A stretch of DNA of 64,000 nt, taken from assembly GCF_900155525.1 (NCBI RefSeq), contig NZ_LT706937.1, forward strand, positions 95,658 through 159,657, given 5' to 3'. A model generated the notes under the pieces. The model was not told the origin of the DNA and made no database searches. It saw nothing but the letters and a program-made list of their open reading frames with translations. The stretch's first letter is position 1, and each line of letters starts with the position of its first letter. The DNA comes from Mailhella massiliensis. GTDB taxonomy: Bacteria > Desulfobacterota > Desulfovibrionia > Desulfovibrionales > Desulfovibrionaceae. Shown in pieces: positions 1-64,000 of the stretch. A program made the position numbers and the translations under genes.

Positions 1-230
1 AAAATCCTGTTAAAGACACCCAATCGGCTCCAGCGGATAAAACGATTGTAGAGAGTTTTGTATGGTCCATACTCGCGCGGAGCATCTTTCCATTGCAGGC
101 CGTGCTTGATGACATAGATAATGCCGCTGATGACACGTCTGTCATCGACTCTCGGAATGCCATGGGAACGTGGAAAGTAGCGTTTGATACGAGCAATCTG
201 TTCATGAGAAAGATAAAAAAGTTCCTTCAT
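1..230 (-). CDS. IS5-family transposase, N-terminal part (runs off the left edge)
   Basis: Reading the minus strand from the ATG at 230 gives 76 codons without a stop to the window edge. The protein starts MKELFYLSHEQIARIKRYFP and continues with segments such as RVDDRRVISGIIYV and LQWKDAPREYGPYKTLYNRF. This is the typical DUF4096-like N-terminal DNA-binding part of IS5-group (IS1031/IS427-like) transposases; the DDE catalytic domain would follow outside the window. A gene this short is easily missed because it has no stop here. The family is clear; the subgroup is a guess. Confidence 0.85.
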   Translation of the reverse strand, partial: MKELFYLSHEQIARIKRYFPRSHGIPRVDDRRVISGIIYVIKHGLQWKDAPREYGPYKTLYNRFIRWSRLGVFNRI

Positions 231-293
231 GGCATCCTCCCTATGCCGACAATAAGAACTTCTTATCCTTTTGGCAAGTAATGAGTCCTGAGC
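1..293 (-). mobile_element. IS5-type insertion sequence, partial (one end)
   Basis: The left edge of the window holds the 5' end of an IS5-superfamily transposase gene reading leftwards, plus about 60 bp of terminal sequence. The element seems to end near 285-296, because from about 297 rightwards the plus strand reads as the interior of a TRAP solute-binding protein. I could not fix the exact terminal inverted repeat or target duplication, since the other end lies outside the window. A sequence break inside an IS is also a common reason for a contig to end. Confidence 0.8.
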
Positions 294-785
294 CTACGCA
301 CCACGCCCAGCAAATCGCACATCAACGCCATCACATCCCTAGGCATGGCGGCCACCCCCATGGCCGGTTCGGAAATGCTCACCGGCATGCAGCAGGGCGT
401 GGTCAAGGGCATGGATTGCGACATTCCCAGCATCTATTCCCACAAGTTCTATGAAGTCGGCCCGTATTTCTTTGCCTCCGACCATATTCCCGTATGCTAC
501 ATTCTCGTGGCAAGTACCCGTTTTCTCAAGAAGCTCTCCCCAGAAGACCGCGCCATTGTGGAAGAAGGCATCAAGCTCTGGTACGACGCGAGCTCGAAAA
601 TGTACGTCGACTACTGCAGAAAGGCCATGGACGAGATGACGCAACAGCACGGCTGCAAGCTCACCGTTCCTTCCAAAGAAGAAAAGCAGCGCTGGATAGA
701 GAAGAGCAAGGTCGCTTACGACCTGCTTTCCGACGATATGAAGAAAAAGGCCTTTGCGCTGCATAAGGTGTCATGGGGCGAGTAA
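294..785 (+). pseudogene. TRAP transporter solute-binding protein (DctP-like), 5' end removed by the IS
   Basis: The open frame ends at a TAA at 785 and reads back to about 294 before homology stops at the IS boundary (in-frame TGA at 282). The product contains RTTPSKSHINAI followed by GMAATPMAGSEMLTGMQQG, then YEVGPYFFASDH and a helical tail. This is the C-terminal half of a DctP-family periplasmic binding protein, which normally has about 330 residues; about 163 remain. The ligand-binding Arg that usually sits in the first part of this region may be the R at about 297. No permease gene is visible beside it. Without signal peptide and lobe 1 it is very probably non-functional. An internal ATG at 345 is open but is not a plausible real start. 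Confidence 0.8.
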
Positions 786-920
786 GGTGTGAAAAACAAA
801 CGCGGCCCTTTCCGCAGAGCAGGGCCGCACCTGCGTAAGGCAGGGTACGAAAGGCCCTGCCTTCTATGTATGAAACGCCGGTGGAAGCCTTCACGGCTTC
901 TGGCCTCGAAGGATCACCTC

Positions 921-1268
921 ATGAAAAAAGTATGTATTACGGTACTGAAATGCGCCTGCCACAAGGAGCTGATCGAACGATTCTGCAAGAAAGACATAGG
1001 CCCCTGCCCCCGCTTCCGGCCGGGGCAGCGGTTCATCACCACCTTCCGCGAACCCAAAGGATTCTGCGGAGAAGCTTGGAAAGCCATAGAACATTACGTC
1101 TTTGCCCTTTCCTGCGGCGCTCCCCGCATTTTTGATGACGACGGAACCTGGGTAAGTCCAGAAAAAACGGCCATCGTCAGCTGCAACGACGGGATCCGCC
1201 CCGTAAGTTTCAAGGTCGAACAGATGGACGAGGAAGCATCTCCCACGGCGGCGGAATGGTATTACTGA
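921..1268 (+). CDS. TIGR04076 family protein
   Basis: This 115-residue protein starts MKKVCITVLKCACHKELIER and carries the TIGR04076 signature: an N-terminal beta strand, GPCPRFRPGQRF, then GFCGEAWKAIEHYV and a short C-terminal strand. Cysteines at about 10 to 12, 30 and 50 could bind metal. Function is unknown for the family; members are common in anaerobes. The ATG at 921 is preferred over an upstream ATG at 789, because it has GAAGGA about 7 bases ahead and gives the family length. It stands alone between the IS-damaged dctP and the convergent MFS gene. Confidence 0.8.
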   Translation: MKKVCITVLKCACHKELIERFCKKDIGPCPRFRPGQRFITTFREPKGFCGEAWKAIEHYVFALSCGAPRIFDDDGTWVSPEKTAIVSCNDGIRPVSFKVEQMDEEASPTAAEWYY

Positions 1269-1292
1269 GCTCCCCGCGTGGAGATGGGGCGG

Positions 1293-2535
1293 TCAGGCCG
1301 CTCTCTCCTCCACCGGCCTCAGCGTGCCCGCCAACACGGGAAGGGCGCGTATGGCGGCAAGAAAGATGACGAGTCCCACGCAGGGGGCGGCAGCCAGCGC
1401 CAGAAAGGCCGCGCTGTAGCTTGCATGGTGTGCGAAAAGCCCGCCGTAGGTATTGCTGAACGAAGCCCCTGCCCCCTGAATGGTCAACACCAGACCGAGG
1501 CCCATGTTGATGTGCCCGCTGCCCTGAAGAAGTCGGGCCACAATGCCCGGCGTGGCCACGCCGAGAAGCCCGGCCCCCACGCCGTCCAGCACCTGGACGG
1601 GAAGAATGTTCCAGGGACTCGCCCACAATCCTGCGATGGCTCCGCGCAACGGCAGCGCCAGAAGCGCCATGAGGAAAAGCCAGCCGTACCCTTTTTTCCG
1701 TGCCACGCGGGCCCCCCAGAGGGCAACCGCTATCATGGTGGCCTGCGCCAGAATGACGGTACCCGCCGTATAGGCCGCGCCGTTCACCTCGAAACGGGCC
1801 ACGGCCGACTGCCCGAGAAGAGGCAGAAGCGCCGCATTGCCGAGATGAAAGAAAAACAGCGTCAGCGCTACGGCCAGAAGCGCCCTGTCGCCGAAAAGCA
1901 GCCGTATGTCGCGCGAATGTCGCGACGTTGACGCCGCCTCGCCGGCTTCCAGTCCCCGGGCAGCATTGTAGTCGATGTGGGAAGGGCTGATGCGGGAAAG
2001 ACTGAACAGCGCAAGAGCACCCATGACGCCCATGACGAAAAACACGCCGACAATGCCGAAAAAGTAGCCGACAAAGCCGCTGAGCGCCGCCGTTGCCGCA
2101 TTGCCGCCATGGCTCCACGCCTCATTGACGCCGAGGCGGGCAGGAAGCCCCCTCCACCATGCCGAGGGTGATGCCGGTAAGCGCGGGCATGATGGCCGCG
2201 GCCGCAACGCTCTGAAGAATTTTGGAAGATCCCGCCACAAGCGCGCCGTCCCACCAGAACACCATGCCGCACCCTGCAACGATAAGAACGACGCTCAGCG
2301 CAATCAGCCCCCGTTTAAAACGGGTATGGTCGGCCAGCGCGCCGAGAGGCGTGTTGCAGAAAAGTTCCGCCAGACCTCCGGCCGTCATGACGAAACCTAT
2401 TTCATCGGGAGCCCAGCCCCGTTGCTGAAAGTACACGCCGAGAAAAGGTCCCAGTCCGTCGCGCACGTCCGCAAGTGCAAAACAGAGCAGGGAAAGAAAC
2501 ATCAGCGAACGCTGTCTGGCAAGATCTTCCGTCAT
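1293..2535 (-). pseudogene. MFS transporter, split by a +1 frameshift
   Basis: The minus strand encodes a 12-helix major facilitator protein in two frames. The first part starts at 2535 (MTEDLARQRSLMFLSLLCFA) and reaches ITLGMVEG; the second resumes as GLPARLGVNEAWSHGGN and runs through helices to the stop at 1293. The frames meet in a run of five C (plus strand 2148-2152); removing one base joins them into a continuous product of about 413 residues. GALADHTRFKRG matches the MFS loop 2-3 motif. Whether this is a real mutation, slipped-strand variation or a consensus error cannot be told from one sequence. The substrate is not recognisable. Confidence 0.8.
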
Positions 2536-2827
2536 GTATTCCCCTTCGCATGAAAACAGCTTTTCCCGCATGAACGGCAGAAGTCCGAAAAAGGATGCGG
2601 CAGAAAAACGCCGTACTTTTCCCCGGGCGACCCGCCATGCCGGAGAGGGAAAATACCTTTCCCTTTCTCGAAGTTCAAGAGCCTTCCGCAGCGTGCAACA
2701 TGGCGCTCTTCCCTTGCAGGACATACACCCGCGCTCTGTCGGGAAGCTCCTCGCGTGGGGGCGGACGAATTTCAAGCTCCGCGCTCCCATATCTGTGCGG
2801 CGGAAAGGCTCATCCTCGCGGGCACAG

Positions 2828-2862
2828 GAAAGCCCCCTCCCGCATGGTGCGGAAGGGGGCAT
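2828..2862 (-). terminator. Hairpin terminator after rubrerythrin
   Basis: A 13-bp inverted repeat (2832-2844 with 2848-2860, one mismatch) lies just past the rbr stop. On the minus strand it is followed by a short TTT run. It would end the fur-rbr transcript. Confidence 0.55.
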
Positions 2863-2888
2863 GTTTTCAGAAGCCTGTCCCGGAGGGA

Positions 2889-3452
2889 TTAGAGAGCCTG
2901 AAAGTATTCGCGGGGATGAGCACAGGCCGGGCAGGATTCGGGAGCCTCAAGGCCTTCGTGCACATAGCCGCAGTTCTGGCAGCGCCACACGCGGGGCTTG
3001 TCGGACTTGAACACGGTGCCGGCTTCGATGGCGGCGGCAAAGGCGAGGAAGCGCTGTTCGTGATGCTGCTCGGCCACGGCGATGTTGCGCATCACGGCGG
3101 CGATGGCGGGGAAGCCTTCTTCATCCGCAATTCTGGCGAAGGTGGGATACATATCGGAATGTTCCTCGTTTTCACCGGCAGCGGCGGCCTTCAGGTTGTC
3201 CAGAGTGGACCCGATCACACCGGCGGGGAAGCAGGCGGTGATTTCCACATTGCCGCCTTCGAGGAACTTGAACAGACGCTTGGCGTGTTCCTTTTCCTGG
3301 TTGGCGATTTCCTCAAAAGCCCTCTGCATTTCCACATAGCCGTCCTTCTTGGCCTGAGAGGCGAAGTAGGTGTAGCGGTTGCGGGCCTGGGATTCACCGG
3401 CGAAAGCGGTGAGGAGGTTCTTTTCGGTCTGAGTACCCTTCAAAGATTTCAT
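2889..3452 (-). CDS. rbr: Rubrerythrin
   Basis: This 187-residue protein is a full-length rubrerythrin: an N-terminal ferritin-like four-helix bundle with paired Glu motifs (AFAGESQARNRY; IANQEKEHAKR; VAEQHHEQRFL) that bind the di-iron centre. A C-terminal rubredoxin domain follows, with CQNCGYVHEG and CPACAHP as the FeS4 ligands. It reduces hydrogen peroxide in the cytoplasm of anaerobes. It lies 33 bp downstream of the Fur-family regulator on the same strand, so the two are probably co-transcribed, matching the known PerR-rubrerythrin pairing. Confidence 0.95.
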   Translation of the reverse strand: MKSLKGTQTEKNLLTAFAGESQARNRYTYFASQAKKDGYVEMQRAFEEIANQEKEHAKRLFKFLEGGNVEITACFPAGVIGSTLDNLKAAAAGENEEHSDMYPTFARIADEEGFPAIAAVMRNIAVAEQHHEQRFLAFAAAIEAGTVFKSDKPRVWRCQNCGYVHEGLEAPESCPACAHPREYFQAL

Positions 3453-3485
3453 GGCAAAAACTCCTGGTGGCAGAGAAAGAGGATA

Positions 3486-3923
3486 TCAGCAGGCGCGCCT
3501 CTGGTTCGCCGCCTGCATCTCGTCCGCCATGTCGGCGGCCTTACGCTCACATTCTTCACAAATACCGTCGTATTCCACCCGCACGGTGGTGATCCGAAAT
3601 CCGGGGACACGAAGCGTCCCTATGCCCGGTTCATCCGTACCGTCGGTAAACACGTCGGCCACTTTTCCGCACACATGGCAGCGCACATGGCGGTGCGGTT
3701 CCACTCTTCCGTCGAAACGCCGCATACTTCCGGCGGAATCAATCTTCAAAACTTCACCCATGTCAGCCAGAAGATCGAGGTTGCGATATACCGTCCCCAG
3801 GCTGATGTGCGGCATACGGGCCTTGACGATGGTGTAAAGCTCATCAACGGTAGGATGAGTGTCCACCTTGCGCAACTCCTCAAGAATGATCCGGCGCTGG
3901 TTCGTCATCCTTGTCTTGGGCAT
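3486..3923 (-). CDS. Fur-family transcriptional regulator, PerR-like
   Basis: A 145-residue Fur-family repressor. The N-terminal winged helix spans about 5-80 (MTNQRRIILEELRK ... ISLGTVYRNLDLLADMG). The dimerisation domain follows, with the HRHVRCHVCGKVADV metal site and a C-terminal CEEC zinc pair. Position directly ahead of rbr favours a peroxide sensor (PerR) over an iron sensor, but the sequence alone does not decide this. The upstream gap to the divergent hysB holds a Fur-box-like palindrome at 3965-3990, about 40 bp from its start, suggesting self-regulation. Confidence 0.88.
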   Translation of the reverse strand: MPKTRMTNQRRIILEELRKVDTHPTVDELYTIVKARMPHISLGTVYRNLDLLADMGEVLKIDSAGSMRRFDGRVEPHRHVRCHVCGKVADVFTDGTDEPGIGTLRVPGFRITTVRVEYDGICEECERKAADMADEMQAANQRRAC

Positions 3924-3964
3924 GTTCGCTCCTCAAAATCACTGATCTCTTGTCTGAAAAAAGA

Positions 3965-3990
3965 GATAACAATAATAAGAATGATTGTCA
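3965..3990. promoter_or_regulatory. Fur/PerR-box-like operator between fur and hysB
   Basis: The AT-rich stretch starting GATAACAATAATAAGAATGA is built of NATWAT-like hexamers with imperfect dyad symmetry (GATAAC ... ATTGTC). It resembles Fur boxes and stands out from the GC-rich surroundings. It sits between the divergent fur-rbr and hysBA units and could serve either or both. Confidence 0.5.
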
Positions 3991-4134
3991 ATAAGAAGAA
4001 AAAGAAAAATCATGCCGCGCCGGCCGCTCTCAGCCGTGCCCCGGCGACAAAAGAAATCGACGAAAAATCATGGCCGAATCATGAAGACTGCGCCACGTTT
4101 GAGCTGCATTTCCTTCACTTTTCCGGGAGGCCAC

Positions 4135-5124
4135 ATGAACAAGGGCAGACAGGGCGCGTTGCGCCCGCTTTCGCGGCGAGGATTTCTGCGCTCTTCCCTC
4201 AGGGCTGCGGCACTTTACGGCGTAACGCGCGCTCTCGATCCGGGTGTTGCCCGGGCGCTTGCCGAAACGCTGACCGCCGTGAGGCCCCCGGTGTTCTGGC
4301 TGCAGGGCATGGGCTGCACGGGCTGTTCCGTTTCGCTCCTGAACAGTCTTCATCCCACCATTGCCGACGTGCTTCTGCATGTCATCCGCATGGATTTTCA
4401 CCCCACGCTCATGGCGGAAGAAGGGGAAGGAGCCATGCACTTCATGCTGCGTACAGCAGAGGAACATGCCGGGAGCTATCTGCTGGTGGTGGAAGGCGCG
4501 GTATCCGAAAAGGAAGGAGGACGGTACTGCGTCATCGGTGAGGCGGGGCACGAGGAGTTCCCCCTTTCCGCCACGCTGGAAAAGCTGGCCCCGCACGCGG
4601 CCGCCGTGCTCGCCGTGGGAGGCTGCGCGTCCTACGGCGGCGTGAGCGCAGCCCGCGGCTGCATAACCGGAGCTTCCGGCGTGGGCGATTTTTTCAGTAA
4701 AAAAGGAATCAGGACGCCCGTCATCAATATTCCCGGCTGCCCTCCCCACCCCGACTGGATGGTGGGAACGCTGCTTCTTTTTCTGGCTGCCGCAGAGGAA
4801 AAAGGGATTGCCGGAGGGGCGGCGGAAATGGCCGCAGGACTGGACGCCTGGGGCAGGCCTCTTGCCTTTTACGGAAACAGCACCCATGAACAATGCCCCT
4901 ATCTCTATCTGTTTGATGAAGGCCGCATGGCCAAAAGTCTCGCTGACAAGGCAGGCTGCCGCTACGGCATCGGCTGCAGGGGACCGGGAGCCTGGTGCGA
5001 TTCTCCCCTGCGCCGCTGGAACGGCCGTGTGAACTGGTGCGTGGAAAACGCCCTGTGCATAGGCTGCGTGCAGCCGGACTTTCCCGACGGGCAGTCGCCC
5101 TTCTATCAGAAAAACCTCTGGTAG
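4135..5124 (+). CDS. hysB: [NiFeSe] hydrogenase small subunit, Tat-exported
   Basis: This 329-residue protein is the electron-transfer subunit of a periplasmic Ni-containing hydrogenase. Residues 13-18 (SRRGFL) plus the following hydrophobic stretch form a Tat signal, and mature-domain cysteines begin with GMGCTGCS (C61, C64) for the proximal [4Fe-4S] cluster. VGGCASYGG, NIPGCPPHPDW and the C-terminal CRYGIGCRGPGAWC / ENALCIGC motifs supply the remaining cluster ligands. The ATG at 4135 follows GGGAGG and puts the twin Arg at the usual place; earlier in-frame starts lack this. It lies 104 bp ahead of the large subunit. The selenium type is assigned from that partner. Confidence 0.93.
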   Translation: MNKGRQGALRPLSRRGFLRSSLRAAALYGVTRALDPGVARALAETLTAVRPPVFWLQGMGCTGCSVSLLNSLHPTIADVLLHVIRMDFHPTLMAEEGEGAMHFMLRTAEEHAGSYLLVVEGAVSEKEGGRYCVIGEAGHEEFPLSATLEKLAPHAAAVLAVGGCASYGGVSAARGCITGASGVGDFFSKKGIRTPVINIPGCPPHPDWMVGTLLLFLAAAEEKGIAGGAAEMAAGLDAWGRPLAFYGNSTHEQCPYLYLFDEGRMAKSLADKAGCRYGIGCRGPGAWCDSPLRRWNGRVNWCVENALCIGCVQPDFPDGQSPFYQKNLW

Positions 5125-5228
5125 CGCGGAAAGGCCCGGTTCCGGGGCTTTCCGCTTTTGCCGCAACGCTTCCGCTTCCGGCAGAACAGCCGTTCTGGCC
5201 GGAGCGCCGGAAAACACAAGGATGACCC

Positions 5229-6695
5229 ATGGCCGTTTCTCTTGCCATCGATCCCATTACCCGTATTGAAGGGCACCTCAAGGCGAAACTGGACATCGAC
5301 GGAGGGCTTGTGCGCGACGCATGGCTTACCGGGGGCATGTTCCGCGGCTTTGAAACCATACTCATGGGGCGCGTGCCTGCGGACGCCCCGCAGATCGTGC
5401 AGCGCATCTGCGGCGTATGCCCGGTTTCCCACGCCCTCGCTTCCTGCATGGCGCTGGAAGACGCCTTCCATATCGCCTGCCCGCGCGAAGGCGTACTTTT
5501 AAGAAATCTCATGCAGGCCGCAAACTACCTTCAATCACATCTGCTGAGCTTTTATCAGCTTTCCAGTCAGGATTTTTTTCAGGGACCGGACGAGCCGCCG
5601 TTTTTCCCCCGCCGGAAAAAAGCGGACCTTCGCCTCGGCGAAGCGGCCACGGCCATGATGCTCGAACAGTATCTGGAATCTCTCGACATCCGCGCCCTGT
5701 GTCATGAAATGGCGGCCGTTTTCGGCGGCAGAATGCCCCATGTGCACGGTATCGTGCCGGGCGGAGCCTCCTCCGCCGTCACCACGGAAAACATCGAAGC
5801 CTTCCGCTCCCGGCTGAAAACGGTGCGTGCCTTCATCGAAAAACGCTATGTCCCCCTGCTCTACCTGCTTGCGGAACGCTATGCCGACCTTGGTAAAACG
5901 GGCAAAGGATGGGCCACGGCGTTGTGCATGGGGGCTTTCCCCCAGCCCGATGCGGGAAGCCCCGCCCTGCGCGCGGGCGTATGGGCCGGCGGCAGGGAAT
6001 ACGCCTTCGAGCCGGACAAGGTTATGGAAAACGTACGTTACTCATGGTTTTCCGCACAGTCCGGCGGCAGTCCCTTCAACGCGCCGCCCCCCTCCGTCGA
6101 GCTGGACAAACCCGGAGCCTACAGCTTTTCCAAGGCTGCGCGCTACAACGGTATGCCCATGGAAGTAGGCCCCCATGCGCGGCTGTGGATCAACAACGGG
6201 GAACTTTCCCCCATGGGAAGGGAACTGGCCCCGAAGTATCTCGGCATACGCGCCGTGCGCTTCCGTGATCTCGGAGAAAACTTCGTCTTCTCCATCATGG
6301 GGCGTCATCTGGCCCGGGCCGAGGAAACCTGGTTCGTGGCCGAAGCCATGGAACGCTGGCTGAATGCCCTCACGCCGGGGCCCAGTCCCCTTGTTCCCCT
6401 GCCCGACATGCAGAACGGGGAAGGATACAGCCTTACCGAAGCTCCGCGCGGTTCGCTCATGCACTGCCTCAAAGTGGAAAACGGCCGTCTGAGTTTCTAC
6501 CAGATACTGCCCGCCACCTTGTGGAACGCCTCTCCCCGCGACGATGCGGGGCTGCGCGGCCCCATGGAGGAAGCGCTGGTGGGGCTGCCCGTTCCCGACG
6601 ACCAGAATCCGGTGAATGCCGGAAGACTGGTACGCGCCTTCGATCCGTGACTGGGCTGCGCCGTGCACGTGATGCACGGAAAAAACGAAGCGTAA
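5229..6695 (+). CDS. hysA: [NiFeSe] hydrogenase large subunit, selenocysteine at UGA 6648-6650
   Basis: The catalytic subunit has 488 residues if the in-frame UGA at 6648-6650 is read as selenocysteine (residue 474). The first Ni-binding motif is RICGVCPVSH (C61, C64). The frame reaches AFDP, then UGA, then LGCAVHVMHGKNEA and TAA at 6693-6695. That restores the obligatory DP(C/U)xxCxxH motif; stopping at UGA would remove two Ni ligands. A 7-bp perfect hairpin (6661-6679) lies where a bacterial SECIS should be. Family knowledge says the residues after the motif His are cut off during maturation. Automated calls will truncate it at 6650. It oxidises or produces H2 in the periplasm with HysB. 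Confidence 0.94.
6651..6690 (+). promoter_or_regulatory. SECIS-like hairpin for selenocysteine insertion
   Basis: Directly after the UGA, CCGTGCA (6661-6667) and TGCACGG (6673-6679) form a perfect 7-bp stem with loop CGTGA, which contains the GU expected in SelB-bound loops. It begins about 11 nt past the UGA, as in known bacterial SECIS elements, and lies inside the coding sequence. Confidence 0.75.
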
Positions 6696-6708
6696 GGCAA
6701 CATGATAC

Positions 6709-6750
6709 GAAGGAAGCGGGCACGGCCGATGCGTGCCCGCTTCCTTTATT
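6709..6750. terminator. Bidirectional terminator between hysA and the MFS exporter
   Basis: A 14-bp near-perfect stem (6710-6723 with 6733-6746) is followed by TTTATTTA on the plus strand. The two flanking genes converge on it. Confidence 0.8.
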
Positions 6751-6803
6751 TACAGGGAAGGCCGTCCGGTCATGCCCGGAACGGATTGCCCCTTATGACA
6801 GCA

Positions 6804-8009
6804 TCAGCCTCTTCTTCCGTTTTTCAGCGCCATGCGGAAGAAAAAGAGCACGCACAAGCCGGAAACAACCGCCACCACGGCCATGGGCACGGCGCTGCTG
6901 GAACCGCCCAGTCCCACCAGCGGGGAGGAAAGCGCCCCGAAGACGAAGGACGTCACCCCCAGCAGCCCGGAAGCGCTGCCCGCTCCGCCCTGCTGCGAAG
7001 CGATGGCCAGGGAAAAACTGGTGGTTGTGGTAATGCCTATGCACGACACGAACACGAAAAGCGCTCCTGTCATGAAAGCTACGGGCAGGTGCAGCACCGC
7101 GACCACGGCAATGCACACGGCAGCGACGAGGGAAAGGCAGGCCCCCGCACAAAGCAGCGTTCTGTCGCCGTAGGCGGCGCAGAGCCGCCCCGTGATCTGG
7201 GCGAAAATCATGATGCCGAACCCGTTGCAGCCGAAGCACAGGGCATACTGCTGCGCCGAAAGGCCATAGAGATTCTGCAGCACGAAGGGCGAGGCGGAAA
7301 TATACCCGAAAAAGCCCGCCATGACGAAGCCCTGTATCAGCATGTAGGCAAGGAAGACACGGTTGCCGAAAAGGCGGAACATGGCCCGGATGGACTGCAG
7401 CATACCGCCCTGTACGCGCTTTTCCCGGGGCAGAGTTTCACGACAGCCGAAAAAGACCAGGGAAAACTGCGCCGCCCCGCAGAGCGAGAGGAAAAGAAAA
7501 ATGGCGGGCCAGTCAAAAAAGTTCATGATCTGCCCGCCGATGACGGGGCCGAAAATGGGGGCCACGCCGTTGATGAGCATGAGCAGGGAAAAGAACTTCG
7601 TCAATTCCGTCCCCCGGAACAGGTCGCAGGCTATGGCGCGCGAAAGCACGACGCCCCCGCTCCCCGCAAGTCCCTGAAGGAACCTCAGAGCAACGAGTTC
7701 CCCCACGCTTGAGGCGCGTGAACAGAAAAAGGAAGCTGCGATGAACACGCCGAGGGAGAAAAGCAGCGGAAGTCTGCGGCCCCGGGCATCGCTCAGAGGT
7801 CCGAGCACGATCTGCCCGAGGGAAAGCCCCAGCAGGCAGGCGGTGATGCTGAGCTGCATCTGCGAAGCGCTGCTGGAAAGTTCCGCCGCCATGTTGGGCA
7901 GTGCGGGCAGGTACAGATCCGTACAAAGGGGGCCCATGGCGGCGAGGAAACCGAGAATCGCCGCCATGAAGAGGCGGGCCCCGGTGCTTTTAAAGGGTGA
8001 AACAGACAT
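6804..8009 (-). CDS. Bcr/CflA-type MFS drug exporter
   Basis: A polytopic protein of about 401 residues with 12 predicted membrane segments. The start region is ARLFMAAILGFLAAMGPLCTDLYLPALPNM, whose DLYLPALP is characteristic of the Bcr/CflA subfamily. LGPLSDARGRRLPLL is the MFS loop 2-3 motif, and RFLQGLAGSGGVVLSRAI fits motif C-like antiporter sequence. The ATG at 8009 is chosen because GGAG precedes it by 7 bases; the frame extends upstream to 8051. It probably exports small drugs or metabolites with proton antiport. It converges with hysA and stands downstream of htrA with a terminator between. Confidence 0.85.
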   Translation of the reverse strand: MSVSPFKSTGARLFMAAILGFLAAMGPLCTDLYLPALPNMAAELSSSASQMQLSITACLLGLSLGQIVLGPLSDARGRRLPLLFSLGVFIAASFFCSRASSVGELVALRFLQGLAGSGGVVLSRAIACDLFRGTELTKFFSLLMLINGVAPIFGPVIGGQIMNFFDWPAIFLFLSLCGAAQFSLVFFGCRETLPREKRVQGGMLQSIRAMFRLFGNRVFLAYMLIQGFVMAGFFGYISASPFVLQNLYGLSAQQYALCFGCNGFGIMIFAQITGRLCAAYGDRTLLCAGACLSLVAAVCIAVVAVLHLPVAFMTGALFVFVSCIGITTTTSFSLAIASQQGGAGSASGLLGVTSFVFGALSSPLVGLGGSSSAVPMAVVAVVSGLCVLFFFRMALKNGRRG

Positions 8010-8130
8010 AAACACTCCATAGGACGAAAGGAACCGATTATGGCTCGGCACAGCTCACCCCCGCCCTCCAAGACGAAGGTTCAGGAAAAATAGAGAAGAA
8101 AAGGAATTTCGTCCAGTGCCGAAAGGCACG

Positions 8131-8173
8131 AAAAAGCTCCCGGCCTTTCTCTGAGGAAAAAACCGGGAGCTTC
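8131..8173 (-). terminator. Terminator after htrA
   Basis: AGCTCCCGG (8135-8143) pairs with CCGGGAGCT (8164-8172); on the minus strand the stem is followed by TTTTT. It ends the htrA transcript. Confidence 0.85.
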
Positions 8174-8210
8174 GGAAGGAAGGCGGAGCATTCTCCGCCT
8201 TTATGGGTGG

Positions 8211-9626
8211 TTATTTCTTGTCCAGCGTCACCGTGACGAAGAAGGAATCGCCGCGACGGTTGATCTGAAGCATGACGGCTCCGCGTTCCTTGCCCTCCTT
8301 GCGGACGATGGAGGAAAGCTCATCCACGCGGGTCACGGGCTTGAGGTTGGCGGAAAGAATCACGTCGCCGGGGCGCAGGCCGCCTTCGGCAGCGGCGCTT
8401 CCGTTCTTCACGTCCACCACGAGAAGGCCCTTCACATCGCCGGAAAGCTGGAGCGCACGGGCGTCATCGGGGGTAAGGGGCTGCACGCTCACGCCGAGCT
8501 CCGTGCCTTCGCTCTGGCCGGAATCCTTGGCAACCGTGCTGTGGGAAGCGCGTTCGCCGAGCTTCACCGTCACCTTCACTTCCTTGCCGTCGCGCAGGGC
8601 GACCACGTCGACCTTGGTATCGGGCTTGAGATTCGCCACGCTGCGGGTAAGGGCGGAGGCGCTGTCGATATCACGATCGCCCACACGGATGATCACGTCG
8701 CCCGCACGCAGACCGGCCTTGTCGGCGGGTTCGTCGGGAAGGACGGAGCCGATGAGCGCGCCGCCGACCTTCTTGAGGCCCAGAGCCTTGGCCATGTTCT
8801 CATCAAGATCCTGAATGGTCACACCGAGCCAGCCGCGGCTTACCTTCTTGCCTTCGCGCAGATCGTTGATGACCTTGGAGGCAAGGTTGCTCGGAATGGC
8901 GAAGCCTATGCCCTGACCGTTGGCGGAAATGGCCGTATTGATGCCGATGACCTCACCTTCCATATTGATGAGCGGGCCGCCGCTGTTGCCGGGGTTGATG
9001 GAGGCATCGGTCTGCAGGAAGTTGTCGAAGGGACCGGAATGAATATCGCGGCCCTTGGCGCTCAGAATACCGGCCGTCACGGTGTTGCTCAGGCCGAAGG
9101 GGTTGCCGATGGCCACAACCCAGTCGCCCACTTCCATGGCGTCGGAATCGCCGAACTTCAGGACGGGAAGCTTTTCGGAGCTTTCCACCTTGAGCAGCGC
9201 AAGGTCGGTTTCCTCATCGGTACCCACGATCTTCGCGGGGAGCCCGGCGGACTTGTCGCCGTTGAGCTTCACGGTCACCTTATCGGCGCCTTCCACCACA
9301 TGGTTGTTGGTGACGATGTAGCCGTCGGCGGAAATGATGAAGCCGGAACCGAGGGCGCTGCTCTTGCGCTTGGGGGCGGGCTGGCCGGGGCGCATATTGC
9401 CGAAGGGGCCGCCGAACTGCTCAAAGAAGCGTTCCATGCCGGGGAAATTGAACATGTCCATCACGGGGCTTTCCACTTCGCGCTCGGTACTGATGTTCAC
9501 CACCGCGGGGCCTGCATTCTTGGCCAGGGGCACGAAATCGGGGAGTACGGGCGCCGCCGAGGCGGACGAAGCCAGAAAAACAAAACCGGTAACGGCGAGG
9601 GCCGTTTTTTTAAGGATGCCGTTCAT
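8211..9626 (-). CDS. HtrA/DegP-type periplasmic serine protease
   Basis: This 471-residue protein begins with a cleavable signal peptide (MNGILKKTALAVTGFVFLASSASA). The trypsin-like domain shows the catalytic His in VTNNHVVEGAD, Asp in EETDLALLKV and Ser in NPGNSGGPLIN. Two PDZ domains follow (about 270-360 and 380-470). It degrades or refolds damaged envelope proteins. The ATG at 9626 has AAGGAG ahead, while the longer frame upstream would hide the signal peptide. Length and two PDZ domains match DegP/DegQ; I cannot tell which. Confidence 0.93.
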   Translation of the reverse strand: MNGILKKTALAVTGFVFLASSASAAPVLPDFVPLAKNAGPAVVNISTEREVESPVMDMFNFPGMERFFEQFGGPFGNMRPGQPAPKRKSSALGSGFIISADGYIVTNNHVVEGADKVTVKLNGDKSAGLPAKIVGTDEETDLALLKVESSEKLPVLKFGDSDAMEVGDWVVAIGNPFGLSNTVTAGILSAKGRDIHSGPFDNFLQTDASINPGNSGGPLINMEGEVIGINTAISANGQGIGFAIPSNLASKVINDLREGKKVSRGWLGVTIQDLDENMAKALGLKKVGGALIGSVLPDEPADKAGLRAGDVIIRVGDRDIDSASALTRSVANLKPDTKVDVVALRDGKEVKVTVKLGERASHSTVAKDSGQSEGTELGVSVQPLTPDDARALQLSGDVKGLLVVDVKNGSAAAEGGLRPGDVILSANLKPVTRVDELSSIVRKEGKERGAVMLQINRRGDSFFVTVTLDKK

Positions 9627-9739
9627 AGGAACTCCTTGTAAAATCAAAAATGTGGGCGGATGAAGGCGTTGCCTGCCTGTCATGCTAATGCCGGCAGACA
9701 GATTGCGCCATTGTAAAAACGGGCGCGCGGCCCGCCCGG

Positions 9740-10009
9740 CTACTCAGCTCCGCCGCCGGTGGAACTCCCGCATGAGGAACAGTTGCCGTGACAGGGGCTG
9801 TTGCGGTTCAGCCTCTTGTCGTTCATCCATGCCGGCCTCGGCCCTATCTTGAAGGGGAAAGCCCCCGTCTTCAGCGGGCTGGGCGCGGAAACCAGGCGGG
9901 CCGTATCTTCGGAGCCGCATTTCGGGCAGCGGACCACATCGTCGTCATCAAAAGCCAGCTCCTCAAACGTGTGCCGGCAGGCCTTACATTCAAAATCATA
10001 CAGCGGCAT
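9740..10009 (-). CDS. FmdB-type zinc ribbon protein
   Basis: An 89-residue protein starting MPLYDFECKACRHTFEELA, followed by VRCPKCGSEDTARLVS: the two CxxC pairs of the FmdB/CxxC_CXXC_SSSS regulatory zinc ribbon. The C-terminus is Gly/Ser/Cys-rich (CHGNCSSCGSSTGGG). Members are linked to regulation of amide or formamide use but most have no known role. GGAG lies 8 bases ahead of the ATG at 10009, which gives the family start; a longer frame exists upstream. Confidence 0.85.
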   Translation of the reverse strand: MPLYDFECKACRHTFEELAFDDDDVVRCPKCGSEDTARLVSAPSPLKTGAFPFKIGPRPAWMNDKRLNRNSPCHGNCSSCGSSTGGGAE

Positions 10010-10429
10010 GGCAAAACTCCTCGCGAGAAAAATGGAAGGCGGCGTCTTTGCCTGCGCCCCCTCCCTGCTGCTAAGTAAGCACCCTACACCAGCTGGCAAG
10101 GTTAAGGCAAAAGCCTTTTTGGCCTATAAAAAGGGGTTCGGAAAGATTAGGTAAGAATTTTTTATGAAGAATATCGAAAAGTTATATTTTTTCTTATCAG
10201 AGTTTCCGCAGAAACGCGCCTTCCCGGGCTAATTCTTGCATAGTGTTACACAACGCCCTGTGACGGATGCACTTTTCCTGCAGAAAAAGCGTCGGCCCCC
10301 TCCGAAAGGAAAACCGGCATAACGCCGTGGGACAGGGCGGGAAACGCGCCTCGCGGAAGCGGCAGCGCGGCAGAGTACCCCCGCCGGAGTGTGAACACTT
10401 TGCAAGGAAGGAAAAAGGCTGCGCAAAAC
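10010..10429. other. Intergenic stretch without a gene I can support
   Basis: About 420 bp between the zinc ribbon gene start and the tilS stop. It holds an AT-rich patch (10150-10200) that may carry the promoter of the leftward zinc-ribbon gene. The open frames here have no RBS and no recognisable composition. Confidence 0.5.
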
Positions 10430-11455
10430 TCACCGGCCCGGAGCATGGTAAAAAAACAGCCCCTCACCGGAAAGTTCGGCCTTCACGCCTCCGGCAAAGG
10501 AAAAACGCCGGGGAAAAAGCCGTTTTTTCCATGCCTCCTCCATCCTTTCCAGCGTATCCGCCCTTGCCTGCCCGCCCAGGCGGCCGAGCGCCTCGGCCAT
10601 GGCTCGCATTCTCTCCGCCATATCAAGCGTCTTCAGCACGCCGTCCGCAAGGCGGATGCCGCCTTCCGCTTCTTCCAGCACACGTTCCGCCTTCGCCTTC
10701 CAGGCCCGTCTGTCCCGCTGCGCACAGCGCCATACGCGGCGTACGCTTTCATAAAACTGCGGGTTCTCGGCAAGAAAAAGGGGAATCATGTCGTGCCGCA
10801 CACGGTTGCGCTTCCAGGCACGGCTCTGGTTGGAGGCATCTTCCTTCCACGGCACGCCGAGACGAAGCAGCATACCGGCAAGATCTTTTTTCTCCAGCAT
10901 GAGCAACGGCCTGAGCACGCGCCGCTTTTCTTCCTCCACCACGGCCTCCATTCCTCCGAGTCCGGGCCAGGCCGCTCCGCGCGTAAGGCGCATGAGCATG
11001 TCTTCGGCCAGATCGCCCACATGATGCGCCGTAAGCACCCATGCAGCGCCGAAGAGTACGCGGCATTCCTCCAGAAAGGCATACCGCACCCTGCGCCCGG
11101 CCTCCTCCACACCGCAGCGCCATGTGCGGGCCATCTCTCCCACGTCTTCCCGCCGGGAGAAAAAAGGAACTCCCAGTTCCCGGCAAAGGGCACGGGCCGC
11201 CTCCGCCTCTTCCCCGCTCTCCGCCCTGAGGCCGTGGTCAAGATGCGCGGCGGCGACACTGAGATGGAAGCGCCCGCGCAGCGCACAGAACATGACCAGA
11301 AGAGCCGTGGAATCCGCTCCGCCGGAAAGGGCGACAAGAAGCCGAGCGCCCTGAAGCGGCACGTTGAGTTCCCGCTCCGTAAAACGCACGACGGAAAGCA
11401 CCGTGCGAGCGTCCGCGGCTTCAAGCTCGTTCAGGGAAAGGGAAGGATGCAGCAT
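10430..11455 (-). CDS. tilS: tRNA(Ile)-lysidine synthase
   Basis: A 341-residue PP-loop ATPase with LLVALSGGADSTALLV (about residues 39-54) as the ATP-binding motif. AAAHLDHGLRAESGEE and VLTAHHVGDLAEDMLMRL follow, both standard TilS motifs, and KEDASNQSRAWKRNRVRH completes the signature. It converts the anticodon C34 of tRNA-Ile(CAU) to lysidine, so the tRNA reads AUA; it is normally essential. It is shorter than E. coli TilS (about 430) and lacks the extended C-terminal domain, as in many delta-proteobacteria. It stands alone, 120 bp from queF on the same strand. Confidence 0.94.
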   Translation of the reverse strand: MLHPSLSLNELEAADARTVLSVVRFTERELNVPLQGARLLVALSGGADSTALLVMFCALRGRFHLSVAAAHLDHGLRAESGEEAEAARALCRELGVPFFSRREDVGEMARTWRCGVEEAGRRVRYAFLEECRVLFGAAWVLTAHHVGDLAEDMLMRLTRGAAWPGLGGMEAVVEEEKRRVLRPLLMLEKKDLAGMLLRLGVPWKEDASNQSRAWKRNRVRHDMIPLFLAENPQFYESVRRVWRCAQRDRRAWKAKAERVLEEAEGGIRLADGVLKTLDMAERMRAMAEALGRLGGQARADTLERMEEAWKKRLFPRRFSFAGGVKAELSGEGLFFYHAPGR

Positions 11456-11578
11456 GAATTCTCCTTGTTGCCGTACCCGGCAACTCCGCCCCGAGGGGCC
11501 GTCGGCTCCTCTATTTCATCGCGCCCGGTTTCTGTCAAACGCCGGGGCGCGAAAAAGGGGCCCTGAAGCCCCTTTTGT

Positions 11579-12040
11579 TCAGATATCGTGATGCATCATG
11601 CGGTAATGCGCCATTTCCTCGTATTTCGTCCCCGGACGGCCGTAGTTGCAGTACGGATAGATGGAAATACCGCCGCGGGGCGTGAATATGCCCGTCACTT
11701 CAATATATCTGGGGTCCATGAGGCGGATGAGATCCTTCATGATGATGTTCACGCAGTCTTCATGAAAATCACCGTGATTGCGGAAACTGAAAAGGTAGAG
11801 CTTGAGGCTCTTGCTTTCCACCATTCTCACATCGGGAATGTATTCGATACGGATTTCCGCAAAATCCGGCTGCCCGGTAATGGGGCAGAGGCTGGTGAAC
11901 TCCGGGCAGTTGAAGCGCACCCAGTAGTCGTTTTCCGGGTGCCTGTTCTCAAAGGTTTCCAAGACTTCCGGTGCATAGTCCTGCCGGTAGCGCGTGGGGG
12001 AACCGAGCTGCGTGAGATTGTCTTCACTTCTGTCATGCAT
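11579..12040 (-). CDS. queF: NADPH-dependent 7-cyano-7-deazaguanine reductase
   Basis: A 153-residue tunnelling-fold enzyme of the short (YkvM-like) QueF type. [19 protein letters not shown] holds the catalytic Cys, and the QueF motif [21 protein letters not shown] follows. It reduces preQ0 to preQ1 in queuosine synthesis. The ATG at 12040 (MHDRSED) overlaps the end of queC by 8 bp, pointing to translational coupling; the longer frame upstream runs inside queC. It is the last gene of the yhhQ-queC-queF unit. Confidence 0.95.
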
Positions 12041-12734
12041 GGGTGTTTTCTCCCTCCGGGGAAGGGACGCGCCCCTCGCCGGAACGTTTTCTGCGTTCAA
12101 GATACCGCTCCAGCCCGCGGCGGCGCAGCCTGCACGAGGGGCATTCGCCGCAGCCGTCGCCGGGGATGCCGTTGTAGCAGGTAAGCGTGCGGCGGCGCAC
12201 CAGATCGAAAATACCGAGCCGGTCCGCCAGTTCCCAGGTCTGGGATTTGTCGAGCCACATGAGCGGCGTATGTATGACGAACTGCTCCTCCATGGCCAGA
12301 TTGAGGGACACGTTCAACGAGCGGATGAACGTGTCGCGGCAGTCGGGATAGCCGGAAAAATCCGTCTGGGAAACGCCGGTGACGATGTCCCTCATGCCGT
12401 GTTCCCTTGCACAGACGGCGGCGATGCTGAGGAAGAACAGGTTTCGCCCGGGAACGAAGGTATTGGGGAATCCCCCTTCCGGCACATCCGTGTCCATGGC
12501 GGTTTCCGTATCCGTCAGCGAACTTTTTCCTATGCGGAAAATGAAGCTCACATCCTGCAGTTCCCAGGGAACCTTCGCCTCTTCGGCAATGGCCCGGGCC
12601 ATGTCCAGTTCCAGCCTGTGCCTCTGACCGTAGAAAAAGCTTACGGCCCGCACCTGTTCAAAACGTTCACGCGCCCAGAACAGGCAGGTGGTGGAATCCT
12701 GACCGCCGCTGAAAACGACAAGCGCGCCGCCCAT
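12033..12734 (-). CDS. queC: 7-cyano-7-deazaguanine synthase
   Basis: A 233-residue PP-loop enzyme: [18 protein letters not shown] is the ATP-binding loop near the N-terminus. [18 protein letters not shown] is a QueC signature, and the C-terminal [19 protein letters not shown] gives the four zinc cysteines. It makes preQ0 from CDG and ammonia with ATP. It overlaps yhhQ by one base (ATGG over TGA region at 12734) and queF by 8, so the three are one operon. queD and queE are not in the window. Confidence 0.96.
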
Positions 12735-13420
12735 CAGGCCATCTCGCGCACTTTCAGAATGTTGTAGGAAATACCCTCGTCGTACACGTCGGTCTGTTCC
12801 GTGCGCTTGATGAAGTTCACCACGCGGATGGTCACGGGCAGAACGAGAATTTCATAAAGCGTCTTCAGCGAAGTCTGCGCCAGCATCATGGGTATCATGT
12901 CGGAAAAGGGAATGATGCCCGCAAAGGCGAAGGGGAAGAAGATGAGCGAATCCACGCCCTCGCCGATCAGCGTGGAAAGGATGGCGCGGGCCGAAAAATA
13001 ACGCCCGCGGGAGACGACCTTCATCCTGCTCATGACATAGGCATTCAGGAACGAACCCGCCAGAAAGGCAAGGAAACTCGCGCCCGCAATACGCGGAGCA
13101 AGGCCGAAAAGATAATTGAAATGTTCGGCTCCGTCCCAGAACGGCGCGGGAGGAAGCAGCACGGCAAGCTGGCCGAGCGCCGCCACGAAAAAGTTCATGG
13201 CAAAGCCTGTCCAGATGATGAAGCGCGCCCGGCGGAAGCCCCATACTTCGGCGATGCAGTCGTTGATGATGTAGGAAACGGGAAAAATGATGACGGCCGC
13301 AGGCAGAGCGAAGGAACCCAGCATGAAGATCTTGGCGGCCAGAAGGTTGGAAAGAATGAGGCAGGTGCAGAACACGATGCCGAGGGTCATGAACGTCGCA
13401 GAAAAGGAATACTGTTTCAT
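12734..13420 (-). CDS. yhhQ: Queuosine precursor transporter, YhhQ/VUT family
   Basis: A 228-residue membrane protein with about six segments. [41 protein letters not shown] and [20 protein letters not shown] are hallmark motifs of the VUT_1/YhhQ family, which imports queuosine precursors (preQ0/preQ1). First gene of the yhhQ-queC-queF operon, so the cell both makes and salvages precursors. The ATG at 13420 is the first in frame. I looked for a preQ1 riboswitch in the 5' region and saw no convincing match. Confidence 0.92.
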
Positions 13421-13871
13421 AGCTTGTTTTTAACGTGGTTCTCAAGCACACGGTGAAAAAGGTGAATGAAAAGAGCATCGGGCACGGCAACGGCCCCGTG
13501 GGGCAAAGGCGCAATCTCCTCCTTTCTCTGCGCTCGTGTCCGGCGTTTCCGAACCCGGAGCGACTATGCCCTAAAGCGCGCGTCAACGCAAATGCCTCCT
13601 TCCGCCTTACAAAAGGGGCCTCTGCGGAAAAAGCTGTTTCCCCGTAATTCTACAAAAGAGTTACATTTTTCCCCTTCGGCGCATCCGCACCTCCGCCTTG
13701 ACAGATGGAATCTTTCATGGAAAAGATGTCTGGCGTCCTGTTCTTTTTCCGATTTTGTAAAAGAGAGGACTCCCTTACACGGCCGGACGCCGCAGGAGCA
13801 GCAGGCGACCGGACGCCCCTGCCATTTTTCCCGCCGCCATTCTGCGGCGACTCGCGTACTGGAGGAGTTCC
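13421..13871. other. Divergent intergenic region between yhhQ and the symporter gene
   Basis: About 450 bp with promoters expected for both sides. A consensus -35-like TTGACA lies at 13698-13703 on the plus strand, but the matching -10 is weak. No further gene is supported. Confidence 0.45.
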
Positions 13872-15110
13872 ATGAAAACCCGCATCAGCCTGCCTGCACA
13901 GATGGCCATAGGCATGGCCCTCGGTGTGGCAGCCGGCCTTGCCGCGCCCTCCATGGGGTTCGACACCGCCTGGTTCAAGCCCATCGGCCAGCTCTTCATC
14001 AACCTCATCCGCATGGTCGTTGTGCCTCTGGTACTGACCACCATCGTAGCGGGCGCTGCCAGCGTGGGCGATCTGAGCAAGCTCGGCCGCCTGGCTTCCA
14101 AGACTCTCATCTACTATTTCTGCACCACCGCCGTGGCCGTGTTCATCGGCCTTGTCTTCGCCAACATTCTGAACCCCGGCGAAGGGCTCAACCTTTCCAC
14201 CGAAGGACTGAAGGCGCAGGCCGTGCAGGCGCCCAAGATGATGGATGTGTTCCTCAACATCGTGCCCCTGAACCCCATCGACTCCATGAGCAAGGGCAAC
14301 ATGCTGCAGGTCATCTTCTTCGCCATGATCTTCGGCTTCGGCCTGAGCGCCGTGGGCGAAAAGGGCAAGACCGTCCTTTCCTTCTTCGAAGGCTGCGCCG
14401 AGGTCATGATCAAGGTGACCAACATGGTCATGATCTACGCCCCCATCGGCGTATTCGGCCTCATCGCCTTCACCGTGGCCAGCCACGGCGCGGCCGTGCT
14501 GCTGCCGCTGCTCAAGGTCATCGGCGTCATGTATCTGGCCTGCCTCTGCCATGTGCTGTTCTGCTACATTCCTCTGGTGAAGGCCTGCGGTCTCAGCATT
14601 CCTCTGTTCTTCCAGATGCTCGCCGCGCCCATGATCATTTCCTTCACCACCTGCTCCAGCGCCGCCGCGCTGTCCACCAACCTCATTCAGGTGCAGAAGC
14701 TCGGCGCCTCCAAGCCTGTGGCCTCCTTCTCCATTCCTCTCGGCAATACCATCAACATGGACGGTACGGCCGTGTACATGGGCGTGGTGGCCATTTTCGT
14801 GGCCGAGCTGTACGGCATCCCCATGCCCTTCGACAAGCAGTTTGAAGTCATCCTCGTGGGTGTGCTCGCCTCCATCGGCACCGTGGGCGTGCCCGGCGCC
14901 GGTCTTCTCATGAGCTCCATCGTGTTCACCCAGGTGGGCATTCCGCTGGAAGGCATCGCCATCATCGCGGGCATCGACCGTGTGATGGACATGGCCCGCA
15001 CCTCCGTGAACGTGCTCGGCGACGCCACCGGCGCCATCGTCGTCTCCCGCTGGGAAGGCGATCTCAGCCCCGAAGCCGGGGCCCGCTTCGCCGAAGAAGA
15101 AGGCGAATAA
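13872..15110 (+). CDS. Dicarboxylate/amino acid:cation symporter (GltP/DctA family)
   Basis: A 412-residue DAACS-family transporter. Hairpin HP1 is seen in ISFTTCSSAAALSTNL (serine-rich motif), TM7 in PLGNTINMDGTAVYMG (NMDG motif), HP2 in ASIGTVGVPGAGLLMSSIV, and TM8 in DRVMDMARTSVNVLGD (DxxxDxxRTxxNVxGD). All core Na+/substrate residues are present. The Arg of TM8 fits an acidic substrate such as glutamate, aspartate or a C4-dicarboxylate. GGAGGAG lies 7 bases ahead of the ATG. It is monocistronic, with a strong terminator after it. Confidence 0.92.
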   Translation: MKTRISLPAQMAIGMALGVAAGLAAPSMGFDTAWFKPIGQLFINLIRMVVVPLVLTTIVAGAASVGDLSKLGRLASKTLIYYFCTTAVAVFIGLVFANILNPGEGLNLSTEGLKAQAVQAPKMMDVFLNIVPLNPIDSMSKGNMLQVIFFAMIFGFGLSAVGEKGKTVLSFFEGCAEVMIKVTNMVMIYAPIGVFGLIAFTVASHGAAVLLPLLKVIGVMYLACLCHVLFCYIPLVKACGLSIPLFFQMLAAPMIISFTTCSSAAALSTNLIQVQKLGASKPVASFSIPLGNTINMDGTAVYMGVVAIFVAELYGIPMPFDKQFEVILVGVLASIGTVGVPGAGLLMSSIVFTQVGIPLEGIAIIAGIDRVMDMARTSVNVLGDATGAIVVSRWEGDLSPEAGARFAEEEGE

Positions 15111-15126
15111 TCCGCTCCGCAGCATA

Positions 15127-15160
15127 AAAAAAGGCCGCCGGAAAGGGCGGCCTTTTTTTA
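15127..15160 (+). terminator. Terminator after the symporter gene
   Basis: AAGGCCGCC (15131-15139) pairs with GGCGGCCTT (15146-15154) and is followed by TTTTT. Confidence 0.9.
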
Positions 15161-15250
15161 TGCCCTCCTTCCGGGGGATGGGAGGAAACACTTCCTTCTT
15201 GCCATGCGCCCCCTCTTGCCGCTACAACCAGAGTCCAAAGGAGCATACAC

Positions 15251-16018
15251 ATGATAGCCAAGGCCCGCGCCGATCAGCTCGTTTTCGAACAGGGGCTTGC
15301 CGAAAGCAAGGAACAGGCCCGCCGCCTCATCATGGCGGGCAAAGTGACCCTCGCCCCCGATGAAGAACACCCCGAACGGAACCCCGAACCGGTGCAGAAG
15401 CCCGGTCATCCCTACAAAATCACCACGCGCTTTCAGCTTGTGGGCGTGGAACGCTTCGTAAGCAGAGGAGCCTACAAGCTGCTCACCGCGCTGGAAGAGT
15501 ATCATATCGACGTCACCGGTTTCGTATGCCTGGATGCGGGCGCTTCCACCGGCGGCTTCACCGACTGCCTGCTTCAGTACGGCGCTTCCCGCGTGTATGC
15601 GGTGGACGTGGGCCATGCCCAGCTTCACGAACGCCTGCGCGCCGACTCCCGCGTCATTTCCCGCGAAGGCGTGAACCTGCGTACCGCTCCGCCGGAACTT
15701 ATCCCCGAACCGGTGGACATGATCGTGGCCGACGTGTCCTTCATTTCCCTCACCATGGTGCTGCCCCACTGCCTGCGCTGGCTGAAGGAAGGCGGCATTG
15801 CCGTGGGGCTCATCAAGCCGCAGTTTGAAGTGGGCCCGGGCCAGACCGTGAAGGGTGTGGTGCGCGATGAAGCGCTGCGCGACGAAGCCGTGCAAAGGGT
15901 GCTGCGCTTCATGGAAGGAGAAGGACTCCAGTGCCTCGGCGTCACCCCTGCTGCCATCCGCGGCCCGAAGGGCAATCAGGAATTTCTCGCCTACTGGAAA
16001 AAAGGCCCCCGTCCCTGA
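15251..16018 (+). CDS. tlyA: TlyA family rRNA 2'-O-methyltransferase
   Basis: A 255-residue protein: an N-terminal S4 RNA-binding domain (RADQLVFEQGLAESKEQARR ... GKVTL) followed by an FtsJ-like methyltransferase. The latter shows SRGAYKLLTALE, the SAM motif LDAGASTGGFTDCLLQ and VDMIVADVSFISL, plus LIKPQFE. These match TlyA/hemolysin A proteins that methylate ribosomal RNA riboses. The downstream glycosyltransferase begins 46 bp later, so they may be co-transcribed. Confidence 0.92.
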   Translation: MIAKARADQLVFEQGLAESKEQARRLIMAGKVTLAPDEEHPERNPEPVQKPGHPYKITTRFQLVGVERFVSRGAYKLLTALEEYHIDVTGFVCLDAGASTGGFTDCLLQYGASRVYAVDVGHAQLHERLRADSRVISREGVNLRTAPPELIPEPVDMIVADVSFISLTMVLPHCLRWLKEGGIAVGLIKPQFEVGPGQTVKGVVRDEALRDEAVQRVLRFMEGEGLQCLGVTPAAIRGPKGNQEFLAYWKKGPRP

Positions 16019-16064
16019 GCGATCGACACACCATCCCCCGACGCAGGGGCGCAGAGGATGTTCC

Positions 16065-17123
16065 ATGAACGACCTTTCCACCTTCCGTCCGAAACGCATT
16101 CTCGTCTGCCAGCAGCGGCAGATAGGCGACGTACTGCTGGCCTCGCCCGTGTTCGAACTTCTGAAACGGCGCTTCCCGGAAGCGGAAGTGCATCTCTTCA
16201 CGGAAAAAAAATGCGAACCGCTGCTGCGGTACAATCCCTTCATCGACGCCTTTCACCTCATTGATAAGAAAGGCGGCTTCTTCCGCCAGCTCGCCTTCTA
16301 CCGCAACGTGGCCGCGTGCGGCTTCGACCTTGTCGTCGACCTGCAGCAGCTTCCGCGCTGCCGTATGATGACCCTCATAAGCCGCGCCCCCGTGCGCCTT
16401 TCCTTCCCTGCTTCCGTGTTTTCCCGCCTGCGCTACAACTGCCTCGTACAGCCGCAGGAAGGCTATGCCTCGCAAACCAAGGTATCTCTGCTCGCTCCGC
16501 TCGGCATACACTGGCAGGGAGAAGGCCCTCGTATCTTCCTGCAGGAAGAGGAACGCCGCACTGCCCGGGAACTTTTGAAGGCCTGCGGATTCCGGGAAGG
16601 CCGACGCCTCATTGCCGTGGACTCCACGCACCGCCGCGCCTCCAAGCGCTGGCCTGCGCAACGCTTTGCGGCCCTCATGAGTCTGCTTGCCCGGCACGAC
16701 GACTCCATGAGTTTTCTGCTGCTGCGCGGCCCGGGAGAGGACTCCGATATCGCCGCTCTGAAAAAGCTCTGCCTCGATGCGGGCCTTGCCCCCGAAACGC
16801 TGCTTGTGCCGGAACCGCTGCCCGATATACGCCTTTCCGCCGCCTGTCTGGCTGAGGCCGACCTGCTTGTGGGCAACTGCTCTTCCCCTCGCCACATGGC
16901 GGCGGCGCTGAACGTACCGAGTCTCGTCATTCCCGGAGCCTCGGGCACGGCATGGCGCTACCCCTCCCCTCTTCATGAGGAGCTGCGGCCAGACCTGCCC
17001 TGTCAACCCTGCTCCCGGACGGAGTGCGACGATCCCCAGTGCCTGCTGTGCGTAACGCCGGAAGAAGCCTTTGCCAAGGCTCTGGAACTTCTGCAGAAAA
17101 CAAAACGCACCCGCAGCGACTGA
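16065..17123 (+). CDS. Glycosyltransferase family 9 (heptosyltransferase-like)
   Basis: A 352-residue GT-B protein. The N-terminal RILVCQQRQIGDVLLASPV is the GT9 signature, LVVDLQQLPRCR and RRASKRWPAQRFAAL follow, and the C-terminal ADLLVGNCSSPRHMAAALNV is the nucleotide-sugar site. Such enzymes add heptose or similar sugars to the LPS core on the cytoplasmic side. A Cys-rich tail segment (LPCQPCSRTECDDPQCLLCV) is the usual GT9 end. The ATG at 16065 follows GAGG and places the motif correctly; an in-frame ATG exists at 15855 inside tlyA. Confidence 0.9.
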   Translation: MNDLSTFRPKRILVCQQRQIGDVLLASPVFELLKRRFPEAEVHLFTEKKCEPLLRYNPFIDAFHLIDKKGGFFRQLAFYRNVAACGFDLVVDLQQLPRCRMMTLISRAPVRLSFPASVFSRLRYNCLVQPQEGYASQTKVSLLAPLGIHWQGEGPRIFLQEEERRTARELLKACGFREGRRLIAVDSTHRRASKRWPAQRFAALMSLLARHDDSMSFLLLRGPGEDSDIAALKKLCLDAGLAPETLLVPEPLPDIRLSAACLAEADLLVGNCSSPRHMAAALNVPSLVIPGASGTAWRYPSPLHEELRPDLPCQPCSRTECDDPQCLLCVTPEEAFAKALELLQKTKRTRSD

Positions 17124-17175
17124 AACTGGGCAGCATTGCGGAAGAATCCTCCTTCCCCCAGCCGGATACCCTTTC

Positions 17176-17220
17176 ATCACAAAAGGCCGGAGCCTTTCCC
17201 AGGCTCCGGCCTTTTGTGAT
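17176..17220. terminator. Perfect 20-bp bidirectional terminator hairpin
   Basis: 17176-17195 and 17201-17220 are exact inverted copies around the loop TTCCC. Both sides carry A/T runs, so it can stop transcripts from the glycosyltransferase (+) and the repeat protein (-). Confidence 0.9.
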
Positions 17221-17284
17221 ATTTTCCCGGCTGAAAAACAGGTTCACGGCAAGAGGCAGTGCAAAGCGTGACCGCCTCCTCCCT

Positions 17285-19459
17285 TTACGGACGGGATGCT
17301 TTTTCCTCTCCGATGGCAGAAGACGTGCCGTCCGCCGACGCATCCGCAGTTTTTTCCGATGCAAAGGAAGCGGCCTGTGCAGCGTTGCCCTGCTCCTGCG
17401 CGGAAGAAAGCGCCTGCGTGACCGGAGTCTTCTGCTCAGAGGAAGGCACAACATGGCCGGAGGCAGAGGTTTCCGGCGCTTTTTTCTCCGCCTCTGCGTT
17501 CTGTACGGGAGCGGATGCGCTCTTTTCTTCCCCGGAAACGGAGGCCTCAGGCTGGACAGCACTCATCTTGTCCTTCGCCGCCTCTCCGGCGGAAGAAGGC
17601 TTCGCTTCTTCTGCTGCGGCAGGCTCCTGCGCCGCCACGCCCGCAGGCTTTTGCGATGCAAAGGAAGCGGCCTGCGCAGCGTTGCCCTGCTCCTGCGCGG
17701 AAGAAAGCGCCTGCGTGACCGGAGCCTTCTGCTCAGAGGAAGGCACAACATGGCCGGAGGCAGAGGCTTCCGGCGCTTTTTTCTCCGTCTCTGCGTTCTG
17801 TACGGGAGCGGATGCGCTCTTTTCTTCCCCGGAAACGGAGGCCCCGGGCTGGACAGCACTCATCTTGTCCTTCGCCGCCTCTCCGGCGGAAGAAGGCTTC
17901 GCTTCTTCTGCTGCGGCAGGCTCCTGCGCCGCCACGCCCGCAGGCTTTTCCCGGTCGCTCTTCGGCAGAGGCTCAAAGGAAAGCGGACCGGACACCTCCC
18001 TCACAAACGAGGAAGAAGACGCTTTCTTCTGCTCCGTTGCGGGAGCCGGTGAGGGAGTTTCCGCGGCCTTCTGCGGCACGGCGTCCATCCCTTCTTCGGC
18101 AGGCGCCGCCTCCGGCTTCACGGAAGAAAGATCAGGAGCTGCGGCAGGTTGAGGCGCGGGCTCCTCCGTCTTTTTCGGAGCGGAAGGCTGCTGCACGGGC
18201 TGAGGCTCTTCCGCCGCCGCGTCATGGGGAGCAGTCACGGCACGGGCGCGCTCTTCGCAAAGCCCGGCCATACGGCCGCACACATCCGCCGCCGCACGGA
18301 TGGCTTCCACGGAAGCGTGACGGCGGCTCAGCCATTCACCGAGGAACACGAGTTCCGCATCGGGGAGAGCCTTGCCTGCGGCCTTTCGGCGAAGCGCATA
18401 GGCCATGTCGTCCCGGGCTCTTTCCTGCCTTGCGGCATACATGCCCGCCACATGGGAACTTTCCGCCATGCGGCGGCTCTGTATGGCCACTTCGTCGCTG
18501 TTTCCCGCCTCGCGCGCCATGGAAAGCGCGGTATAGGCACGGGCGAAATCGTCGTTGGCGTCGGCTTCCTTTTCCGCAGCTCTGCGGATGGACGCGGCCA
18601 GCGCGGGAAGATCCACGGCAGATGCCGCCTCCAGCGAAACGGACAAGCGCTGAAATTCTCCGGCATACACCATGAACATGTCCGCCACCTGTGCGTCGGA
18701 AAGAGACTGCCTGCCCCTGCTTCGGGCGGCAAGTTCCATTTCCTCCACAAGGCGCGGCGCGTACATGCGGTACAAGGCCTCCAGCATGCCCGGCGTGAAC
18801 ACATAGTTCAGCACGCCGGAACGCCCCTTCAGCGGATCGCGTTCCACGCTGCGGAGCGTACCGGAATTGCTGTAACGGAAATTTCCCTGCACGAGCGTGG
18901 CCGTACTGCGCCCGCTACGGTCTTCCCTGCGGGAGGGAACATAGCTTGCGGCCAGCCAGCGGGCCAGGTCGCGCACGAATGCGCCCGTCACCACGGAATC
19001 CTGCCTGGTCTCATCCACAGCAGGCGGCCTGTTCTCCACCGTTCCCGATGCGCTGTCCCCGCCGGGAAGCGCAGGCCCGGTCTCTTCCATGGCCTTTTCC
19101 ACACGGGCCAGAAGCTCCGCCGCAGGATCGGAAGGTGCCGGACGCGGCTGCGTACTGATGGCGGCCGAAACTTCTCCGCCCTTCTTCTCTTCCTGAGCGG
19201 CGCTCTTCCCGGGCTCGGAGGCAGTCTCCTCCCTCACGGGGACACCCTGCGTCTCTTCCCGGGACGTTCCCATCAGGCTCTGAACAGCCTGTTTCGCCTC
19301 TTCGGGAGAGAGACTTCCGCCATCAAAGAAAAAAAGCCATGCCCCTGCGCCCGCACAGAGCAAAACGGCAAGACATGCGGCCAGTTTACGGGAGGAACGG
19401 GAAGGTTCGGCCATGGGAGAAAGCTCCGTCTTGCCCGGGCGGGCCGGGCGGGTTGGCAT
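17285..19459 (-). CDS. Membrane-anchored Ala/Glu/Pro-rich protein with C-terminal tandem repeat
   Basis: I do not recognise this 724-residue protein. It begins MPTRPARPGKTELSPMAEPS, then has one hydrophobic segment (LAACLAVLLCAGAGAWLFFF), so it is probably a type II anchored periplasmic protein. A charged, Ala-rich helical middle (about 150-400) shows conserved-looking text such as NFRYSNSGTLRSVERDPLKG. The last 220 residues are low-complexity and contain two nearly identical 99-residue repeats. The ATG at 19459 has GGAAG about 9 bases ahead; longer starts exist. It is divergent from the tRNA thiolase. Such architectures occur in cell-envelope spanning proteins, but that is only a guess. Confidence 0.75.
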   Translation of the reverse strand: MPTRPARPGKTELSPMAEPSRSSRKLAACLAVLLCAGAGAWLFFFDGGSLSPEEAKQAVQSLMGTSREETQGVPVREETASEPGKSAAQEEKKGGEVSAAISTQPRPAPSDPAAELLARVEKAMEETGPALPGGDSASGTVENRPPAVDETRQDSVVTGAFVRDLARWLAASYVPSRREDRSGRSTATLVQGNFRYSNSGTLRSVERDPLKGRSGVLNYVFTPGMLEALYRMYAPRLVEEMELAARSRGRQSLSDAQVADMFMVYAGEFQRLSVSLEAASAVDLPALAASIRRAAEKEADANDDFARAYTALSMAREAGNSDEVAIQSRRMAESSHVAGMYAARQERARDDMAYALRRKAAGKALPDAELVFLGEWLSRRHASVEAIRAAADVCGRMAGLCEERARAVTAPHDAAAEEPQPVQQPSAPKKTEEPAPQPAAAPDLSSVKPEAAPAEEGMDAVPQKAAETPSPAPATEQKKASSSSFVREVSGPLSFEPLPKSDREKPAGVAAQEPAAAEEAKPSSAGEAAKDKMSAVQPGASVSGEEKSASAPVQNAETEKKAPEASASGHVVPSSEQKAPVTQALSSAQEQGNAAQAASFASQKPAGVAAQEPAAAEEAKPSSAGEAAKDKMSAVQPEASVSGEEKSASAPVQNAEAEKKAPETSASGHVVPSSEQKTPVTQALSSAQEQGNAAQAASFASEKTADASADGTSSAIGEEKASRP
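17354..17947 (-). repeat. Two tandem 297-bp repeats inside the anchored protein gene
   Basis: Copies at 17651-17947 and 17354-17650, each 99 codons, differ at only a few bases. Both start at KPAGVAAQEPAAAEEAKPS and end AAQAASFAS. The near identity points to a recent duplication, and the length keeps the frame. Confidence 0.93.
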
Positions 19460-19599
19460 AAATTTACACTTCCTTTTTTTTAGCGTATTCCTCTGCATCT
19501 GTGAAGTGCCGCGCCCCGTGCTCCCCTCACGGCCCATGCCGCCGGGATGCCGGGGAACTCCGTACCCAGAGCCATTTTCCGCCGTTACGAGGTTTTCCC

Positions 19600-20505
19600 A
19601 TGAAGTGCCGCCGCTGCCATGCCCGCGCCGTTGTTTCCCTGCCCAGTCATAATACCGCCTTCTGCCCCGACTGCTTTCTGGATTTCTTTTCCCGCCAGGT
19701 GGACAGAGGCATACGGGAACATAAGCTCATGACCAGGGAAGACCGCGTTCTGGTAGCCCTTTCCGGCGGCAAGGATTCCCTCGCCCTCATGCTGGAACTC
19801 GGCAGACAGGGCTACAACGTCACGGGCCTGCATATCGATCTCGGCATTCCGCAGTCCTCTCCGGCGGCCCGCGGCGTGGTGGAACGCTTCTGCCAGAAGT
19901 ACGATTTTCCCCTCATCATACGCGACATGGCCGCCGAAGGGCTGGCCATTCCCGACGTGAAGGCCGCACTCCGCCGCCCCGTCTGTTCCGCCTGCGGAAA
20001 AATCAAGCGCTACTACTTCAATCAGACGGCGCGCGAAGGCGGCTTCAACGTGCTCGCCACCGGCCACAATCTCGACGACGAGGTGGCACGCCTCACCAGC
20101 AACACCCTGCGCTGGGACAGAGCCTATCTCAGCGATCAGGGGCCCCTGCTGGAGGATTCCGACGGTTTCACCCGCAAGGTCAAGCCGTTCTGGCGCGTTA
20201 CGGAGTTCGAAACGGCCAACTACGCCTTCCTCATGGGCATAGAAAACCACTACGCGCCCTGCCCCTACAGCGAAGGGGCCAGCTTTTCCACGCTGAAGGG
20301 CCTGTGGCTTGAGCTGGAAGAAAAAATGCCCGGCAGAAAAATGGACTTCTATCACGGCTTTCTGGAACGCGGAAAACCCGCCTTCCGACAGGAGGAGGAA
20401 AAAAAGGGACAGACCCTTCAGCCCTGCGCCCGCTGCGGCTACCCCACCTCCACGGAAGTATGCGGCGTCTGCCGCATACGCGAAGCCCTCGCGGCAAAAA
20501 AGTAA
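19600..20505 (+). CDS. TtcA/TtuA-family tRNA sulfur transferase
   Basis: A 301-residue PP-loop protein with LVALSGGKDSLALMLEL as the ATP site. RRPVCSACGKIKRYYFNQ holds the CxxC pair that binds a [4Fe-4S] cluster in TtcA/TtuA. GFNVLATGHNLDDEVARLTSNT is the family motif. Unlike E. coli TtcA, it has an N-terminal zinc ribbon (MKCRRCHARA ... FCPDC) and a C-terminal one (CARCGYPTSTEVCGVC), the layout of TtuA, which thiolates U54 of tRNA. Which base is modified here is uncertain. The ATG at 19600 follows GAGG and includes the first CxxC. Confidence 0.85.
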   Translation: MKCRRCHARAVVSLPSHNTAFCPDCFLDFFSRQVDRGIREHKLMTREDRVLVALSGGKDSLALMLELGRQGYNVTGLHIDLGIPQSSPAARGVVERFCQKYDFPLIIRDMAAEGLAIPDVKAALRRPVCSACGKIKRYYFNQTAREGGFNVLATGHNLDDEVARLTSNTLRWDRAYLSDQGPLLEDSDGFTRKVKPFWRVTEFETANYAFLMGIENHYAPCPYSEGASFSTLKGLWLELEEKMPGRKMDFYHGFLERGKPAFRQEEEKKGQTLQPCARCGYPTSTEVCGVCRIREALAAKK

Positions 20506-20613
20506 CGAAGTCTTCCACCTGCAAGAAAACGAAACTTGTCTTTTCCCGGAAAACGCCTATCCTTTTTAAACGTACAGGCAGGATTTTCAGTGTTCTCTTA
20601 CAAGGAGAATCCC

Positions 20614-21113
20614 ATGAAACGCAGACTTCTTGCCGTCATGCTTGCAGCCCTTCTTGCAGGCTGCGCCCCGGACCCCTACGGGCCGGATGTTTCGGGCAGC
20701 GTGGCCTTCGGTACGGGCGGCGTTTATGCCGGAGGCGTCAGCGTCGGCACGGGAGGATATTATACGCCTAGATACTACGGCACTTCCCTTCTCTTCCCCG
20801 TACTGCCGCCCCCGGTCGTCGTGCATCCCCGTCCTCACAGGCCTCCGCACGGAGTGCTTCCGCCTCCTCCGCCGCATCGCCCTCCGCACGGCGTACGGCC
20901 CCCCGGCCCTCCCGAGATCGGAAGAGCGTCGTGTAGGGAAAGAGTGTAGATCTCGGTGGTCGCGGCGGCCCCAGACCTCCCATGATGCGCCCGGGCGGTC
21001 ACGGTCCGCGGCCGCCCATGGCGCGCCCTGCGGGAGGAAGACCTCCCCGTCCTTCCATGGCCCGTCCCGGAGGTTCCACGTCGCCCACCTTCATCCATCG
21101 CGGCCACAGATAG
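20614..21113 (+). pseudogene. Pro/Gly-rich lipoprotein gene broken by adapter sequence
   Basis: The gene starts at 20614 (AAGGAG ahead) with a lipoprotein signal MKRRLLAVMLAALLAGCAPD, Cys as the lipidation site. A Gly-rich part and then Pro/His/Arg repeats (RPHRPPHGVLPPPPPHRPPHG) follow up to about 20914. Sequencing adapter occupies 20915-20963. From 20964 a second frame reads GGPRPPMMRPGGHGPRPP and stops at the TAG at 21111-21113 after TSPTFIHRGHR, clearly the same protein. The two parts are out of frame, so an unknown piece of the gene is missing. The break is technical, not biological. Probably a small outer-membrane lipoprotein of unknown role. Confidence 0.85.
20915..20963 (+). other. 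Illumina TruSeq adapter sequence (assembly contamination)
   Basis: Starting with AGATCGGAAGAGCGTCGTGT and ending GATCTCGGTGGTCGC, these 49 bases equal the TruSeq universal adapter read-through. The false peptides EIGRASCRERV on this strand and the reverse LFPYTTLFRS are known marks of this contamination. It lies in a repetitive Pro/Gly codon region where an assembler may have bridged reads badly. Confidence 0.97.
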
Positions 21114-21210
21114 GAAAAGCTCTCCTGCACGTCTGCCCGCTACAGGAGCGGCATGGGCAAAAGCCCGCCCCTCTCCTTCGCACAGAAGACGGACACCGTA
21201 AAAACACGGC

Positions 21211-21246
21211 AAGGCCCCGTTTCCGCATGAGCGGAAACGGGGCCTT
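21211..21246. terminator. Perfect 16-bp hairpin between lipoprotein and AbrB-type genes
   Basis: 21211-21226 and 21231-21246 are exact inverted copies. A TTTTT run follows only several bases later on the minus strand. It lies between converging genes. Confidence 0.65.
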
Positions 21247-21410
21247 GCGTATTCCTTCTACGACGGAGATCCCTGCGGAAGGGCACAACCACGCGAAAGG
21301 CACGCCTCTTTTCCTTCTCATGCAGAAAAGACCGGACCGAACGGAGGCTTACCCGGCATGGCGCGAAAAAAAACGGATTCTCTTCCGCCCGTCCCGTACA
21401 AGGCCGGGGA

Positions 21411-21911
21411 CTACTTATGGAAGAAAAACTTCATGCACCAGCAGAACACGGGCACCAGCAGGATGACCACATACAAACGCGTCATCTGAAAGGCCATGAT
21501 CTTGGGCAGATGTTCCGCCGCGTCGGCAAGGCCGATGACGGCGTTGAGTCCGCCCGGCGATGTGGCGAGAATGGAGCTTGTCACGTCCAGATCCGTCATG
21601 TGCCGCACCACAAAGGCCGAACCGAGTCCTGCCAGAAGCAGAATGGCCGTACTCAGCACCATGACGGGAATCTGATCCTTCATGCTGGAAAGCATATCCA
21701 GAGAAATCATGGAACCGACGCAGATACCGATGGCTATCTGCGCGCCGTTGTAAAAAAGCGAGGGCATCTGCATCCCGGAAAGGCCGAGAAGCTTGACGAT
21801 CATGCTGCCCACGACGGCGCCGAGCATACAGCCCCCGGGAATGTTCAGGTATTTAAAAAGGCAGCCCATGGCCGTTCCGCTGACAACAAGCATAAGTATC
21901 TGATGATTCAT
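21411..21911 (-). CDS. AbrB-family membrane protein, single-domain
   Basis: A 166-residue, about five-helix membrane protein. GTAMGCLFKYLNIPGGCMLGAVVGSM and ATSPGGLNAVIGLADA match the AbrB duplication (TIGR03082, also labelled ammonia monooxygenase-like). Full-length family members have about 350 residues with two such units; this is a one-unit form, which probably works as a dimer or with a partner not seen nearby. Function is unknown; in E. coli the relative affects aidB expression. It is monocistronic. Confidence 0.8.
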   Translation of the reverse strand: MNHQILMLVVSGTAMGCLFKYLNIPGGCMLGAVVGSMIVKLLGLSGMQMPSLFYNGAQIAIGICVGSMISLDMLSSMKDQIPVMVLSTAILLLAGLGSAFVVRHMTDLDVTSSILATSPGGLNAVIGLADAAEHLPKIMAFQMTRLYVVILLVPVFCWCMKFFFHK

Positions 21912-22878
21912 AGCGGACCTCTTCGCTGAATATTCATGCAGGATACCTTGAAATCATGTCTTTTGTAAACATGAGCAGCCTGTCGCCCGCGTCCGCTGCA
22001 ATATTTTCGGGCGCGCAGTACAGACTGTTGCAGAACACCGTACCTGCGCAGGAGGAAACTCCTTCCGCTCTCCGTACCCCTCATAAGGAAGGAAAAGACG
22101 ATTCTTCCGCACGACGAAACCTTTCCCGCAGGGCTGCGACGTCCGACTCATGCGCGACAAGAAGCGGACAGCGCTCTTTTCTTTCCCCCCTTTGCATCGC
22201 ATGTCTTTTCCCTGCAATGTCCCGCCGCCGCACAGGAGAAAGCTATTCTCCGCCGGGAGATGCAGTATTACAAAAAAAGATATTTCCTCTCTGTCTTTTT
22301 TCACATCAACCTCGCGGCATTATTCTTCTTTCATAGAAGTATGGCCTGTGGGGCAACGGCCATGGCCTCTCTTTTCTGCAGAAACGGCTTTCCCCAGGGG
22401 CGAGGGTCCGTGACCTTCCCGTCGGGGAACGCATCCAGCCCCTCGACGGGCCGGAGAAAAACTCGTCTCGTATGTCCTCGGGAGAACCGGCCGCGGAAGC
22501 CGCGCGAAAAAAAGCATGACGGCGCTGATGACGGACGGAAAAATCCGCATGATACGCATTCCGGCCTGCAATGTTTTACCGCCATTGCGAAGAGCGCCCA
22601 TACGGCCACGGACACACGGCCCGTCGAGGGCCGCCTCCCCTGCCCGGCGGCAGAACACGGCGACATTCTTCCTGCGCTTTTTTCTCCTCTCTTTACGAAC
22701 GCCTTTTTTTTCCCTACATACAAGCAATATACCTGTTGGCGGCTCCCCGCCTCTCGGCAGGAAAACTCCCTTTTACGGAAAAAGGCCCCGAAAAAGCAAA
22801 GGTCCCGCTCCGTGAAAAAAGGAAGGCCCCCGTTACCGTCCAACATGCCACATGCACCATTCAAGGAGGCTCTGCCCT
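21912..22878. other. Long intergenic stretch (967 bp) with no supported gene
   Basis: Several frames are open on both strands, but none has a fitting RBS, normal amino acid composition or a recognisable motif. The right end must carry the promoter and RBS (AAGGAGG at about 22864-22870) of the GltD-like gene. Confidence 0.5.
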
Positions 22879-24858
22879 ATGCCGCAGCTGATTTACGGAG
22901 TCTGGGACAATGTCGTGTACGACAATCGCGGCTCCGCTGCTCCCACCTCTCCGAAGGATTTGCCGCTGGAACTTTTCGATCAGTTCAACGAAGGAAATCC
23001 CACGGAGGTTTTTCTCAGCAACCGGGGCTTTCTGGTCTTTTCCCGCACGGCCAGTCTCGCCTGGGCGCTGTGGAAGCATCATGAACGCCTTGCCGCCGAA
23101 TCCTGCGGCAAGTGTTCGCCCTGCCGCGCCGGCTCGCACATTCTCGCTCAGGAGCTGGAAAAGGCCTGCCACGGCGGAGAGGTGAACTGGGAAGAAGTGC
23201 GCGACATCACCGAACAGATGCACGAAACCTCCCTCTGCGGTGTGGGCCGCACGGGCACGACGCCTCTTCTCAACGCCATTGCCCATTTCCCCGACGAGCT
23301 GCGCCCCTTCCCCTTCCACGGGAACGCGGGCTTCTATTCCGTCACCACAAGCCCCTGCATCGAAGCCTGCCCGAGCCACGTCAACGTGCCCCGCTACATC
23401 GACTACCTGCAGGACGGCCATAACGACCTTGCCTCAGGCGTGGTGCTCAACCACTACCCTCTCGCGGGAAGCTGCGGCCGCGTATGCGTGCGCTACTGCG
23501 AAAAGGCCTGCCGCCGCGCCCAGGTGGATGCTCCCGTGGACATCAAGAACCTCAAGCGCTTCGCCGCCGACAAGACCATCGTGCCCGGCATTCTGAAGCC
23601 GGAACCCTGCCCCACCACGAAGAACAAGCGCGTGGCCGTCATCGGCGCGGGCCCCGTGGGCGTCACCTGCGCCTATCAGCTTCTGGAAACCGGCTATCCC
23701 GTGGATATCTATGAAGCCCACGACAAGGCCGGCGGCATGGTGCGCTACGGCATACCCTTCTACCGCCTGCCCAAGAACGTGCTCCTGCAGGAAAACGAAC
23801 TCGTCAAGCAGATGGGCGGCATGTTCTTCTTCAAGCAGAAGCTCGGGCGCGACTTCCACATCGACGACCTGTTCAACCGGGGCTACAAGGCCGTGTTCAT
23901 CGCCACCGGCTGCCCGCTGGGCGGCTATCTCGGCATGGAAGGGGAAGACACCTCGCTCCCCGGCTATGAAAACGGCATAGATTTTCTGGAAAAGGTGCAC
24001 GACACGCTGGAAACCGGCGTCACGCCCTCCATGGAAGGCGATGTTGTCGTGGTGGGCGGCGGCAACGTGGCCATGGACTGCTGCCGTTCCGCCGTGCGCA
24101 TGACAAACGGCAAGGTGCACCTCGTCTACCGCCGCACGGAAGCCGACGCCCCGGCCGACAGAGAGGAAATCGTGGAAGCCATGCGCGAAGGCGTGCAGTT
24201 CCACTTCCTTTCCGGCCAGGATTCCCTGGTGGTGGAAGACGGAAAGATCAAAGGCCTGCGCTGCGTGGCCATGCAGCAGACGGAACCCGATGAAAGCGGC
24301 CGCCGCGGCGTCACGCCCATCCCCGGTTCGGAATTCGTCATTCCCTGCGACCACGTCATCGCCGCCATCGGCCAGAAGAGCGATCCCGCCATGCTCACCA
24401 GTGAAGACGGCATCGCCCTCGACCGCAAGAACTGCATCATCGTCGACGAATATCAGGCCACCTCCCGGCCCGGCGTCTTCGCCGGCGGCGACGGTACCAC
24501 CGGTCCCCGCACCAAGGGCCCGAGCGTACTCATCCACGGCATGGCTCAGGGTTCCATCGGCGCGCAGGCCATTGTGAGCTATCTTGAATACGGCAAGCCT
24601 CCCTTCCTTGCCCGCGAACGCATAAGCGAACTCATCCGCAAGGCCGACCTGCTCGGCGACGAGCCGGTATGCGGGCAGGAAAAGAAAGCCCGCGTGAAGC
24701 TCAGCGAACTCGCCCCCGCCGAACGCGCAGGCAACTTCAAGGAAGTGGAACTGGGCATGAGTCAGGAAGAGGCGTGGAAGGAAGCCAGACGCTGTATGCG
24801 CTGCTACCGCATCATGTCCGTCGTCACCCGCTCCCCCATCCCCGGTTTCAAAGCCTAA
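22879..24858 (+). CDS. NuoF-tail / GltD-like FAD-NAD(P) oxidoreductase, hydrogenase partner
   Basis: A 659-residue fusion. Residues about 50-150 look like the C-terminal Fe-S part of NuoF (SCGKCSPCRAGSHILAQELE ... SLCGVG). Then comes a GltD/SfrB-like portion: the N-terminal cluster domain (CIEACPSHVNVPRYI; GRVCVRYCEKACRRAQVD), FAD motif VIGAGPVGVTCAYQL, NAD(P) motif VVVGGGNVAMDCCRSAV, and AGGDGTTGPRTKGPSVLIHG. It should move electrons between NAD(P)H and Fe-S clusters. It lies 21 bp ahead of the [FeFe] hydrogenase gene and surely serves it. No NuoE-like or separate FMN subunit is present, so it is not the usual HndABCD/HydABC set. Confidence 0.88.
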   Translation: MPQLIYGVWDNVVYDNRGSAAPTSPKDLPLELFDQFNEGNPTEVFLSNRGFLVFSRTASLAWALWKHHERLAAESCGKCSPCRAGSHILAQELEKACHGGEVNWEEVRDITEQMHETSLCGVGRTGTTPLLNAIAHFPDELRPFPFHGNAGFYSVTTSPCIEACPSHVNVPRYIDYLQDGHNDLASGVVLNHYPLAGSCGRVCVRYCEKACRRAQVDAPVDIKNLKRFAADKTIVPGILKPEPCPTTKNKRVAVIGAGPVGVTCAYQLLETGYPVDIYEAHDKAGGMVRYGIPFYRLPKNVLLQENELVKQMGGMFFFKQKLGRDFHIDDLFNRGYKAVFIATGCPLGGYLGMEGEDTSLPGYENGIDFLEKVHDTLETGVTPSMEGDVVVVGGGNVAMDCCRSAVRMTNGKVHLVYRRTEADAPADREEIVEAMREGVQFHFLSGQDSLVVEDGKIKGLRCVAMQQTEPDESGRRGVTPIPGSEFVIPCDHVIAAIGQKSDPAMLTSEDGIALDRKNCIIVDEYQATSRPGVFAGGDGTTGPRTKGPSVLIHGMAQGSIGAQAIVSYLEYGKPPFLARERISELIRKADLLGDEPVCGQEKKARVKLSELAPAERAGNFKEVELGMSQEEAWKEARRCMRCYRIMSVVTRSPIPGFKA

Positions 24859-24879
24859 CCGTTTCTGAGAGAATCTGCC

Positions 24880-26682
24880 ATGAATGCATCCATCAACGGA
24901 CGTGACTATAGTTTCGAGGCCGGGGAAACCATCCTTCAGGTGGCCCGGCGCAACGGCATCTTCATTCCCACGCTCTGCCACTTCCAGCCTCTCGACCACA
25001 AGCCCGGCACCTGCCGCGTGTGTCTTGCGGAAGTGACGGACAAAAACGGCCATACCGAAATGATGACCACCTGCAACACTCCCATGGAAGAAGGGATGCG
25101 GGTGAACACCCGCTCCGCCCGCGTGCGCGACATGCAGCGCCTTCAGGTGGAGCTCATCTTTGCCGACCACGATCAGGACTGCGGAGCCTGCGCCCGCCAC
25201 GGCAACTGCGAGCTGCAGGATCTGGCCGAATACGTGGGCCTTTCCACCAACCGCTTCGCCCCGCGTATGCCTTCCGTGCGCCCCTTCGACGACACCATGC
25301 GCGGCATGGTGCGCGACATGACCAAATGCGTGCGCTGCCTGCGCTGCGTGGAGGTCTGCCGCAAGGTGCAGGGGGTGGCCGCCCTTACCGTGGACGGCAC
25401 GGGCGTAGGCGCGCATATCGGCGTGGGCATGGCCCCCAGCCAGAACACCTCCGCCTGCATACAGTGCGGTCAGTGCACCCTGGTCTGCCCCACGGGCGCC
25501 CTTTCCGAGCGCGATGAAAACGACGCCGTGCTCGATTACATCGCCAACCCGGAACTCACCACCGTGTTTTCCTTTGCTCCTTCCGTGCGCGTGGTGCTCG
25601 GCGAGGAGTTCGGCCTTGCTCCCGGTGAAAATGTTCAGGGCAAAATCGTGGCCGCGCTGCGCCGCCTCGGCGCCGACGTGGTCATCGACACCGATTTCGC
25701 CGCCGACGTGGTCATCATGGAGGAAGGTTCGGAACTGCTCAGCCGCATCAGAAACGGCGGCAAGCTCCCCCTCTTCACCTCCTGCTGCCCGGCATGGGTG
25801 AACTATGCGGAAAAGCACTGCCCGGACGTGCTGCCCTACGTTTCCACCACCCGTTCCCCGCAGGCGGTGGCAGGTTCTCTGGTCAAAAGCTATCTTGCCG
25901 AAAAAATGGGCCTCTCTCCCCGGAGAATCCGTGCCATATCCATCATGCCCTGCACGGCGAAAAAGGATGAGGCCGCACGGCCCCAGCTCCATGTCAACGG
26001 CGCGCCCGATACCGATGTGGTGATTACCGTGCGCGAACTCTCCCGCCTCTTCCGCCGCTGCGGCATTGATCTTGCGAAAATGGAACCGGAAGAGTTCGAC
26101 AACCCCTACATGAGCGATTCCACCGGTGCGGCCGTCATCTTCGGCACCACGGGCGGCGTGATGGAAGCCGCCGTCCGTACCGTGTACGCCGTGCTCAATC
26201 ATAAGGAACTGCCCGGTGTGGACGTTGTGCCCGTGCGCGGCGAAGAAGGCATGCGTGAGGCGGAAGTGGACCTCGGCGAAGGCAACGGCGTCATCAGGGT
26301 GGCCGTGGTTCACGGGCTCGCCAATGCCCGAAAGCTGGCGGAACAGGCCGTGGCGGGCAATTCCCCCTATACCTTCATCGAGGTCATGGCCTGCCCCGGC
26401 GGCTGCGTGGACGGCGGCGGCACCTGCCGCGTGAAGAAGGACTATCACCCCCATGCCCGCGACCGCAGGCAGGGACTCTTCACCATCGACAAGAACATGC
26501 CGCGCCGCCAGTCCCACAACAACCCGCAGATCATCCGGCTGTATGAGGACTTCCTCGGCGAGCCGAATTCCCACAAGGCCCACGATCTGCTGCACACCCA
26601 CTACACCGACCGCAGCAAGGTGCAGACGGAAAGCATTTCCGCCACCAAGAAAAAGCTGACCCTCACCGACCAGTCGGCCTGA
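24880..26682 (+). CDS. [FeFe] hydrogenase, group A type
   Basis: A 600-residue catalytic subunit. The N-terminal 2Fe-2S domain has CHFQPLDHKPGTCRVC, a His-Cys cluster is in CGACARHGNCELQ, and two [4Fe-4S] sets are CVRCLRCVEVCRK and CIQCGQCTLVCPTG. The H-cluster motifs are complete: TSCCPAW (C302, C303), MPCTAKKDE (C358) and MACPGGCVDGGG (C505, C509). There is no signal peptide, so it is cytoplasmic. It probably evolves or takes up H2 with the GltD-like partner and NAD(P)H, perhaps with ferredoxin. Maturases HydEFG are not in the window. Confidence 0.95.
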   Translation: MNASINGRDYSFEAGETILQVARRNGIFIPTLCHFQPLDHKPGTCRVCLAEVTDKNGHTEMMTTCNTPMEEGMRVNTRSARVRDMQRLQVELIFADHDQDCGACARHGNCELQDLAEYVGLSTNRFAPRMPSVRPFDDTMRGMVRDMTKCVRCLRCVEVCRKVQGVAALTVDGTGVGAHIGVGMAPSQNTSACIQCGQCTLVCPTGALSERDENDAVLDYIANPELTTVFSFAPSVRVVLGEEFGLAPGENVQGKIVAALRRLGADVVIDTDFAADVVIMEEGSELLSRIRNGGKLPLFTSCCPAWVNYAEKHCPDVLPYVSTTRSPQAVAGSLVKSYLAEKMGLSPRRIRAISIMPCTAKKDEAARPQLHVNGAPDTDVVITVRELSRLFRRCGIDLAKMEPEEFDNPYMSDSTGAAVIFGTTGGVMEAAVRTVYAVLNHKELPGVDVVPVRGEEGMREAEVDLGEGNGVIRVAVVHGLANARKLAEQAVAGNSPYTFIEVMACPGGCVDGGGTCRVKKDYHPHARDRRQGLFTIDKNMPRRQSHNNPQIIRLYEDFLGEPNSHKAHDLLHTHYTDRSKVQTESISATKKKLTLTDQSA

Positions 26683-26704
26683 TCCGGCTCTTCGGCATGA
26701 ACAT

Positions 26705-26737
26705 GGGCCGCCCTTCCGGGGCGGCCCTTCTTTTTCT
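26705..26737. terminator. Terminator after the hydrogenase pair
   Basis: GGGCCGCC pairs with GGCGGCCC around TTCC, followed by TTCTTTTTCTTC on the plus strand. The GNAT gene converges from the right. Confidence 0.85.
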
Positions 26738-26850
26738 TCTCCCTCTCCGGGAGATGCATGCAAGGCGGTTCCTTACGCCTTTTGCGCGGAATCCGGCCAT
26801 GCCGGGAGCTTCTCATCTTCCGGCAAAAGGCCCTCTGCCGGAGCATCGCC

Positions 26851-27324
26851 TTACCGGGCAAGATTCTGCAGCGTCTCCCCGGCGATTCTGTACACCGTCC
26901 AGTCCTTCATGGATTCCGCGCCGAGGGAAAGATAAAAATCAATGCTCGGCCTGTTCCAGTCGAGGCACCACCACTCCAGGCGGCCGCAGCCGCGCTCCAC
27001 GGCAAGGGCGGCCAGCTTCTTCAGCAGCGCCTTTCCGTATCCTCTGCCGCGGTATTCCGGCCGGACGTACAAATCTTCCAGATAGATGCCCGCCCGGCCG
27101 AGGAAGGTGGAAAAATTATGGAAGAACAGGGCAAAGCCGACTTCCCTGCCGTCTTCAAGCGCAAAGATGACTTCCGCCTTCTTTCTGTCGAAAATCCACT
27201 CTTCCAGCGTTCCTTCATCCGCGACGACTTCGTGCAGCATCTTCTCATAGTCCGCAAGTTCCCTGATGAACTGCAAAATCAGGGCCGTATCCTTTCTTTC
27301 CGCAAATCTGAAACCGAATTCCAC
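26851..27324 (-). CDS. GNAT family N-acetyltransferase
   Basis: A 157-residue acetyltransferase. FRFAERKDTALILQFIRELADYEK opens the fold, LEDLYVRPEYRGRGYGKALLKKL is motif A with the acetyl-CoA R-x-x-G-x-G loop, and WWCLDWNRPSIDFYLSLGAE is motif B. It resembles the spermidine/spermine acetyltransferase-like branch. I take the GTG at 27324 as start: AGGAG lies 7 bases before it and homologues begin here, although the frame stays open for 140 codons upstream. Substrate unknown; perhaps a polyamine or amino acid. Monocistronic, divergent from the gcv leader. Confidence 0.85.
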   Translation of the reverse strand: MEFGFRFAERKDTALILQFIRELADYEKMLHEVVADEGTLEEWIFDRKKAEVIFALEDGREVGFALFFHNFSTFLGRAGIYLEDLYVRPEYRGRGYGKALLKKLAALAVERGCGRLEWWCLDWNRPSIDFYLSLGAESMKDWTVYRIAGETLQNLAR

Positions 27325-27657
27325 GGCGTATCTCCTCCCTGCCCGTACGGCAGGTTCTCTTCTAACGCAATTTGCCCGCCGGGGAAACCGCCGGTATGCC
27401 ATGCCCTCACTCCCCGGCACGCCGAAAGGTATCCGCACGAAAACCATGAAGAAGGTACTGCTCCATCTTCCCGGAAACAAAGGCGAAACGCCGCCTTCTC
27501 CCCGAGCGCCGGAACGGTGAGGAAAAAAAGAGTTCCCGCGCCGCTCCGGCAACATATCTTGACCTTGTTCCATGCCCGTGATATTGGACAAGCAGTTTGG
27601 AACGACAGTTTTCTGTGGTTCTTTCAAACGAATAGGGCCGTGCATGGATTTGGATGA
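27325..27657. other. Promoter region ahead of the glycine riboswitch
   Basis: About 330 bp between the divergent GNAT gene and the first aptamer. A possible promoter reads TTGACC (27559-27564) and GATATT (27580-27585) with 15-bp spacing. An inverted GTTCCA/TGGAAC pair (27567-27572, 27598-27603) spans it. No gene seen. Confidence 0.4.
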
Positions 27658-27808
27658 AGGAACCGGGAGAGAGCGCCGGAAGGCGACGCCGAAGGGGCCG
27701 CGAGAACTCTCAGGCAAAAGGACCGGTTCTGGACAAACTCTGGAAAGCAGCAATGCACCAATGAGGCAATCCGCCCGGCGGAGAATCTTTCAGGTCAGTA
27801 ACAGAGGC
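27658..27808 (+). promoter_or_regulatory. Tandem glycine riboswitch (two aptamers)
   Basis: Aptamer 1 (27658-27731) is closed by GAACCGG/CCGGTTC and holds the core strings GGGAGAG, GCCGAAGGGGC and AACTCTCAGGCAAAAGGACC. Aptamer 2 (27736-27808) has GGAAAG, CACCAATGAGGC, AATCTTTCAGGT and AACAGAGG, closed by CTCTG/CAGAG. The arrangement and position ahead of gcvT match the gcvT-motif glycine riboswitch. Confidence 0.95.
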
Positions 27809-27848
27809 ACAGATGACGAAGTCGTTCGTTATCTGTGCCTCTTTTTTA
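27803..27848 (+). terminator. Riboswitch-controlled terminator
   Basis: AGAGGCACAGAT (27803-27814) pairs with ATCTGTGCCTCT (27831-27842), followed by TTTTTT. Its 5' arm overlaps the closing stem of aptamer 2 (CAGAG at 27802-27806). Glycine binding should therefore block the terminator and switch the operon on. Confidence 0.9.
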
Positions 27849-27872
27849 TTCCCTTTTTCGAGGAGAAGGCCC

Positions 27873-28955
27873 ATGGAACAGAAAACCCCTCTTTACGACG
27901 TGCACATCGCGGAAGGCGGCAAGATCGTCCCCTTTGCCGGTTATCTGCTCCCCGTCCAGTATGCGGACGGCGTCATCAAGGAACACATGGCCGTGCGCCG
28001 GGCGGCAGGCCTGTTCGACGTGTCCCACATGGGAGAAATCCGTTTTACCGGCCCTTCCGCACTGGAAACGCTCCATCACCTGCTCACCAACGACTTCACG
28101 AACATGCCCGTGGGCAAGGTGCGCTACAGCGTCATGTGCAATGAAAAAGGCGGCGTCATCGACGACCTCGTCATCTACAAGTTCGGTGAGGAGGAATATC
28201 TTGCCGTGGTGAACGCGGCCAACCGGCACAAGGACTACGCGCACATGGCGGCGAACCTTCTGCCCGGCACGAAGGCCGAGGATATTTCCGATTCCGTGGC
28301 GCAGCTCGCCCTGCAGGGCCCTGCCTCGCCCGACATTCTCGCCAGGCTCGCCCCTGCCGAAAAGCTGCCGCAGAAGTACTACACCGCCGTGCGCGATATT
28401 CCGGTAGGCGGCATTCCGTGCATGGTGTCCCGCACGGGCTACACCGGCGAAACGGGCTATGAAATCTATACCGCGCCGGAAAACGCCGTCCGTCTCTGGC
28501 AGATGCTGCGTGAAGCCGGCAGGGAATACGGGCTCATCCCCTGCGGACTCGGCGCACGCGATACCCTGCGCCTCGAGGCCGCCATGCCCCTGTACGGCCA
28601 TGAAATGAACGAAGACATCACTCCCTTTGAAGCGGGGCTTTCCTTCGGTGTGAAGATGGAAAAGCCCGACTTCATCGGCAAAGCCGCCCTTGCGGCGGCG
28701 GGAGAGCCTTCGCGCGTGCGCGTAGGGCTCGTCATGACGGGCCGCGGCATCGCGCGCGAACATCAGGATGTGTTTCTGGGCGACGAGCGCATCGGCGAAA
28801 CCACCTCCGGCACCCACTGCCCGGCCGTGGGCAAGGCCGTGGCCATGGCCCTTGTGGACGTTGCGCACAGCGCCCCCGGCACCCTTGTGGATGTGGACGT
28901 GCGCGGCCGCCGCGTGAGCGCGCAAATCGTTCCTCTTCCTTTCTACAAACGCTGA
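27873..28955 (+). CDS. gcvT: Glycine cleavage system T protein (aminomethyltransferase)
   Basis: A 360-residue T protein. PLYDVHIAEGGKIVPFAGYLLPVQY, FDVSHMGEI and LALQGPAS are N-terminal signatures; GYTGETGYEIY and GARDTLRLEAAMPLYGHE form the folate pocket. It transfers the methylene from the aminomethyl-lipoyl H protein to tetrahydrofolate and frees ammonia. First gene of gcvT-gcvH-gcvPA-gcvPB, under the glycine riboswitch. The ATG at 27873 follows GAGGAGAAGG, 24 bp after the terminator U-run. Confidence 0.96.
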   Translation: MEQKTPLYDVHIAEGGKIVPFAGYLLPVQYADGVIKEHMAVRRAAGLFDVSHMGEIRFTGPSALETLHHLLTNDFTNMPVGKVRYSVMCNEKGGVIDDLVIYKFGEEEYLAVVNAANRHKDYAHMAANLLPGTKAEDISDSVAQLALQGPASPDILARLAPAEKLPQKYYTAVRDIPVGGIPCMVSRTGYTGETGYEIYTAPENAVRLWQMLREAGREYGLIPCGLGARDTLRLEAAMPLYGHEMNEDITPFEAGLSFGVKMEKPDFIGKAALAAAGEPSRVRVGLVMTGRGIAREHQDVFLGDERIGETTSGTHCPAVGKAVAMALVDVAHSAPGTLVDVDVRGRRVSAQIVPLPFYKR

Positions 28956-29009
28956 ACCGGCCCTTTTCCGTCTCCTTTTTGAACCATCTATCCCCTACGG
29001 AGCACAGCC

Positions 29010-29393
29010 ATGTCCAAGATTCCCGCCGAACTCAAGTACACCGCTTCCCATGAATGGATCAAAACCGAAGGCGACGTTTACGTCATCGGCCTCACCGACT
29101 TTGCGCAGAGCGCCCTCGGCGACATCGTGTTCATCGAACTTCCGCAGGAAGGCGACGCCGTGACCATGGGCGACTCCTTTGCCGACGTGGAATCCGTGAA
29201 GGCCGTGTCCGGCGTGTTCAGCCCGGTGACCGGCACCGTGTCCGCCGTGAACGAGGCGCTCATCGACAACCCCGCCCTGCTGAACGAATCCCCCTACGAC
29301 GCCTGGCTCATCAAGGTTTCCGGCGCGGAAGCCGTGGGCGAACTGCTCGACGCGGCCGGCTACGAGGCCGTGTGCAAGTCCGAGGAGGCCTAG
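29010..29393 (+). CDS. gcvH: Glycine cleavage system H protein
   Basis: A 127-residue lipoyl carrier. KYTASHEWIKTEGDVYVIGLTDFAQ opens the fold, and the lipoylated Lys is K64 in ADVESVKAVSGVFSPVTG. LNESPYDAWLIKV closes it. It shuttles the aminomethyl group between P, T and L proteins. It lies 54 bp behind gcvT and one base ahead of gcvPA. The L protein gene (lpd) is not in this window. Confidence 0.97.
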   Translation: MSKIPAELKYTASHEWIKTEGDVYVIGLTDFAQSALGDIVFIELPQEGDAVTMGDSFADVESVKAVSGVFSPVTGTVSAVNEALIDNPALLNESPYDAWLIKVSGAEAVGELLDAAGYEAVCKSEEA

Positions 29394-29394
29394 C

Positions 29395-30714
29395 ATGGGA
29401 AGCTACATCCCCGCGACCGGGGAGGAAAGGAAGGCCATGCTCGCTTCCCTGGGCCTCACGTCCGAGGAGGAGCTCTTCCGCGTGGTGCCCGAAAAGGTGC
29501 GCGTGCATGAGCTCAACCTCCCCCACGGACTGAGCGAAATGGAAACGGCGCGCAAGGTAAGCGCTCTTGCGGAAAAGAACGTGCGCTTCCGCAGCGTGTT
29601 CCGCGGCGCAGGCGCATACCGCCACTACATTCCTTCCATTGTGAAGACGGTGACCTCCAAGGAGGACTTCGTCACGGCATACACGCCCTACCAGGCGGAA
29701 ATAAGCCAGGGCGTGCTTCAGTCCATTTTTGAATACCAGACGCAGATCTGCGAGCTCACCGGCATGGACGTATCCAACGCCTCGGTGTACGACGGGGCCG
29801 TGGCTGCGGCCGAAGCCGTGCTCATGTGCCTTGAACGCCGCAAAAACGGCGTCATCCTTGCCGGAACCGTCGACCCGCAGGTGCGCGAGGTGGTGCAAAC
29901 CTACTGCGAAAGCCGCAACGTGCCCGTTACGGTGCTTCCCGTCTCGTCTGGCGCCACCGCAGTGGAAGATCTGCGCGCGGCCCTTTCCGACGACACGGCC
30001 TGCCTTTATGTGCAGAGCCCCAACTACTACGGCGTGCTGGAAGACATGGACGCCCTTGTTTCCGCCGCGCATGAAGCCGGAGCCCGCGTGGTCATGGGGG
30101 CGAACCCCATTTCCCTCGGCCTTCTGAAAACGCCCGGGGAATACGGGGCCGACATTGCCGTGGGCGAAGGCCAGCCTCTGGGCATGCCGCTCGGCTTCGG
30201 CGGGCCCTATCTCGGCTTCATGGCCTGCAAGAAGGAACTCATGCGCCGCCTGCCCGGCCGCATTGTGGGCGAAACCGTGGACGGCGAAGGCCGCCGCGCC
30301 TTCGTGCTCACCCTGCAGGCCCGCGAACAGCACATCCGCCGCGAAAAGGCCTCTTCCAACATCTGTTCCAACGAGGCGCTCTGCGCCATGACGGCATCGG
30401 TCTACCTTGCGGCCATGGGTCCGCAGGGACTGCGCCGTGCGGCGGAAAACTCCGCCGCCCACGCCCATTATCTGGCGGCGGAACTTGCCCGCATTCCCGG
30501 CTTCGGCCTGCGCCATGAAGGCAGGGAATTCTTCCACGAATTTCTCACCGGATGCCCCGTGGACCCGGAACTTCTCTGCCGGGAACTCGCGAAGAAGGGC
30601 ATACTCGGCGGTCTGCCCGTGGAAGGCGGCATCCTGTGGTGCTGCACCGAACTCTGCAGCAAAAACGACATGGATGAACTCGTCACCGCCATCCGGGAGG
30701 TATGCGCACAATGA
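29395..30714 (+). CDS. gcvPA: Glycine decarboxylase P protein, subunit 1
   Basis: A 439-residue N-terminal half of a two-subunit P protein. SYIPATGEERKAMLASLGL, FRGAGAYRHYIPSIV and TPYQAEISQGVLQSIFEYQT are family signatures. It folds like a PLP enzyme but lacks the PLP lysine, which lies in GcvPB. Split P proteins are common in Gram-positives, archaea and many delta-proteobacteria. Its TGA overlaps the start of gcvPB as ATGA, showing coupled translation. Confidence 0.96.
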   Translation: MGSYIPATGEERKAMLASLGLTSEEELFRVVPEKVRVHELNLPHGLSEMETARKVSALAEKNVRFRSVFRGAGAYRHYIPSIVKTVTSKEDFVTAYTPYQAEISQGVLQSIFEYQTQICELTGMDVSNASVYDGAVAAAEAVLMCLERRKNGVILAGTVDPQVREVVQTYCESRNVPVTVLPVSSGATAVEDLRAALSDDTACLYVQSPNYYGVLEDMDALVSAAHEAGARVVMGANPISLGLLKTPGEYGADIAVGEGQPLGMPLGFGGPYLGFMACKKELMRRLPGRIVGETVDGEGRRAFVLTLQAREQHIRREKASSNICSNEALCAMTASVYLAAMGPQGLRRAAENSAAHAHYLAAELARIPGFGLRHEGREFFHEFLTGCPVDPELLCRELAKKGILGGLPVEGGILWCCTELCSKNDMDELVTAIREVCAQ

Positions 30715-32150
30715 AACTCCTTTTTGAAAGAAGCCGTCCCGGCCGCTGCGAAAGCCTCCTGCCCGAATGCGATGTGGAAAAGGTGCAGTTCTCCTCTTCC
30801 GCGCTGCGTTCCTCAGCTCCCCGCCTGCCGGAAATGGCGGAGGTGGACCTCGGCCGTCACTATACCGAGCTTGCCTCCCAGACCCACGGCGTGAACAAGG
30901 GCTTCTACCCCCTGGGCTCCTGCACCATGAAGTACAACCCCAGGCTGAATGAGGAAATGGCCGCCCTGCCGGGCTTTGCCGACATTCATCCCCTCCAGCC
31001 GGAAGAAAGCGTGCAGGGCTGCCTTGAAGCGCTGTACAAGGTGGAAGGCCTGCTTTGCGAAATCACCGGCATGGACGGCATGACCATGCAGCCTGCGGCC
31101 GGAGCGCACGGCGAATACACGGGCCTTCTGCTCATCCGCCGCTACCACCTCTCGCGGGGCGACACGGCCCGCACGAAGATCATCGTGCCCGATTCCGCCC
31201 ACGGCACCAATCCCGCCTCGGCCACCATGGCGGGCTTCACGGTGGTTTCCGTGCCCTCCAATGCCGAGGGCGGCGTGGATCTTGAGGCCCTGCAGAAGGC
31301 CGTGGGCCCCGATACCGCGGGCCTCATGCTCACCAACCCCAACACGGTGGGCCTTTTCGACCCCAACATCCTCGACATCACGCGCATCGTGCATGAAGCG
31401 GGGGGCCTGTGCTACTACGACGGCGCGAACCTCAACGCCGTCATGGGGCACGCCCGTCCCGGCGACATGGGCTTCGACTGCGTGCACCTCAACCTGCACA
31501 AAACCTTTTCCACGCCTCACGGCGGCGGCGGACCCGGCTGCGGCCCGGCGGGCTGCAAGGCCTTTCTGGAACCCTTCCTGCCCGGCCCCCGCGTGCGGAA
31601 GGAGGCCGACGGCTACAGCTTCTTCAGGCCGGAAAACAGCATGGGCAGGGTGCGTTCCTTCTACGGCAACTTCCTTGTGGCGGTGAAGGCGCTCACCTAC
31701 ATTCTCACCCTGGGACGCGAGGGCATTCCCGAAGCCTCGGCCGTGGCCGTGCTCAACGCCAACTACCTCATGAAGAAGCTCGCCGGACATTACGACATGG
31801 CCTACGATACGCTCTGTATGCATGAGTTCGTCATGTCGCTGGAACGGCAGAAGCACGACATGGGCGTCACCGCCATGGACGTGGCCAAATCCCTGCTGGA
31901 CTACGGCATCCATCCGCCGACCATGTACTTCCCGCTCATCGTGCATGAGGCGCTCATGGTGGAGCCCACGGAAACCGAAAGTCCCGAAACCCTGGACGAT
32001 GCGGCAGAAGCCTTCATCGCCATTCTGGACAGGGCGAAGACCGACGCCGCCTACCTGCACGCAGCGCCGCACCGCTGCCCCATAGGCAGGCCGGACGAAG
32101 TGCGCGCCGCGCGTACCCCCGTGCTGCGCTATGAGTTCGACAAGAACTGA
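30711..32150 (+). CDS. gcvPB: Glycine decarboxylase P protein, subunit 2
   Basis: A 479-residue PLP subunit. GFYPLGSCTMKYNPRLNE and GAHGEYTGLLLIRRYH lead, and the PLP-binding Lys is K264 in LNLHKTFSTPHGGGGPG. It decarboxylates glycine and passes the aminomethyl group to GcvH. I start it at the ATG at 30711 (ATGA overlap with gcvPA, GGGAGG 10 bases ahead); an ATG three codons earlier is too close to that RBS. It ends the operon, with a strong terminator after it. Confidence 0.96.
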   Translation: MKLLFERSRPGRCESLLPECDVEKVQFSSSALRSSAPRLPEMAEVDLGRHYTELASQTHGVNKGFYPLGSCTMKYNPRLNEEMAALPGFADIHPLQPEESVQGCLEALYKVEGLLCEITGMDGMTMQPAAGAHGEYTGLLLIRRYHLSRGDTARTKIIVPDSAHGTNPASATMAGFTVVSVPSNAEGGVDLEALQKAVGPDTAGLMLTNPNTVGLFDPNILDITRIVHEAGGLCYYDGANLNAVMGHARPGDMGFDCVHLNLHKTFSTPHGGGGPGCGPAGCKAFLEPFLPGPRVRKEADGYSFFRPENSMGRVRSFYGNFLVAVKALTYILTLGREGIPEASAVAVLNANYLMKKLAGHYDMAYDTLCMHEFVMSLERQKHDMGVTAMDVAKSLLDYGIHPPTMYFPLIVHEALMVEPTETESPETLDDAAEAFIAILDRAKTDAAYLHAAPHRCPIGRPDEVRAARTPVLRYEFDKN

Positions 32151-32181
32151 CGCCGGGGCAGGCCCCTTCTGCCCGATGAAG

Positions 32182-32223
32182 AAAGCCCGGAGAAAAGGCA
32201 CAACCCTTTCTCCGGGCTTTTTT
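32182..32223 (+). terminator. Terminator of the gcv operon
   Basis: AAGCCCGGAGAAA pairs with TTTCTCCGGGCTT (32207-32219 region), followed by a run of T. Confidence 0.93.
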
Positions 32224-32836
32224 CCGCTTTTGCCCTCAGACCTGGCAAAGCGCATCAAAAAGCGTGCTCCGGCGCGGACTTGCGCACGCACCGCCGCTTC
32301 TGGACCGCGTACCGGAGTCATGCTTTTTCCTCCCTCTGCCGTGCGGACACGGCTCCCTGGCCGCTTCCGCAGCGCCTCTGCAGCCGGAAGCCCCCGCCCG
32401 CCTCTTGCGAAGCGTCCTGAAACAGGCTATATTGCCCCTTTGTTTTTCCTTCAATCTAACACCATGAACGCGATGAGCACTCAACCGGCCCTCACCGGGA
32501 GCTTCTGCACGAACGGCCATAACGCCGGAACGCATACCGCGGCCTTTTCCTGCGGCCTTCGCGCGCGCCTTGAGGCTGCCTGCACGCATGCCGCCCTTCG
32601 TCATGAAGGCTCGGCAAAAAGAATCCTTCCCGCAACGACAGAGGGCACGGGTGCATGGTGCATCATGTGGACCGGAGAGAGGCAGCCTGTACGCCAGACG
32701 CAGGGCTGCCCTTTTTGCGTTCTTTTCGGCGCGACACGCCGTCGGAACGGGGGAAGCACGGCATCGCTCCTCCGGCCCGGAACGGGTGCGCCCTTCACCG
32801 CATTCACACCCCAACACCCCTAGGGAGGCATTTCTC
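32224..32836. other. Intergenic stretch between the gcv and pur operons
   Basis: About 610 bp without a supported gene. Frames on both strands are open but lack RBS and protein-like composition. The pur promoter should lie here; I saw no clear purine riboswitch or PurR site. Confidence 0.45.
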
Positions 32837-33517
32837 ATGAATCTTGTCTACACCGGCAAAACCAAGAACGTTTACGCTCTGGACAACGGCAACTATCTTC
32901 TGAAGTTCAAGGACGACTGCACCGGCAAGGACGGCGTGTTCGATCCCGGCGAAAACTCCGTCGGCCTCACCATCGAAGGCGTGGGCGACGTGAACCTGCG
33001 CATGTCCATCTACTTCTTCGAAAAGATCAACGCCGCCGGCATCAAGACCCACTATGTGAACGCGAACCTCGCCGACACCACCATGGAAGTGCTCCCCGCC
33101 AAGGTGTTCGGCAAGGGCCTCGAAGTCATCTGCCGCCTCAAGGCCGTGGGCAGCTTCCTGCGCCGCTACGGCGACTATGTGGAATCCGGCGCGGATCTGC
33201 CCGCCTATGTGGAAACCACCTTCAAGAACGACGATCTCGGCGATCCTCTGGTCACCAAGGACGGCCTCGTGGTGCTCGGCGTCATGACCGAACAGCAGTA
33301 TGAGGACATCAAGGAAATGACCCAGAAGATCACCCGCATCGTGGCCGACGATCTGGCCGAAAAGGGCCTCACCCTCTACGACATCAAGTTCGAATACGGC
33401 TACGACGCCGACGGCAAGGTCATGCTCATCGACGAAATCGCCTCCGGCAACATGCGTGTGTACAAGGACGGGGAATACATCGACCCCATGACCCTTTCCA
33501 AGCTCTTCTTCGCGTAG
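32837..33517 (+). CDS. purC: SAICAR synthetase
   Basis: A 226-residue phosphoribosylaminoimidazole-succinocarboxamide synthase. [22 protein letters not shown] is the glycine-rich ATP motif; [31 protein letters not shown] and [26 protein letters not shown] are the remaining signatures. It joins CAIR and aspartate. GGGAGG precedes the ATG at 32837. First gene of purC-purF-purM-purL; the compact sequence looks more like Firmicutes/Bacteroidetes forms than proteobacterial ones (my impression, not tested). Confidence 0.93.
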
Positions 33518-33530
33518 GAGCGGAACGCAT

Positions 33531-34952
33531 ATGGGCGGATTCTTCGGCGCCATCTCAAGGCGCGACTGCGTGCTGGACATCTTCTTCGGCGTGGACTACC
33601 ACTCCCACCTCGGCACGCGCCGGGGCGGCATGGCCATATACGACAGAGAACTCGGCTTTCAGCGGCAGATCCACAACATTGAAAATACGCCTTTCCGAAC
33701 CAAGTTCGAAAAGGACCTCGCCGAGTTCAGAGGATGCGCCGGCATAGGCTGCATCAGCGACATCGATCCTCAGCCGCTTCTGGTGCGTTCCCATCTGGGC
33801 CTGTACGCCATCTGCACGGTCGGCATCATCAACAATGCCGAAACGCTGGTGAAGGATTACTTTTCCAACTGCGGCCATCAGTTCATGGCCACCAGTTCCG
33901 GCAAGGTGAACCCCACCGAGCTCGTGGCGGCGCTCATCAATCAGAAGGACGACATCGTTTCGGGCATCCGCTATGCGCAGGACGTCATCGAAGGTTCGAT
34001 GACCATGCTCCTGCTCACGGAAGACGCCATCATCACCGCCAGGGACAAGATGGGGCGTCTGCCGGTGCATATCGGCAGAAGCGACACGGGCTACAGCGTT
34101 TCCTTCGAATCCTTCGCCTATCACAAGCTGGGATACGCGGACGCCTACGAGCTCGGGCCGCGCGAAATCGTGCGCATCACGGCCGGGGGCTATGAAACGC
34201 TCTCTGCCGCGGAAAAGCCCATGAAGATATGCGCCTTCCTCTGGACGTACTACGGCTACCCCAACTCCAATTACGAAGGGGTGAACGTGGAAGTCATGCG
34301 CTACCGCAACGGCGAGATCATGGCGCGCAATGAAATGGCGCGGGGAACGCTGCCGGACGTCGATCATGTGGCGGGCGTGCCCGATTCCGGCACGCCTCAC
34401 GCCATAGGCTTCGCCAACCACTGCAAGCTTCCCTTCGCAAGGCCCTTCGTGAAGTACACCCCCACCTGGCCGCGTTCCTTCATGCCCGCCAACCAGGCCG
34501 TGCGCAATCAGGTGGCCAAGATGAAGCAGATCCCCGTGCCCGAACTCATTCAGGGCAAGAAGCTGCTTTTCGTGGACGATTCCATCGTGCGCGGTACGCA
34601 GCTGCGGGAAACGGTGGACTTTCTGTTCGAATCCGGCGCGGCGGAAGTGCACATGCGTTCCGCCTGTCCGCCCATCATGTACAGCTGCAAGTACCTGAAC
34701 TTCTCCCGGGGCAATTCCGACATGGACCTTCTGGCCCGGCGCATCATCCAGGAACTGGAAGGCGACGAGGGGCACCGCCACCTCGAGGAATACGCCGACG
34801 CCTCCACGGCGCGCGGTAAAAGCCTGCTGGCCGCCATCTGCAAGAAGATGGGCTTCGACTCGCTGGGCTATCAGTCGCTGGACGGTCTGCTTGAAGCCAT
34901 CGGCATCGACAGAGAGAAGATCTGCACCTATTGCTGGAATGGAAAAGGATAA
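33531..34952 (+). CDS. purF: Amidophosphoribosyltransferase-like protein lacking the N-terminal Cys
   Basis: A 473-residue PurF-family protein. The class II glutaminase domain (1-230) is recognisable (YHSHLGTRRGGMAIYDRE; IGCISDIDPQPL), and the phosphoribosyltransferase domain has the PRPP loop KLLFVDDSIVRGTQLRE. Normal PurF begins MCGI, and after Met removal the Cys is the glutaminase nucleophile. Here the start reads MGGFFGAISRRDCVLD: the Cys is Gly. Either the enzyme uses free ammonia, gets it from another source, or has another role. The ATG at 33531 with GGAG is the only sensible start. It lies 13 bp after purC. Confidence 0.85.
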   Translation: MGGFFGAISRRDCVLDIFFGVDYHSHLGTRRGGMAIYDRELGFQRQIHNIENTPFRTKFEKDLAEFRGCAGIGCISDIDPQPLLVRSHLGLYAICTVGIINNAETLVKDYFSNCGHQFMATSSGKVNPTELVAALINQKDDIVSGIRYAQDVIEGSMTMLLLTEDAIITARDKMGRLPVHIGRSDTGYSVSFESFAYHKLGYADAYELGPREIVRITAGGYETLSAAEKPMKICAFLWTYYGYPNSNYEGVNVEVMRYRNGEIMARNEMARGTLPDVDHVAGVPDSGTPHAIGFANHCKLPFARPFVKYTPTWPRSFMPANQAVRNQVAKMKQIPVPELIQGKKLLFVDDSIVRGTQLRETVDFLFESGAAEVHMRSACPPIMYSCKYLNFSRGNSDMDLLARRIIQELEGDEGHRHLEEYADASTARGKSLLAAICKKMGFDSLGYQSLDGLLEAIGIDREKICTYCWNGKG

Positions 34953-34955
34953 GCC

Positions 34956-35993
34956 ATGAACAATTCCCACTCCGCTTCCTATGCCGCGGCCGGCGTCAAT
35001 ATCGAAGCCGGCTATGAAGGCGTGCGCCTCATGAAGCGCCATGTCGAACGCACCCTCATTCCCGGTGTGGTGTCCGATCTCGGCGGCTTCGGGGGCCTGT
35101 TCGAGCCCGACACCGCCGGCATGGCGCGTCCGGTGCTCGTTTCCGGCACCGACGGCGTAGGCACCAAGCAGCGCATCGCCCAGCTCATGAACAGGCACGA
35201 CACCGTGGGCATCGACTGCGTGGCCATGTGCGTGAACGACATCGTCTGCTGCGGTGCAAAGCCCCTCTTCTTCCTCGACTACATCGCCATAGGCAGGAAC
35301 GAACCTGAAAAGGTGGCCACCCTCGTTTCCGGAGTGGCGGAAGGCTGCGTGCAGGCCGGCTGCGCCCTCATCGGCGGCGAAACGGCCGAACACCCCGGCA
35401 CCATGGCCGCGGACGACTACGACCTCGCGGGCTTTGCCGTGGGCGTGGTGGATCGGGAAAAGATCATCGACCACAAGCGTATGCGGGAAGGCGACGTCAT
35501 TCTGGCGCTGCCCTCCTCCGGGCTTCATTCCAACGGCTACTCGCTGGTACGCAAGGTCTTCGACGTGGAAAACGCCGACCTTCACCGCTACTGCGACGAA
35601 CTCGGCATGACGCTGGGCGAGGCGCTGCTCACTCCCACCGTCATCTATGTGAAGCCCGTGCTTGCGGCCATTGCCGCCGCCGACGTGCACGGCATAAGCC
35701 ACATCACCGGCGGCGGATTCTATGAAAACATCCCCCGCTGCGTGCCCGACGGGCTTGCCGCCAGAGTGGAGAAGGCCGCCGTGCGTACCCCGGCCATTTT
35801 CTCCATGCTGCAGCGCGAAGGAAACATCCCCGAACGCGATATGTTCAACACCTACAACATGGGCGTGGGCATGACCGTGATCGTGTCGAACGATACGGCG
35901 GACAAGGCCCTTGCCGCCCTGAAGGCTCAGGGCTGCGAAGCCTATGTTCTTGGAGAAATCGTTTCCGGCGAGGAAAAGGTCGTCCTCGCCTGA
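34956..35993 (+). CDS. purM: Phosphoribosylaminoimidazole (AIR) synthetase
   Basis: A 345-residue PurM. YAAAGVNIEAGYEGVRLMK opens the protein; VLVSGTDGVGTKQRIAQ, DCVAMCVNDIVCCGAKPLFFLDY, LIGGETAEHPGTM and HITGGGFYENIPR are the family ATP and substrate motifs. It closes the imidazole ring from FGAM. It starts 3 bp after purF, so they are translated from one message. The purL gene follows 87 bp downstream. Confidence 0.95.
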   Translation: MNNSHSASYAAAGVNIEAGYEGVRLMKRHVERTLIPGVVSDLGGFGGLFEPDTAGMARPVLVSGTDGVGTKQRIAQLMNRHDTVGIDCVAMCVNDIVCCGAKPLFFLDYIAIGRNEPEKVATLVSGVAEGCVQAGCALIGGETAEHPGTMAADDYDLAGFAVGVVDREKIIDHKRMREGDVILALPSSGLHSNGYSLVRKVFDVENADLHRYCDELGMTLGEALLTPTVIYVKPVLAAIAAADVHGISHITGGGFYENIPRCVPDGLAARVEKAAVRTPAIFSMLQREGNIPERDMFNTYNMGVGMTVIVSNDTADKALAALKAQGCEAYVLGEIVSGEEKVVLA

Positions 35994-36080
35994 GACAAGG
36001 CCGCGCCCGCACGGGCGGGCGCGGCCCGGCTGCCCCCTGCACGACATGCGGCGGTCCGCCCGCTGCGAAGGAATTCGAGA

Positions 36081-39000
36081 ATGGTAAGACGCATCTATGT
36101 AGAGAAAAAGCCCGCCCTGCGGCATGAAGCCGGAGCGCTGCTTGCCGAGCTTCGCACCCTGCTCGGCATCTCTTCCCTTGCCGGACTTCGGCTCATCAAC
36201 CGCTACGACGTGGAAGGACTGGATGAGGAAGCCTTCCGCCGCGCGGTGAAGACCGTGTTTTCCGAACCGCAGGTCGACGATGTGAGCGAACAGCTTCCCG
36301 CCGGCGACCATACGGCGTTCGCCGTGGAATATCTGCCCGGCCAGTTCGACCAGCGTGCCGACTCCGCGAGTCAGTGCATCCAGCTCATGACGCAGGGAGA
36401 AAGGCCCGCCGTGCGCACGGCGCGGGTCTTCCTGCTTTCGGGCGACCTTTCCGAAGCCGATGTGGAAAAAATCAAGCGCTACCTTATCAACCCCGTGGAA
36501 GCGCGCGAAGCCGGACTCGGCGCCGTGGAAACGCTGCGCATGGAATACGAGGTGCCCAGCAGCGTGAGCACCGTGGAAGGCTTCATCTCCATGGACGAAG
36601 CCGGTCTGAAAGAACTGCTCGATTCCCTCGGCCTCGCCATGGATCTTGACGACCTCAAATTTCTTCAGGCCCATTTCCGCGACGAGGAAAAGCGCGATCC
36701 CACCATCACGGAAGTGCGCGTGGTGGACACCTACTGGTCCGACCACTGCCGCCATACCACCTTCTCCACGCATATCGACTCCGTGGAGATTCTGGACGAC
36801 GAGACCCGCGCCGCCTACGAGCGCTACCTTGCCGCCCGTGTGGAGGTGTACGGCGAGGAAAAGGCGGCCGTAAGGCCCCGGACCCTCATGGACATGGCCA
36901 CCATTGCCGCCAAGACGCTCAAAAAGCGCGGTCTGCTCGGCAACATGGATCAGAGCGAGGAAATCAACGCCTGCTCCATACACGTCACGGCCACGGTGAA
37001 CGGCGAAGAGCAGGACTGGCTGCTCATGTTCAAAAACGAAACGCACAATCACCCCACGGAAATCGAGCCTTTCGGCGGCGCAGCCACCTGCATCGGCGGC
37101 TGCATCCGCGACCCGCTCTCCGGCCGCGCGTATGTGTATCAGGCCATGCGCGTCACCGGCTGCGGCGATCCGCGCACGCCCGTTTCCGAAACCATTCCGG
37201 GCAAGCTTCCCCAGCGCAAGCTGGCCCAGACGGCGGCCGCAGGCTATTCCTCCTACGGCAACCAGATAGGTCTTGCCACGGGCATGGTTTCCGAAGTCTA
37301 CCATAACGGCTATGTGGCCAAGCACCTCGAAGTCGGCGCCGTGGCGGCCGCGGCTCCGGCCGCGAACGTGGTGCGCGAGCGCCCCGCTCCCGGCGACGTG
37401 GTCATCCTCCTCGGCGGCCGCACGGGACGCGACGGCATAGGCGGCGCCACCGGCTCCTCCAAGAGCCACAACCGCAAGTCCCTCGTGACCATGGCCTCGG
37501 AAGTGCAGAAGGGCAACGCGCCCGAAGAACGCAAGATACAGCGCCTGTTCCGCGACGGCAGCGTCACCCGGCTCATCAAGCGCTGCAACGACTTCGGCGC
37601 GGGCGGCGTGTCCGTGGCCATAGGCGAACTCGCCCCCGGTCTGAGCATCCGCCTGGACGCGGTGCGCAAGAAGTATGAAGGGCTGGACGGTACGGAACTC
37701 GCCATTTCCGAATCGCAGGAACGCATGGCCTGCGTGGTGGCCGCCAAGGATGCGGAAGCCTTCATCGCCGCGGCGCAGAAGGAAAATCTCGAAGCCTATC
37801 AGGTGGCCGAGGTCACGGAAGATGCCCGCATGGTCATGACCTGGCAGGGCCAGACCATCGTGAACCTTTCCCGCGCCTTCCTGGATACCAACGGCGCGTC
37901 CAAGCACACCACCGTCAAGGTGAACGCGAAGGACCGTTCCGCTCTTGACGCTCCCGCGGCCTCCAGCCTGCGCGAAACGGCTTCCAGCCTGAAATGCGCC
38001 TCCCGCCGCGGCCTTGCCGAGCGCTTCGACTCCACCATCGGCGCAGGTTCCGTGCTCATGCCCTTCGGCGGCGTGCGTCAGCGCACGCCCGCACAGGCCA
38101 TGGCCGCGCTGCTGCCCGTACTGCCCGGACAGGAAACCGAAGACTGCTCCGTCATGGCATGGGGCTTCGACGCGGATCAGATGTGCGTCGACCCGTACAG
38201 GGGAGCCTACCGCTCCGTGGTCACCTCCGTGGCCCGTCTTGCCGCGGCAGGCTGCGATTACCGCAAGGCGTACCTTTCTCTTCAGGAATATTTTGAAAAG
38301 CTGCGCGACGACCCCGAACGCTGGGGCAAGCCCTTCTCCGCCCTGCTCGGCGCGCTGGACGCCCAGCTCGGTCTCGGCGTGGCGGCCATAGGCGGCAAGG
38401 ACTCCATGTCCGGTTCCTTCCTCGACATGGACGTGCCTCCCACCCTCATTTCCTTCGCCATCGCTCCGGCCAAGGTCGGGGACATTCTTTCTCCCGAATT
38501 CAAGGAAGCCGGACACGGCGTGTACCTCTTCGCCCCTGAAAGCGAAGACGCCTCCGCTCTCAGGGCCTGCTGGGACGGCTTTGCCGCCCTGCGGGAAAAG
38601 GGCATCGTCAAGGCTGCCTGGGCCGTGGAAAACAGCGTGGCGGAAGCCGTCATGAACATGTCCTTCGGCAACGGCACGGGATTTGCCGCCTGCGCCGACG
38701 TGGCATGGCACAGGCCCATGCCCGGCGCCATCGTGGCGGAACTTTCCGAAGACTGCGCCTGCGGCCTGAAGATAGGCTCCACCACCGGCGACGGCATGAT
38801 CAGCCTCGGTAAGGACAGCGCCTCCGTAAGCGAGCTTCTCGCTCTGAACGAAGGCGTGCTGGAAAATATCTATCCGAGCCGTACCGAAACCGAAGCCGCC
38901 CCCGTGCCCGTGATCGCCTCTGAAAAGAGCCCGGTGGCCGTGCCCCGCGTGGGCGCGGCAAGGCCCAGGGTGCTCATTCCCGTCTTCCCCGGCACCAACT

Positions 39001-39761
39001 GCGAATACGACAGCGCCCGTGCCGTGCTCCGTGCAGGCCTTGAACCGGAAATCATGGTGCTCCGCAACCAGTCGGCCGCGGAAGTGTCGGAATCGGCCGC
39101 CCGCTTCGCCCGCGCTGCGCGCGACAGCCACATCATCTTCGTGCCCGGCGGCTTCTCCGGCGGCGACGAACCGGAAGGTTCCGGCAAGTTCATCACCGCC
39201 TTCTTCCGCAATCCCGAAGTGGCGGACGCCACCATGCGCCTGCTCAAGGACCGCGACGGCCTCATGCTCGGCATCTGCAACGGCTTCCAGGCGCTCATCA
39301 AGCTCGGTCTCGTGCCCTACGGCGAAATCATCGATACCGACGAGAACTGCCCCACCCTCACCTTCAACGTCATCGGCCGCCATCAGTCGAAGATCGCGCG
39401 TACGCGCGTCTGCTCGCGCCTGTCTCCGTGGCTCGGCAGGGTGAACGTGGGCGATGTGGTTTCCGTGCCCGTTTCCCACGGCGAAGGCCGCTTCCTCTGC
39501 GACGGCGCGCTGCTGGAAAAGCTGCGTGCAGGCGGGCAGATAGCCACGCAGTATGTGGACCTTGAAGGCAATCCCTCCATGGATGTGGACTTCAACCCCA
39601 ACGGCTCCATCTGGGCCGTCGAAGGCATCACCTCGCCCGACGGCCGCGTGCTGGGCAAAATGGGCCACTCCGAACGCACGGGCGCAGGCCTCTACAAAAA
39701 CGTGCCCGGCGATTACGACCTGCACCTCTTCGAATCCGCGAAGGACTACTTCAGCATCTGA
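36081..39761 (+). CDS. purL: FGAM synthase, fused PurL-PurQ (Gram-positive-like clade)
   Basis: A single 1226-residue chain. VRRIYVEKKPALRHEAGALL and ALPGQFDQR-like EYLPGQFDQRADSASQ at the N-terminus match the long PurL of clostridia and streptococci (TIGR01857 type). The core shows DTYWSDHCRHTTF, MLMFKNETHNHPTEIEPFGG and DFGAGGVSVAIGELA. A C-terminal glutaminase has GTNCEYDSARA, PGGFSGGDEPEG and LMLGICNGFQALIKLG (nucleophile Cys). It converts FGAR, ATP and glutamine to FGAM. Many Desulfovibrio relatives use separate PurS/PurQ/PurL, so this fused type suggests transfer. It ends the operon. Confidence 0.94.
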   Translation: MVRRIYVEKKPALRHEAGALLAELRTLLGISSLAGLRLINRYDVEGLDEEAFRRAVKTVFSEPQVDDVSEQLPAGDHTAFAVEYLPGQFDQRADSASQCIQLMTQGERPAVRTARVFLLSGDLSEADVEKIKRYLINPVEAREAGLGAVETLRMEYEVPSSVSTVEGFISMDEAGLKELLDSLGLAMDLDDLKFLQAHFRDEEKRDPTITEVRVVDTYWSDHCRHTTFSTHIDSVEILDDETRAAYERYLAARVEVYGEEKAAVRPRTLMDMATIAAKTLKKRGLLGNMDQSEEINACSIHVTATVNGEEQDWLLMFKNETHNHPTEIEPFGGAATCIGGCIRDPLSGRAYVYQAMRVTGCGDPRTPVSETIPGKLPQRKLAQTAAAGYSSYGNQIGLATGMVSEVYHNGYVAKHLEVGAVAAAAPAANVVRERPAPGDVVILLGGRTGRDGIGGATGSSKSHNRKSLVTMASEVQKGNAPEERKIQRLFRDGSVTRLIKRCNDFGAGGVSVAIGELAPGLSIRLDAVRKKYEGLDGTELAISESQERMACVVAAKDAEAFIAAAQKENLEAYQVAEVTEDARMVMTWQGQTIVNLSRAFLDTNGASKHTTVKVNAKDRSALDAPAASSLRETASSLKCASRRGLAERFDSTIGAGSVLMPFGGVRQRTPAQAMAALLPVLPGQETEDCSVMAWGFDADQMCVDPYRGAYRSVVTSVARLAAAGCDYRKAYLSLQEYFEKLRDDPERWGKPFSALLGALDAQLGLGVAAIGGKDSMSGSFLDMDVPPTLISFAIAPAKVGDILSPEFKEAGHGVYLFAPESEDASALRACWDGFAALREKGIVKAAWAVENSVAEAVMNMSFGNGTGFAACADVAWHRPMPGAIVAELSEDCACGLKIGSTTGDGMISLGKDSASVSELLALNEGVLENIYPSRTETEAAPVPVIASEKSPVAVPRVGAARPRVLIPVFPGTNCEYDSARAVLRAGLEPEIMVLRNQSAAEVSESAARFARAARDSHIIFVPGGFSGGDEPEGSGKFITAFFRNPEVADATMRLLKDRDGLMLGICNGFQALIKLGLVPYGEIIDTDENCPTLTFNVIGRHQSKIARTRVCSRLSPWLGRVNVGDVVSVPVSHGEGRFLCDGALLEKLRAGGQIATQYVDLEGNPSMDVDFNPNGSIWAVEGITSPDGRVLGKMGHSERTGAGLYKNVPGDYDLHLFESAKDYFSI

Positions 39762-39835
39762 GCGCTCCGGGGGAGTCCGTCTCCCCCGAGCGGAGCTTCA
39801 CGGGTCCGCCTGAGGTTGCGGCGTTCAGAAAAACT

Positions 39836-39876
39836 AAGGCTCCCGGCCGCATCATACGGTCGGGAGCCTTTCTTTT
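39836..39876 (+). terminator. Terminator of the pur operon
   Basis: AAGGCTCCCG (39836-39845) pairs with CGGGAGCCTT (39861-39870), followed by TCTTTT. The 5'-nucleotidase gene converges from the right. Confidence 0.9.
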
Positions 39877-39888
39877 ACATGAAGCGGC

Positions 39889-41514
39889 CTATCTTACACG
39901 GATGATGCGCCCGCCCTCCGGCTCGGGCAGCGGGGAATGCGTCCGTATCCAGGCTTCCACCTCATCCACCACCAGACTCTCGGGCGAAGGAACCGCGCCT
40001 CCTCCGGCCAGCACGGCATAACCGTCCCCCCCTTCGGCAAGATAATCGGCAAGCGCCACGATATAGCGCCCGTCCGGCTCAAGAGGGGAAAACGTTCCCT
40101 TTTCATCCTGCACTTCCGCCTTCAGCACCCGGGAACCGGCGGGACGGGTGGAATCCACCTCATAGCGCAGGCCCGCCGTCTGGAGAAGACGCGGCCCCTT
40201 CGCCCCTTCCTGCGCCACGCCGTGTTCCAGCGCGGCAAGAATCTCCCTGCCCGTATATTCACGCAGTACGGACACGTTGCCGAAGGGATGAACGGAAAGC
40301 AGGTCTCCCCGCGTGATCTTCCCGGCGGGAAGAGCCGCGCGTACGGCTCCGCCGTTGCAGAGCGCCACGGTTGCGCCGAAGGGACGGCCCGCCTCCAGCA
40401 TGGCGTCCGTGGTGATCATGCCGCCGAGGCAGTCCTTTTCCCGGCACAGGTCCATGCCGTCGGGCAGGGAAAGATGATGCTCTCCCACCACTTCGGCACG
40501 GAGCGCCCTGAGCGTCGCCCCGTAGCGGTCCACAAGTTCCTTCACCGCGGGGTCCACAGGCGTGTCGGCGCCAAGCTCCACGGCGGCCCCGCTCCAGAAT
40601 GCGGGTACGCCTTTTCCGTCGAACTTCACGCTGAGCTCGCCGAGGTACTTTGCCCCGCGCCCGGCGGTGACCACCAGAACGGGGGAACCGTCCGGCGAAT
40701 GCTCCACCACGGGATACGGTCCGTCGGAAGGCTCGGGTCCCAGATAGCTGTGCGTATGCCCGCCCACAATGATATCCACGCCGTCCACGCTGCGGGCCAG
40801 TTCTCTGTCCCTGGGAAGACCGAGGTGCGTCACTGCCACGATGTGCCGTATGCCCTGCGCTTCAAGTTCCTTCACCTCGCGGGCAAGCGCATCCTCCGCC
40901 CTGTCGAAGCGCGTCTGCGCGCAGGCCGAGGCCAGGGCGGTCACCTCATCGTTGGCAAGCCCCACAACGGCCACCTTTTCCCCGCGCACGTTTCTGACGA
41001 TGTGCGGCAGCCTTCTCCCCCCATGCAGGGGGCAGCCTTCTTCAGGATTCAGATTGGCGGCCAGCACGGGCACAGGCGTCTTTTCCATAAAGCGGGCCAG
41101 TTCCCCGCAGCCTTCGTCGAACTCATGGTTGCCCAGCGTCATGGCGTCCCACGGCACCACGCGGTCCACATCCGCAATCATGGGCCATTTGTTCACACTG
41201 TAGAAAAGCGTGCCCTGAAACTGGTCTCCGGCGTCCACGGCGATGACGTTGTCCTTCTGCGCCCTCGCGGCCTTCACGGCAAAGGCCACACGGCCCAGCC
41301 CCCCGGCACAGTCTCCGTTCTCCAGACAGGCGTTGCCGTATCCGTCCATACCGGCAAGGAAGGAATGCGTATCGTTGGTGTGCAGAATCACCAGCTCCAG
41401 ACCGTCTTCCTGCCGTTGCGGAACCGATTTTTCCCCGCATCCGGCAAGAACGGATGCCATGGCCAGAACCAGCGCAAGGCATGGCCCTGCACCGCTCCGT
41501 ATTCTTCTCTTCAT
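39889..41514 (-). CDS. 5'-nucleotidase/UshA-type lipoprotein
   Basis: A 541-residue exported phosphoesterase. The lipoprotein signal ends LAMASVLAGCGEKS. The metallophosphatase domain follows with LVILHTNDTHSFLAG, VDAGDQFQGTLFYS, TLGNHEFDEG and IVGGHTHSYLG, all di-metal ligand motifs. The C-terminal nucleotidase domain has ALCNGGAVRAALPAG and a LADYLAEGGDGYAVL substrate loop. It releases phosphate from nucleotides or related esters outside the inner membrane. The ATG at 41514 is chosen because it begins the signal peptide and has GGAG ahead. Confidence 0.93.
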   Translation of the reverse strand: MKRRIRSGAGPCLALVLAMASVLAGCGEKSVPQRQEDGLELVILHTNDTHSFLAGMDGYGNACLENGDCAGGLGRVAFAVKAARAQKDNVIAVDAGDQFQGTLFYSVNKWPMIADVDRVVPWDAMTLGNHEFDEGCGELARFMEKTPVPVLAANLNPEEGCPLHGGRRLPHIVRNVRGEKVAVVGLANDEVTALASACAQTRFDRAEDALAREVKELEAQGIRHIVAVTHLGLPRDRELARSVDGVDIIVGGHTHSYLGPEPSDGPYPVVEHSPDGSPVLVVTAGRGAKYLGELSVKFDGKGVPAFWSGAAVELGADTPVDPAVKELVDRYGATLRALRAEVVGEHHLSLPDGMDLCREKDCLGGMITTDAMLEAGRPFGATVALCNGGAVRAALPAGKITRGDLLSVHPFGNVSVLREYTGREILAALEHGVAQEGAKGPRLLQTAGLRYEVDSTRPAGSRVLKAEVQDEKGTFSPLEPDGRYIVALADYLAEGGDGYAVLAGGGAVPSPESLVVDEVEAWIRTHSPLPEPEGGRIIRVR

Positions 41515-41682
41515 GGTTCTTTCTCCTTTCCTCATGCCCGGCAACAGGGGGGCGCTTCTTCCATGAAAAGCACGCGCCTGCCGTTCCGCGAAGCCGCTTT
41601 CCACGGCCGCGGGGATTAAAACAGAAAAGCGCGGCAATGAAAACCGCGATCTCCGCTTCCTTTTTTCTCCCGGAGAACAATG

Positions 41683-42483
41683 TCACAAGACGGAAAGAAC
41701 GACATGCAGCGCCATGACGATATTCATGACGGCCACGGCCTTCTTCATGGCCGCAAGCGGCATGTTTTCGGCATGAAGCAGATACGCCCCGAACCTTGCC
41801 GTCACCACGGAGGGAACAAGAAGGCACAGCGCCCCGGGAAGGTACAGATATCCCAGCGACCACGCGGGAAGCTTCGCCTCTCCCCAGCCGGAAAGCATGT
41901 ATCCGCAGGTGGAGGTTGCGGCAATGACAAGGCCGATGCCCGCGCTCGTTCCCACGGCCTGACGCCAGGGAACGCCTCTCCAGTGCAGCCAGGTAACGCA
42001 GATCAAGGTTCCGGCAAGCCCGCTCATGCTGGCAAGCAGCCCGAAAAAAGCCGCCGCCACCTCCAGAAAGGCCGTTTTCTCCCTGCAGGGCTCCCGGGAT
42101 TTCTGCGGAAGAAGAATGTGCACCCCCATGAGCATGAGCACGGCGGCAAAAAGCAGCCTGAGAAAAAGCGCGGGCATGTGAGGAGCCAGAAATGCCCCGG
42201 CCATGCTCCCGGCAAACACATACGGTCCCATGCGCCGGAGAAGATCTCCGCGCAGCGACCCCAGCGCCCTGTGGGCCAGTACGCTGGACACACAGGTCAG
42301 AAGTATGGTGGCCGGAGCCGTGCCCACGGCCATCACATGCGCCATGCCCGGAGAAACGCCGAGGCGCGGCAACACTTCATCAAGCAGCGGAATGACGATG
42401 AACGAGCCGCCCATGCCGAGAAGGCCGTTGAGCAGGCCGATGAACGCGCCGCCGACCATGCATGAAGCAACAAGAAACAGCAT
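41683..42483 (-). CDS. TauE/SafE family permease
   Basis: A 266-residue membrane protein with about eight segments. GAFIGLLNGLLGMGGSFIVIPLL in the first half and FFGLLASMSGLAGTLICVTWLHW in the second are the duplicated TauE/SafE motifs. Family members export sulfite, sulfoacetate or related anions produced from organosulfur compounds, though most are untested. It lies 93 bp behind the Fe-S oxidoreductase gene with a hairpin between, so it may be transcribed on its own or by read-through. Confidence 0.85.
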   Translation of the reverse strand: MLFLVASCMVGGAFIGLLNGLLGMGGSFIVIPLLDEVLPRLGVSPGMAHVMAVGTAPATILLTCVSSVLAHRALGSLRGDLLRRMGPYVFAGSMAGAFLAPHMPALFLRLLFAAVLMLMGVHILLPQKSREPCREKTAFLEVAAAFFGLLASMSGLAGTLICVTWLHWRGVPWRQAVGTSAGIGLVIAATSTCGYMLSGWGEAKLPAWSLGYLYLPGALCLLVPSVVTARFGAYLLHAENMPLAAMKKAVAVMNIVMALHVVLSVL

Positions 42484-42517
42484 TCTCCCCCCCTTTTTTC
42501 CGAAACTTCATCGTCAA

Positions 42518-42547
42518 AGGCCCCCCGGGCGCACGCCCGGAGGGCCT
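42518..42547 (-). terminator. Hairpin between the Fe-S oxidoreductase and TauE/SafE genes
   Basis: AGGCCCCCCGGGC (42518-42530) pairs imperfectly with GCCCGGAGGGCCT (42535-42547); on the minus strand only TTT follows. Probably a partial or full terminator of the upstream operon. Confidence 0.6.
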
Positions 42548-42575
42548 CCTTCTCACTGCAATACGGAGAGAGATG

Positions 42576-44252
42576 CTACAGCATCATGGTCAGGGGGAAC
42601 TTGTAGGCAATGGACCCCGTGGGGCAGGCAATACGGCAGCAGCCGCAGTGCCAGCACTGGGCAGGATAGGCCACGGCGGGACCGTCGTCCGTCATTTCCA
42701 GAATATGGCCGGGGCAGCTTTCCACACAGGAACCGCATTCCATGCAGTGGCCGCAGTGCATACAGCGCGAGGCCTCCTTCACCGCCTGTTCCGGGGAAAG
42801 CCCGTCCTCCAGTTCATGGAAGGCCACGCCGGGCGCAGCGTCCTTCACCGGCTGCACCTGCCTCGGCGCATGTTCGTGGTAGTCGATGTTCATCATTTCC
42901 TCAAAGGCCACCACATGGGGTTCCACGCAGCTTTCCGCCTTCTGCGTGCACACGTTCCCTTCCTCGTCGATGAAAATGTCGAGGGGGGCCTGCTCTCCGC
43001 ACAGGAAGCAGTGCAGGGCCACGGCGGCCCTGCGGCCCGCGCCTATGGCGGAAGCCACCAGCCCGGGACCGGAGGCCATATCCCCCGCCGCGAAAAGGCC
43101 GGGCACGGAGGTGCGGAAGTCGTCGTCCACCTTCACCATGCCGCGCGGCGTGCGTTCCACATCCATGCCGCAAAGCGCCGTTTCGTCGAGCTTGAGACCG
43201 CTTGCGCATATCACAAGGTCGGCGTCGAGCAGGAAGGCGGCTTCATCGGCCATTTCCGCATGAAGACGGCCCGTTTCATCGAAGCGGAAGGAGGAGACCT
43301 TTTCCGCCTTCACACGCAGGCGTCCGTCCGTCTCTTCCACGCTCCTGCTGAGCAGCGACTGATGAAGGCATATCCCTTCTTCCCGGGCCTGCCGTACCTC
43401 CTCGGCCGGGGCGCGCATGGAAGAATCGTCCTCAAGGCAGATGAGATGCACCGAGCGGGCCTTCAGACGCTTTGCGGTGAAGGCGCAGTCGAAGGCCACG
43501 CCGCCGCCGCCGAGAATGGCCACGTCGCGCCCTTCAAGGCTCTCGCGCTCCAGCGTCATGCGCCTGAGCCAGTTCACGGCCGTTTTCAGGTGCTCCCTGC
43601 CGGGAATATCGAGAATGCGTTCCTTCCACAGGCCCGTGGTCATGAGGCAGGCGTCGTAACGCTCCAGAAGGTCGGCCACCATCACGTCGCGTCCTGCGGT
43701 GACGTTGGTGAAGACCTGCACGTCGCCTTCCACGGCCGCGGCGCATTCACGGTCCACCACATCCTTGGGCAGGCGGAAGTCGGGAATGACCTGACGGGGC
43801 GCTCCGCCCATGACGGGCGAAGATTCATATACGTCCACGCCATGCCCCAGAAGGGAGGCAAAACGCGCTGCGGCAAGTCCGGCAGGGCCCGCGCCCACCA
43901 CGGCGATGCGGCGGCCGCTTTCCGGCAGCGGACGGAGCCTGAGGCCTCGACCGTGATCGGCGGCAAAACGCTCCAGGCTGTGTATGGCCATGGGCTCATC
44001 ATAGGAAGTTCTGTTGCACTTTCCCTCGCAGGGATGAGGACATACGCGGCCCGTCACCCCGGGGAAGGGGTTGCGGACATGCAGCCACAAAAGAGCCTCG
44101 TCCACACGGCCTTCCGCCAGAAGGGTATGAACTTTCTGTATGGAATTTCCGAGAAGGCAGGCCTTCTCACAGGGAGAAGTGCGCGTCTGGCGGAAGTCGC
44201 CGCTGTTCTGGATGAAAGGGATTTTCCATTCCTTGCTGTAAATAGGGGGCAT
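42576..44252 (-). CDS. GltD-like FAD/NAD(P) oxidoreductase with C-terminal 2[4Fe-4S] domain
   Basis: A 558-residue protein. An N-terminal Fe-S domain (SPCEKACLLGNSI; GRVCPHPCEGKCNR) leads to the FAD motif IAVVGAGPAGLAAARFASLL, an NAD(P) motif VAILGGGGVAFDCAFTAKRL, and GLFAAGDMASGPGLV. The C-terminus adds CMHCGHCMECGSCVESCPG and CWHCGCCRIACPTGS, two ferredoxin-type clusters. It can take electrons from NAD(P)H and hand them on, most likely to the flavoprotein encoded 20 bp upstream. I start at ATG 44252 with GGAG ahead, not the ATG at 44273 inside the upstream stop. Confidence 0.88.
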   Translation of the reverse strand: MPPIYSKEWKIPFIQNSGDFRQTRTSPCEKACLLGNSIQKVHTLLAEGRVDEALLWLHVRNPFPGVTGRVCPHPCEGKCNRTSYDEPMAIHSLERFAADHGRGLRLRPLPESGRRIAVVGAGPAGLAAARFASLLGHGVDVYESSPVMGGAPRQVIPDFRLPKDVVDRECAAAVEGDVQVFTNVTAGRDVMVADLLERYDACLMTTGLWKERILDIPGREHLKTAVNWLRRMTLERESLEGRDVAILGGGGVAFDCAFTAKRLKARSVHLICLEDDSSMRAPAEEVRQAREEGICLHQSLLSRSVEETDGRLRVKAEKVSSFRFDETGRLHAEMADEAAFLLDADLVICASGLKLDETALCGMDVERTPRGMVKVDDDFRTSVPGLFAAGDMASGPGLVASAIGAGRRAAVALHCFLCGEQAPLDIFIDEEGNVCTQKAESCVEPHVVAFEEMMNIDYHEHAPRQVQPVKDAAPGVAFHELEDGLSPEQAVKEASRCMHCGHCMECGSCVESCPGHILEMTDDGPAVAYPAQCWHCGCCRIACPTGSIAYKFPLTMML

Positions 44253-44272
44253 TGTTCTCTCTCCTTCCGCCA

Positions 44273-45910
44273 TTACAGCCAGAACGTGCTGGGCTGGCCG
44301 TCTTTTTTGATCACCGCGAGAATCTTGCCGTTGTAGGCGTCGCTTTTTTCCGGGTAGTCGCTGCGGCGGTACACGCTTCTGCCGCTTTCCCTGCGCTCAC
44401 GGGTGCACAGGGTGGAAAGCACGCAGGAGGAAAGCAGGTGTTCCGCCTCATGCACCATCATGAGTTCGTGCATGTTGGAGGCCTTTACCCGGCCCATGTA
44501 GGTGGCAATGAAGCCCAGGCGCTCCAGGGCGATGTCCATGCCCGCCTCATTGCGCACATATCCCATGTAGTACGACATGACCTGCCGGATGGAGGATTCG
44601 AACATCGCCTGGTCGATCACGTCGCCCTTCACGGCAAGAGGCGCGCCGATACGGGCGCATTCGGCCTGTATCTCCTCTTCCAGATCACCGAGGTCCACGG
44701 GCGCGGCAAGGCGGCCTGCGGCGGAACGTCCGGCAAGGTAGCCGCTGCACAGGGAACCGGAGAAGGTGTAGAACACGCATCCGTTGTACAGGCCGGGCAC
44801 GGTGGTTTCATAGTGATCGTCCGTGGCGAGCATCCCGCTGAATTCAATCTCGCCTATCTCGATTTCCATGGGGGCCTTGGCGAAGTCCACGCCGCGCTGC
44901 TCGCAGTAGTCGAGGAAGGTGGCCTTGTCGCCGGGCATGAGCACATACTGCAGGTGATGGAGCAGCTCGGGGTCGATGTGGCGCATTTCCATATGGAAGG
45001 GCCCGCGGCCTTCCACCAGTTCCCTGTGCGTGCCGTTGATCTGGAACTGACGGGGGCAGTTTTCCATCTGCGGATGATACCTGGGCATGAACCTCTCGCC
45101 GAGGGCGTTCAGTTCGTGCGCGCCGGAACCGTTGATGCCGTTCATGCCCGCGCAGCCGAAGCCCTTGGGAATAAGCGTGGCCTGCTGCTTCACGTCCATG
45201 TTGATGATGCGCGCGCCCGCCTCGTAGGCAAGAGCGTACTGGCTGCCCGTGTTGAAGGGGCTGTGCCAGGTATTGTACGGGTTGCCCGTGGAATTGGCGG
45301 AGGCACGGTTGCAGCTGTTGCCGAGGGCGAGAATGACGGTGGATGCGGCGATGACGTATCTGGTTCCGTCCAGCACGTTGAAGCCCACGGCCCCGGCGAT
45401 GCAGCCGTCCTTTTTGAGCAGACGGGTGATCATCACATGGTCGAGCACGTCCGCGCCCATGGCGCGCAGCCTTCGGGCGATGAGGCGCTTGATCTTCTGC
45501 CCTTCGGCGATATTGATGTACCAGGCCGGTTCCCCGCGGCCCGCGGTGCGCAGGTAGCTCCCGTCGGGATTGTGCAGAAGGTGCACTCCCTCCGCTTCCA
45601 GAAAGGCCACCATGTCGGGCATGACTTCGCCCCAGTCGCGTATCTGCTTTTCCGAAACGCCGGAACCGGGCTTGTTGTGCACACGGACAAGGTCGTCGAT
45701 GGTGTCGTCCGGCTCGTCGGTACCGAGCACCGCGACGAAATGGTCGTTGCCGCCGCCCAGACAGCCGGAACTTTCCAGCTTGCCCTTGTCCACCATGAGC
45801 GTCCTGACTCCGGCCCTTCGGGCGGCCAGAGCCGCGCCGCAGCCGGCGGCGCCCGTACCGAGGATGAGAAGATCCGTTTCCAGGCGGATAATCTGAGGAT
45901 TCATGGTCAT
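44273..45910 (-). CDS. AprA/fumarate reductase-like flavoprotein
   Basis: A 545-residue FAD protein. The dinucleotide motif TDLLILGTGAAGCGAALAAR lies at about 10-29. WHSPFNTGSQYALAYEAGAR and VEGRGPFHMEMRHIDPELLHHL are typical of the adenylylsulfate reductase alpha / fumarate reductase flavoprotein superfamily. It has no signal peptide, so it works in the cytoplasm. It is not a plain AprA, because AprB is absent and the partner is a GltD-like Fe-S protein. The start at 45910 overlaps the permease stop (ATGA); an ATG two codons later is possible. The likely job is reduction or oxidation of the imported anion, substrate unknown. Confidence 0.87.
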   Translation of the reverse strand: MTMNPQIIRLETDLLILGTGAAGCGAALAARRAGVRTLMVDKGKLESSGCLGGGNDHFVAVLGTDEPDDTIDDLVRVHNKPGSGVSEKQIRDWGEVMPDMVAFLEAEGVHLLHNPDGSYLRTAGRGEPAWYINIAEGQKIKRLIARRLRAMGADVLDHVMITRLLKKDGCIAGAVGFNVLDGTRYVIAASTVILALGNSCNRASANSTGNPYNTWHSPFNTGSQYALAYEAGARIINMDVKQQATLIPKGFGCAGMNGINGSGAHELNALGERFMPRYHPQMENCPRQFQINGTHRELVEGRGPFHMEMRHIDPELLHHLQYVLMPGDKATFLDYCEQRGVDFAKAPMEIEIGEIEFSGMLATDDHYETTVPGLYNGCVFYTFSGSLCSGYLAGRSAAGRLAAPVDLGDLEEEIQAECARIGAPLAVKGDVIDQAMFESSIRQVMSYYMGYVRNEAGMDIALERLGFIATYMGRVKASNMHELMMVHEAEHLLSSCVLSTLCTRERRESGRSVYRRSDYPEKSDAYNGKILAVIKKDGQPSTFWL

Positions 45911-47856
45911 GCTGCCTCCCGGATGACCCTGTCCCGCAGCGCGGGGTCGGGGTTGTTCTTTCTGATGATGTACTGATGCGCGTAGATGAAGGCGAAGATG
46001 GCGAAGCCCACGATGTCGGACCAGCCGGCGGGCCAGATGAAGATGAGCCCGCCCGCGATGAGCAGCAGGCGATAGAAGCGGGAACGCAGGGGACCGTGCA
46101 GATAGCCTTCCAGACCGGAAGCCACGCAGGCCACGCCTATGGTGGTCACCACCGTGGAATAGGCGATGTCGAACAGAGAACCGTCCATGAGAAGGCCCGG
46201 GCGGTACATGAAGACGAAGGGCACAAGGTATGCCGCAATGGAAAGCTTCACCGCCTGCACGCCCGTGCTGTTGGGGTTGCCCTCCGATATGCCTGCGGCG
46301 GCGTAGGCGGCCACGGCCACGGGCGGGGTTATGGCGGAAATGGCGGCAAAGTACACGATGAACAGGTGCGCGCCCATGAGGGAGAACTTGAATTCCAGAA
46401 GAGCAGGAGCCGCAAGCGTGGCGGTGAGCACATAGGCGGCGGGCACGGGCATGCCCATGCCGAGCACGATGCACACAAGAGCCACCATGGCGAGGCAGAG
46501 TCCGCTCTGGCCGCCCGTAGCCGCAAAAACAAGGCTCGTGAACTTGCCGCCGAGGCCGGTAAGCATGATGCCGCCTATGACCATGCCCGCAGCGGCGGAA
46601 GCGTTGGCCACGGTAAGAATGCCAAGGCAGGTCTTGCGCAGCACGCCGTAGAGTTCCTTTATGCCCATGCGGTGCCCGGGGATGAACCAGCTGACGACGA
46701 TGACGGCCAGCGTGGCGCACAGGCCCACCACGGTGGGGCTGACGCGCTGCACGATGAGGGTGACCAGAATCACGATGGGAATGAGGTAGAGCCAGTTTTC
46801 ACGCAGCACCTTGCCGGCGGGGTCCACAGGGTGTTCGTCGTCGGCGATGGGGCGCATTCCCTGCATCACGGAACGGTCGTGCACCTGAAGCATGAGCGCC
46901 ACATAGTAGATGACGGCGGGAATGGCGGCGGCAATGGCGATGTCGATATAGGGAATGCCCGCCACGTCCACCATGAGGAAGGCGGCCGTGCCCATGATGG
47001 GCGGCAGGATGGACGCGCCCGAACAGGCGGAAGCCGCCACGGCGCCCGCAAATTCCGGCGTATAGCCGAGCTTTTTCATAAGAGGAATGGTGATGCTGCC
47101 GGTGGTCACCACGTCGGAAACGGGGGAACCGGAAACGGTACCGTACAGGGCGGAGGCGATGACGCTGATCTTGGCGGGGCCGCCGCGCATACGTCCGGCG
47201 ATGGAGGCAGCAAGGCTGAAGAAGAACTTTCCGCCGCCTGCGGCGTTGAAGGTGTGGCCGAAGAGCACGAACATGAACACATAGGTGCAGGCCACGCCGA
47301 GGGGAGTGCTGAAAATGCCGTCGTAGGTGAACACCATGCGGTCGAGGAAGGTTTCCAGCGAGCAGCCGCGGTGCCCCCAGTAGCCGGGCAGGTATTTGCC
47401 TACGAAGTTGTAGGCGATGAAGACGAGGATGATGCCGAGAAGCACGGGCCCCACGGTGCGGCGCGTCACTTCAAGCACCAGCAGAACACAGGCGGAAGTG
47501 ACCACCCAGTCGGCGGGCAGCAGCGGATCGACGCCGGTCCAGCGGTTGATGATGTCCGTACCGTTCACGGTAAGGTACATGCCTATGCCGAGGCTCGCGA
47601 CGGCGAGAATGATATCCGCTACGGGCACATTCTCCGATTCCTTCGGCTCGCTCTTCACCGGAGTGAAGCAGATGAAGGTGAGCGCCACGGCAAAGGAAAC
47701 GAAAAGCCCGCGCAGGATATAGGAATCAATGAACCCGAACGGCGCGCCGTACAGTTCGATGGCGGAAAATATCAGAACAAGCACGCCGGTGATCTTCACC
47801 CACAGCGGAGACAGGTTCCTTCTGCGTCCTTCCTTGAAAAGCATTCCGAGTGTCAT
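45907..47856 (-). CDS. TRAP transporter fused permease (TAXI type)
   Basis: A 649-residue membrane protein joining the small (DctQ-like, first four segments) and large (DctM-like, 12-14 segments) TRAP subunits. YGTVSGSPVSDVVTTGSITIPLMKK and ASACSGASILPPIMGTAAFLMVD are hallmark DctM motifs, and VLGMGMPVPAAYVLTATLAAPAL follows. Fused forms pair with TAXI binding proteins, as here. It uses the Na+ gradient to import an organic anion. The ATG at 47856 has GGAG ahead; upstream in-frame codons do not look coding. Confidence 0.94.
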   Translation of the reverse strand: MTLGMLFKEGRRRNLSPLWVKITGVLVLIFSAIELYGAPFGFIDSYILRGLFVSFAVALTFICFTPVKSEPKESENVPVADIILAVASLGIGMYLTVNGTDIINRWTGVDPLLPADWVVTSACVLLVLEVTRRTVGPVLLGIILVFIAYNFVGKYLPGYWGHRGCSLETFLDRMVFTYDGIFSTPLGVACTYVFMFVLFGHTFNAAGGGKFFFSLAASIAGRMRGGPAKISVIASALYGTVSGSPVSDVVTTGSITIPLMKKLGYTPEFAGAVAASACSGASILPPIMGTAAFLMVDVAGIPYIDIAIAAAIPAVIYYVALMLQVHDRSVMQGMRPIADDEHPVDPAGKVLRENWLYLIPIVILVTLIVQRVSPTVVGLCATLAVIVVSWFIPGHRMGIKELYGVLRKTCLGILTVANASAAAGMVIGGIMLTGLGGKFTSLVFAATGGQSGLCLAMVALVCIVLGMGMPVPAAYVLTATLAAPALLEFKFSLMGAHLFIVYFAAISAITPPVAVAAYAAAGISEGNPNSTGVQAVKLSIAAYLVPFVFMYRPGLLMDGSLFDIAYSTVVTTIGVACVASGLEGYLHGPLRSRFYRLLLIAGGLIFIWPAGWSDIVGFAIFAFIYAHQYIIRKNNPDPALRDRVIREAA

Positions 47857-47963
47857 AGTTTTTCTCCGGAAAGAGAATTCTGGTAATGTGGGGACAAAAA
47901 CGTCCCTCACCGCTTCGGACACATGTTCCGGCGGCCGAAAGAACAAAACAGAGCGGGGGAATT

Positions 47964-48024
47964 TTCCTGCGGGGGAATTCCCCGCAGGAAGGGAGGCGGA
48001 AGGGAGCCTGGAATCCCTTCCGCC
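47964..48024 (-). repeat. Two adjacent hairpins between binding protein and permease genes
   Basis: TTCCTGCGGGG...CCCGCAGGAA (47964-47990) and GGCGGAAGGGA...TCCCTTCCGCC (47995-48024) form two strong stems with no T-run. They probably stabilise the upstream message or damp read-through, giving more binding protein than permease. Confidence 0.7.
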
Positions 48025-48031
48025 GGGAGGA

Positions 48032-49015
48032 CTACTTCTTCAGCTTCGCGGCATAGAACTTCTCCGCCGCAGGATGCATGGGAATGGCGGTATTGGCGGC
48101 CATGGCCTCCAGCGAGAGATCCTTCAGGTTGGAGTGCACGGTACGCAGGTAGTCGAGGTTCTGTTCCATGGCGTTCAGCACGCCTTCCACCAGTTCATCG
48201 GGCGTATCGATACTGGTGATGAGCAGAAGCTGCGTGGTTACGGTTTTGCAGTCTTCCTTCTGGAAGGGGTACGTTCCGGCGGGAATGGTGATGGAAGTGG
48301 AACCGAGTTCCCGGTTCAGCCCTTCAATGACGGACTCGTCCAGAGAAAGCAGGCGCAGGTCATGCTTCTGCCCCAGCTCGAAGAAACGGCTGGAAGGGTA
48401 CTGGCAGACTTCGATGATGGCGTCCATCTGGCCGGCGTCCCACAGATCCGTGGCTTCCGGGCCGGGAATCTTGAAAATCTTGCCGCCCCAGGAGGTGATG
48501 TCCTTATACGGGGCGCCGTACAGCTCCAGCGTTTTTTCCGACATGATGTCGATCACCGTGCCCTGACGGTTCACGGTCACCTTGAGGGGATACTTCTTGG
48601 CCTTGATGTCGGAAGCCTTCTCGATGCCGGTCTTCGCATCCACAAAGAACTGCAGGGCCTGCATGGGGTTCAGCACGGCCACAAGGCGGAGCTTGTCCAT
48701 CTTCGCCCTGAAGGGAGCCTCGCCCTTCAGAGCGCGGATGGTCAGAAGATCGCTGGCGATGCCGAACTGCACGTCGCCCTTGTTGACCATGACCTGATTG
48801 GGGCCGTCCTTGCCGGGTTCCGTGGTCACGCGCGCGCCCTCAAAGCTGCGGCGGACGGTTTCCCCCACACCTTCGGTAATGATGGCCCAGAGGCCGCCGG
48901 AACCGCCGCCCACAATGGTCATGTCATGGCTTGCCGCACGGCAGGTCGCGGCGGAAGGAAGGGCGAAAACACCCGCCATGAAAAGACTCAGGCATGTTCT
49001 GGTAAGAGAGTTCAT
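48032..49015 (-). CDS. TAXI family TRAP solute-binding protein
   Basis: A 327-residue periplasmic protein with a Sec signal (MNSLTRTCLSLFMAGVFALP ... CRAAS). MTIVGGGSGGLWAIITEGVGE is the TAXI N-terminal signature, DVQFGIASDLLTIRALKGE follows, and DLWDAGQMDAIIEV and AAAEKFYAAKLKK-like PAAEKFYAAKLKK close the fold. TAXI proteins bind glutamate, 2-oxoglutarate or other organic anions; the ligand here is unknown. AGGAGGGATGT precedes the ATG at 49015. First gene of the operon, divergent from lysR. Confidence 0.93.
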   Translation of the reverse strand: MNSLTRTCLSLFMAGVFALPSAATCRAASHDMTIVGGGSGGLWAIITEGVGETVRRSFEGARVTTEPGKDGPNQVMVNKGDVQFGIASDLLTIRALKGEAPFRAKMDKLRLVAVLNPMQALQFFVDAKTGIEKASDIKAKKYPLKVTVNRQGTVIDIMSEKTLELYGAPYKDITSWGGKIFKIPGPEATDLWDAGQMDAIIEVCQYPSSRFFELGQKHDLRLLSLDESVIEGLNRELGSTSITIPAGTYPFQKEDCKTVTTQLLLITSIDTPDELVEGVLNAMEQNLDYLRTVHSNLKDLSLEAMAANTAIPMHPAAEKFYAAKLKK

Positions 49016-49090
49016 ACATCCCTCCTGGTGAAAATTTTCATATATCATCTTGTAATGAAAAATAGACAGGAGGAAAAATATCTTTTAGTC

Positions 49091-49124
49091 TCGAAAATCA
49101 TATCGAAAAGAAATAGATCGAAAG
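49091..49124. promoter_or_regulatory. TCGAAA direct repeats in the lysR/TAXI divergent region
   Basis: TCGAAAA at 49091 and 49103 and TCGAAAG at 49118 stand in a very AT-rich 230-bp gap between the divergent genes. Repeats here are candidate binding sites for the LysR regulator, though the classic T-N11-A dyad is not obvious. Confidence 0.4.
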
Positions 49125-49244
49125 TATTGTTTTCAATAATTTCAGTAGAATGCATAAAAAAACTCTTTCTTAAAACTATTTTTCTCATGGCTTCGCCATA
49201 CAGCCCCGCCCCGGGAGTTTCCCCGTAAGAACTTGGAGAAAGTC

Positions 49245-50174
49245 ATGGATTTCAAAAGGTTGGAATACTTCTGCTCGCTTGTGGAATTCGGTTCGTTCAG
49301 CAAGGCGGCCACTTCCCTTCACATTTCGCAGCCTCCGCTTTCCCAGCGGATCAAGGAACTGGAGGAGGAGCTCGGCGTTACGCTCATCCACCGCACCAGC
49401 CGGAGCTTTCAGATCACTCCTGCGGGGGAGGAACTCTATCACCGCGCCCAGTTCATCCTTTCCTACATTCACGCCTTTGAGAAAGATTTTCTGCGCAGCG
49501 GCGATCCTGTTTCCGGTCATGTACGCATAGGCGTATGCCCGCCTTGCAATTCCTTCATGCTTGAGGCTCTGCCGGAACTGCAGAAGCTGTACCCGCAGCT
49601 TACCTACAGGCTCTGGCTCATGGACAATCAGAGTCTGGAACGGCACATGCAGGAAGTGCATCTGGATCTGTGCCTGGCGCAGCTTCCGCTCAAGAATCAG
49701 AACTACCGGATCATTCCTCTGCGTTCCTCACACTACTGCGCGCTTTACGGCTCCGGCCTTGCCGCTCCCCGCAAAAAAAGCGTGCGCCCTGCCGACCTGA
49801 AGGATGTGCCGCTGCTTCTTTCCCGCCGCAGAGACGACGGCGGCAGCTACAACCAGATCATGAAAACCTTCCAGAAGGAAGGAATCGTGCCGCAGGTCTT
49901 TGCCGACACGCAGGATGTGCGCATCATGGTGGAACTTCTCAGCCGGGGGCTGAACGCCGCCGCCATTCTGCCGGAAAGCGAAGTCCCGAAGAACTGCACT
50001 CTGGAATGCCGGAGGGTGCACTTCAGCGAGCTGTGCACCCTGCCCGTCATTCTGGTGCTCAGACAGGCGTACATTTCCCACGCGGCGTACCGTGTCATCC
50101 AGTTTCTCTACGAACGCTTCCGCTCCCCGGAAGACAGGAAGGATCATCTCTCCCAGCTCTTCAGTGAAGAATGA
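49245..50174 (+). CDS. LysR-family transcriptional regulator
   Basis: A 309-residue regulator. The N-terminal winged HTH is typical (MDFKRLEYFCSLVEFGSFSK, AATSLHISQPPLSQRIKELEEEL, then HRTSRSFQITPAG), and the C-terminal co-inducer domain begins VRIGVCPPCNSFML. It is divergent from the TAXI-TRAP operon and probably controls it in response to the substrate. The ATG at 49245 has GGAG 7 bases ahead; a TTG at 49233 would add four residues. Its stop (50172-50174) directly abuts the last CRISPR repeat. Confidence 0.92.
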   Translation: MDFKRLEYFCSLVEFGSFSKAATSLHISQPPLSQRIKELEEELGVTLIHRTSRSFQITPAGEELYHRAQFILSYIHAFEKDFLRSGDPVSGHVRIGVCPPCNSFMLEALPELQKLYPQLTYRLWLMDNQSLERHMQEVHLDLCLAQLPLKNQNYRIIPLRSSHYCALYGSGLAAPRKKSVRPADLKDVPLLLSRRRDDGGSYNQIMKTFQKEGIVPQVFADTQDVRIMVELLSRGLNAAAILPESEVPKNCTLECRRVHFSELCTLPVILVLRQAYISHAAYRVIQFLYERFRSPEDRKDHLSQLFSEE

Positions 50175-51582
50175 TCTCGATACCGCCTGCGCGGCGGATA
50201 ACTTTCTCACCATGGCAGGAGTGACAATCCTGCACTTCTAAACCGCCTGCGCGGCGGATAACGTGATCGCAACCTGCATCCGTTTTCTGTGTGGCTTCTA
50301 AACCGCCTGCGCGGCGGATAACAGCAGGAGCCGCAGAAATGAGCGGTGCGGACTCTTCTAAACCGCCTGCGCGGCGGATAACGACTACGGCAGGCTCGAC
50401 GTGGACACGACCACCTTCTAAACCGCCTGCGCGGCGGATAACTCTTGATGAACCATCGCACGGGGTATGATCGTCTTCTAAACCGCCTGCGCGGCGGATA
50501 ACGTTCTTCTGCGTGCTCTCGAAGTTATCAATGGCTTCTAAACCGCCTGCGCGGCGGATAACTCCCGCCGCCCCAGTCTGCGCTTCATCGGCAACTTCTA
50601 AACCGCCTGCGCGGCGGATAACTTTCCGCCCATATCCACGGGCGTGATGGCATACTTCTAAACCGCCTGCGCGGCGGATAACGGCATATACGTTATAGCC
50701 GTTTTCCAGCAGCTCTTCTAAACCGCCTGCGCGGCGGATAACACGCCGAAGTGGGAGCCGAAGCCGGGGGAACTCTTCTAAACCGCCTGCGCGGCGGATA
50801 ACACCATTGCCATGATGGAATCGCGCATGGAGTTCTTCTAAACCGCCTGCGCGGCGGATAACATCCCCTTTAGCAAACAAGGGATGCTTCTGACCTTCTA
50901 AACCGCCTGCGCGGCGGATAACGGTGGTGCAAGGCAGGCCCTGTCTGTCGTGATCTTCTAAACCGCCTGCGCGGCGGATAACGCAAGCTGCACGCGACGC
51001 TGTGCGAAGCTGTACTTCTAAACCGCCTGCGCGGCGGATAACTGGGGCCCATTCCGTTCTTTGTTGGCGTTGTCCTTCTAAACCGCCTGCGCGGCGGATA
51101 ACTCACTACGTTCGAGTGTTTGTCGCCAAAAGTACTTCTAAACCGCCTGCGCGGCGGATAACGCTCCCACGTTGCCCGTGGTGCGCGGCATGGCCTTCTA
51201 AACCGCCTGCGCGGCGGATAACAAGGTGGTGTCCACCCAGACGGGCACGTTCACCTTCTAAACCGCCTGCGCGGCGGATAACTACACCATGCAGGGCATC
51301 CAGAACGTCGAGCACTTCTAAACCGCCTGCGCGGCGGATAACGTTTTCCATTTCGTGCATGGCAGGACACTTCACTTCTAAACCGCCTGCGCGGCGGATA
51401 ACCAGCCGTCCATACTGCGCTTGTCCTTCCCCTCCTTCTAAACCGCCTGCGCGGCGGATAACATCAAAGAAGAGCGCAGCGTCGATAAGGTCATCTTCTA
51501 AACCGCCTGCGCGGCGGATAACAGCAGGCGGCGCAGGTGCTCGGCAGCGAGGAACTTCTAAACCGCCTGCGCGGCGGATAAC
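50175..51582 (-). CRISPR. Type I-F CRISPR array: 24 repeats, 23 spacers
   Basis: The 28-bp repeat is CTTCTAAACCGCC / TGCGCGGCGGATAAC on the plus strand, and it recurs every 60 bp, so every spacer has 32 bp. Twenty-three copies (50235-51582) are identical. The copy at 50175-50202 is degenerate in its first seven bases, marking the old, trailer end. The leader therefore lies at 51583 and beyond, beside cas1, and the array is transcribed leftwards as GTTATCCGCC...TTAGAAG. The repeat hairpin (CCGCCTGCGCGGCGG) and 28/32 geometry fit the Csy4-processed I-F class. Confidence 0.99.
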
Positions 51583-51680
51583 TAGAGCTTTCTGCTAAAA
51601 AATTCTGTTATTTCAGCATACGGCGACACTTTTTGCCTAAAAGTCTTCCCCATTGAGGGTATCCACATATCATACTTATA
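51583..51680 (-). promoter_or_regulatory. CRISPR leader
   Basis: About 98 bp of AT-rich sequence between the youngest repeat and the cas1 stop. It should carry the array promoter and integration signals. No exact IHF site was picked out. Confidence 0.6.
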
Positions 51681-52634
51681 TTATTGAACTTTTTTACAAG
51701 CTTTCTCCATGAAGTCAAAAAGAAAGTCCAACACCTCCTTTTCCTGACACAAATCTATAAGACTCAGACGGAACTCCTGCGGAGAAGCCCCCTTCTGAGC
51801 GCATTCAAACGCCAGCGGCATAACCAGGGCATCCTTGATGATATCGGCCAGATCGAACACCAGCGCGCCCCGACGTGTCTTGCCGTGCAGCACCGGCATG
51901 GCAAAGCTGATCCCCAGTCCGCAAAGAACTACCGACGCATAGCCATAGGCTATGTAATTGCCATGATCCAGAAAACCATTGCAGATATCTGCAAGAGAAG
52001 AAGATGCTCTTTTTCCTTCCTCTCTTTTAAAGGGAAAACCGTGCCCTCCGGCAAGATCGGCGTACAGGCGTCTGGCCCAGCGAGCTTCCACAAGCAACAG
52101 CTCCTGCGTTCCCTCTGCCCGACTCAACTCCGCATCCACCTGCTGCCGAAGCGCCTCTGAAACAGATATGCCAAGCTGAGACAAAGAGATATTATCCCGC
52201 CAGGCTTCCGCCGTCAGCCTCACTCGCTCCTTCAGGAAATACCGGGCCAGTTCCAGTCTTTTCTCTTCCTGAAACCAGAGCCTGCTCCACTCCTGCATAT
52301 AGTGAGTCGGGCGATACTCACTTTGCGGGACAAGAAAGACCGGATCAACCGCCCCCGACAAAGGGGAACCTCCAGACCCGCAAAATCCCACCAGTACCTG
52401 CGATGCCGCCAGCCTGCGCATCGCGGCATCGGTAATGGAAGTCCCCTTTCCCAGCAGCAGAAAGGCCGTATTCCGCTCGGGAATGTTGAATATCTGTTCG
52501 AACTCGCCGCCGTCATCCGTAAGATAAACAACACGTTCATCCTGCTGTATTACCCGCGCGTGCTCCAAATAAAAGACATTGGCCCTTTTGGAAAGCATAA
52601 GCGGGCGGGGTTCCGTTTTATTTCTCAAAGCCAT
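51681..52634 (-). CDS. cas1: CRISPR-associated endonuclease Cas1, I-F type
   Basis: A 317-residue integrase. PLMLSKRANVFYLEHARVIQ is the start signature of I-F Cas1, and the active-site region includes LLLVEARWARRLYA (Glu), YGYASVVLCGLGIS, MPVLHGKTRRGALVFDLAD (His, Asp). It inserts new spacers with the Cas2 domain of Cas2-3. The ATG at 52634 overlaps cas6f by 10 bp and has GGAG ahead. Being the last cas gene, next to the leader, is unusual: I-F operons usually begin with cas1. Confidence 0.95.
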   Translation of the reverse strand: MALRNKTEPRPLMLSKRANVFYLEHARVIQQDERVVYLTDDGGEFEQIFNIPERNTAFLLLGKGTSITDAAMRRLAASQVLVGFCGSGGSPLSGAVDPVFLVPQSEYRPTHYMQEWSRLWFQEEKRLELARYFLKERVRLTAEAWRDNISLSQLGISVSEALRQQVDAELSRAEGTQELLLVEARWARRLYADLAGGHGFPFKREEGKRASSSLADICNGFLDHGNYIAYGYASVVLCGLGISFAMPVLHGKTRRGALVFDLADIIKDALVMPLAFECAQKGASPQEFRLSLIDLCQEKEVLDFLFDFMEKACKKVQ

Positions 52635-53206
52635 GGCAGCTCCGGCAGGCAGAACCGGTGTTCTGCTCCGCAGAATCCGTACCCGTTGGGGACGCACTCC
52701 CCAGTGGGAGCTTCTCCTTCCATACGCCGCACATGCAGAGAAAAACGGCTCTTATTGCTGCCGCTTCTGAGTATGAAGAATACCAGCCCCTCCGCTCTTG
52801 CCTGTCTCATGCGCCTCTCGCGCAAAAGGCCATGCTCCGCGCCTTCATGCCTGTCACTGGCAAGCGTAGGAATGCGAAACCGCGAATGACTGAACCATGG
52901 GCCGGTAAAATCTTCCGGTACTCTGCGGGGGATTTCGCAGCGCCCATAATCTCTGAACCACGGAAAGGCGGCAAGCTCCCGCTGAAGCAGCTCAAGATCT
53001 TCACGGTCGGACGCAAACACCCGCAGCTGCCCCGCCCTCTCCGCCACGCTGCCCGGCGAGGGTACGGCTACGGCAAAGAGCCCTTTTTTTTGAGAAAAAA
53101 CACTGTGCAGGCAGGCCAGAATACGGCCCCGCATGAAGGCCGCGCTCATACCGGAATCCTCGCCCTCCACTATCGGAGAAAGCGTGCAGTACCATAACGG
53201 CTTCAT
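52625..53206 (-). CDS. cas6f: crRNA endoribonuclease Cas6f (Csy4)
   Basis: A 193-residue RNase that cuts each repeat hairpin. ILACLHSVFSQKKGLFAVA has the candidate catalytic His (H34), and the C-terminal SGSNKSRFSLHVRRMEG is the Arg-rich RNA helix. NGYGFCGAEHRFCLPELPWL ends it. The ATG at 53206 lies 2 bp from the cas7f stop. It stays bound to the crRNA 3' handle in Cascade. Confidence 0.93.
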   Translation of the reverse strand: MKPLWYCTLSPIVEGEDSGMSAAFMRGRILACLHSVFSQKKGLFAVAVPSPGSVAERAGQLRVFASDREDLELLQRELAAFPWFRDYGRCEIPRRVPEDFTGPWFSHSRFRIPTLASDRHEGAEHGLLRERRMRQARAEGLVFFILRSGSNKSRFSLHVRRMEGEAPTGECVPNGYGFCGAEHRFCLPELPWL

Positions 53207-53208
53207 CT

Positions 53209-54267
53209 CTAATCGCTCCCGGAAAAAACGCCGCCACGGATAAGACATGCCAGCAGGAACTGCCCTTCATCCGAAAGCGGATCAAGCTCCGCCACACGCA
53301 ACAGCAGCTTGAAACCGGAAGCATCCCCCTGGTTACGGAAAAACAGTTGAGCATCCAGACTTGCGCCGTTGGGCTCTACAGGAATGGGAATATTTCTTTC
53401 CGTAAAACCGGGATACCATGTGTCTACTGTACGCAGCGCATTGCCGATTTTCTGATCACGCAGCGCCGCCTGCCCCATGATGCGCACGGCATGCCTGTCC
53501 TGCTCTCCGGCAACCGCCCCCACGCAGTACAGGGGGCGTGCAAAACCACGAGCCTTGTTCTCCAGATAGTTCTGAGAAGGAAATACCTCTACGGGGCCCT
53601 CCATGCCGAAATCCATACGGGCGGTCACCCGCAGCGTTGCATGGGTGTCGCCCTTCCAGCCGCGGGCCAGTACCGATGCCGCCTTTTTCTCATCTTCGCT
53701 GAAGTCGGTAAAAGAATGCAGCGGGATACTGAGCGCATCAAATATGCAGGACGATCCTTCGGGCATATCCACTCGCACGGAAACCGCGGCAGCTGCGGCA
53801 CGGTTGCGCCATAAAAAACGGCCGTTGGCAATGTTACGGACATAGCGCAGGGCCAGCCTGTCCAGAGCATCCCCGGCTTTGGCCCCGGCAAGGAAGGTTC
53901 GGATCTCCTCCTTGAAGGCAAGGATCTCCTTCATATCGTCTTTCTGTCCGGGCGCACAGGCAAAAAGAGCCTTGTCTACATCCACACCGCGCAGAGAAAA
54001 ACGAACCTGAGCAGCCACGGATCCGGCGGCGGTTTTAGCGCTGTCGGTAGTCTGAATATTGGAAACTTCCTCGCGCTTGGCGCTTGCGGCAGATTCCGCC
54101 CCCTTTTTACTTGCCTTGTTCACATTCTGCGTTCCCCGTATGCCGTGCCTCATCACAGGCAGAGGAACAACACTTCCATCCTTCATTTCACTGTAAAAAA
54201 GGCCGTCCGTCATCACAAGACAACGCTGAAACGACAATACCCCGGGAAGTTTCTTTATTTTTGCCAT
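53209..54267 (-). CDS. cas7f: Cascade backbone subunit Cas7f (Csy3)
   Basis: A 352-residue RAMP protein. LPGVLSFQRCLVMTDGLFYSEM opens the family fold, SIQTTD-like SNIQTTDSAKTA and RYVRNIANGRFLWRNRAAAA follow, and VFPSQNYLENKARGFARPLY closes the core. Six copies usually coat the spacer part of the crRNA. A Lys/Ser/Ala-rich insertion lies at about 50-75. It follows cas5f by 9 bp. Confidence 0.95.
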   Translation of the reverse strand: MAKIKKLPGVLSFQRCLVMTDGLFYSEMKDGSVVPLPVMRHGIRGTQNVNKASKKGAESAASAKREEVSNIQTTDSAKTAAGSVAAQVRFSLRGVDVDKALFACAPGQKDDMKEILAFKEEIRTFLAGAKAGDALDRLALRYVRNIANGRFLWRNRAAAAAVSVRVDMPEGSSCIFDALSIPLHSFTDFSEDEKKAASVLARGWKGDTHATLRVTARMDFGMEGPVEVFPSQNYLENKARGFARPLYCVGAVAGEQDRHAVRIMGQAALRDQKIGNALRTVDTWYPGFTERNIPIPVEPNGASLDAQLFFRNQGDASGFKLLLRVAELDPLSDEGQFLLACLIRGGVFSGSD

Positions 54268-54276
54268 ATCTGCTCC

Positions 54277-55110
54277 TTACCACTCATTATATGCTTCCTT
54301 GTCCTGCTGAAGGACAAATACGTCGCCAGCCTCTTCCGGCCACAGAGGACGCCACAGGGCGTCTTCCGCATCATTTTCCCGCAGCCACGATCTCAGGGAA
54401 CAGTACTGCACCATACCTACAAGGGGCTCGGCAAACGCATGCAGAAAACCGTTTCTGGCTCCGGCTCTGTGCTCAAACGGAGTAACGGCAGCATACCCTA
54501 CGCAGGCTGCAGCAAGCCAGGTATTCCCTTTTTCCGCATCCGGAGCTGCCCCCAGAGCCTCCACCAGAAGTGCAGCCTGATCTTTCCCCTTTCCTTCAAG
54601 CATATCCCTGCGATCCGTCAGCACATAGCCGCCGCCAAGACAGCGCAATGCATCATCCATACTGCGATACTCGCCGACAGGTCCGTGACGTATGATACTG
54701 CCGCCCGCAAAATGCGCATTATGCAAAAATATCTCGGCCGCGCGCATGTCCTCCATGTTTTCCATCTCCCATATCATGCTGACGCTCATGTGTGCGCAGG
54801 CGACGGGCTGAAGGGAAAGCGCATGTTCATTTTTGGAAGAATAATCTTTTCCTCTGGACGAACTGCCGAAGGTAAACGCCGCTCCCCGCCTCTGCTGCGG
54901 AGAAAAAACGCCGAAAAAACTCTGCCCCAGAGGTTCACGGTCATGATGAATGAAGGCAACGCCCGTTACCTTCGCACCTCCGCCCACATGATGGCACAGC
55001 GCTTCGCCAAGACCATACGCTGCGCACAGAGGCGGCCCGCCCATAAGAAAGGATGCCGACATCATATTGGCAGCCTGTACGCGTATACGGGGAAAAACAA
55101 GATATTTCAT
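54277..55110 (-). CDS. cas5f: Cascade subunit Cas5f (Csy2)
   Basis: A 277-residue protein that caps the 5' handle of the crRNA. KYLVFPRIRVQAANMMSASFLMGGPP matches Csy2, and VTGVAFIHHDREPLGQSFFGVFSPQQ and WLAAACVGYAAVTPFEHR follow the family. The ATG at 55110 overlaps the cas8f stop by 4 bp (ATGA). It is somewhat shorter than the usual 300 or so residues. Confidence 0.92.
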   Translation of the reverse strand: MKYLVFPRIRVQAANMMSASFLMGGPPLCAAYGLGEALCHHVGGGAKVTGVAFIHHDREPLGQSFFGVFSPQQRRGAAFTFGSSSRGKDYSSKNEHALSLQPVACAHMSVSMIWEMENMEDMRAAEIFLHNAHFAGGSIIRHGPVGEYRSMDDALRCLGGGYVLTDRRDMLEGKGKDQAALLVEALGAAPDAEKGNTWLAAACVGYAAVTPFEHRAGARNGFLHAFAEPLVGMVQYCSLRSWLRENDAEDALWRPLWPEEAGDVFVLQQDKEAYNEW

Positions 55111-56318
55111 CGCAGAGCTGCCTCCAGAACAGCGGCTACCGTAGATCCTGCCGTAACATCAAGTGCCAGAATACGGCTTCCGTCCAGGTAAAGTGCCCTT
55201 TCCGCCGCGTCCATAATGGCCAGTGCCATGCGGCGGGGCCATGTTCCATCGCGCAGTTCCGGTTCCAGCAGTCCTCCCGTCGCCGACGAGGCCACACTTT
55301 CGGCAACAAGAATGCGCCGCCCCGTCTTTACATCGAAACGCTCGGGCAGTCTGTCCGCACATTCCAGCAACAGCCCGCGTGCATCATCCCCTGCTGAAAG
55401 TACAGCTTCCGCCAGCTTTTTCAGAAGGCGCTCCTCCTCCTGCCTCACATCAAGACGACTGCGTCCTTCCTGAGCCGACTCATTGTCCAGTCCATGGTGA
55501 GAACGGAACCGTGCATAGTCAAGAAGGCAATCCTTCATGGAACCGGGACGGGAAAAATCCAGCGGCAGACCGTGATGATAAAGAAAAAGCGCTTCCCTTA
55601 TGCCGAAAGCAGTACGCGGGGCGTCGATAAACAGGGGTTTCTGCATGGCCCTCACCAGCCCGCCTATATTCTGCGGATTGGAACCGCCTATACCGAACTG
55701 CCCCTGTCGTATGCGCCGGAGCGAGGCCTGCCCGCTCTGTTCTTCCTCATGCTTTCCGTCGTCATCCGCCTTCTTGTTGTGGCGGGATACCAGTCCTTTC
55801 TCCGCACCGCAAATAAACTCGCACAATCCGCCGGAGGTGATGGGCGTCACGGCAACAAAGCCTTCTTCCACACGCTCACAGGGAAGAAGCACCTGCCGCA
55901 GACGATGATCCACAAAGTCCGTCCCTACGGTAAAATAGTTTCCATAGGCTTTTTCCACTTCTTCACGAATCATGTTCTTTTCTTCCGCAGAGGCCAATTT
56001 TGCACGTTCCTCTCCATTCAGCACAGCACGCATCTGAGCGTACACTCCGGCTGTTTTTGCACCTCCTTCCCCATAGTCGAGTGCCAGCCGTACACCACGG
56101 GACATAAGTGTCCTTACGGAAACATAAGGAGCATCCCATGCCTTTTTTTCCGTAATCCGCACACCGGAGAGTTTCGTATTGGAATTGACCGTCTTGGAAG
56201 AAAAATGAATCAATGCAGAAGAAACTTCGGCATACTCTTCAAAAGAATAAGACTTCCATCCCTTTTCCCCATGCTTCTTTTCTTCGACATTCTGCCCAAT
56301 GGCTTCGGCATCATCCAT
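55107..56318 (-). CDS. cas8f: Cascade large subunit Cas8f (Csy1)
   Basis: A 403-residue protein, the PAM-reading subunit. FGIGGSNPQNIGGLVRAMQKPLF contains the Csy1 signature GGSNPQN(I)G, and ALFLYHHGLPLDFSR is also typical. The region 45-70 (SSKTVNSNTKLSGVRITEKKA) is Ser/Thr-rich. It lies 5 bp after cas2-3 and overlaps cas5f. Sequence outside these motifs looks divergent. Confidence 0.92.
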   Translation of the reverse strand: MDDAEAIGQNVEEKKHGEKGWKSYSFEEYAEVSSALIHFSSKTVNSNTKLSGVRITEKKAWDAPYVSVRTLMSRGVRLALDYGEGGAKTAGVYAQMRAVLNGEERAKLASAEEKNMIREEVEKAYGNYFTVGTDFVDHRLRQVLLPCERVEEGFVAVTPITSGGLCEFICGAEKGLVSRHNKKADDDGKHEEEQSGQASLRRIRQGQFGIGGSNPQNIGGLVRAMQKPLFIDAPRTAFGIREALFLYHHGLPLDFSRPGSMKDCLLDYARFRSHHGLDNESAQEGRSRLDVRQEEERLLKKLAEAVLSAGDDARGLLLECADRLPERFDVKTGRRILVAESVASSATGGLLEPELRDGTWPRRMALAIMDAAERALYLDGSRILALDVTAGSTVAAVLEAALR

Positions 56319-56323
56319 ATTTT

Positions 56324-59300
56324 TTACTCCATATCCGTTATCATCCTTTTTATTCCAAAGCCTTCATCATACTCCCATCTCACATGTACGACTTCACCAT
56401 TTTTTATATTATCATAATTTTGTAATTCTACTATCATGGATTTTTCGCCATGTACACCCATTTTTTCACATAACAGACACATTTCATCTACGTTAAGATT
56501 AAGCCATGCATTCTCTGGTGCAGAAGCAACAGTCCAGAATCGTTCATCTCTTGCCAGCCAGTCCTCTTTCGGACCTTTTGGTCCGGCACGCACGATCAAT
56601 TCTTCAAACACGGTTCCGTCGTCATCACTTCGAGCACGCCACACGCTCGTCGTTCCGCTTCTATCACGAAGCGGAGTATCCTTGTAAATACGCTCGGAAA
56701 GAAGTTGTGCCGGAACAATGCTGCTGGAAAAAAGCCTCCTTCCTCCCTCCAGGGCGAAATATTCCCGCAGGCGTTCCATGATGGCACGGTCGTCCCTTCG
56801 CGCCAGACCGCACCATTCCGTATTCAGGCGAAGTGCTGCTGAAACGGCAAGCGTTTCGCCGTTCCACGGAAGCAGTCTGCCCAGATCATGCGTTTCATAC
56901 CTGCTCCTTCTGCCCGGCCTCTCGTACCCCGGCCAGCAAAAGGCCGGAAGCATATGGCGCCCTCTCTCCTCATTGCGGCAATGCCTCCAGTTGAACTGCA
57001 GTACCGCGATGTTGGGCGTATGACAGGGAGTGCAGCGATGCCGGTTGACACGCCCTGCTGTCTGCACCAGAGATTGGGCACTGGACACGTCTATGACTGC
57101 CCAGTCGAAATCGTGATCACGCCCCACTTCCTCCACAGGCGTGGCCACAACCACAAAGGGGACATCCTCGCCGCTGCGGGCGGCCTGCTCCAGTATCGCA
57201 TGAACCTCGGCATCCTCCGTGATATGGCCTTCGCCTCCTGCACGGGAAAGAAGAAAATCAAGCCGCAGCTCTTTGTAAAAACGGGCTATTTTCCAGTCGT
57301 TGCCATGATAACAGGCCACGCGGGCAAAAGGCAGAGAGACGGCAAGAAACCTGGCTGTGTCCACGGCGGTAGCCACGTTGGCTACACGGACAAGGCCGAA
57401 GGAATAGCGCGTGCCTGTACTCCTGTCGGCAAGAGCATGGGCGGCATGCAGATCAAGTACCGCCCGCAGCACGGCTTCCTGCCAGCCTTTTTCATGCTCT
57501 TCCACACGGTACAGGCGCGCCATACGACAGGCTTTCTCCCGATGCAGTGCCTCAAGCTGCGCCTGCACACGGCGTTCATAATCCAGTCGTGCCGTTTTTC
57601 CCCGTTCCATGGGATCAAGGGCTGCGGGAAATGCCCTGCTTTCAGGAGCAAGCAGATTATCCACAAATGCTCTGACATAAAGAGTTCCTTCCCCGGCCCC
57701 TCCCCTCAGCAATCTGGACATCTCCGCACCAGAGGCATAGGCATCCTCTACAGCCTCAGCCACAGGGCGGGACAACGTAGCCGTGGAACAGATCACATTG
57801 CGCCCGAAAAAAGCACTCCACTGTACCAGCCGCAGTACCGCAACCAGCGCCTCGGGTTCGTAGGAATCAACCTCATCCAGCACCAAATCTGCGCTCATGA
57901 GGCGCAGAAGCGCTTTGACGTGATGCCCCTGCAACTGCGGTTCTCCCGCTGCGACAAGATAGTCAATGGTGGAAACTAAAAGAGGTGCTCCCAGTACACG
58001 CTTTTCCTGCGGACGGGAAAAAAATGGCTCCAGCCAGGTCGGTAATGTCCAGTGCCCTCCGAAAGTCGCTGCCTCCATTTCCGCAATGTTGCCGTCGTCG
58101 TCATTCCAGCCGTCAGCGCAGTTCTCTTCCGCAGCACGGAACAGGGCACAACTTACCGCGTCGCCCACCACCGTAGCCATATCCTCATCCGTTATGCCGA
58201 GCTGCTTCTTCAGCGCAGCCCCCGTCTGCAGTGTCAGGCTGCGCAGGTTCAAAGCAATGGAAAGGCGAGGTTCCGCCATACGGGAAAGAATGCATGCCGC
58301 CCGTACGTTCATACGGGTCTTGCCGCTGCCGGTTCCCGCCATATTGAAAAGCAGCACGCCGCATTCCGGGTAATCCTCCCTTATCTGCCCGAGAGCATCG
58401 GCCGCAACATCCTGCCAGAAAAAACGCCCCGGTCCGGCATGGTGCATCACTGCCTCCAGAGCAGAGGGAGAAAGTCCGTCCAGTTCCCTGTCCGGCTGCC
58501 GTACAAGAAATGCCATACGGTAAAGTACATCCGCAGCGCGCGTCGACACCATCCGTACATGCTGTTCCAGGCGCTGATTCAGCCCTCCAGCCCCATTTCC
58601 GCTGTTGGCAAACATGCGTTTCAGTTCCGTATCCGAAGGCATATTCACGGCGGATACGGTATGATCCGCAAAAATCAGCGCAGCACGCGCGTAGAGAAAA
58701 AGAGCCCTCCAGTAAGCCGTATTCTCTTCTCCCTGATACCGCTCCGCCAAGTTCTCCAGACGGCGATGCAGGCGATGCACCTCATCCATAAGGCTTTCCT
58801 CAACATCTCCCCATGGACTGAACAGATCCTTAAGTTCTTCCGGGCTGATGAAACTTCCCTTCCGTACCAGTCTTCCTTCCGGCGAAGGCAGTTCTGAAGA
58901 AAAAAGTCCGTGATGCAAAGCAATAAGGGCATCCAAACATTCTCCGGCAGAGGAAATGCCGTAGCGAGAGGCATTGCAGAGCGTTCTTTCGCCAAGGCGT
59001 GTCTCCGTATAACGTATCTTCTCCAGCCCTTCCCATGCCTGCCGCCAGCTTTTTCCTCGGCGCAGTTCTCCCCATAGCATGCGGGAAATCCATTCATGGC
59101 GCACGGCGTCGGATTTTTCCGCAAGTTTTCTCAGCTTTTTCTGAAATTTGCATGAGCCTTTTCCCAAATCGTGCAGCAAACCGGCAAGGCGTACCAGAAG
59201 ACCGGCCACACGCAGCCACTCTGGAAAAAGTCCGGCAGGCGCTTTTTTTCGGCGACGCCCTGCGGGAAATCTGCCGTCCGGTCCGAAGTTACGGCGCGAC

Positions 59301-59530
59301 CCTACAATCCACAAAAGCTTCATTCGCCGCCCGCCGTCATTCCGATAACAGGCCACCGCCGTCTGTCTTGTGGCTTCCGAGGCAAGTGCCGTACGCACCT
59401 GCTGAAGCCCCTCCTCCGTCATGGGAGAAAGCCAGCATCGCTCTCCCGCCCGCAACGCATAACTGTCCAAGATTCTGCGTGTCCGGCGAACCGCCTTCCT
59501 GCAACATGCAGAAATAAAAACCACATGCAC
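56324..59530 (-). CDS. cas3f: Cas2-Cas3 fusion helicase-nuclease, I-F type
   Basis: A 1068-residue protein. The N-terminal Cas2-like domain (1-95) starts MHVVFISACCRKAVRRTRRI. The HD nuclease has LLHDLGKGSCKF (H120, D121) and LIFADHTVS (about 288). The helicase shows Walker A AGTGSGKTRMN (398-405) and the DEVD box in LVLDEVDSYEP (552-555), with HRCTP...-type motif VI near AGRVNRHRCT. It is recruited by Cascade to shred target DNA and also helps Cas1. I use the GTG at 59530, which aligns with known starts; GGGGG lies 5 bases ahead. First cas gene. Confidence 0.95.
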   Translation of the reverse strand: MHVVFISACCRKAVRRTRRILDSYALRAGERCWLSPMTEEGLQQVRTALASEATRQTAVACYRNDGGRRMKLLWIVGSRRNFGPDGRFPAGRRRKKAPAGLFPEWLRVAGLLVRLAGLLHDLGKGSCKFQKKLRKLAEKSDAVRHEWISRMLWGELRRGKSWRQAWEGLEKIRYTETRLGERTLCNASRYGISSAGECLDALIALHHGLFSSELPSPEGRLVRKGSFISPEELKDLFSPWGDVEESLMDEVHRLHRRLENLAERYQGEENTAYWRALFLYARAALIFADHTVSAVNMPSDTELKRMFANSGNGAGGLNQRLEQHVRMVSTRAADVLYRMAFLVRQPDRELDGLSPSALEAVMHHAGPGRFFWQDVAADALGQIREDYPECGVLLFNMAGTGSGKTRMNVRAACILSRMAEPRLSIALNLRSLTLQTGAALKKQLGITDEDMATVVGDAVSCALFRAAEENCADGWNDDDGNIAEMEAATFGGHWTLPTWLEPFFSRPQEKRVLGAPLLVSTIDYLVAAGEPQLQGHHVKALLRLMSADLVLDEVDSYEPEALVAVLRLVQWSAFFGRNVICSTATLSRPVAEAVEDAYASGAEMSRLLRGGAGEGTLYVRAFVDNLLAPESRAFPAALDPMERGKTARLDYERRVQAQLEALHREKACRMARLYRVEEHEKGWQEAVLRAVLDLHAAHALADRSTGTRYSFGLVRVANVATAVDTARFLAVSLPFARVACYHGNDWKIARFYKELRLDFLLSRAGGEGHITEDAEVHAILEQAARSGEDVPFVVVATPVEEVGRDHDFDWAVIDVSSAQSLVQTAGRVNRHRCTPCHTPNIAVLQFNWRHCRNEERGRHMLPAFCWPGYERPGRRSRYETHDLGRLLPWNGETLAVSAALRLNTEWCGLARRDDRAIMERLREYFALEGGRRLFSSSIVPAQLLSERIYKDTPLRDRSGTTSVWRARSDDDGTVFEELIVRAGPKGPKEDWLARDERFWTVASAPENAWLNLNVDEMCLLCEKMGVHGEKSMIVELQNYDNIKNGEVVHVRWEYDEGFGIKRMITDME

Positions 59531-60166
59531 CCTTGCCCCCTTTATATATGAAGTATCATAGAGTTACTTTTCCTCTTTCTTCTTGGAAAAACTTTTAGCG
59601 AGTTCAAGCAAGCATAGAAAATCCCCTCTCCCCTTTCAACAGGAAAACACATCTACGCTACTCGAAAAAGCATTGCCATAATACAAAAGTCTTAATCCCC
59701 GTGCTCCATAATCTTCTTATTCCTGCACAGTCTGCTCCCCGTCTGACTTTTCTCAAAATCTTCCGCAGAACCAAAACATTCACAATCTCGCATCGGTCAT
59801 CTTTCCGCATATCGCTGTTCTCAAAAACGGCCCTCCTCTGACGACGTTTTCCCCATCTTTTTTCCACGTCAAAAAAAAAACATCCCGGCTGTTACTTCAA
59901 GATTTCCGTGCTGTACGAGAATATACAATACATTTCCGTTCCGCCCCAAGGCTTTTCCGGCATGAGGAGATGCCGGGCACGGCATCGGCGCGTGCAACCG
60001 GCCTCCTCTTCTTCCCAAGAAGCTTGATTTTATTACACAGTGCGGGCACTTGCGCACAACTCACCCCCTGCGCTCACGCTGGACATGGCACAAGAAAGTG
60101 ATACGTTTCTGTCATCATTTCCACCCGCTTCAAAAAAAACAGCAAGCCCCTGCCGTGGAGGAGACC
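59531..60166. other. AT-rich intergenic region upstream of cas2-3
   Basis: About 640 bp between divergent cas and MATE genes. A TATGAT-like -10 lies close to cas2-3 (minus strand, about 59560). A leftward open frame at 59658-59867 (69 codons) has no recognisable content and I do not call it. The T/A run at 59870-59880 is striking but unexplained. Confidence 0.45.
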
Positions 60167-61546
60167 ATGGGACATTCCCAGCACATGGATATGCTGCATG
60201 GCCCGCTGATGGGCAAACTCATTCTGTTTGCCCTTCCCATCGCTTTCAGCAGCATCTTGCAGCAGTTATTTATTTCCGCGAATGTCGCCGTCGTCGGTCA
60301 TTTCGTCAGCGCCCAGGCCATGGCGGCCGTGGGCGGCAACGGCCCCATCGTCAACCTCATCATCAACCTCTTTCTCGGTCTTTCCGTCGGGGCGAACGTG
60401 GTCATTGCCCGGTACGTCGGCCGGGAAGATGAAGAAGGCTGCCAGTCGGCAGTACATACCGTCATGGCCGTCTCCATACTGAGCGGTCTCTTTCTGCTTG
60501 TCGCCGGGCAGGTGCTCGCACCTTTCATGCTGAAGCTCGTGGATGTGCCGGAAGACGTCATGGATCTGGCGGTACTGTACCTGCGGATATACTTCCTCGG
60601 TATGCCGTGCATCATGGTCTACAACTTCGGCGCGGCGGTACTGCGCAGCGTGGGCGATACGAAACGCCCCATGTACAGTCTGATCGCGGCGGGCATCGTC
60701 AACGTCACGCTGAGCCTTGTTCTTGTGCTGGTCTTCAACATGGGCGTCGCCGGTGTCGGTCTGGCCACGCTGGCGGGCAACGTCGTCAGTTCCGGGCTCG
60801 TGGTCTACTTTCTTCTGAATGAAGACGACCTGATCCGCCTCTCTCTGCGCAAGCTGTCCATCGCCAGAGTACACCTTGTCAGAGTCATCAAGATAGGCGC
60901 CCCGGCGGGCCTTCAGGGCATGATCTTCTCCCTGTCCAACGTCTGCATTCTCTCCGGCATCAACGGTTTCGGTTCCAGCACGGCGGCAGGCTCCGCCACG
61001 GCCATCAACTTCGAATTCATCTCCTACTTCTTCATCAACGCCTTCTGCCAGGCAACGGTTACCTTCACCAGCCAGAACTACGCCATGTGCCGCCTCAGCC
61101 GGTGCAGGAAAATCTTCCGCGAAGCCATGACCTGCGGCATTCTGCTTTCCGGCGCAACCTGCCTCATCTTCACTCTGGGGGCGGCCTGGTTCACCGGATT
61201 CTATACCAGCGATCCGGAAGTCATACGCCATTCGGTAACGCGGGTCTCCATCGTGGAAAGTATGCAGTGGCTTTCGGCAACCTATGAAATCAGCGGCGCG
61301 GCCCTGCGCGGCATGGGCATATCCATGCTCCCGGCCATCGTCACCCTCGTCGGCTCCTGCATTCTGCGCATCGTGTGGGTCTATTCCGTCTTCCGCATGG
61401 TTCCCACCTACGAAATGCTGCTCTCCGTCTACCCCGTTTCGTGGGCCATCACCGGCCTCATCATGCTTGTCGCCTACTTCCTCATCCGTAAAAAGCTGTT
61501 CTCCGAACGCTCCGAAGGCGGTTACTGCAAGCCTCTGGACTTCTAG
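60167..61546 (+). CDS. MATE family efflux transporter
   Basis: A 459-residue, 12-helix multidrug/toxin exporter. GPLMGKLILFALPIAFSSILQQLF starts the first bundle; VVGHFVSAQAMAAVGGNGPI and GLSVGANVVIARYVGREDEE are MATE signatures. The second half repeats them (IKIGAPAGLQGMIFSLSN; INFEFISYFFINAFCQATVTF). It resembles the DinF/NorM-like clade of anaerobes and probably uses Na+ or H+. The ATG at 60167 has GGAGGAG ahead; the frame is open 39 codons upstream. Substrate unknown. Confidence 0.92.
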   Translation: MGHSQHMDMLHGPLMGKLILFALPIAFSSILQQLFISANVAVVGHFVSAQAMAAVGGNGPIVNLIINLFLGLSVGANVVIARYVGREDEEGCQSAVHTVMAVSILSGLFLLVAGQVLAPFMLKLVDVPEDVMDLAVLYLRIYFLGMPCIMVYNFGAAVLRSVGDTKRPMYSLIAAGIVNVTLSLVLVLVFNMGVAGVGLATLAGNVVSSGLVVYFLLNEDDLIRLSLRKLSIARVHLVRVIKIGAPAGLQGMIFSLSNVCILSGINGFGSSTAAGSATAINFEFISYFFINAFCQATVTFTSQNYAMCRLSRCRKIFREAMTCGILLSGATCLIFTLGAAWFTGFYTSDPEVIRHSVTRVSIVESMQWLSATYEISGAALRGMGISMLPAIVTLVGSCILRIVWVYSVFRMVPTYEMLLSVYPVSWAITGLIMLVAYFLIRKKLFSERSEGGYCKPLDF

Positions 61547-61869
61547 CGAGTCCCCCCTTCTCCTCAGCCGGCCGCCGGAAAAAGCCCGAGCCCGGTAAAA
61601 ACACATCTTCCCCCTGCCGGAACGCGCCGCTCTCCGTCAGGGGGAATTTTGCAGCCGGTCCATTCCGGCACAACGCCTGCGTCCGTTCTTACGGCACGAT
61701 CAGGCAACTATTTGAGGCGATCACACCTTTATTTCCGTCTTCTCTCCTTTTAACATCACAGGCAGAATCTCCCGTGCGCGAAACGCGGGGCTTCTCCCCG
61801 CCGCGCTCCGTACCGTCTGTCCTGCCGGAACGACGTTCCGCCTCCGTTCCGGCGCTCTGGAGGAACACC
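61547..61869. other. Intergenic region between MATE and DUF362 genes
   Basis: About 320 bp, holding a terminator near 61607-61650 and the promoter of the DUF362 gene. Nothing else is supported. Confidence 0.5.
61607..61650 (+). terminator. Terminator after the MATE gene
   Basis: TTCCCCCTG (61608-61616) pairs with CAGGGGGAA (61638-61646), followed by TTTT. Confidence 0.75.
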
Positions 61870-62829
61870 ATGAGCATTTCCCGTCGAAGCTTCGTCAAAC
61901 AGGGGCTTCTTGCCGCCGGAGCCGTGGCTACCGGCCTTGTTCCCTCTCCCGCCCCGGGTTCATCCCACATTCCCAAAGTCTATTTCAGCAGAGAACTCAG
62001 CGCAGAAAGCCTGCTCAGGCTGTACGGCATGGTCAGCCGGAGCATCACCGGCAGGGTGGCCGTCAAGCTGCATACCGGGGAACCGGACGGGCCCAACATT
62101 CTGCCCCGGGAATGGGTCAAGGCTTTTCTTGCCGAAGTTCCGCAGGCAGCCATCGTGGAATGCAACGTGCTGTACGACAGCCCCCGACAGACCACGGAAG
62201 GGCACCGCAGAACGCTGGAACAGAACGGATGGACCGGCTTCACCACCGTGGACATCATGGATGAGGACGGCGATACCCCGCTCCCCGTCCGGGGCGGCAG
62301 GCATCTCAAGGAAGTGGCCGTGGGGAGCCACCTGCTCCATTACGACTCCATGGTGGTGCTCACGCATTTCAAGGGGCATGTCATGGGCGGCTTCGGCGGT
62401 TCCCTCAAGAATATCTCCATAGGCTGTGCCTCAGGAAAAACGGGAAAACGCCAGATACACAGCGATGGAAACCGGCTCTGGGTCGGAGGCCCGCTGTTCA
62501 TGGAACGTATGGCGGAAGGCGGCAAGGCTGTCGCCGACTACTTCGGCAACCGCATCACCTACATCAACGTGCTCAGAAACATGTCCGTCAGCTGCGACTG
62601 CGAGGGGGTGAACGCCGAACCGGTACGCCTGCCCGATCTGGGGATTCTCGCCTCTACGGATCTTCTCGCCATCGACAAGGCTTCCGTGGACATGATCTAT
62701 GCCCTGCCGGAAGAGATTCGCGCTCCCATGGTGGAACGCATCGAATCCCGTTCCGGCCTGCGGCAGCTCTCCGCCATGAAGGAACTGGGCATGGGGAGCG
62801 AGCGGTATGAACTTGTCACCGTCTCATAA
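61870..62829 (+). CDS. Tat-exported DUF362 family protein
   Basis: A 319-residue protein. SISRRSFVKQGLLAAGAVATGL is a Tat signal (twin Arg at 5-6), so a folded, perhaps metal-containing protein is exported. VAVKLHTGEPDGPNILPREWV, VVLTHFKGHVMGGFGGSLKNISIGCASG and DLGILASTDLLAIDKASVDMIY are typical of DUF362. It lacks the C-terminal 2[4Fe-4S] domain found in many relatives, although SCDCEGV offers two Cys. Function unknown. The ATG at 61870 has GGAGG ahead. Monocistronic with a terminator after it. Confidence 0.9.
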   Translation: MSISRRSFVKQGLLAAGAVATGLVPSPAPGSSHIPKVYFSRELSAESLLRLYGMVSRSITGRVAVKLHTGEPDGPNILPREWVKAFLAEVPQAAIVECNVLYDSPRQTTEGHRRTLEQNGWTGFTTVDIMDEDGDTPLPVRGGRHLKEVAVGSHLLHYDSMVVLTHFKGHVMGGFGGSLKNISIGCASGKTGKRQIHSDGNRLWVGGPLFMERMAEGGKAVADYFGNRITYINVLRNMSVSCDCEGVNAEPVRLPDLGILASTDLLAIDKASVDMIYALPEEIRAPMVERIESRSGLRQLSAMKELGMGSERYELVTVS

Positions 62830-63221
62830 GCGCCGCCTCTGCGCATGACGCCTTCAGGAGGACACATGGCGCTGCACGAGAGACAGGCCCGGGAAAGGCA
62901 GCAACACCTTTGCCCGGGCTTTTCCTGTTCCGGCCTTTTCCTCCGCCGCAGAGGCATACGCCCCCGGAGTGTGCCTGCCCGTCTCTTCCGAGAGGCAACA
63001 CGCCGTTTCTCCATGAAACGAGCTTTCCGGCCTCATCGTCCTTCTTTTCCCCGCCCTTTTCCCCCCCTTAGTCGTATGGTCCCGCCCGTTCCGGGACCGG
63101 CATAACGGACATATCCGGTCTTGAAGTCGCAAGGAGCATACGCTATGCCGATACCAGAACTCTCTTTTCCCCGCCCCGGGAAGCCTCCTCCCCGCAGAGC
63201 TCCCGCCATGGAGGCCGCCTT
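62830..63221. other. Intergenic region before the anchored protein gene
   Basis: About 390 bp with the DUF362 terminator (62885-62925). A 28-codon open frame (63145-63231) with AAGGAG ahead overlaps the next gene; it is described as a finding, not called as a gene. Confidence 0.5.
62885..62925 (+). terminator. Terminator after the DUF362 gene
   Basis: GCCCGGGAAAGG (62887-62898) pairs with CCTTTGCCCGGGC (62907-62919), followed by TTTT. Confidence 0.85.
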
Positions 63222-64000
63222 ATGTCGCTGAACATCTCCCGCAGAACGCAGGGACTCTTCGGACTGCTGATCGGCTGCGTCATCCTCTTCGGGGGGCTTC
63301 TTCTGTGGCAGACGCATTCGTTCCGCACCATGACCGAAGCCGTATCCACGCGCCCCTTCGGCCCCTTTGTTCTGGAAGGCCGATTTCTCGACAAGGGCAT
63401 TCTGCACGGAGGGCTGGAACTTCGCCTGGGCTTTCCGGGAGAACAAGGCATGGAAGAGGCCTTTCTCACCTTGAAGGGCTCCTTCCGACCCGGACTTTCC
63501 CCTTCCCTCAAGCTTCATGCCGTTCCCCCGGACAAGGCGGAAGCGGACGTATTTTTTGAGGCGGAACCGAAAGTCCGTATCGACTTCAGCATGGGGATGA
63601 CTCTCCTGAAAGCCGACATCCGCTGGAACAAAGCCACCACAGATCGCGATACGCTGGGCGAAGGCGCCATAACGGCCTGCCTTGAACCTGCGGCGGACAG
63701 CGTCGCCCGCATACGGGTGAAGGGTCGTCTTGCGCCTTCCGAAAGCCGCCTGGACAGCGGCGGATTCCTCTCTCTGGGCGAAAAAAACTTCTCCTATGCG
63801 TATGAGCCTGCCCCGCGGCGCATGGAACTTTCCTATGAAAGCGGGGGCGATATTCTGCAGGATGCCCCTCCCCTCTTCCTTTCGGGGCCTCTCCGCTTCT
63901 CGTTATCCGCCGTCGCTTCCGGGGAAGGAAACCGTCAGGAAAATCAGGCCTCCCTCGACCTGAATGCCAGAAACCTCACGCTTCCGGGCGAGGATATGCC
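63222..64000 (+). CDS. Membrane-anchored protein, partial (runs off the right edge)
   Basis: The frame opens at the ATG at 63222 (GGAGG ahead) and has no stop in the remaining 259 codons. It starts MSLNISRRTQGLFGLLIGCV with one hydrophobic segment (about 12-31), then a long periplasmic part rich in beta-type pattern (FVLEGRFLDKGILHGGLELR; MGMTLLKADIRWNK; FLSLGEKNFSYAYEP). The layout reminds me of DUF945/YdgA-like or AsmA-like envelope proteins, but I cannot assign it. The end is outside the window, so automated stop-to-stop callers may skip it. Confidence 0.75.
   Translation, partial: MSLNISRRTQGLFGLLIGCVILFGGLLLWQTHSFRTMTEAVSTRPFGPFVLEGRFLDKGILHGGLELRLGFPGEQGMEEAFLTLKGSFRPGLSPSLKLHAVPPDKAEADVFFEAEPKVRIDFSMGMTLLKADIRWNKATTDRDTLGEGAITACLEPAADSVARIRVKGRLAPSESRLDSGGFLSLGEKNFSYAYEPAPRRMELSYESGGDILQDAPPLFLSGPLRFSLSAVASGEGNRQENQASLDLNARNLTLPGEDM

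Follow-up and report, generated by a model that had tools for sequence, protein, structure and literature searches.

An importer and redox operon in Mailhella massiliensis

The 64,000-nt window (the whole stretch of DNA analyzed; M. massiliensis contig NZ_LT706937.1, positions 95,658 to 159,657) contains a tight run of four genes and a divergent LysR-type regulator (Table 1). A sequence-only reading had described this layout and assigned the genes to a TAXI binding protein, a fused TRAP permease, a flavoprotein of the AprA/fumarate reductase (FrdA) superfamily (here FP), a fusion of a GltD-like oxidoreductase to a ferredoxin domain (here GLTD), and LysR. Our ORF check of the window found all five genes where described, including the ATGA overlap between the TRAP and FP genes and the 20-bp gap before GLTD, for which a further upstream ATG is possible at 44273. 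Family scans upheld the assignments: the importer belongs to the TAXI-TRAP type, with both TIGR02122 and TIGR02123 exceeding their cut-offs, FP matches FAD_binding_2 and Succ_DH_flav_C, and GLTD matches Fer4_20, Pyr_redox_2, and Fer4. The intergenic region includes a conserved block common to two other Mailhella loci in a three-sequence alignment, and it is likely a LysR-controlled promoter. Past GLTD by 92 bp, on the same strand, lies a TauE/SafE permease gene, which may be a fifth gene of the operon and would putatively act as an exporter. Positions 38000-52000 of the window gave no Rfam match.

Table 1. Features of the operon and its surroundings (window coordinates).
Feature	Position	Strand	Basis
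TauE/SafE permease, possible fifth gene	41683..42483	-	Pfam PF01925 115.2 bits, cut-off 32.6
GLTD, GltD-like NAD(P)H oxidoreductase with C-terminal 2[4Fe-4S] ferredoxin, 558 aa	42576..44252	-	
AprB-like ferredoxin domain of GLTD, ~residues 490-558	42579..42785	-	
GLTD Trp534 codon (CWHC), aligned with Trp42 of MtPAPSR beta	42651..42653	-	codon checked
GltD core of GLTD, ~residues 22-476	42825..44189	-	range of fold match
GLTD N-terminus MPPIYS, common with lone ferredoxins as MPPx[YF]	44235..44252	-	
FP, AprA/FrdA-fold FAD flavoprotein, 545 aa	44273..45910	-	family scans, AF2 model, fold search
FP Arg287 codon, aligned with E. coli SdhA R286	45050..45052	-	R in 75/75 FPs; codon checked
Fused TRAP permease	45907..47856 (start ATG 47856 or 47844)	-	TIGR02123 610.4 bits, cut-off 320.65
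TAXI-family TRAP solute-binding protein	48032..49015	-	TIGR02122 139.8 bits, cut-off 84.35
Divergent intergenic region, likely LysR-controlled promoter (putative)	49016..49232	.	3-sequence alignment
LysR-type regulator, divergent	49233..50174	+	HTH_1 and LysR_substrate matches, ORF; alternative ATG at 49245

The host genome (3.47 Mb, 28 contigs) encodes a DsrA over cut-off on another contig and no AprA over cut-off, which fits a reducer of sulfite but not sulfate. Besides the window FP, it encodes four close paralogues at 45-53% identity, along with seven that are more distant. The nearest named loci belong to Mailhella and other Desulfovibrionaceae, with FPs of 84-89% identity in L019, L021, and L029. 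At E <= 1e-100, FP occurs in 15 of 79 genomes, the host included, among them 13 of the 19 genomes of the genus; across the phylum sample, at least 4 of 395 genomes, again with the host, carry FP, a lower bound, as only three first-look candidates per genome were scored. FPs also occur in metagenome-assembled genomes labelled Syntrophus, Syntrophorhabdaceae, and Dehalococcoidia.

The gene order that the sequence-only reading treated as a unit does recur: TAXI, TRAP, FP, and GLTD with the divergent LysR are kept in the orthologous loci L021 and L029, and the gene set is found elsewhere too. Loci were chosen with the patterns [IL]GGGNDH[FY] and [LS]MPGDK[AE]T, keeping the best 80 of 85, so conservation of these motifs is no evidence; Arg287 and partner pairing, discussed below, fall outside the selection patterns. 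From 102 FPs, we excluded 7 fragments and 20 distant FPs, leaving 75 (>=38% identity over 430 residues), including 5 of the host genome. TAXI, fused TRAP, and FP genes are consecutive in 16 of these 75 FP loci, window included, with another FP between them in one (L025).

A flavoprotein of the AprA/fumarate reductase superfamily

FP falls below the curated cut-off of all 25 NCBIfam models listed among the 39 that it matched. Neither outcome that the sequence-only reading had named as refuting it, placement of the flavoprotein inside a characterized clade with known substrate or loss of the gene order in relatives, was observed. It scored 235 bits against PRK08275 (cut-off 587), 193 against PRK06854 (cut-off 557), and 36.3 against the TcuA model NF006130 (cut-off 369), so it is not a TcuA. 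Membership in AprA, and with it a place in sulfate reduction, was likewise rejected, given 133.7 bits against TIGR02061 (cut-off 641.75) and a genome without AprA over cut-off. The AF2 model of FP (pLDDT 92.2) has the fumarate reductase/SDH fold (FrdA 1kf6_A: Z 40.6, 515 aligned, rmsd 2.5) and also matches the AprA fold (Z 39.4). Its top solved match is 8a8o_A, the alpha subunit of MtPAPSR, the FAD/Fe-S PAPS reductase of Methanothermococcus thermolithotrophicus (Z 44.9, rmsd 2.5, 521 aligned, 27% identity). The nearest solved relatives are PAPS and APS reductase by sequence and PAPS reductase by fold.

One active-site residue sets FP apart from these relatives. Arg287 is kept in all 75 FPs and aligns with an Arg in FrdA and NadB and with SdhA R286, which we take to be the catalytic Arg of fumarate reductase/SDH. 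In the alignment, this column (the only APS-reductase site column compared) is Thr in Desulfovibrio piger AprA and reads as Thr in MtPAPSR as well. No Arg stands at this position in 19 distant FPs, but one does in a second AprA-like protein from D. piger, so Arg287 alone is no proof of C=C chemistry. The alignment shows no FP equivalent of SdhA H45, presumably the His that binds FAD covalently, nor of H242, T254, E255, H354, and R399, which we take to be dicarboxylate-binding residues. Absence of the latter five makes dicarboxylate reduction unlikely. Altogether, these residues suggest that the FAD of FP is non-covalent, that FP would carry out proton transfer at carbon, not sulfur chemistry, and that its substrate is probably not fumarate.

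Partner proteins and the origin of the NAD(P)H module

Every one of the 75 FPs is followed directly 3', on the same strand and within 600 bp, by a partner gene. The partner is a GLTD in 56 cases (core and ferredoxin visible in 50, the other 6 at contig ends) and a lone ferredoxin with 2[4Fe-4S], similar to the C-terminus of GLTD, in 19. The sequence-only reading had singled out the pairing of an AprA-like subunit with a GltD-ferredoxin fusion as the unusual point; the pairing is real, but it is not a single oddity, as it characterizes a family, and this genome carries five close copies of FP. The 19 FPs that lack an NADH core must be served by another electron donor. On a quick maximum-likelihood FP tree, which has several long branches and whose details are unsure, the lone-ferredoxin state requires two changes, one for a clade of 18 and one for L009 of the host genome. 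Read most simply, this tree suggests two losses of the NADH core with the ferredoxin retained, which would make GLTD the ancestral state.

GLTD itself matches best to PRK12771 among NCBIfam models, at 408 bits and below the cut-off of 516. Its model (pLDDT 90.5) is nearest in fold to the large subunits of NfnABC/StnABC (Z 40.0 for 9bov_A, 38.4 for 8oh5_C). In all 49 comparisons against the window GLTD, conservation is higher in the ferredoxin domain than in the GltD core (means 60% vs 48%), and each of the domain's eight cluster Cys is kept in 48 to 50 of the 50 GLTD. The N-terminal domain has five invariant Cys, and two further Cys lie directly before the C-terminal domain. A CWHC motif is found in 48 of 50 GLTD, the remaining 2 having ambiguous letters there, and in all 19 lone ferredoxins; the AprB-like ORF adjoining D. 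piger AprA has CWEC. In the alignment, the Trp of CWHC corresponds to Trp42 of MtPAPSR beta, for which an electron-transfer role is proposed by its authors in the portion of that report available (PMC10322725). Both the GLTD C-terminus and the lone ferredoxins thus present the features of an AprA-type beta partner, 2[4Fe-4S] plus the electron-transfer Trp. The proposal that the ferredoxin domain of GLTD replaces AprB is well supported by its position in the FP pairing, the aligned Trp, conservation above that of the core, and substitution by lone ferredoxins. As for the cofactor, 48 of 50 GLTD have a Glu where the YRR motif would stand, and 2 of 50 have YRR. In DsrL-2, this motif is related to NADPH use, as stated in the accessible part of PMC7596348, so we predict from the motif that GLTD uses NADH rather than NADPH.

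The N-terminus of GLTD carries a trace of how the fusion may have arisen. All 50 GLTD begin with MPPx[YF]S and all 19 lone ferredoxins with MPPxF; among 609 called neighborhood proteins over 100 aa, only 31 start with MPP, and all 31 are GLTD. The first Cys of the lone ferredoxins is at residue 10, a position shared by the AprB-like ORF of D. piger (MPTFVDPSKC). This suggests that an AprB-like gene took up a GltD core after its first strand.

A second and clearer case is seen at L017, also in the host genome, where a 539-residue partner adjoins an FP of only ~26% identity. Compared with 13 ferredoxins of 80 residues, this partner aligns twice to each: over its residues 1-30 with their ~30 initial residues (45-53%, E 2e-6 to 1e-4), and over its C-terminus with their latter half (50-67%, E 6e-11 to 2e-9). 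The second match begins at ferredoxin residue 30-32 in 7 and earlier in 6. The split places a GltD core of ~460 residues between the two clusters. Relatives of the L017 partner occur in 12 of 19 genomes of the genus, its own included, and an FP match lies beside the partner gene in 11 of the 12 fetched loci; the twelfth (L125) shows only part of the gene and no FP. A 365-residue protein in L015 looks L017-like, with a shortened core and, among the matches listed, a weaker second match. Because a nested partner accompanies a distant FP, gain of an NAD(P)H module by an AprB-type ferredoxin looks repeated.

Candidate pathway and alternative readings

We regard these genes as a real recurring module, a variant of the AprBA/fumarate reductase kind with an NADH-fed beta subunit. 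With AprBA and MtPAPSR it has in common the fold of FP, a 2[4Fe-4S] beta partner with Trp, and a ferredoxin N-terminus like that of the D. piger AprB-like ORF; it differs in having Arg for Thr, a beta subunit fused to a GltD core, and an importer in the operon. Fumarate reductase, SDH, and L-aspartate oxidase have the same fold and catalytic Arg; FP, in contrast, lacks the covalent-FAD His and the tested dicarboxylate-binding residues, and neither SdhB/FrdB nor a membrane anchor was found in the FP operon. The tricarballylate system TcuABC-TcuR combines an importer, an FAD dehydrogenase, an Fe-S partner, and LysR, the same set as here, but TcuB is a heme membrane protein whereas GLTD is GltD-type, and FP is far below the TcuA cut-off. 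Another parallel is DsrL, the NAD(P)H partner of DsrAB, in which an N-terminal two-[4Fe-4S] region, an FAD/NAD core, a linker of ~100 residues, and C-terminal two-[4Fe-4S] follow one another, according to the part of PMC7596348 at hand. GLTD keeps the order of Fe-S/FAD/NAD core and C-terminal 2[4Fe-4S], though with the Cys pattern noted above (five invariant in the N-terminal domain, two more just ahead of the C-terminal one), and would likewise serve a redox partner; by synteny, however, that partner is the AprA-like FP, not DsrAB, and where DsrL-2 has its YRR motif GLTD has Glu. The large subunits of NfnABC/StnABC are the nearest folds but are 953-1178 residues long, compared with 558 for GLTD, whose neighbors are FP, TRAP, TAXI, and TauE rather than Nfn/Stn subunits. 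No published description of the FP-GLTD pair was recognized in the accessible portions of the literature searched, mostly without subscription journals. The isoprene reductase report (PMC10134865), as far as its available part goes, concerns a GltD-like enzyme and not FP, and we rejected it as a precedent.

In the pathway that we propose, TAXI-TRAP would import an organic anion, as its family suggests, and NADH would reduce the FAD of the GltD core. Electrons would then pass through the N-terminal Fe-S cluster(s) of GLTD to the AprB-like 2[4Fe-4S] domain and, by way of the conserved Trp, to the FAD bound non-covalently in FP. From residue conservation, synteny, and homology, we judge this route from NADH through GltD FAD and ferredoxin to FP FAD quite probable. 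The most likely reaction of FP would be reduction of an activated C=C bond, to which Arg287 would donate the proton, although we give reduction of the imported acid by FP only an even chance. That FP and GLTD together form a cytoplasmic NADH:organic-acid oxidoreductase of two proteins, following the plan of APS reductase and reducing an imported acid, seems to us about as likely as not. Acid reduction would dispose of NADH and act as an electron sink, LysR would induce the operon when the substrate is present, and the product may leave through MFS or TauE permeases that adjoin a few FP copies. TauE is near only two of the 75 FPs, the window's and one more; in L021, the TauE/SafE gene comes after GLTD and an MFS gene. 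The window, L021, and L029 comprise transporters, FP, GLTD, and a regulator, joined in some cases by an MFS or TauE permease, a content that fits import, one redox step, and export.

The system could also run in reverse, with FP dehydrogenating a hydroxy acid or cyclic organic acid after import and GLTD reducing NAD+. An SDH-type Arg operates in either direction, but for most acid dehydrogenations the potential of NAD+ as acceptor is low. A class II aldolase near FP in the environmental relatives L022, L023, L025, and L041, a D-2-hydroxyacid dehydrogenase in L041, and an amidohydrolase in L087 agree better with catabolism and indicate that oxidation may occur, above all in those relatives; an Fe-ADH in L010 and carboxylesterases near 5 of the 75 FPs also favor reversal. 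DsrL, too, operates both ways (PMC7596348, in the part available). Against this, the gene run of the window, L021, and L029 includes no recognized catabolic enzyme, and we consider the oxidative direction rather unlikely overall. Neighboring aldolases and carboxylesterases pointed to no consistent substrate. Four class II aldolases were tested; for two, the best model was 3,4-dihydroxyphthalate decarboxylase, which was rejected at ~91 bits against a cut-off of 200.

There are two further readings. FP might act on a sulfur group in the manner of AprA or PAPS reductase, for example releasing sulfite from an organosulfur anion for DsrAB or for TauE. Its nearest solved relatives are indeed PAPS/APS reductases, the TauE gene adjoins GLTD, and the genome has DsrA with no AprA over cut-off; nevertheless, the invariant Arg where D. 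piger AprA and MtPAPSR have Thr, the scarcity of TauE near FPs, and the presence of FPs in Syntrophus, Syntrophorhabdaceae, and Dehalococcoidia genomes, groups not known, to our knowledge, for sulfate reduction, render it improbable. Alternatively, GLTD and FP might bifurcate electrons, coupling NADH oxidation to reduction of both the FP substrate and ferredoxin. The fold of GLTD speaks for this idea, but Nfn/Stn small subunits were not found adjoining it, and we hold it to be a long shot.

Going beyond NADH-driven reduction at this one locus, we offer a broader and more tentative reading, which we put somewhat below even: an unnamed AprA/fumarate reductase branch whose AprB-type ferredoxin captured a GltD core more than once (fused behind MPP, and nested) may have given rise to importer-matched, plug-in NADH-driven reductases, with dietary or host acids as electron sinks for gut sulfite reducers and other anaerobes. 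If true, this would add a cytoplasmic, NADH-fed route of organic-acid reduction for gut anaerobes and show an Fe-S subunit gaining a pyridine-nucleotide module by both fusion and nested insertion. Every importer/FP pair in Mailhella and in D. piger, where homologues of FP and GLTD lie at L053, is then a testable substrate question. Near the 75 FPs, we counted TAXI at 18, DctP at 19, an SLC13-type permease at 33, and TctA at 3 (loci can hold several); none of these four was seen near 8 FPs, 4 of which are in loci that end short on at least one side. Each of the five close FP copies of the host genome has its own importer genes: beyond the window, L009, L011, and L012 have a TAXI over cut-off and a fused-TRAP homologue, and L010 has, by cluster membership, a DctP-type TRAP set.

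Flavoprotein loci beyond the window operon

Distant relatives of the AprA/FrdA-fold flavoprotein, each beside a partner protein, are encoded at L017, in the same genome as the window, and at L015. At L017, the GltD core of the partner is nested between the two clusters of a ferredoxin. The partner at L015, a protein of 365 residues, carries an N-terminal cluster motif, a shortened GltD-like core and a C-terminal CWYC motif; by inspection, a TctA-like permease adjoins this pair. L009, a locus in the genome of the window, has a flavoprotein operon adjoined by a large ORF of 1454 residues and then one of 152 residues. The window itself encodes a further GltD-like protein (659 aa) beside a 600-aa protein, with no flavoprotein adjoining. 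In genome G019 of the survey set, one flavoprotein copy contains a single in-frame TGA and is possibly a decaying gene.

Neighborhoods in Desulfovibrio piger and at similar loci

At the D. piger locus L053 and similar loci, the gene row comprises an SLC13-type permease, LysR, the flavoprotein, its GltD-like partner with C-terminal ferredoxin, a porin-like protein, a ferredoxin and a second, distant flavoprotein. The porin-like protein lies near 16 of the 75 flavoproteins examined, and a Pfam search with one such protein returned no match. The second AprA-like protein of D. piger (L103) scores 383.5 bits, below the AprA cut-off, and its AprB-like neighbor begins MPPRIDPNKC. A Crp-like regulator is also found nearby by inspection.

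A CRISPR array beside the LysR gene

The divergent LysR gene of the window operon is adjoined by a CRISPR array with a 28-bp repeat and a 60-bp period, in which 24 exact copies of the 21-base repeat core were counted. The array may be of type I-F, and the ORFs adjoining it have a cas-like appearance.

Coordinates of the features described
Feature	Locus	Position
Distant flavoprotein and partner	L017	7939-11272
Distant flavoprotein and 365-residue partner	L015	7537-11784
1454- and 152-residue ORFs	L009	10039-14886
659-aa GltD-like and 600-aa proteins	window	22879-26682
Flavoprotein copy with in-frame TGA	G019:C1	1973075-1974430
CRISPR array	window	50175-51582
ORFs adjoining the array	window	from 51681 on
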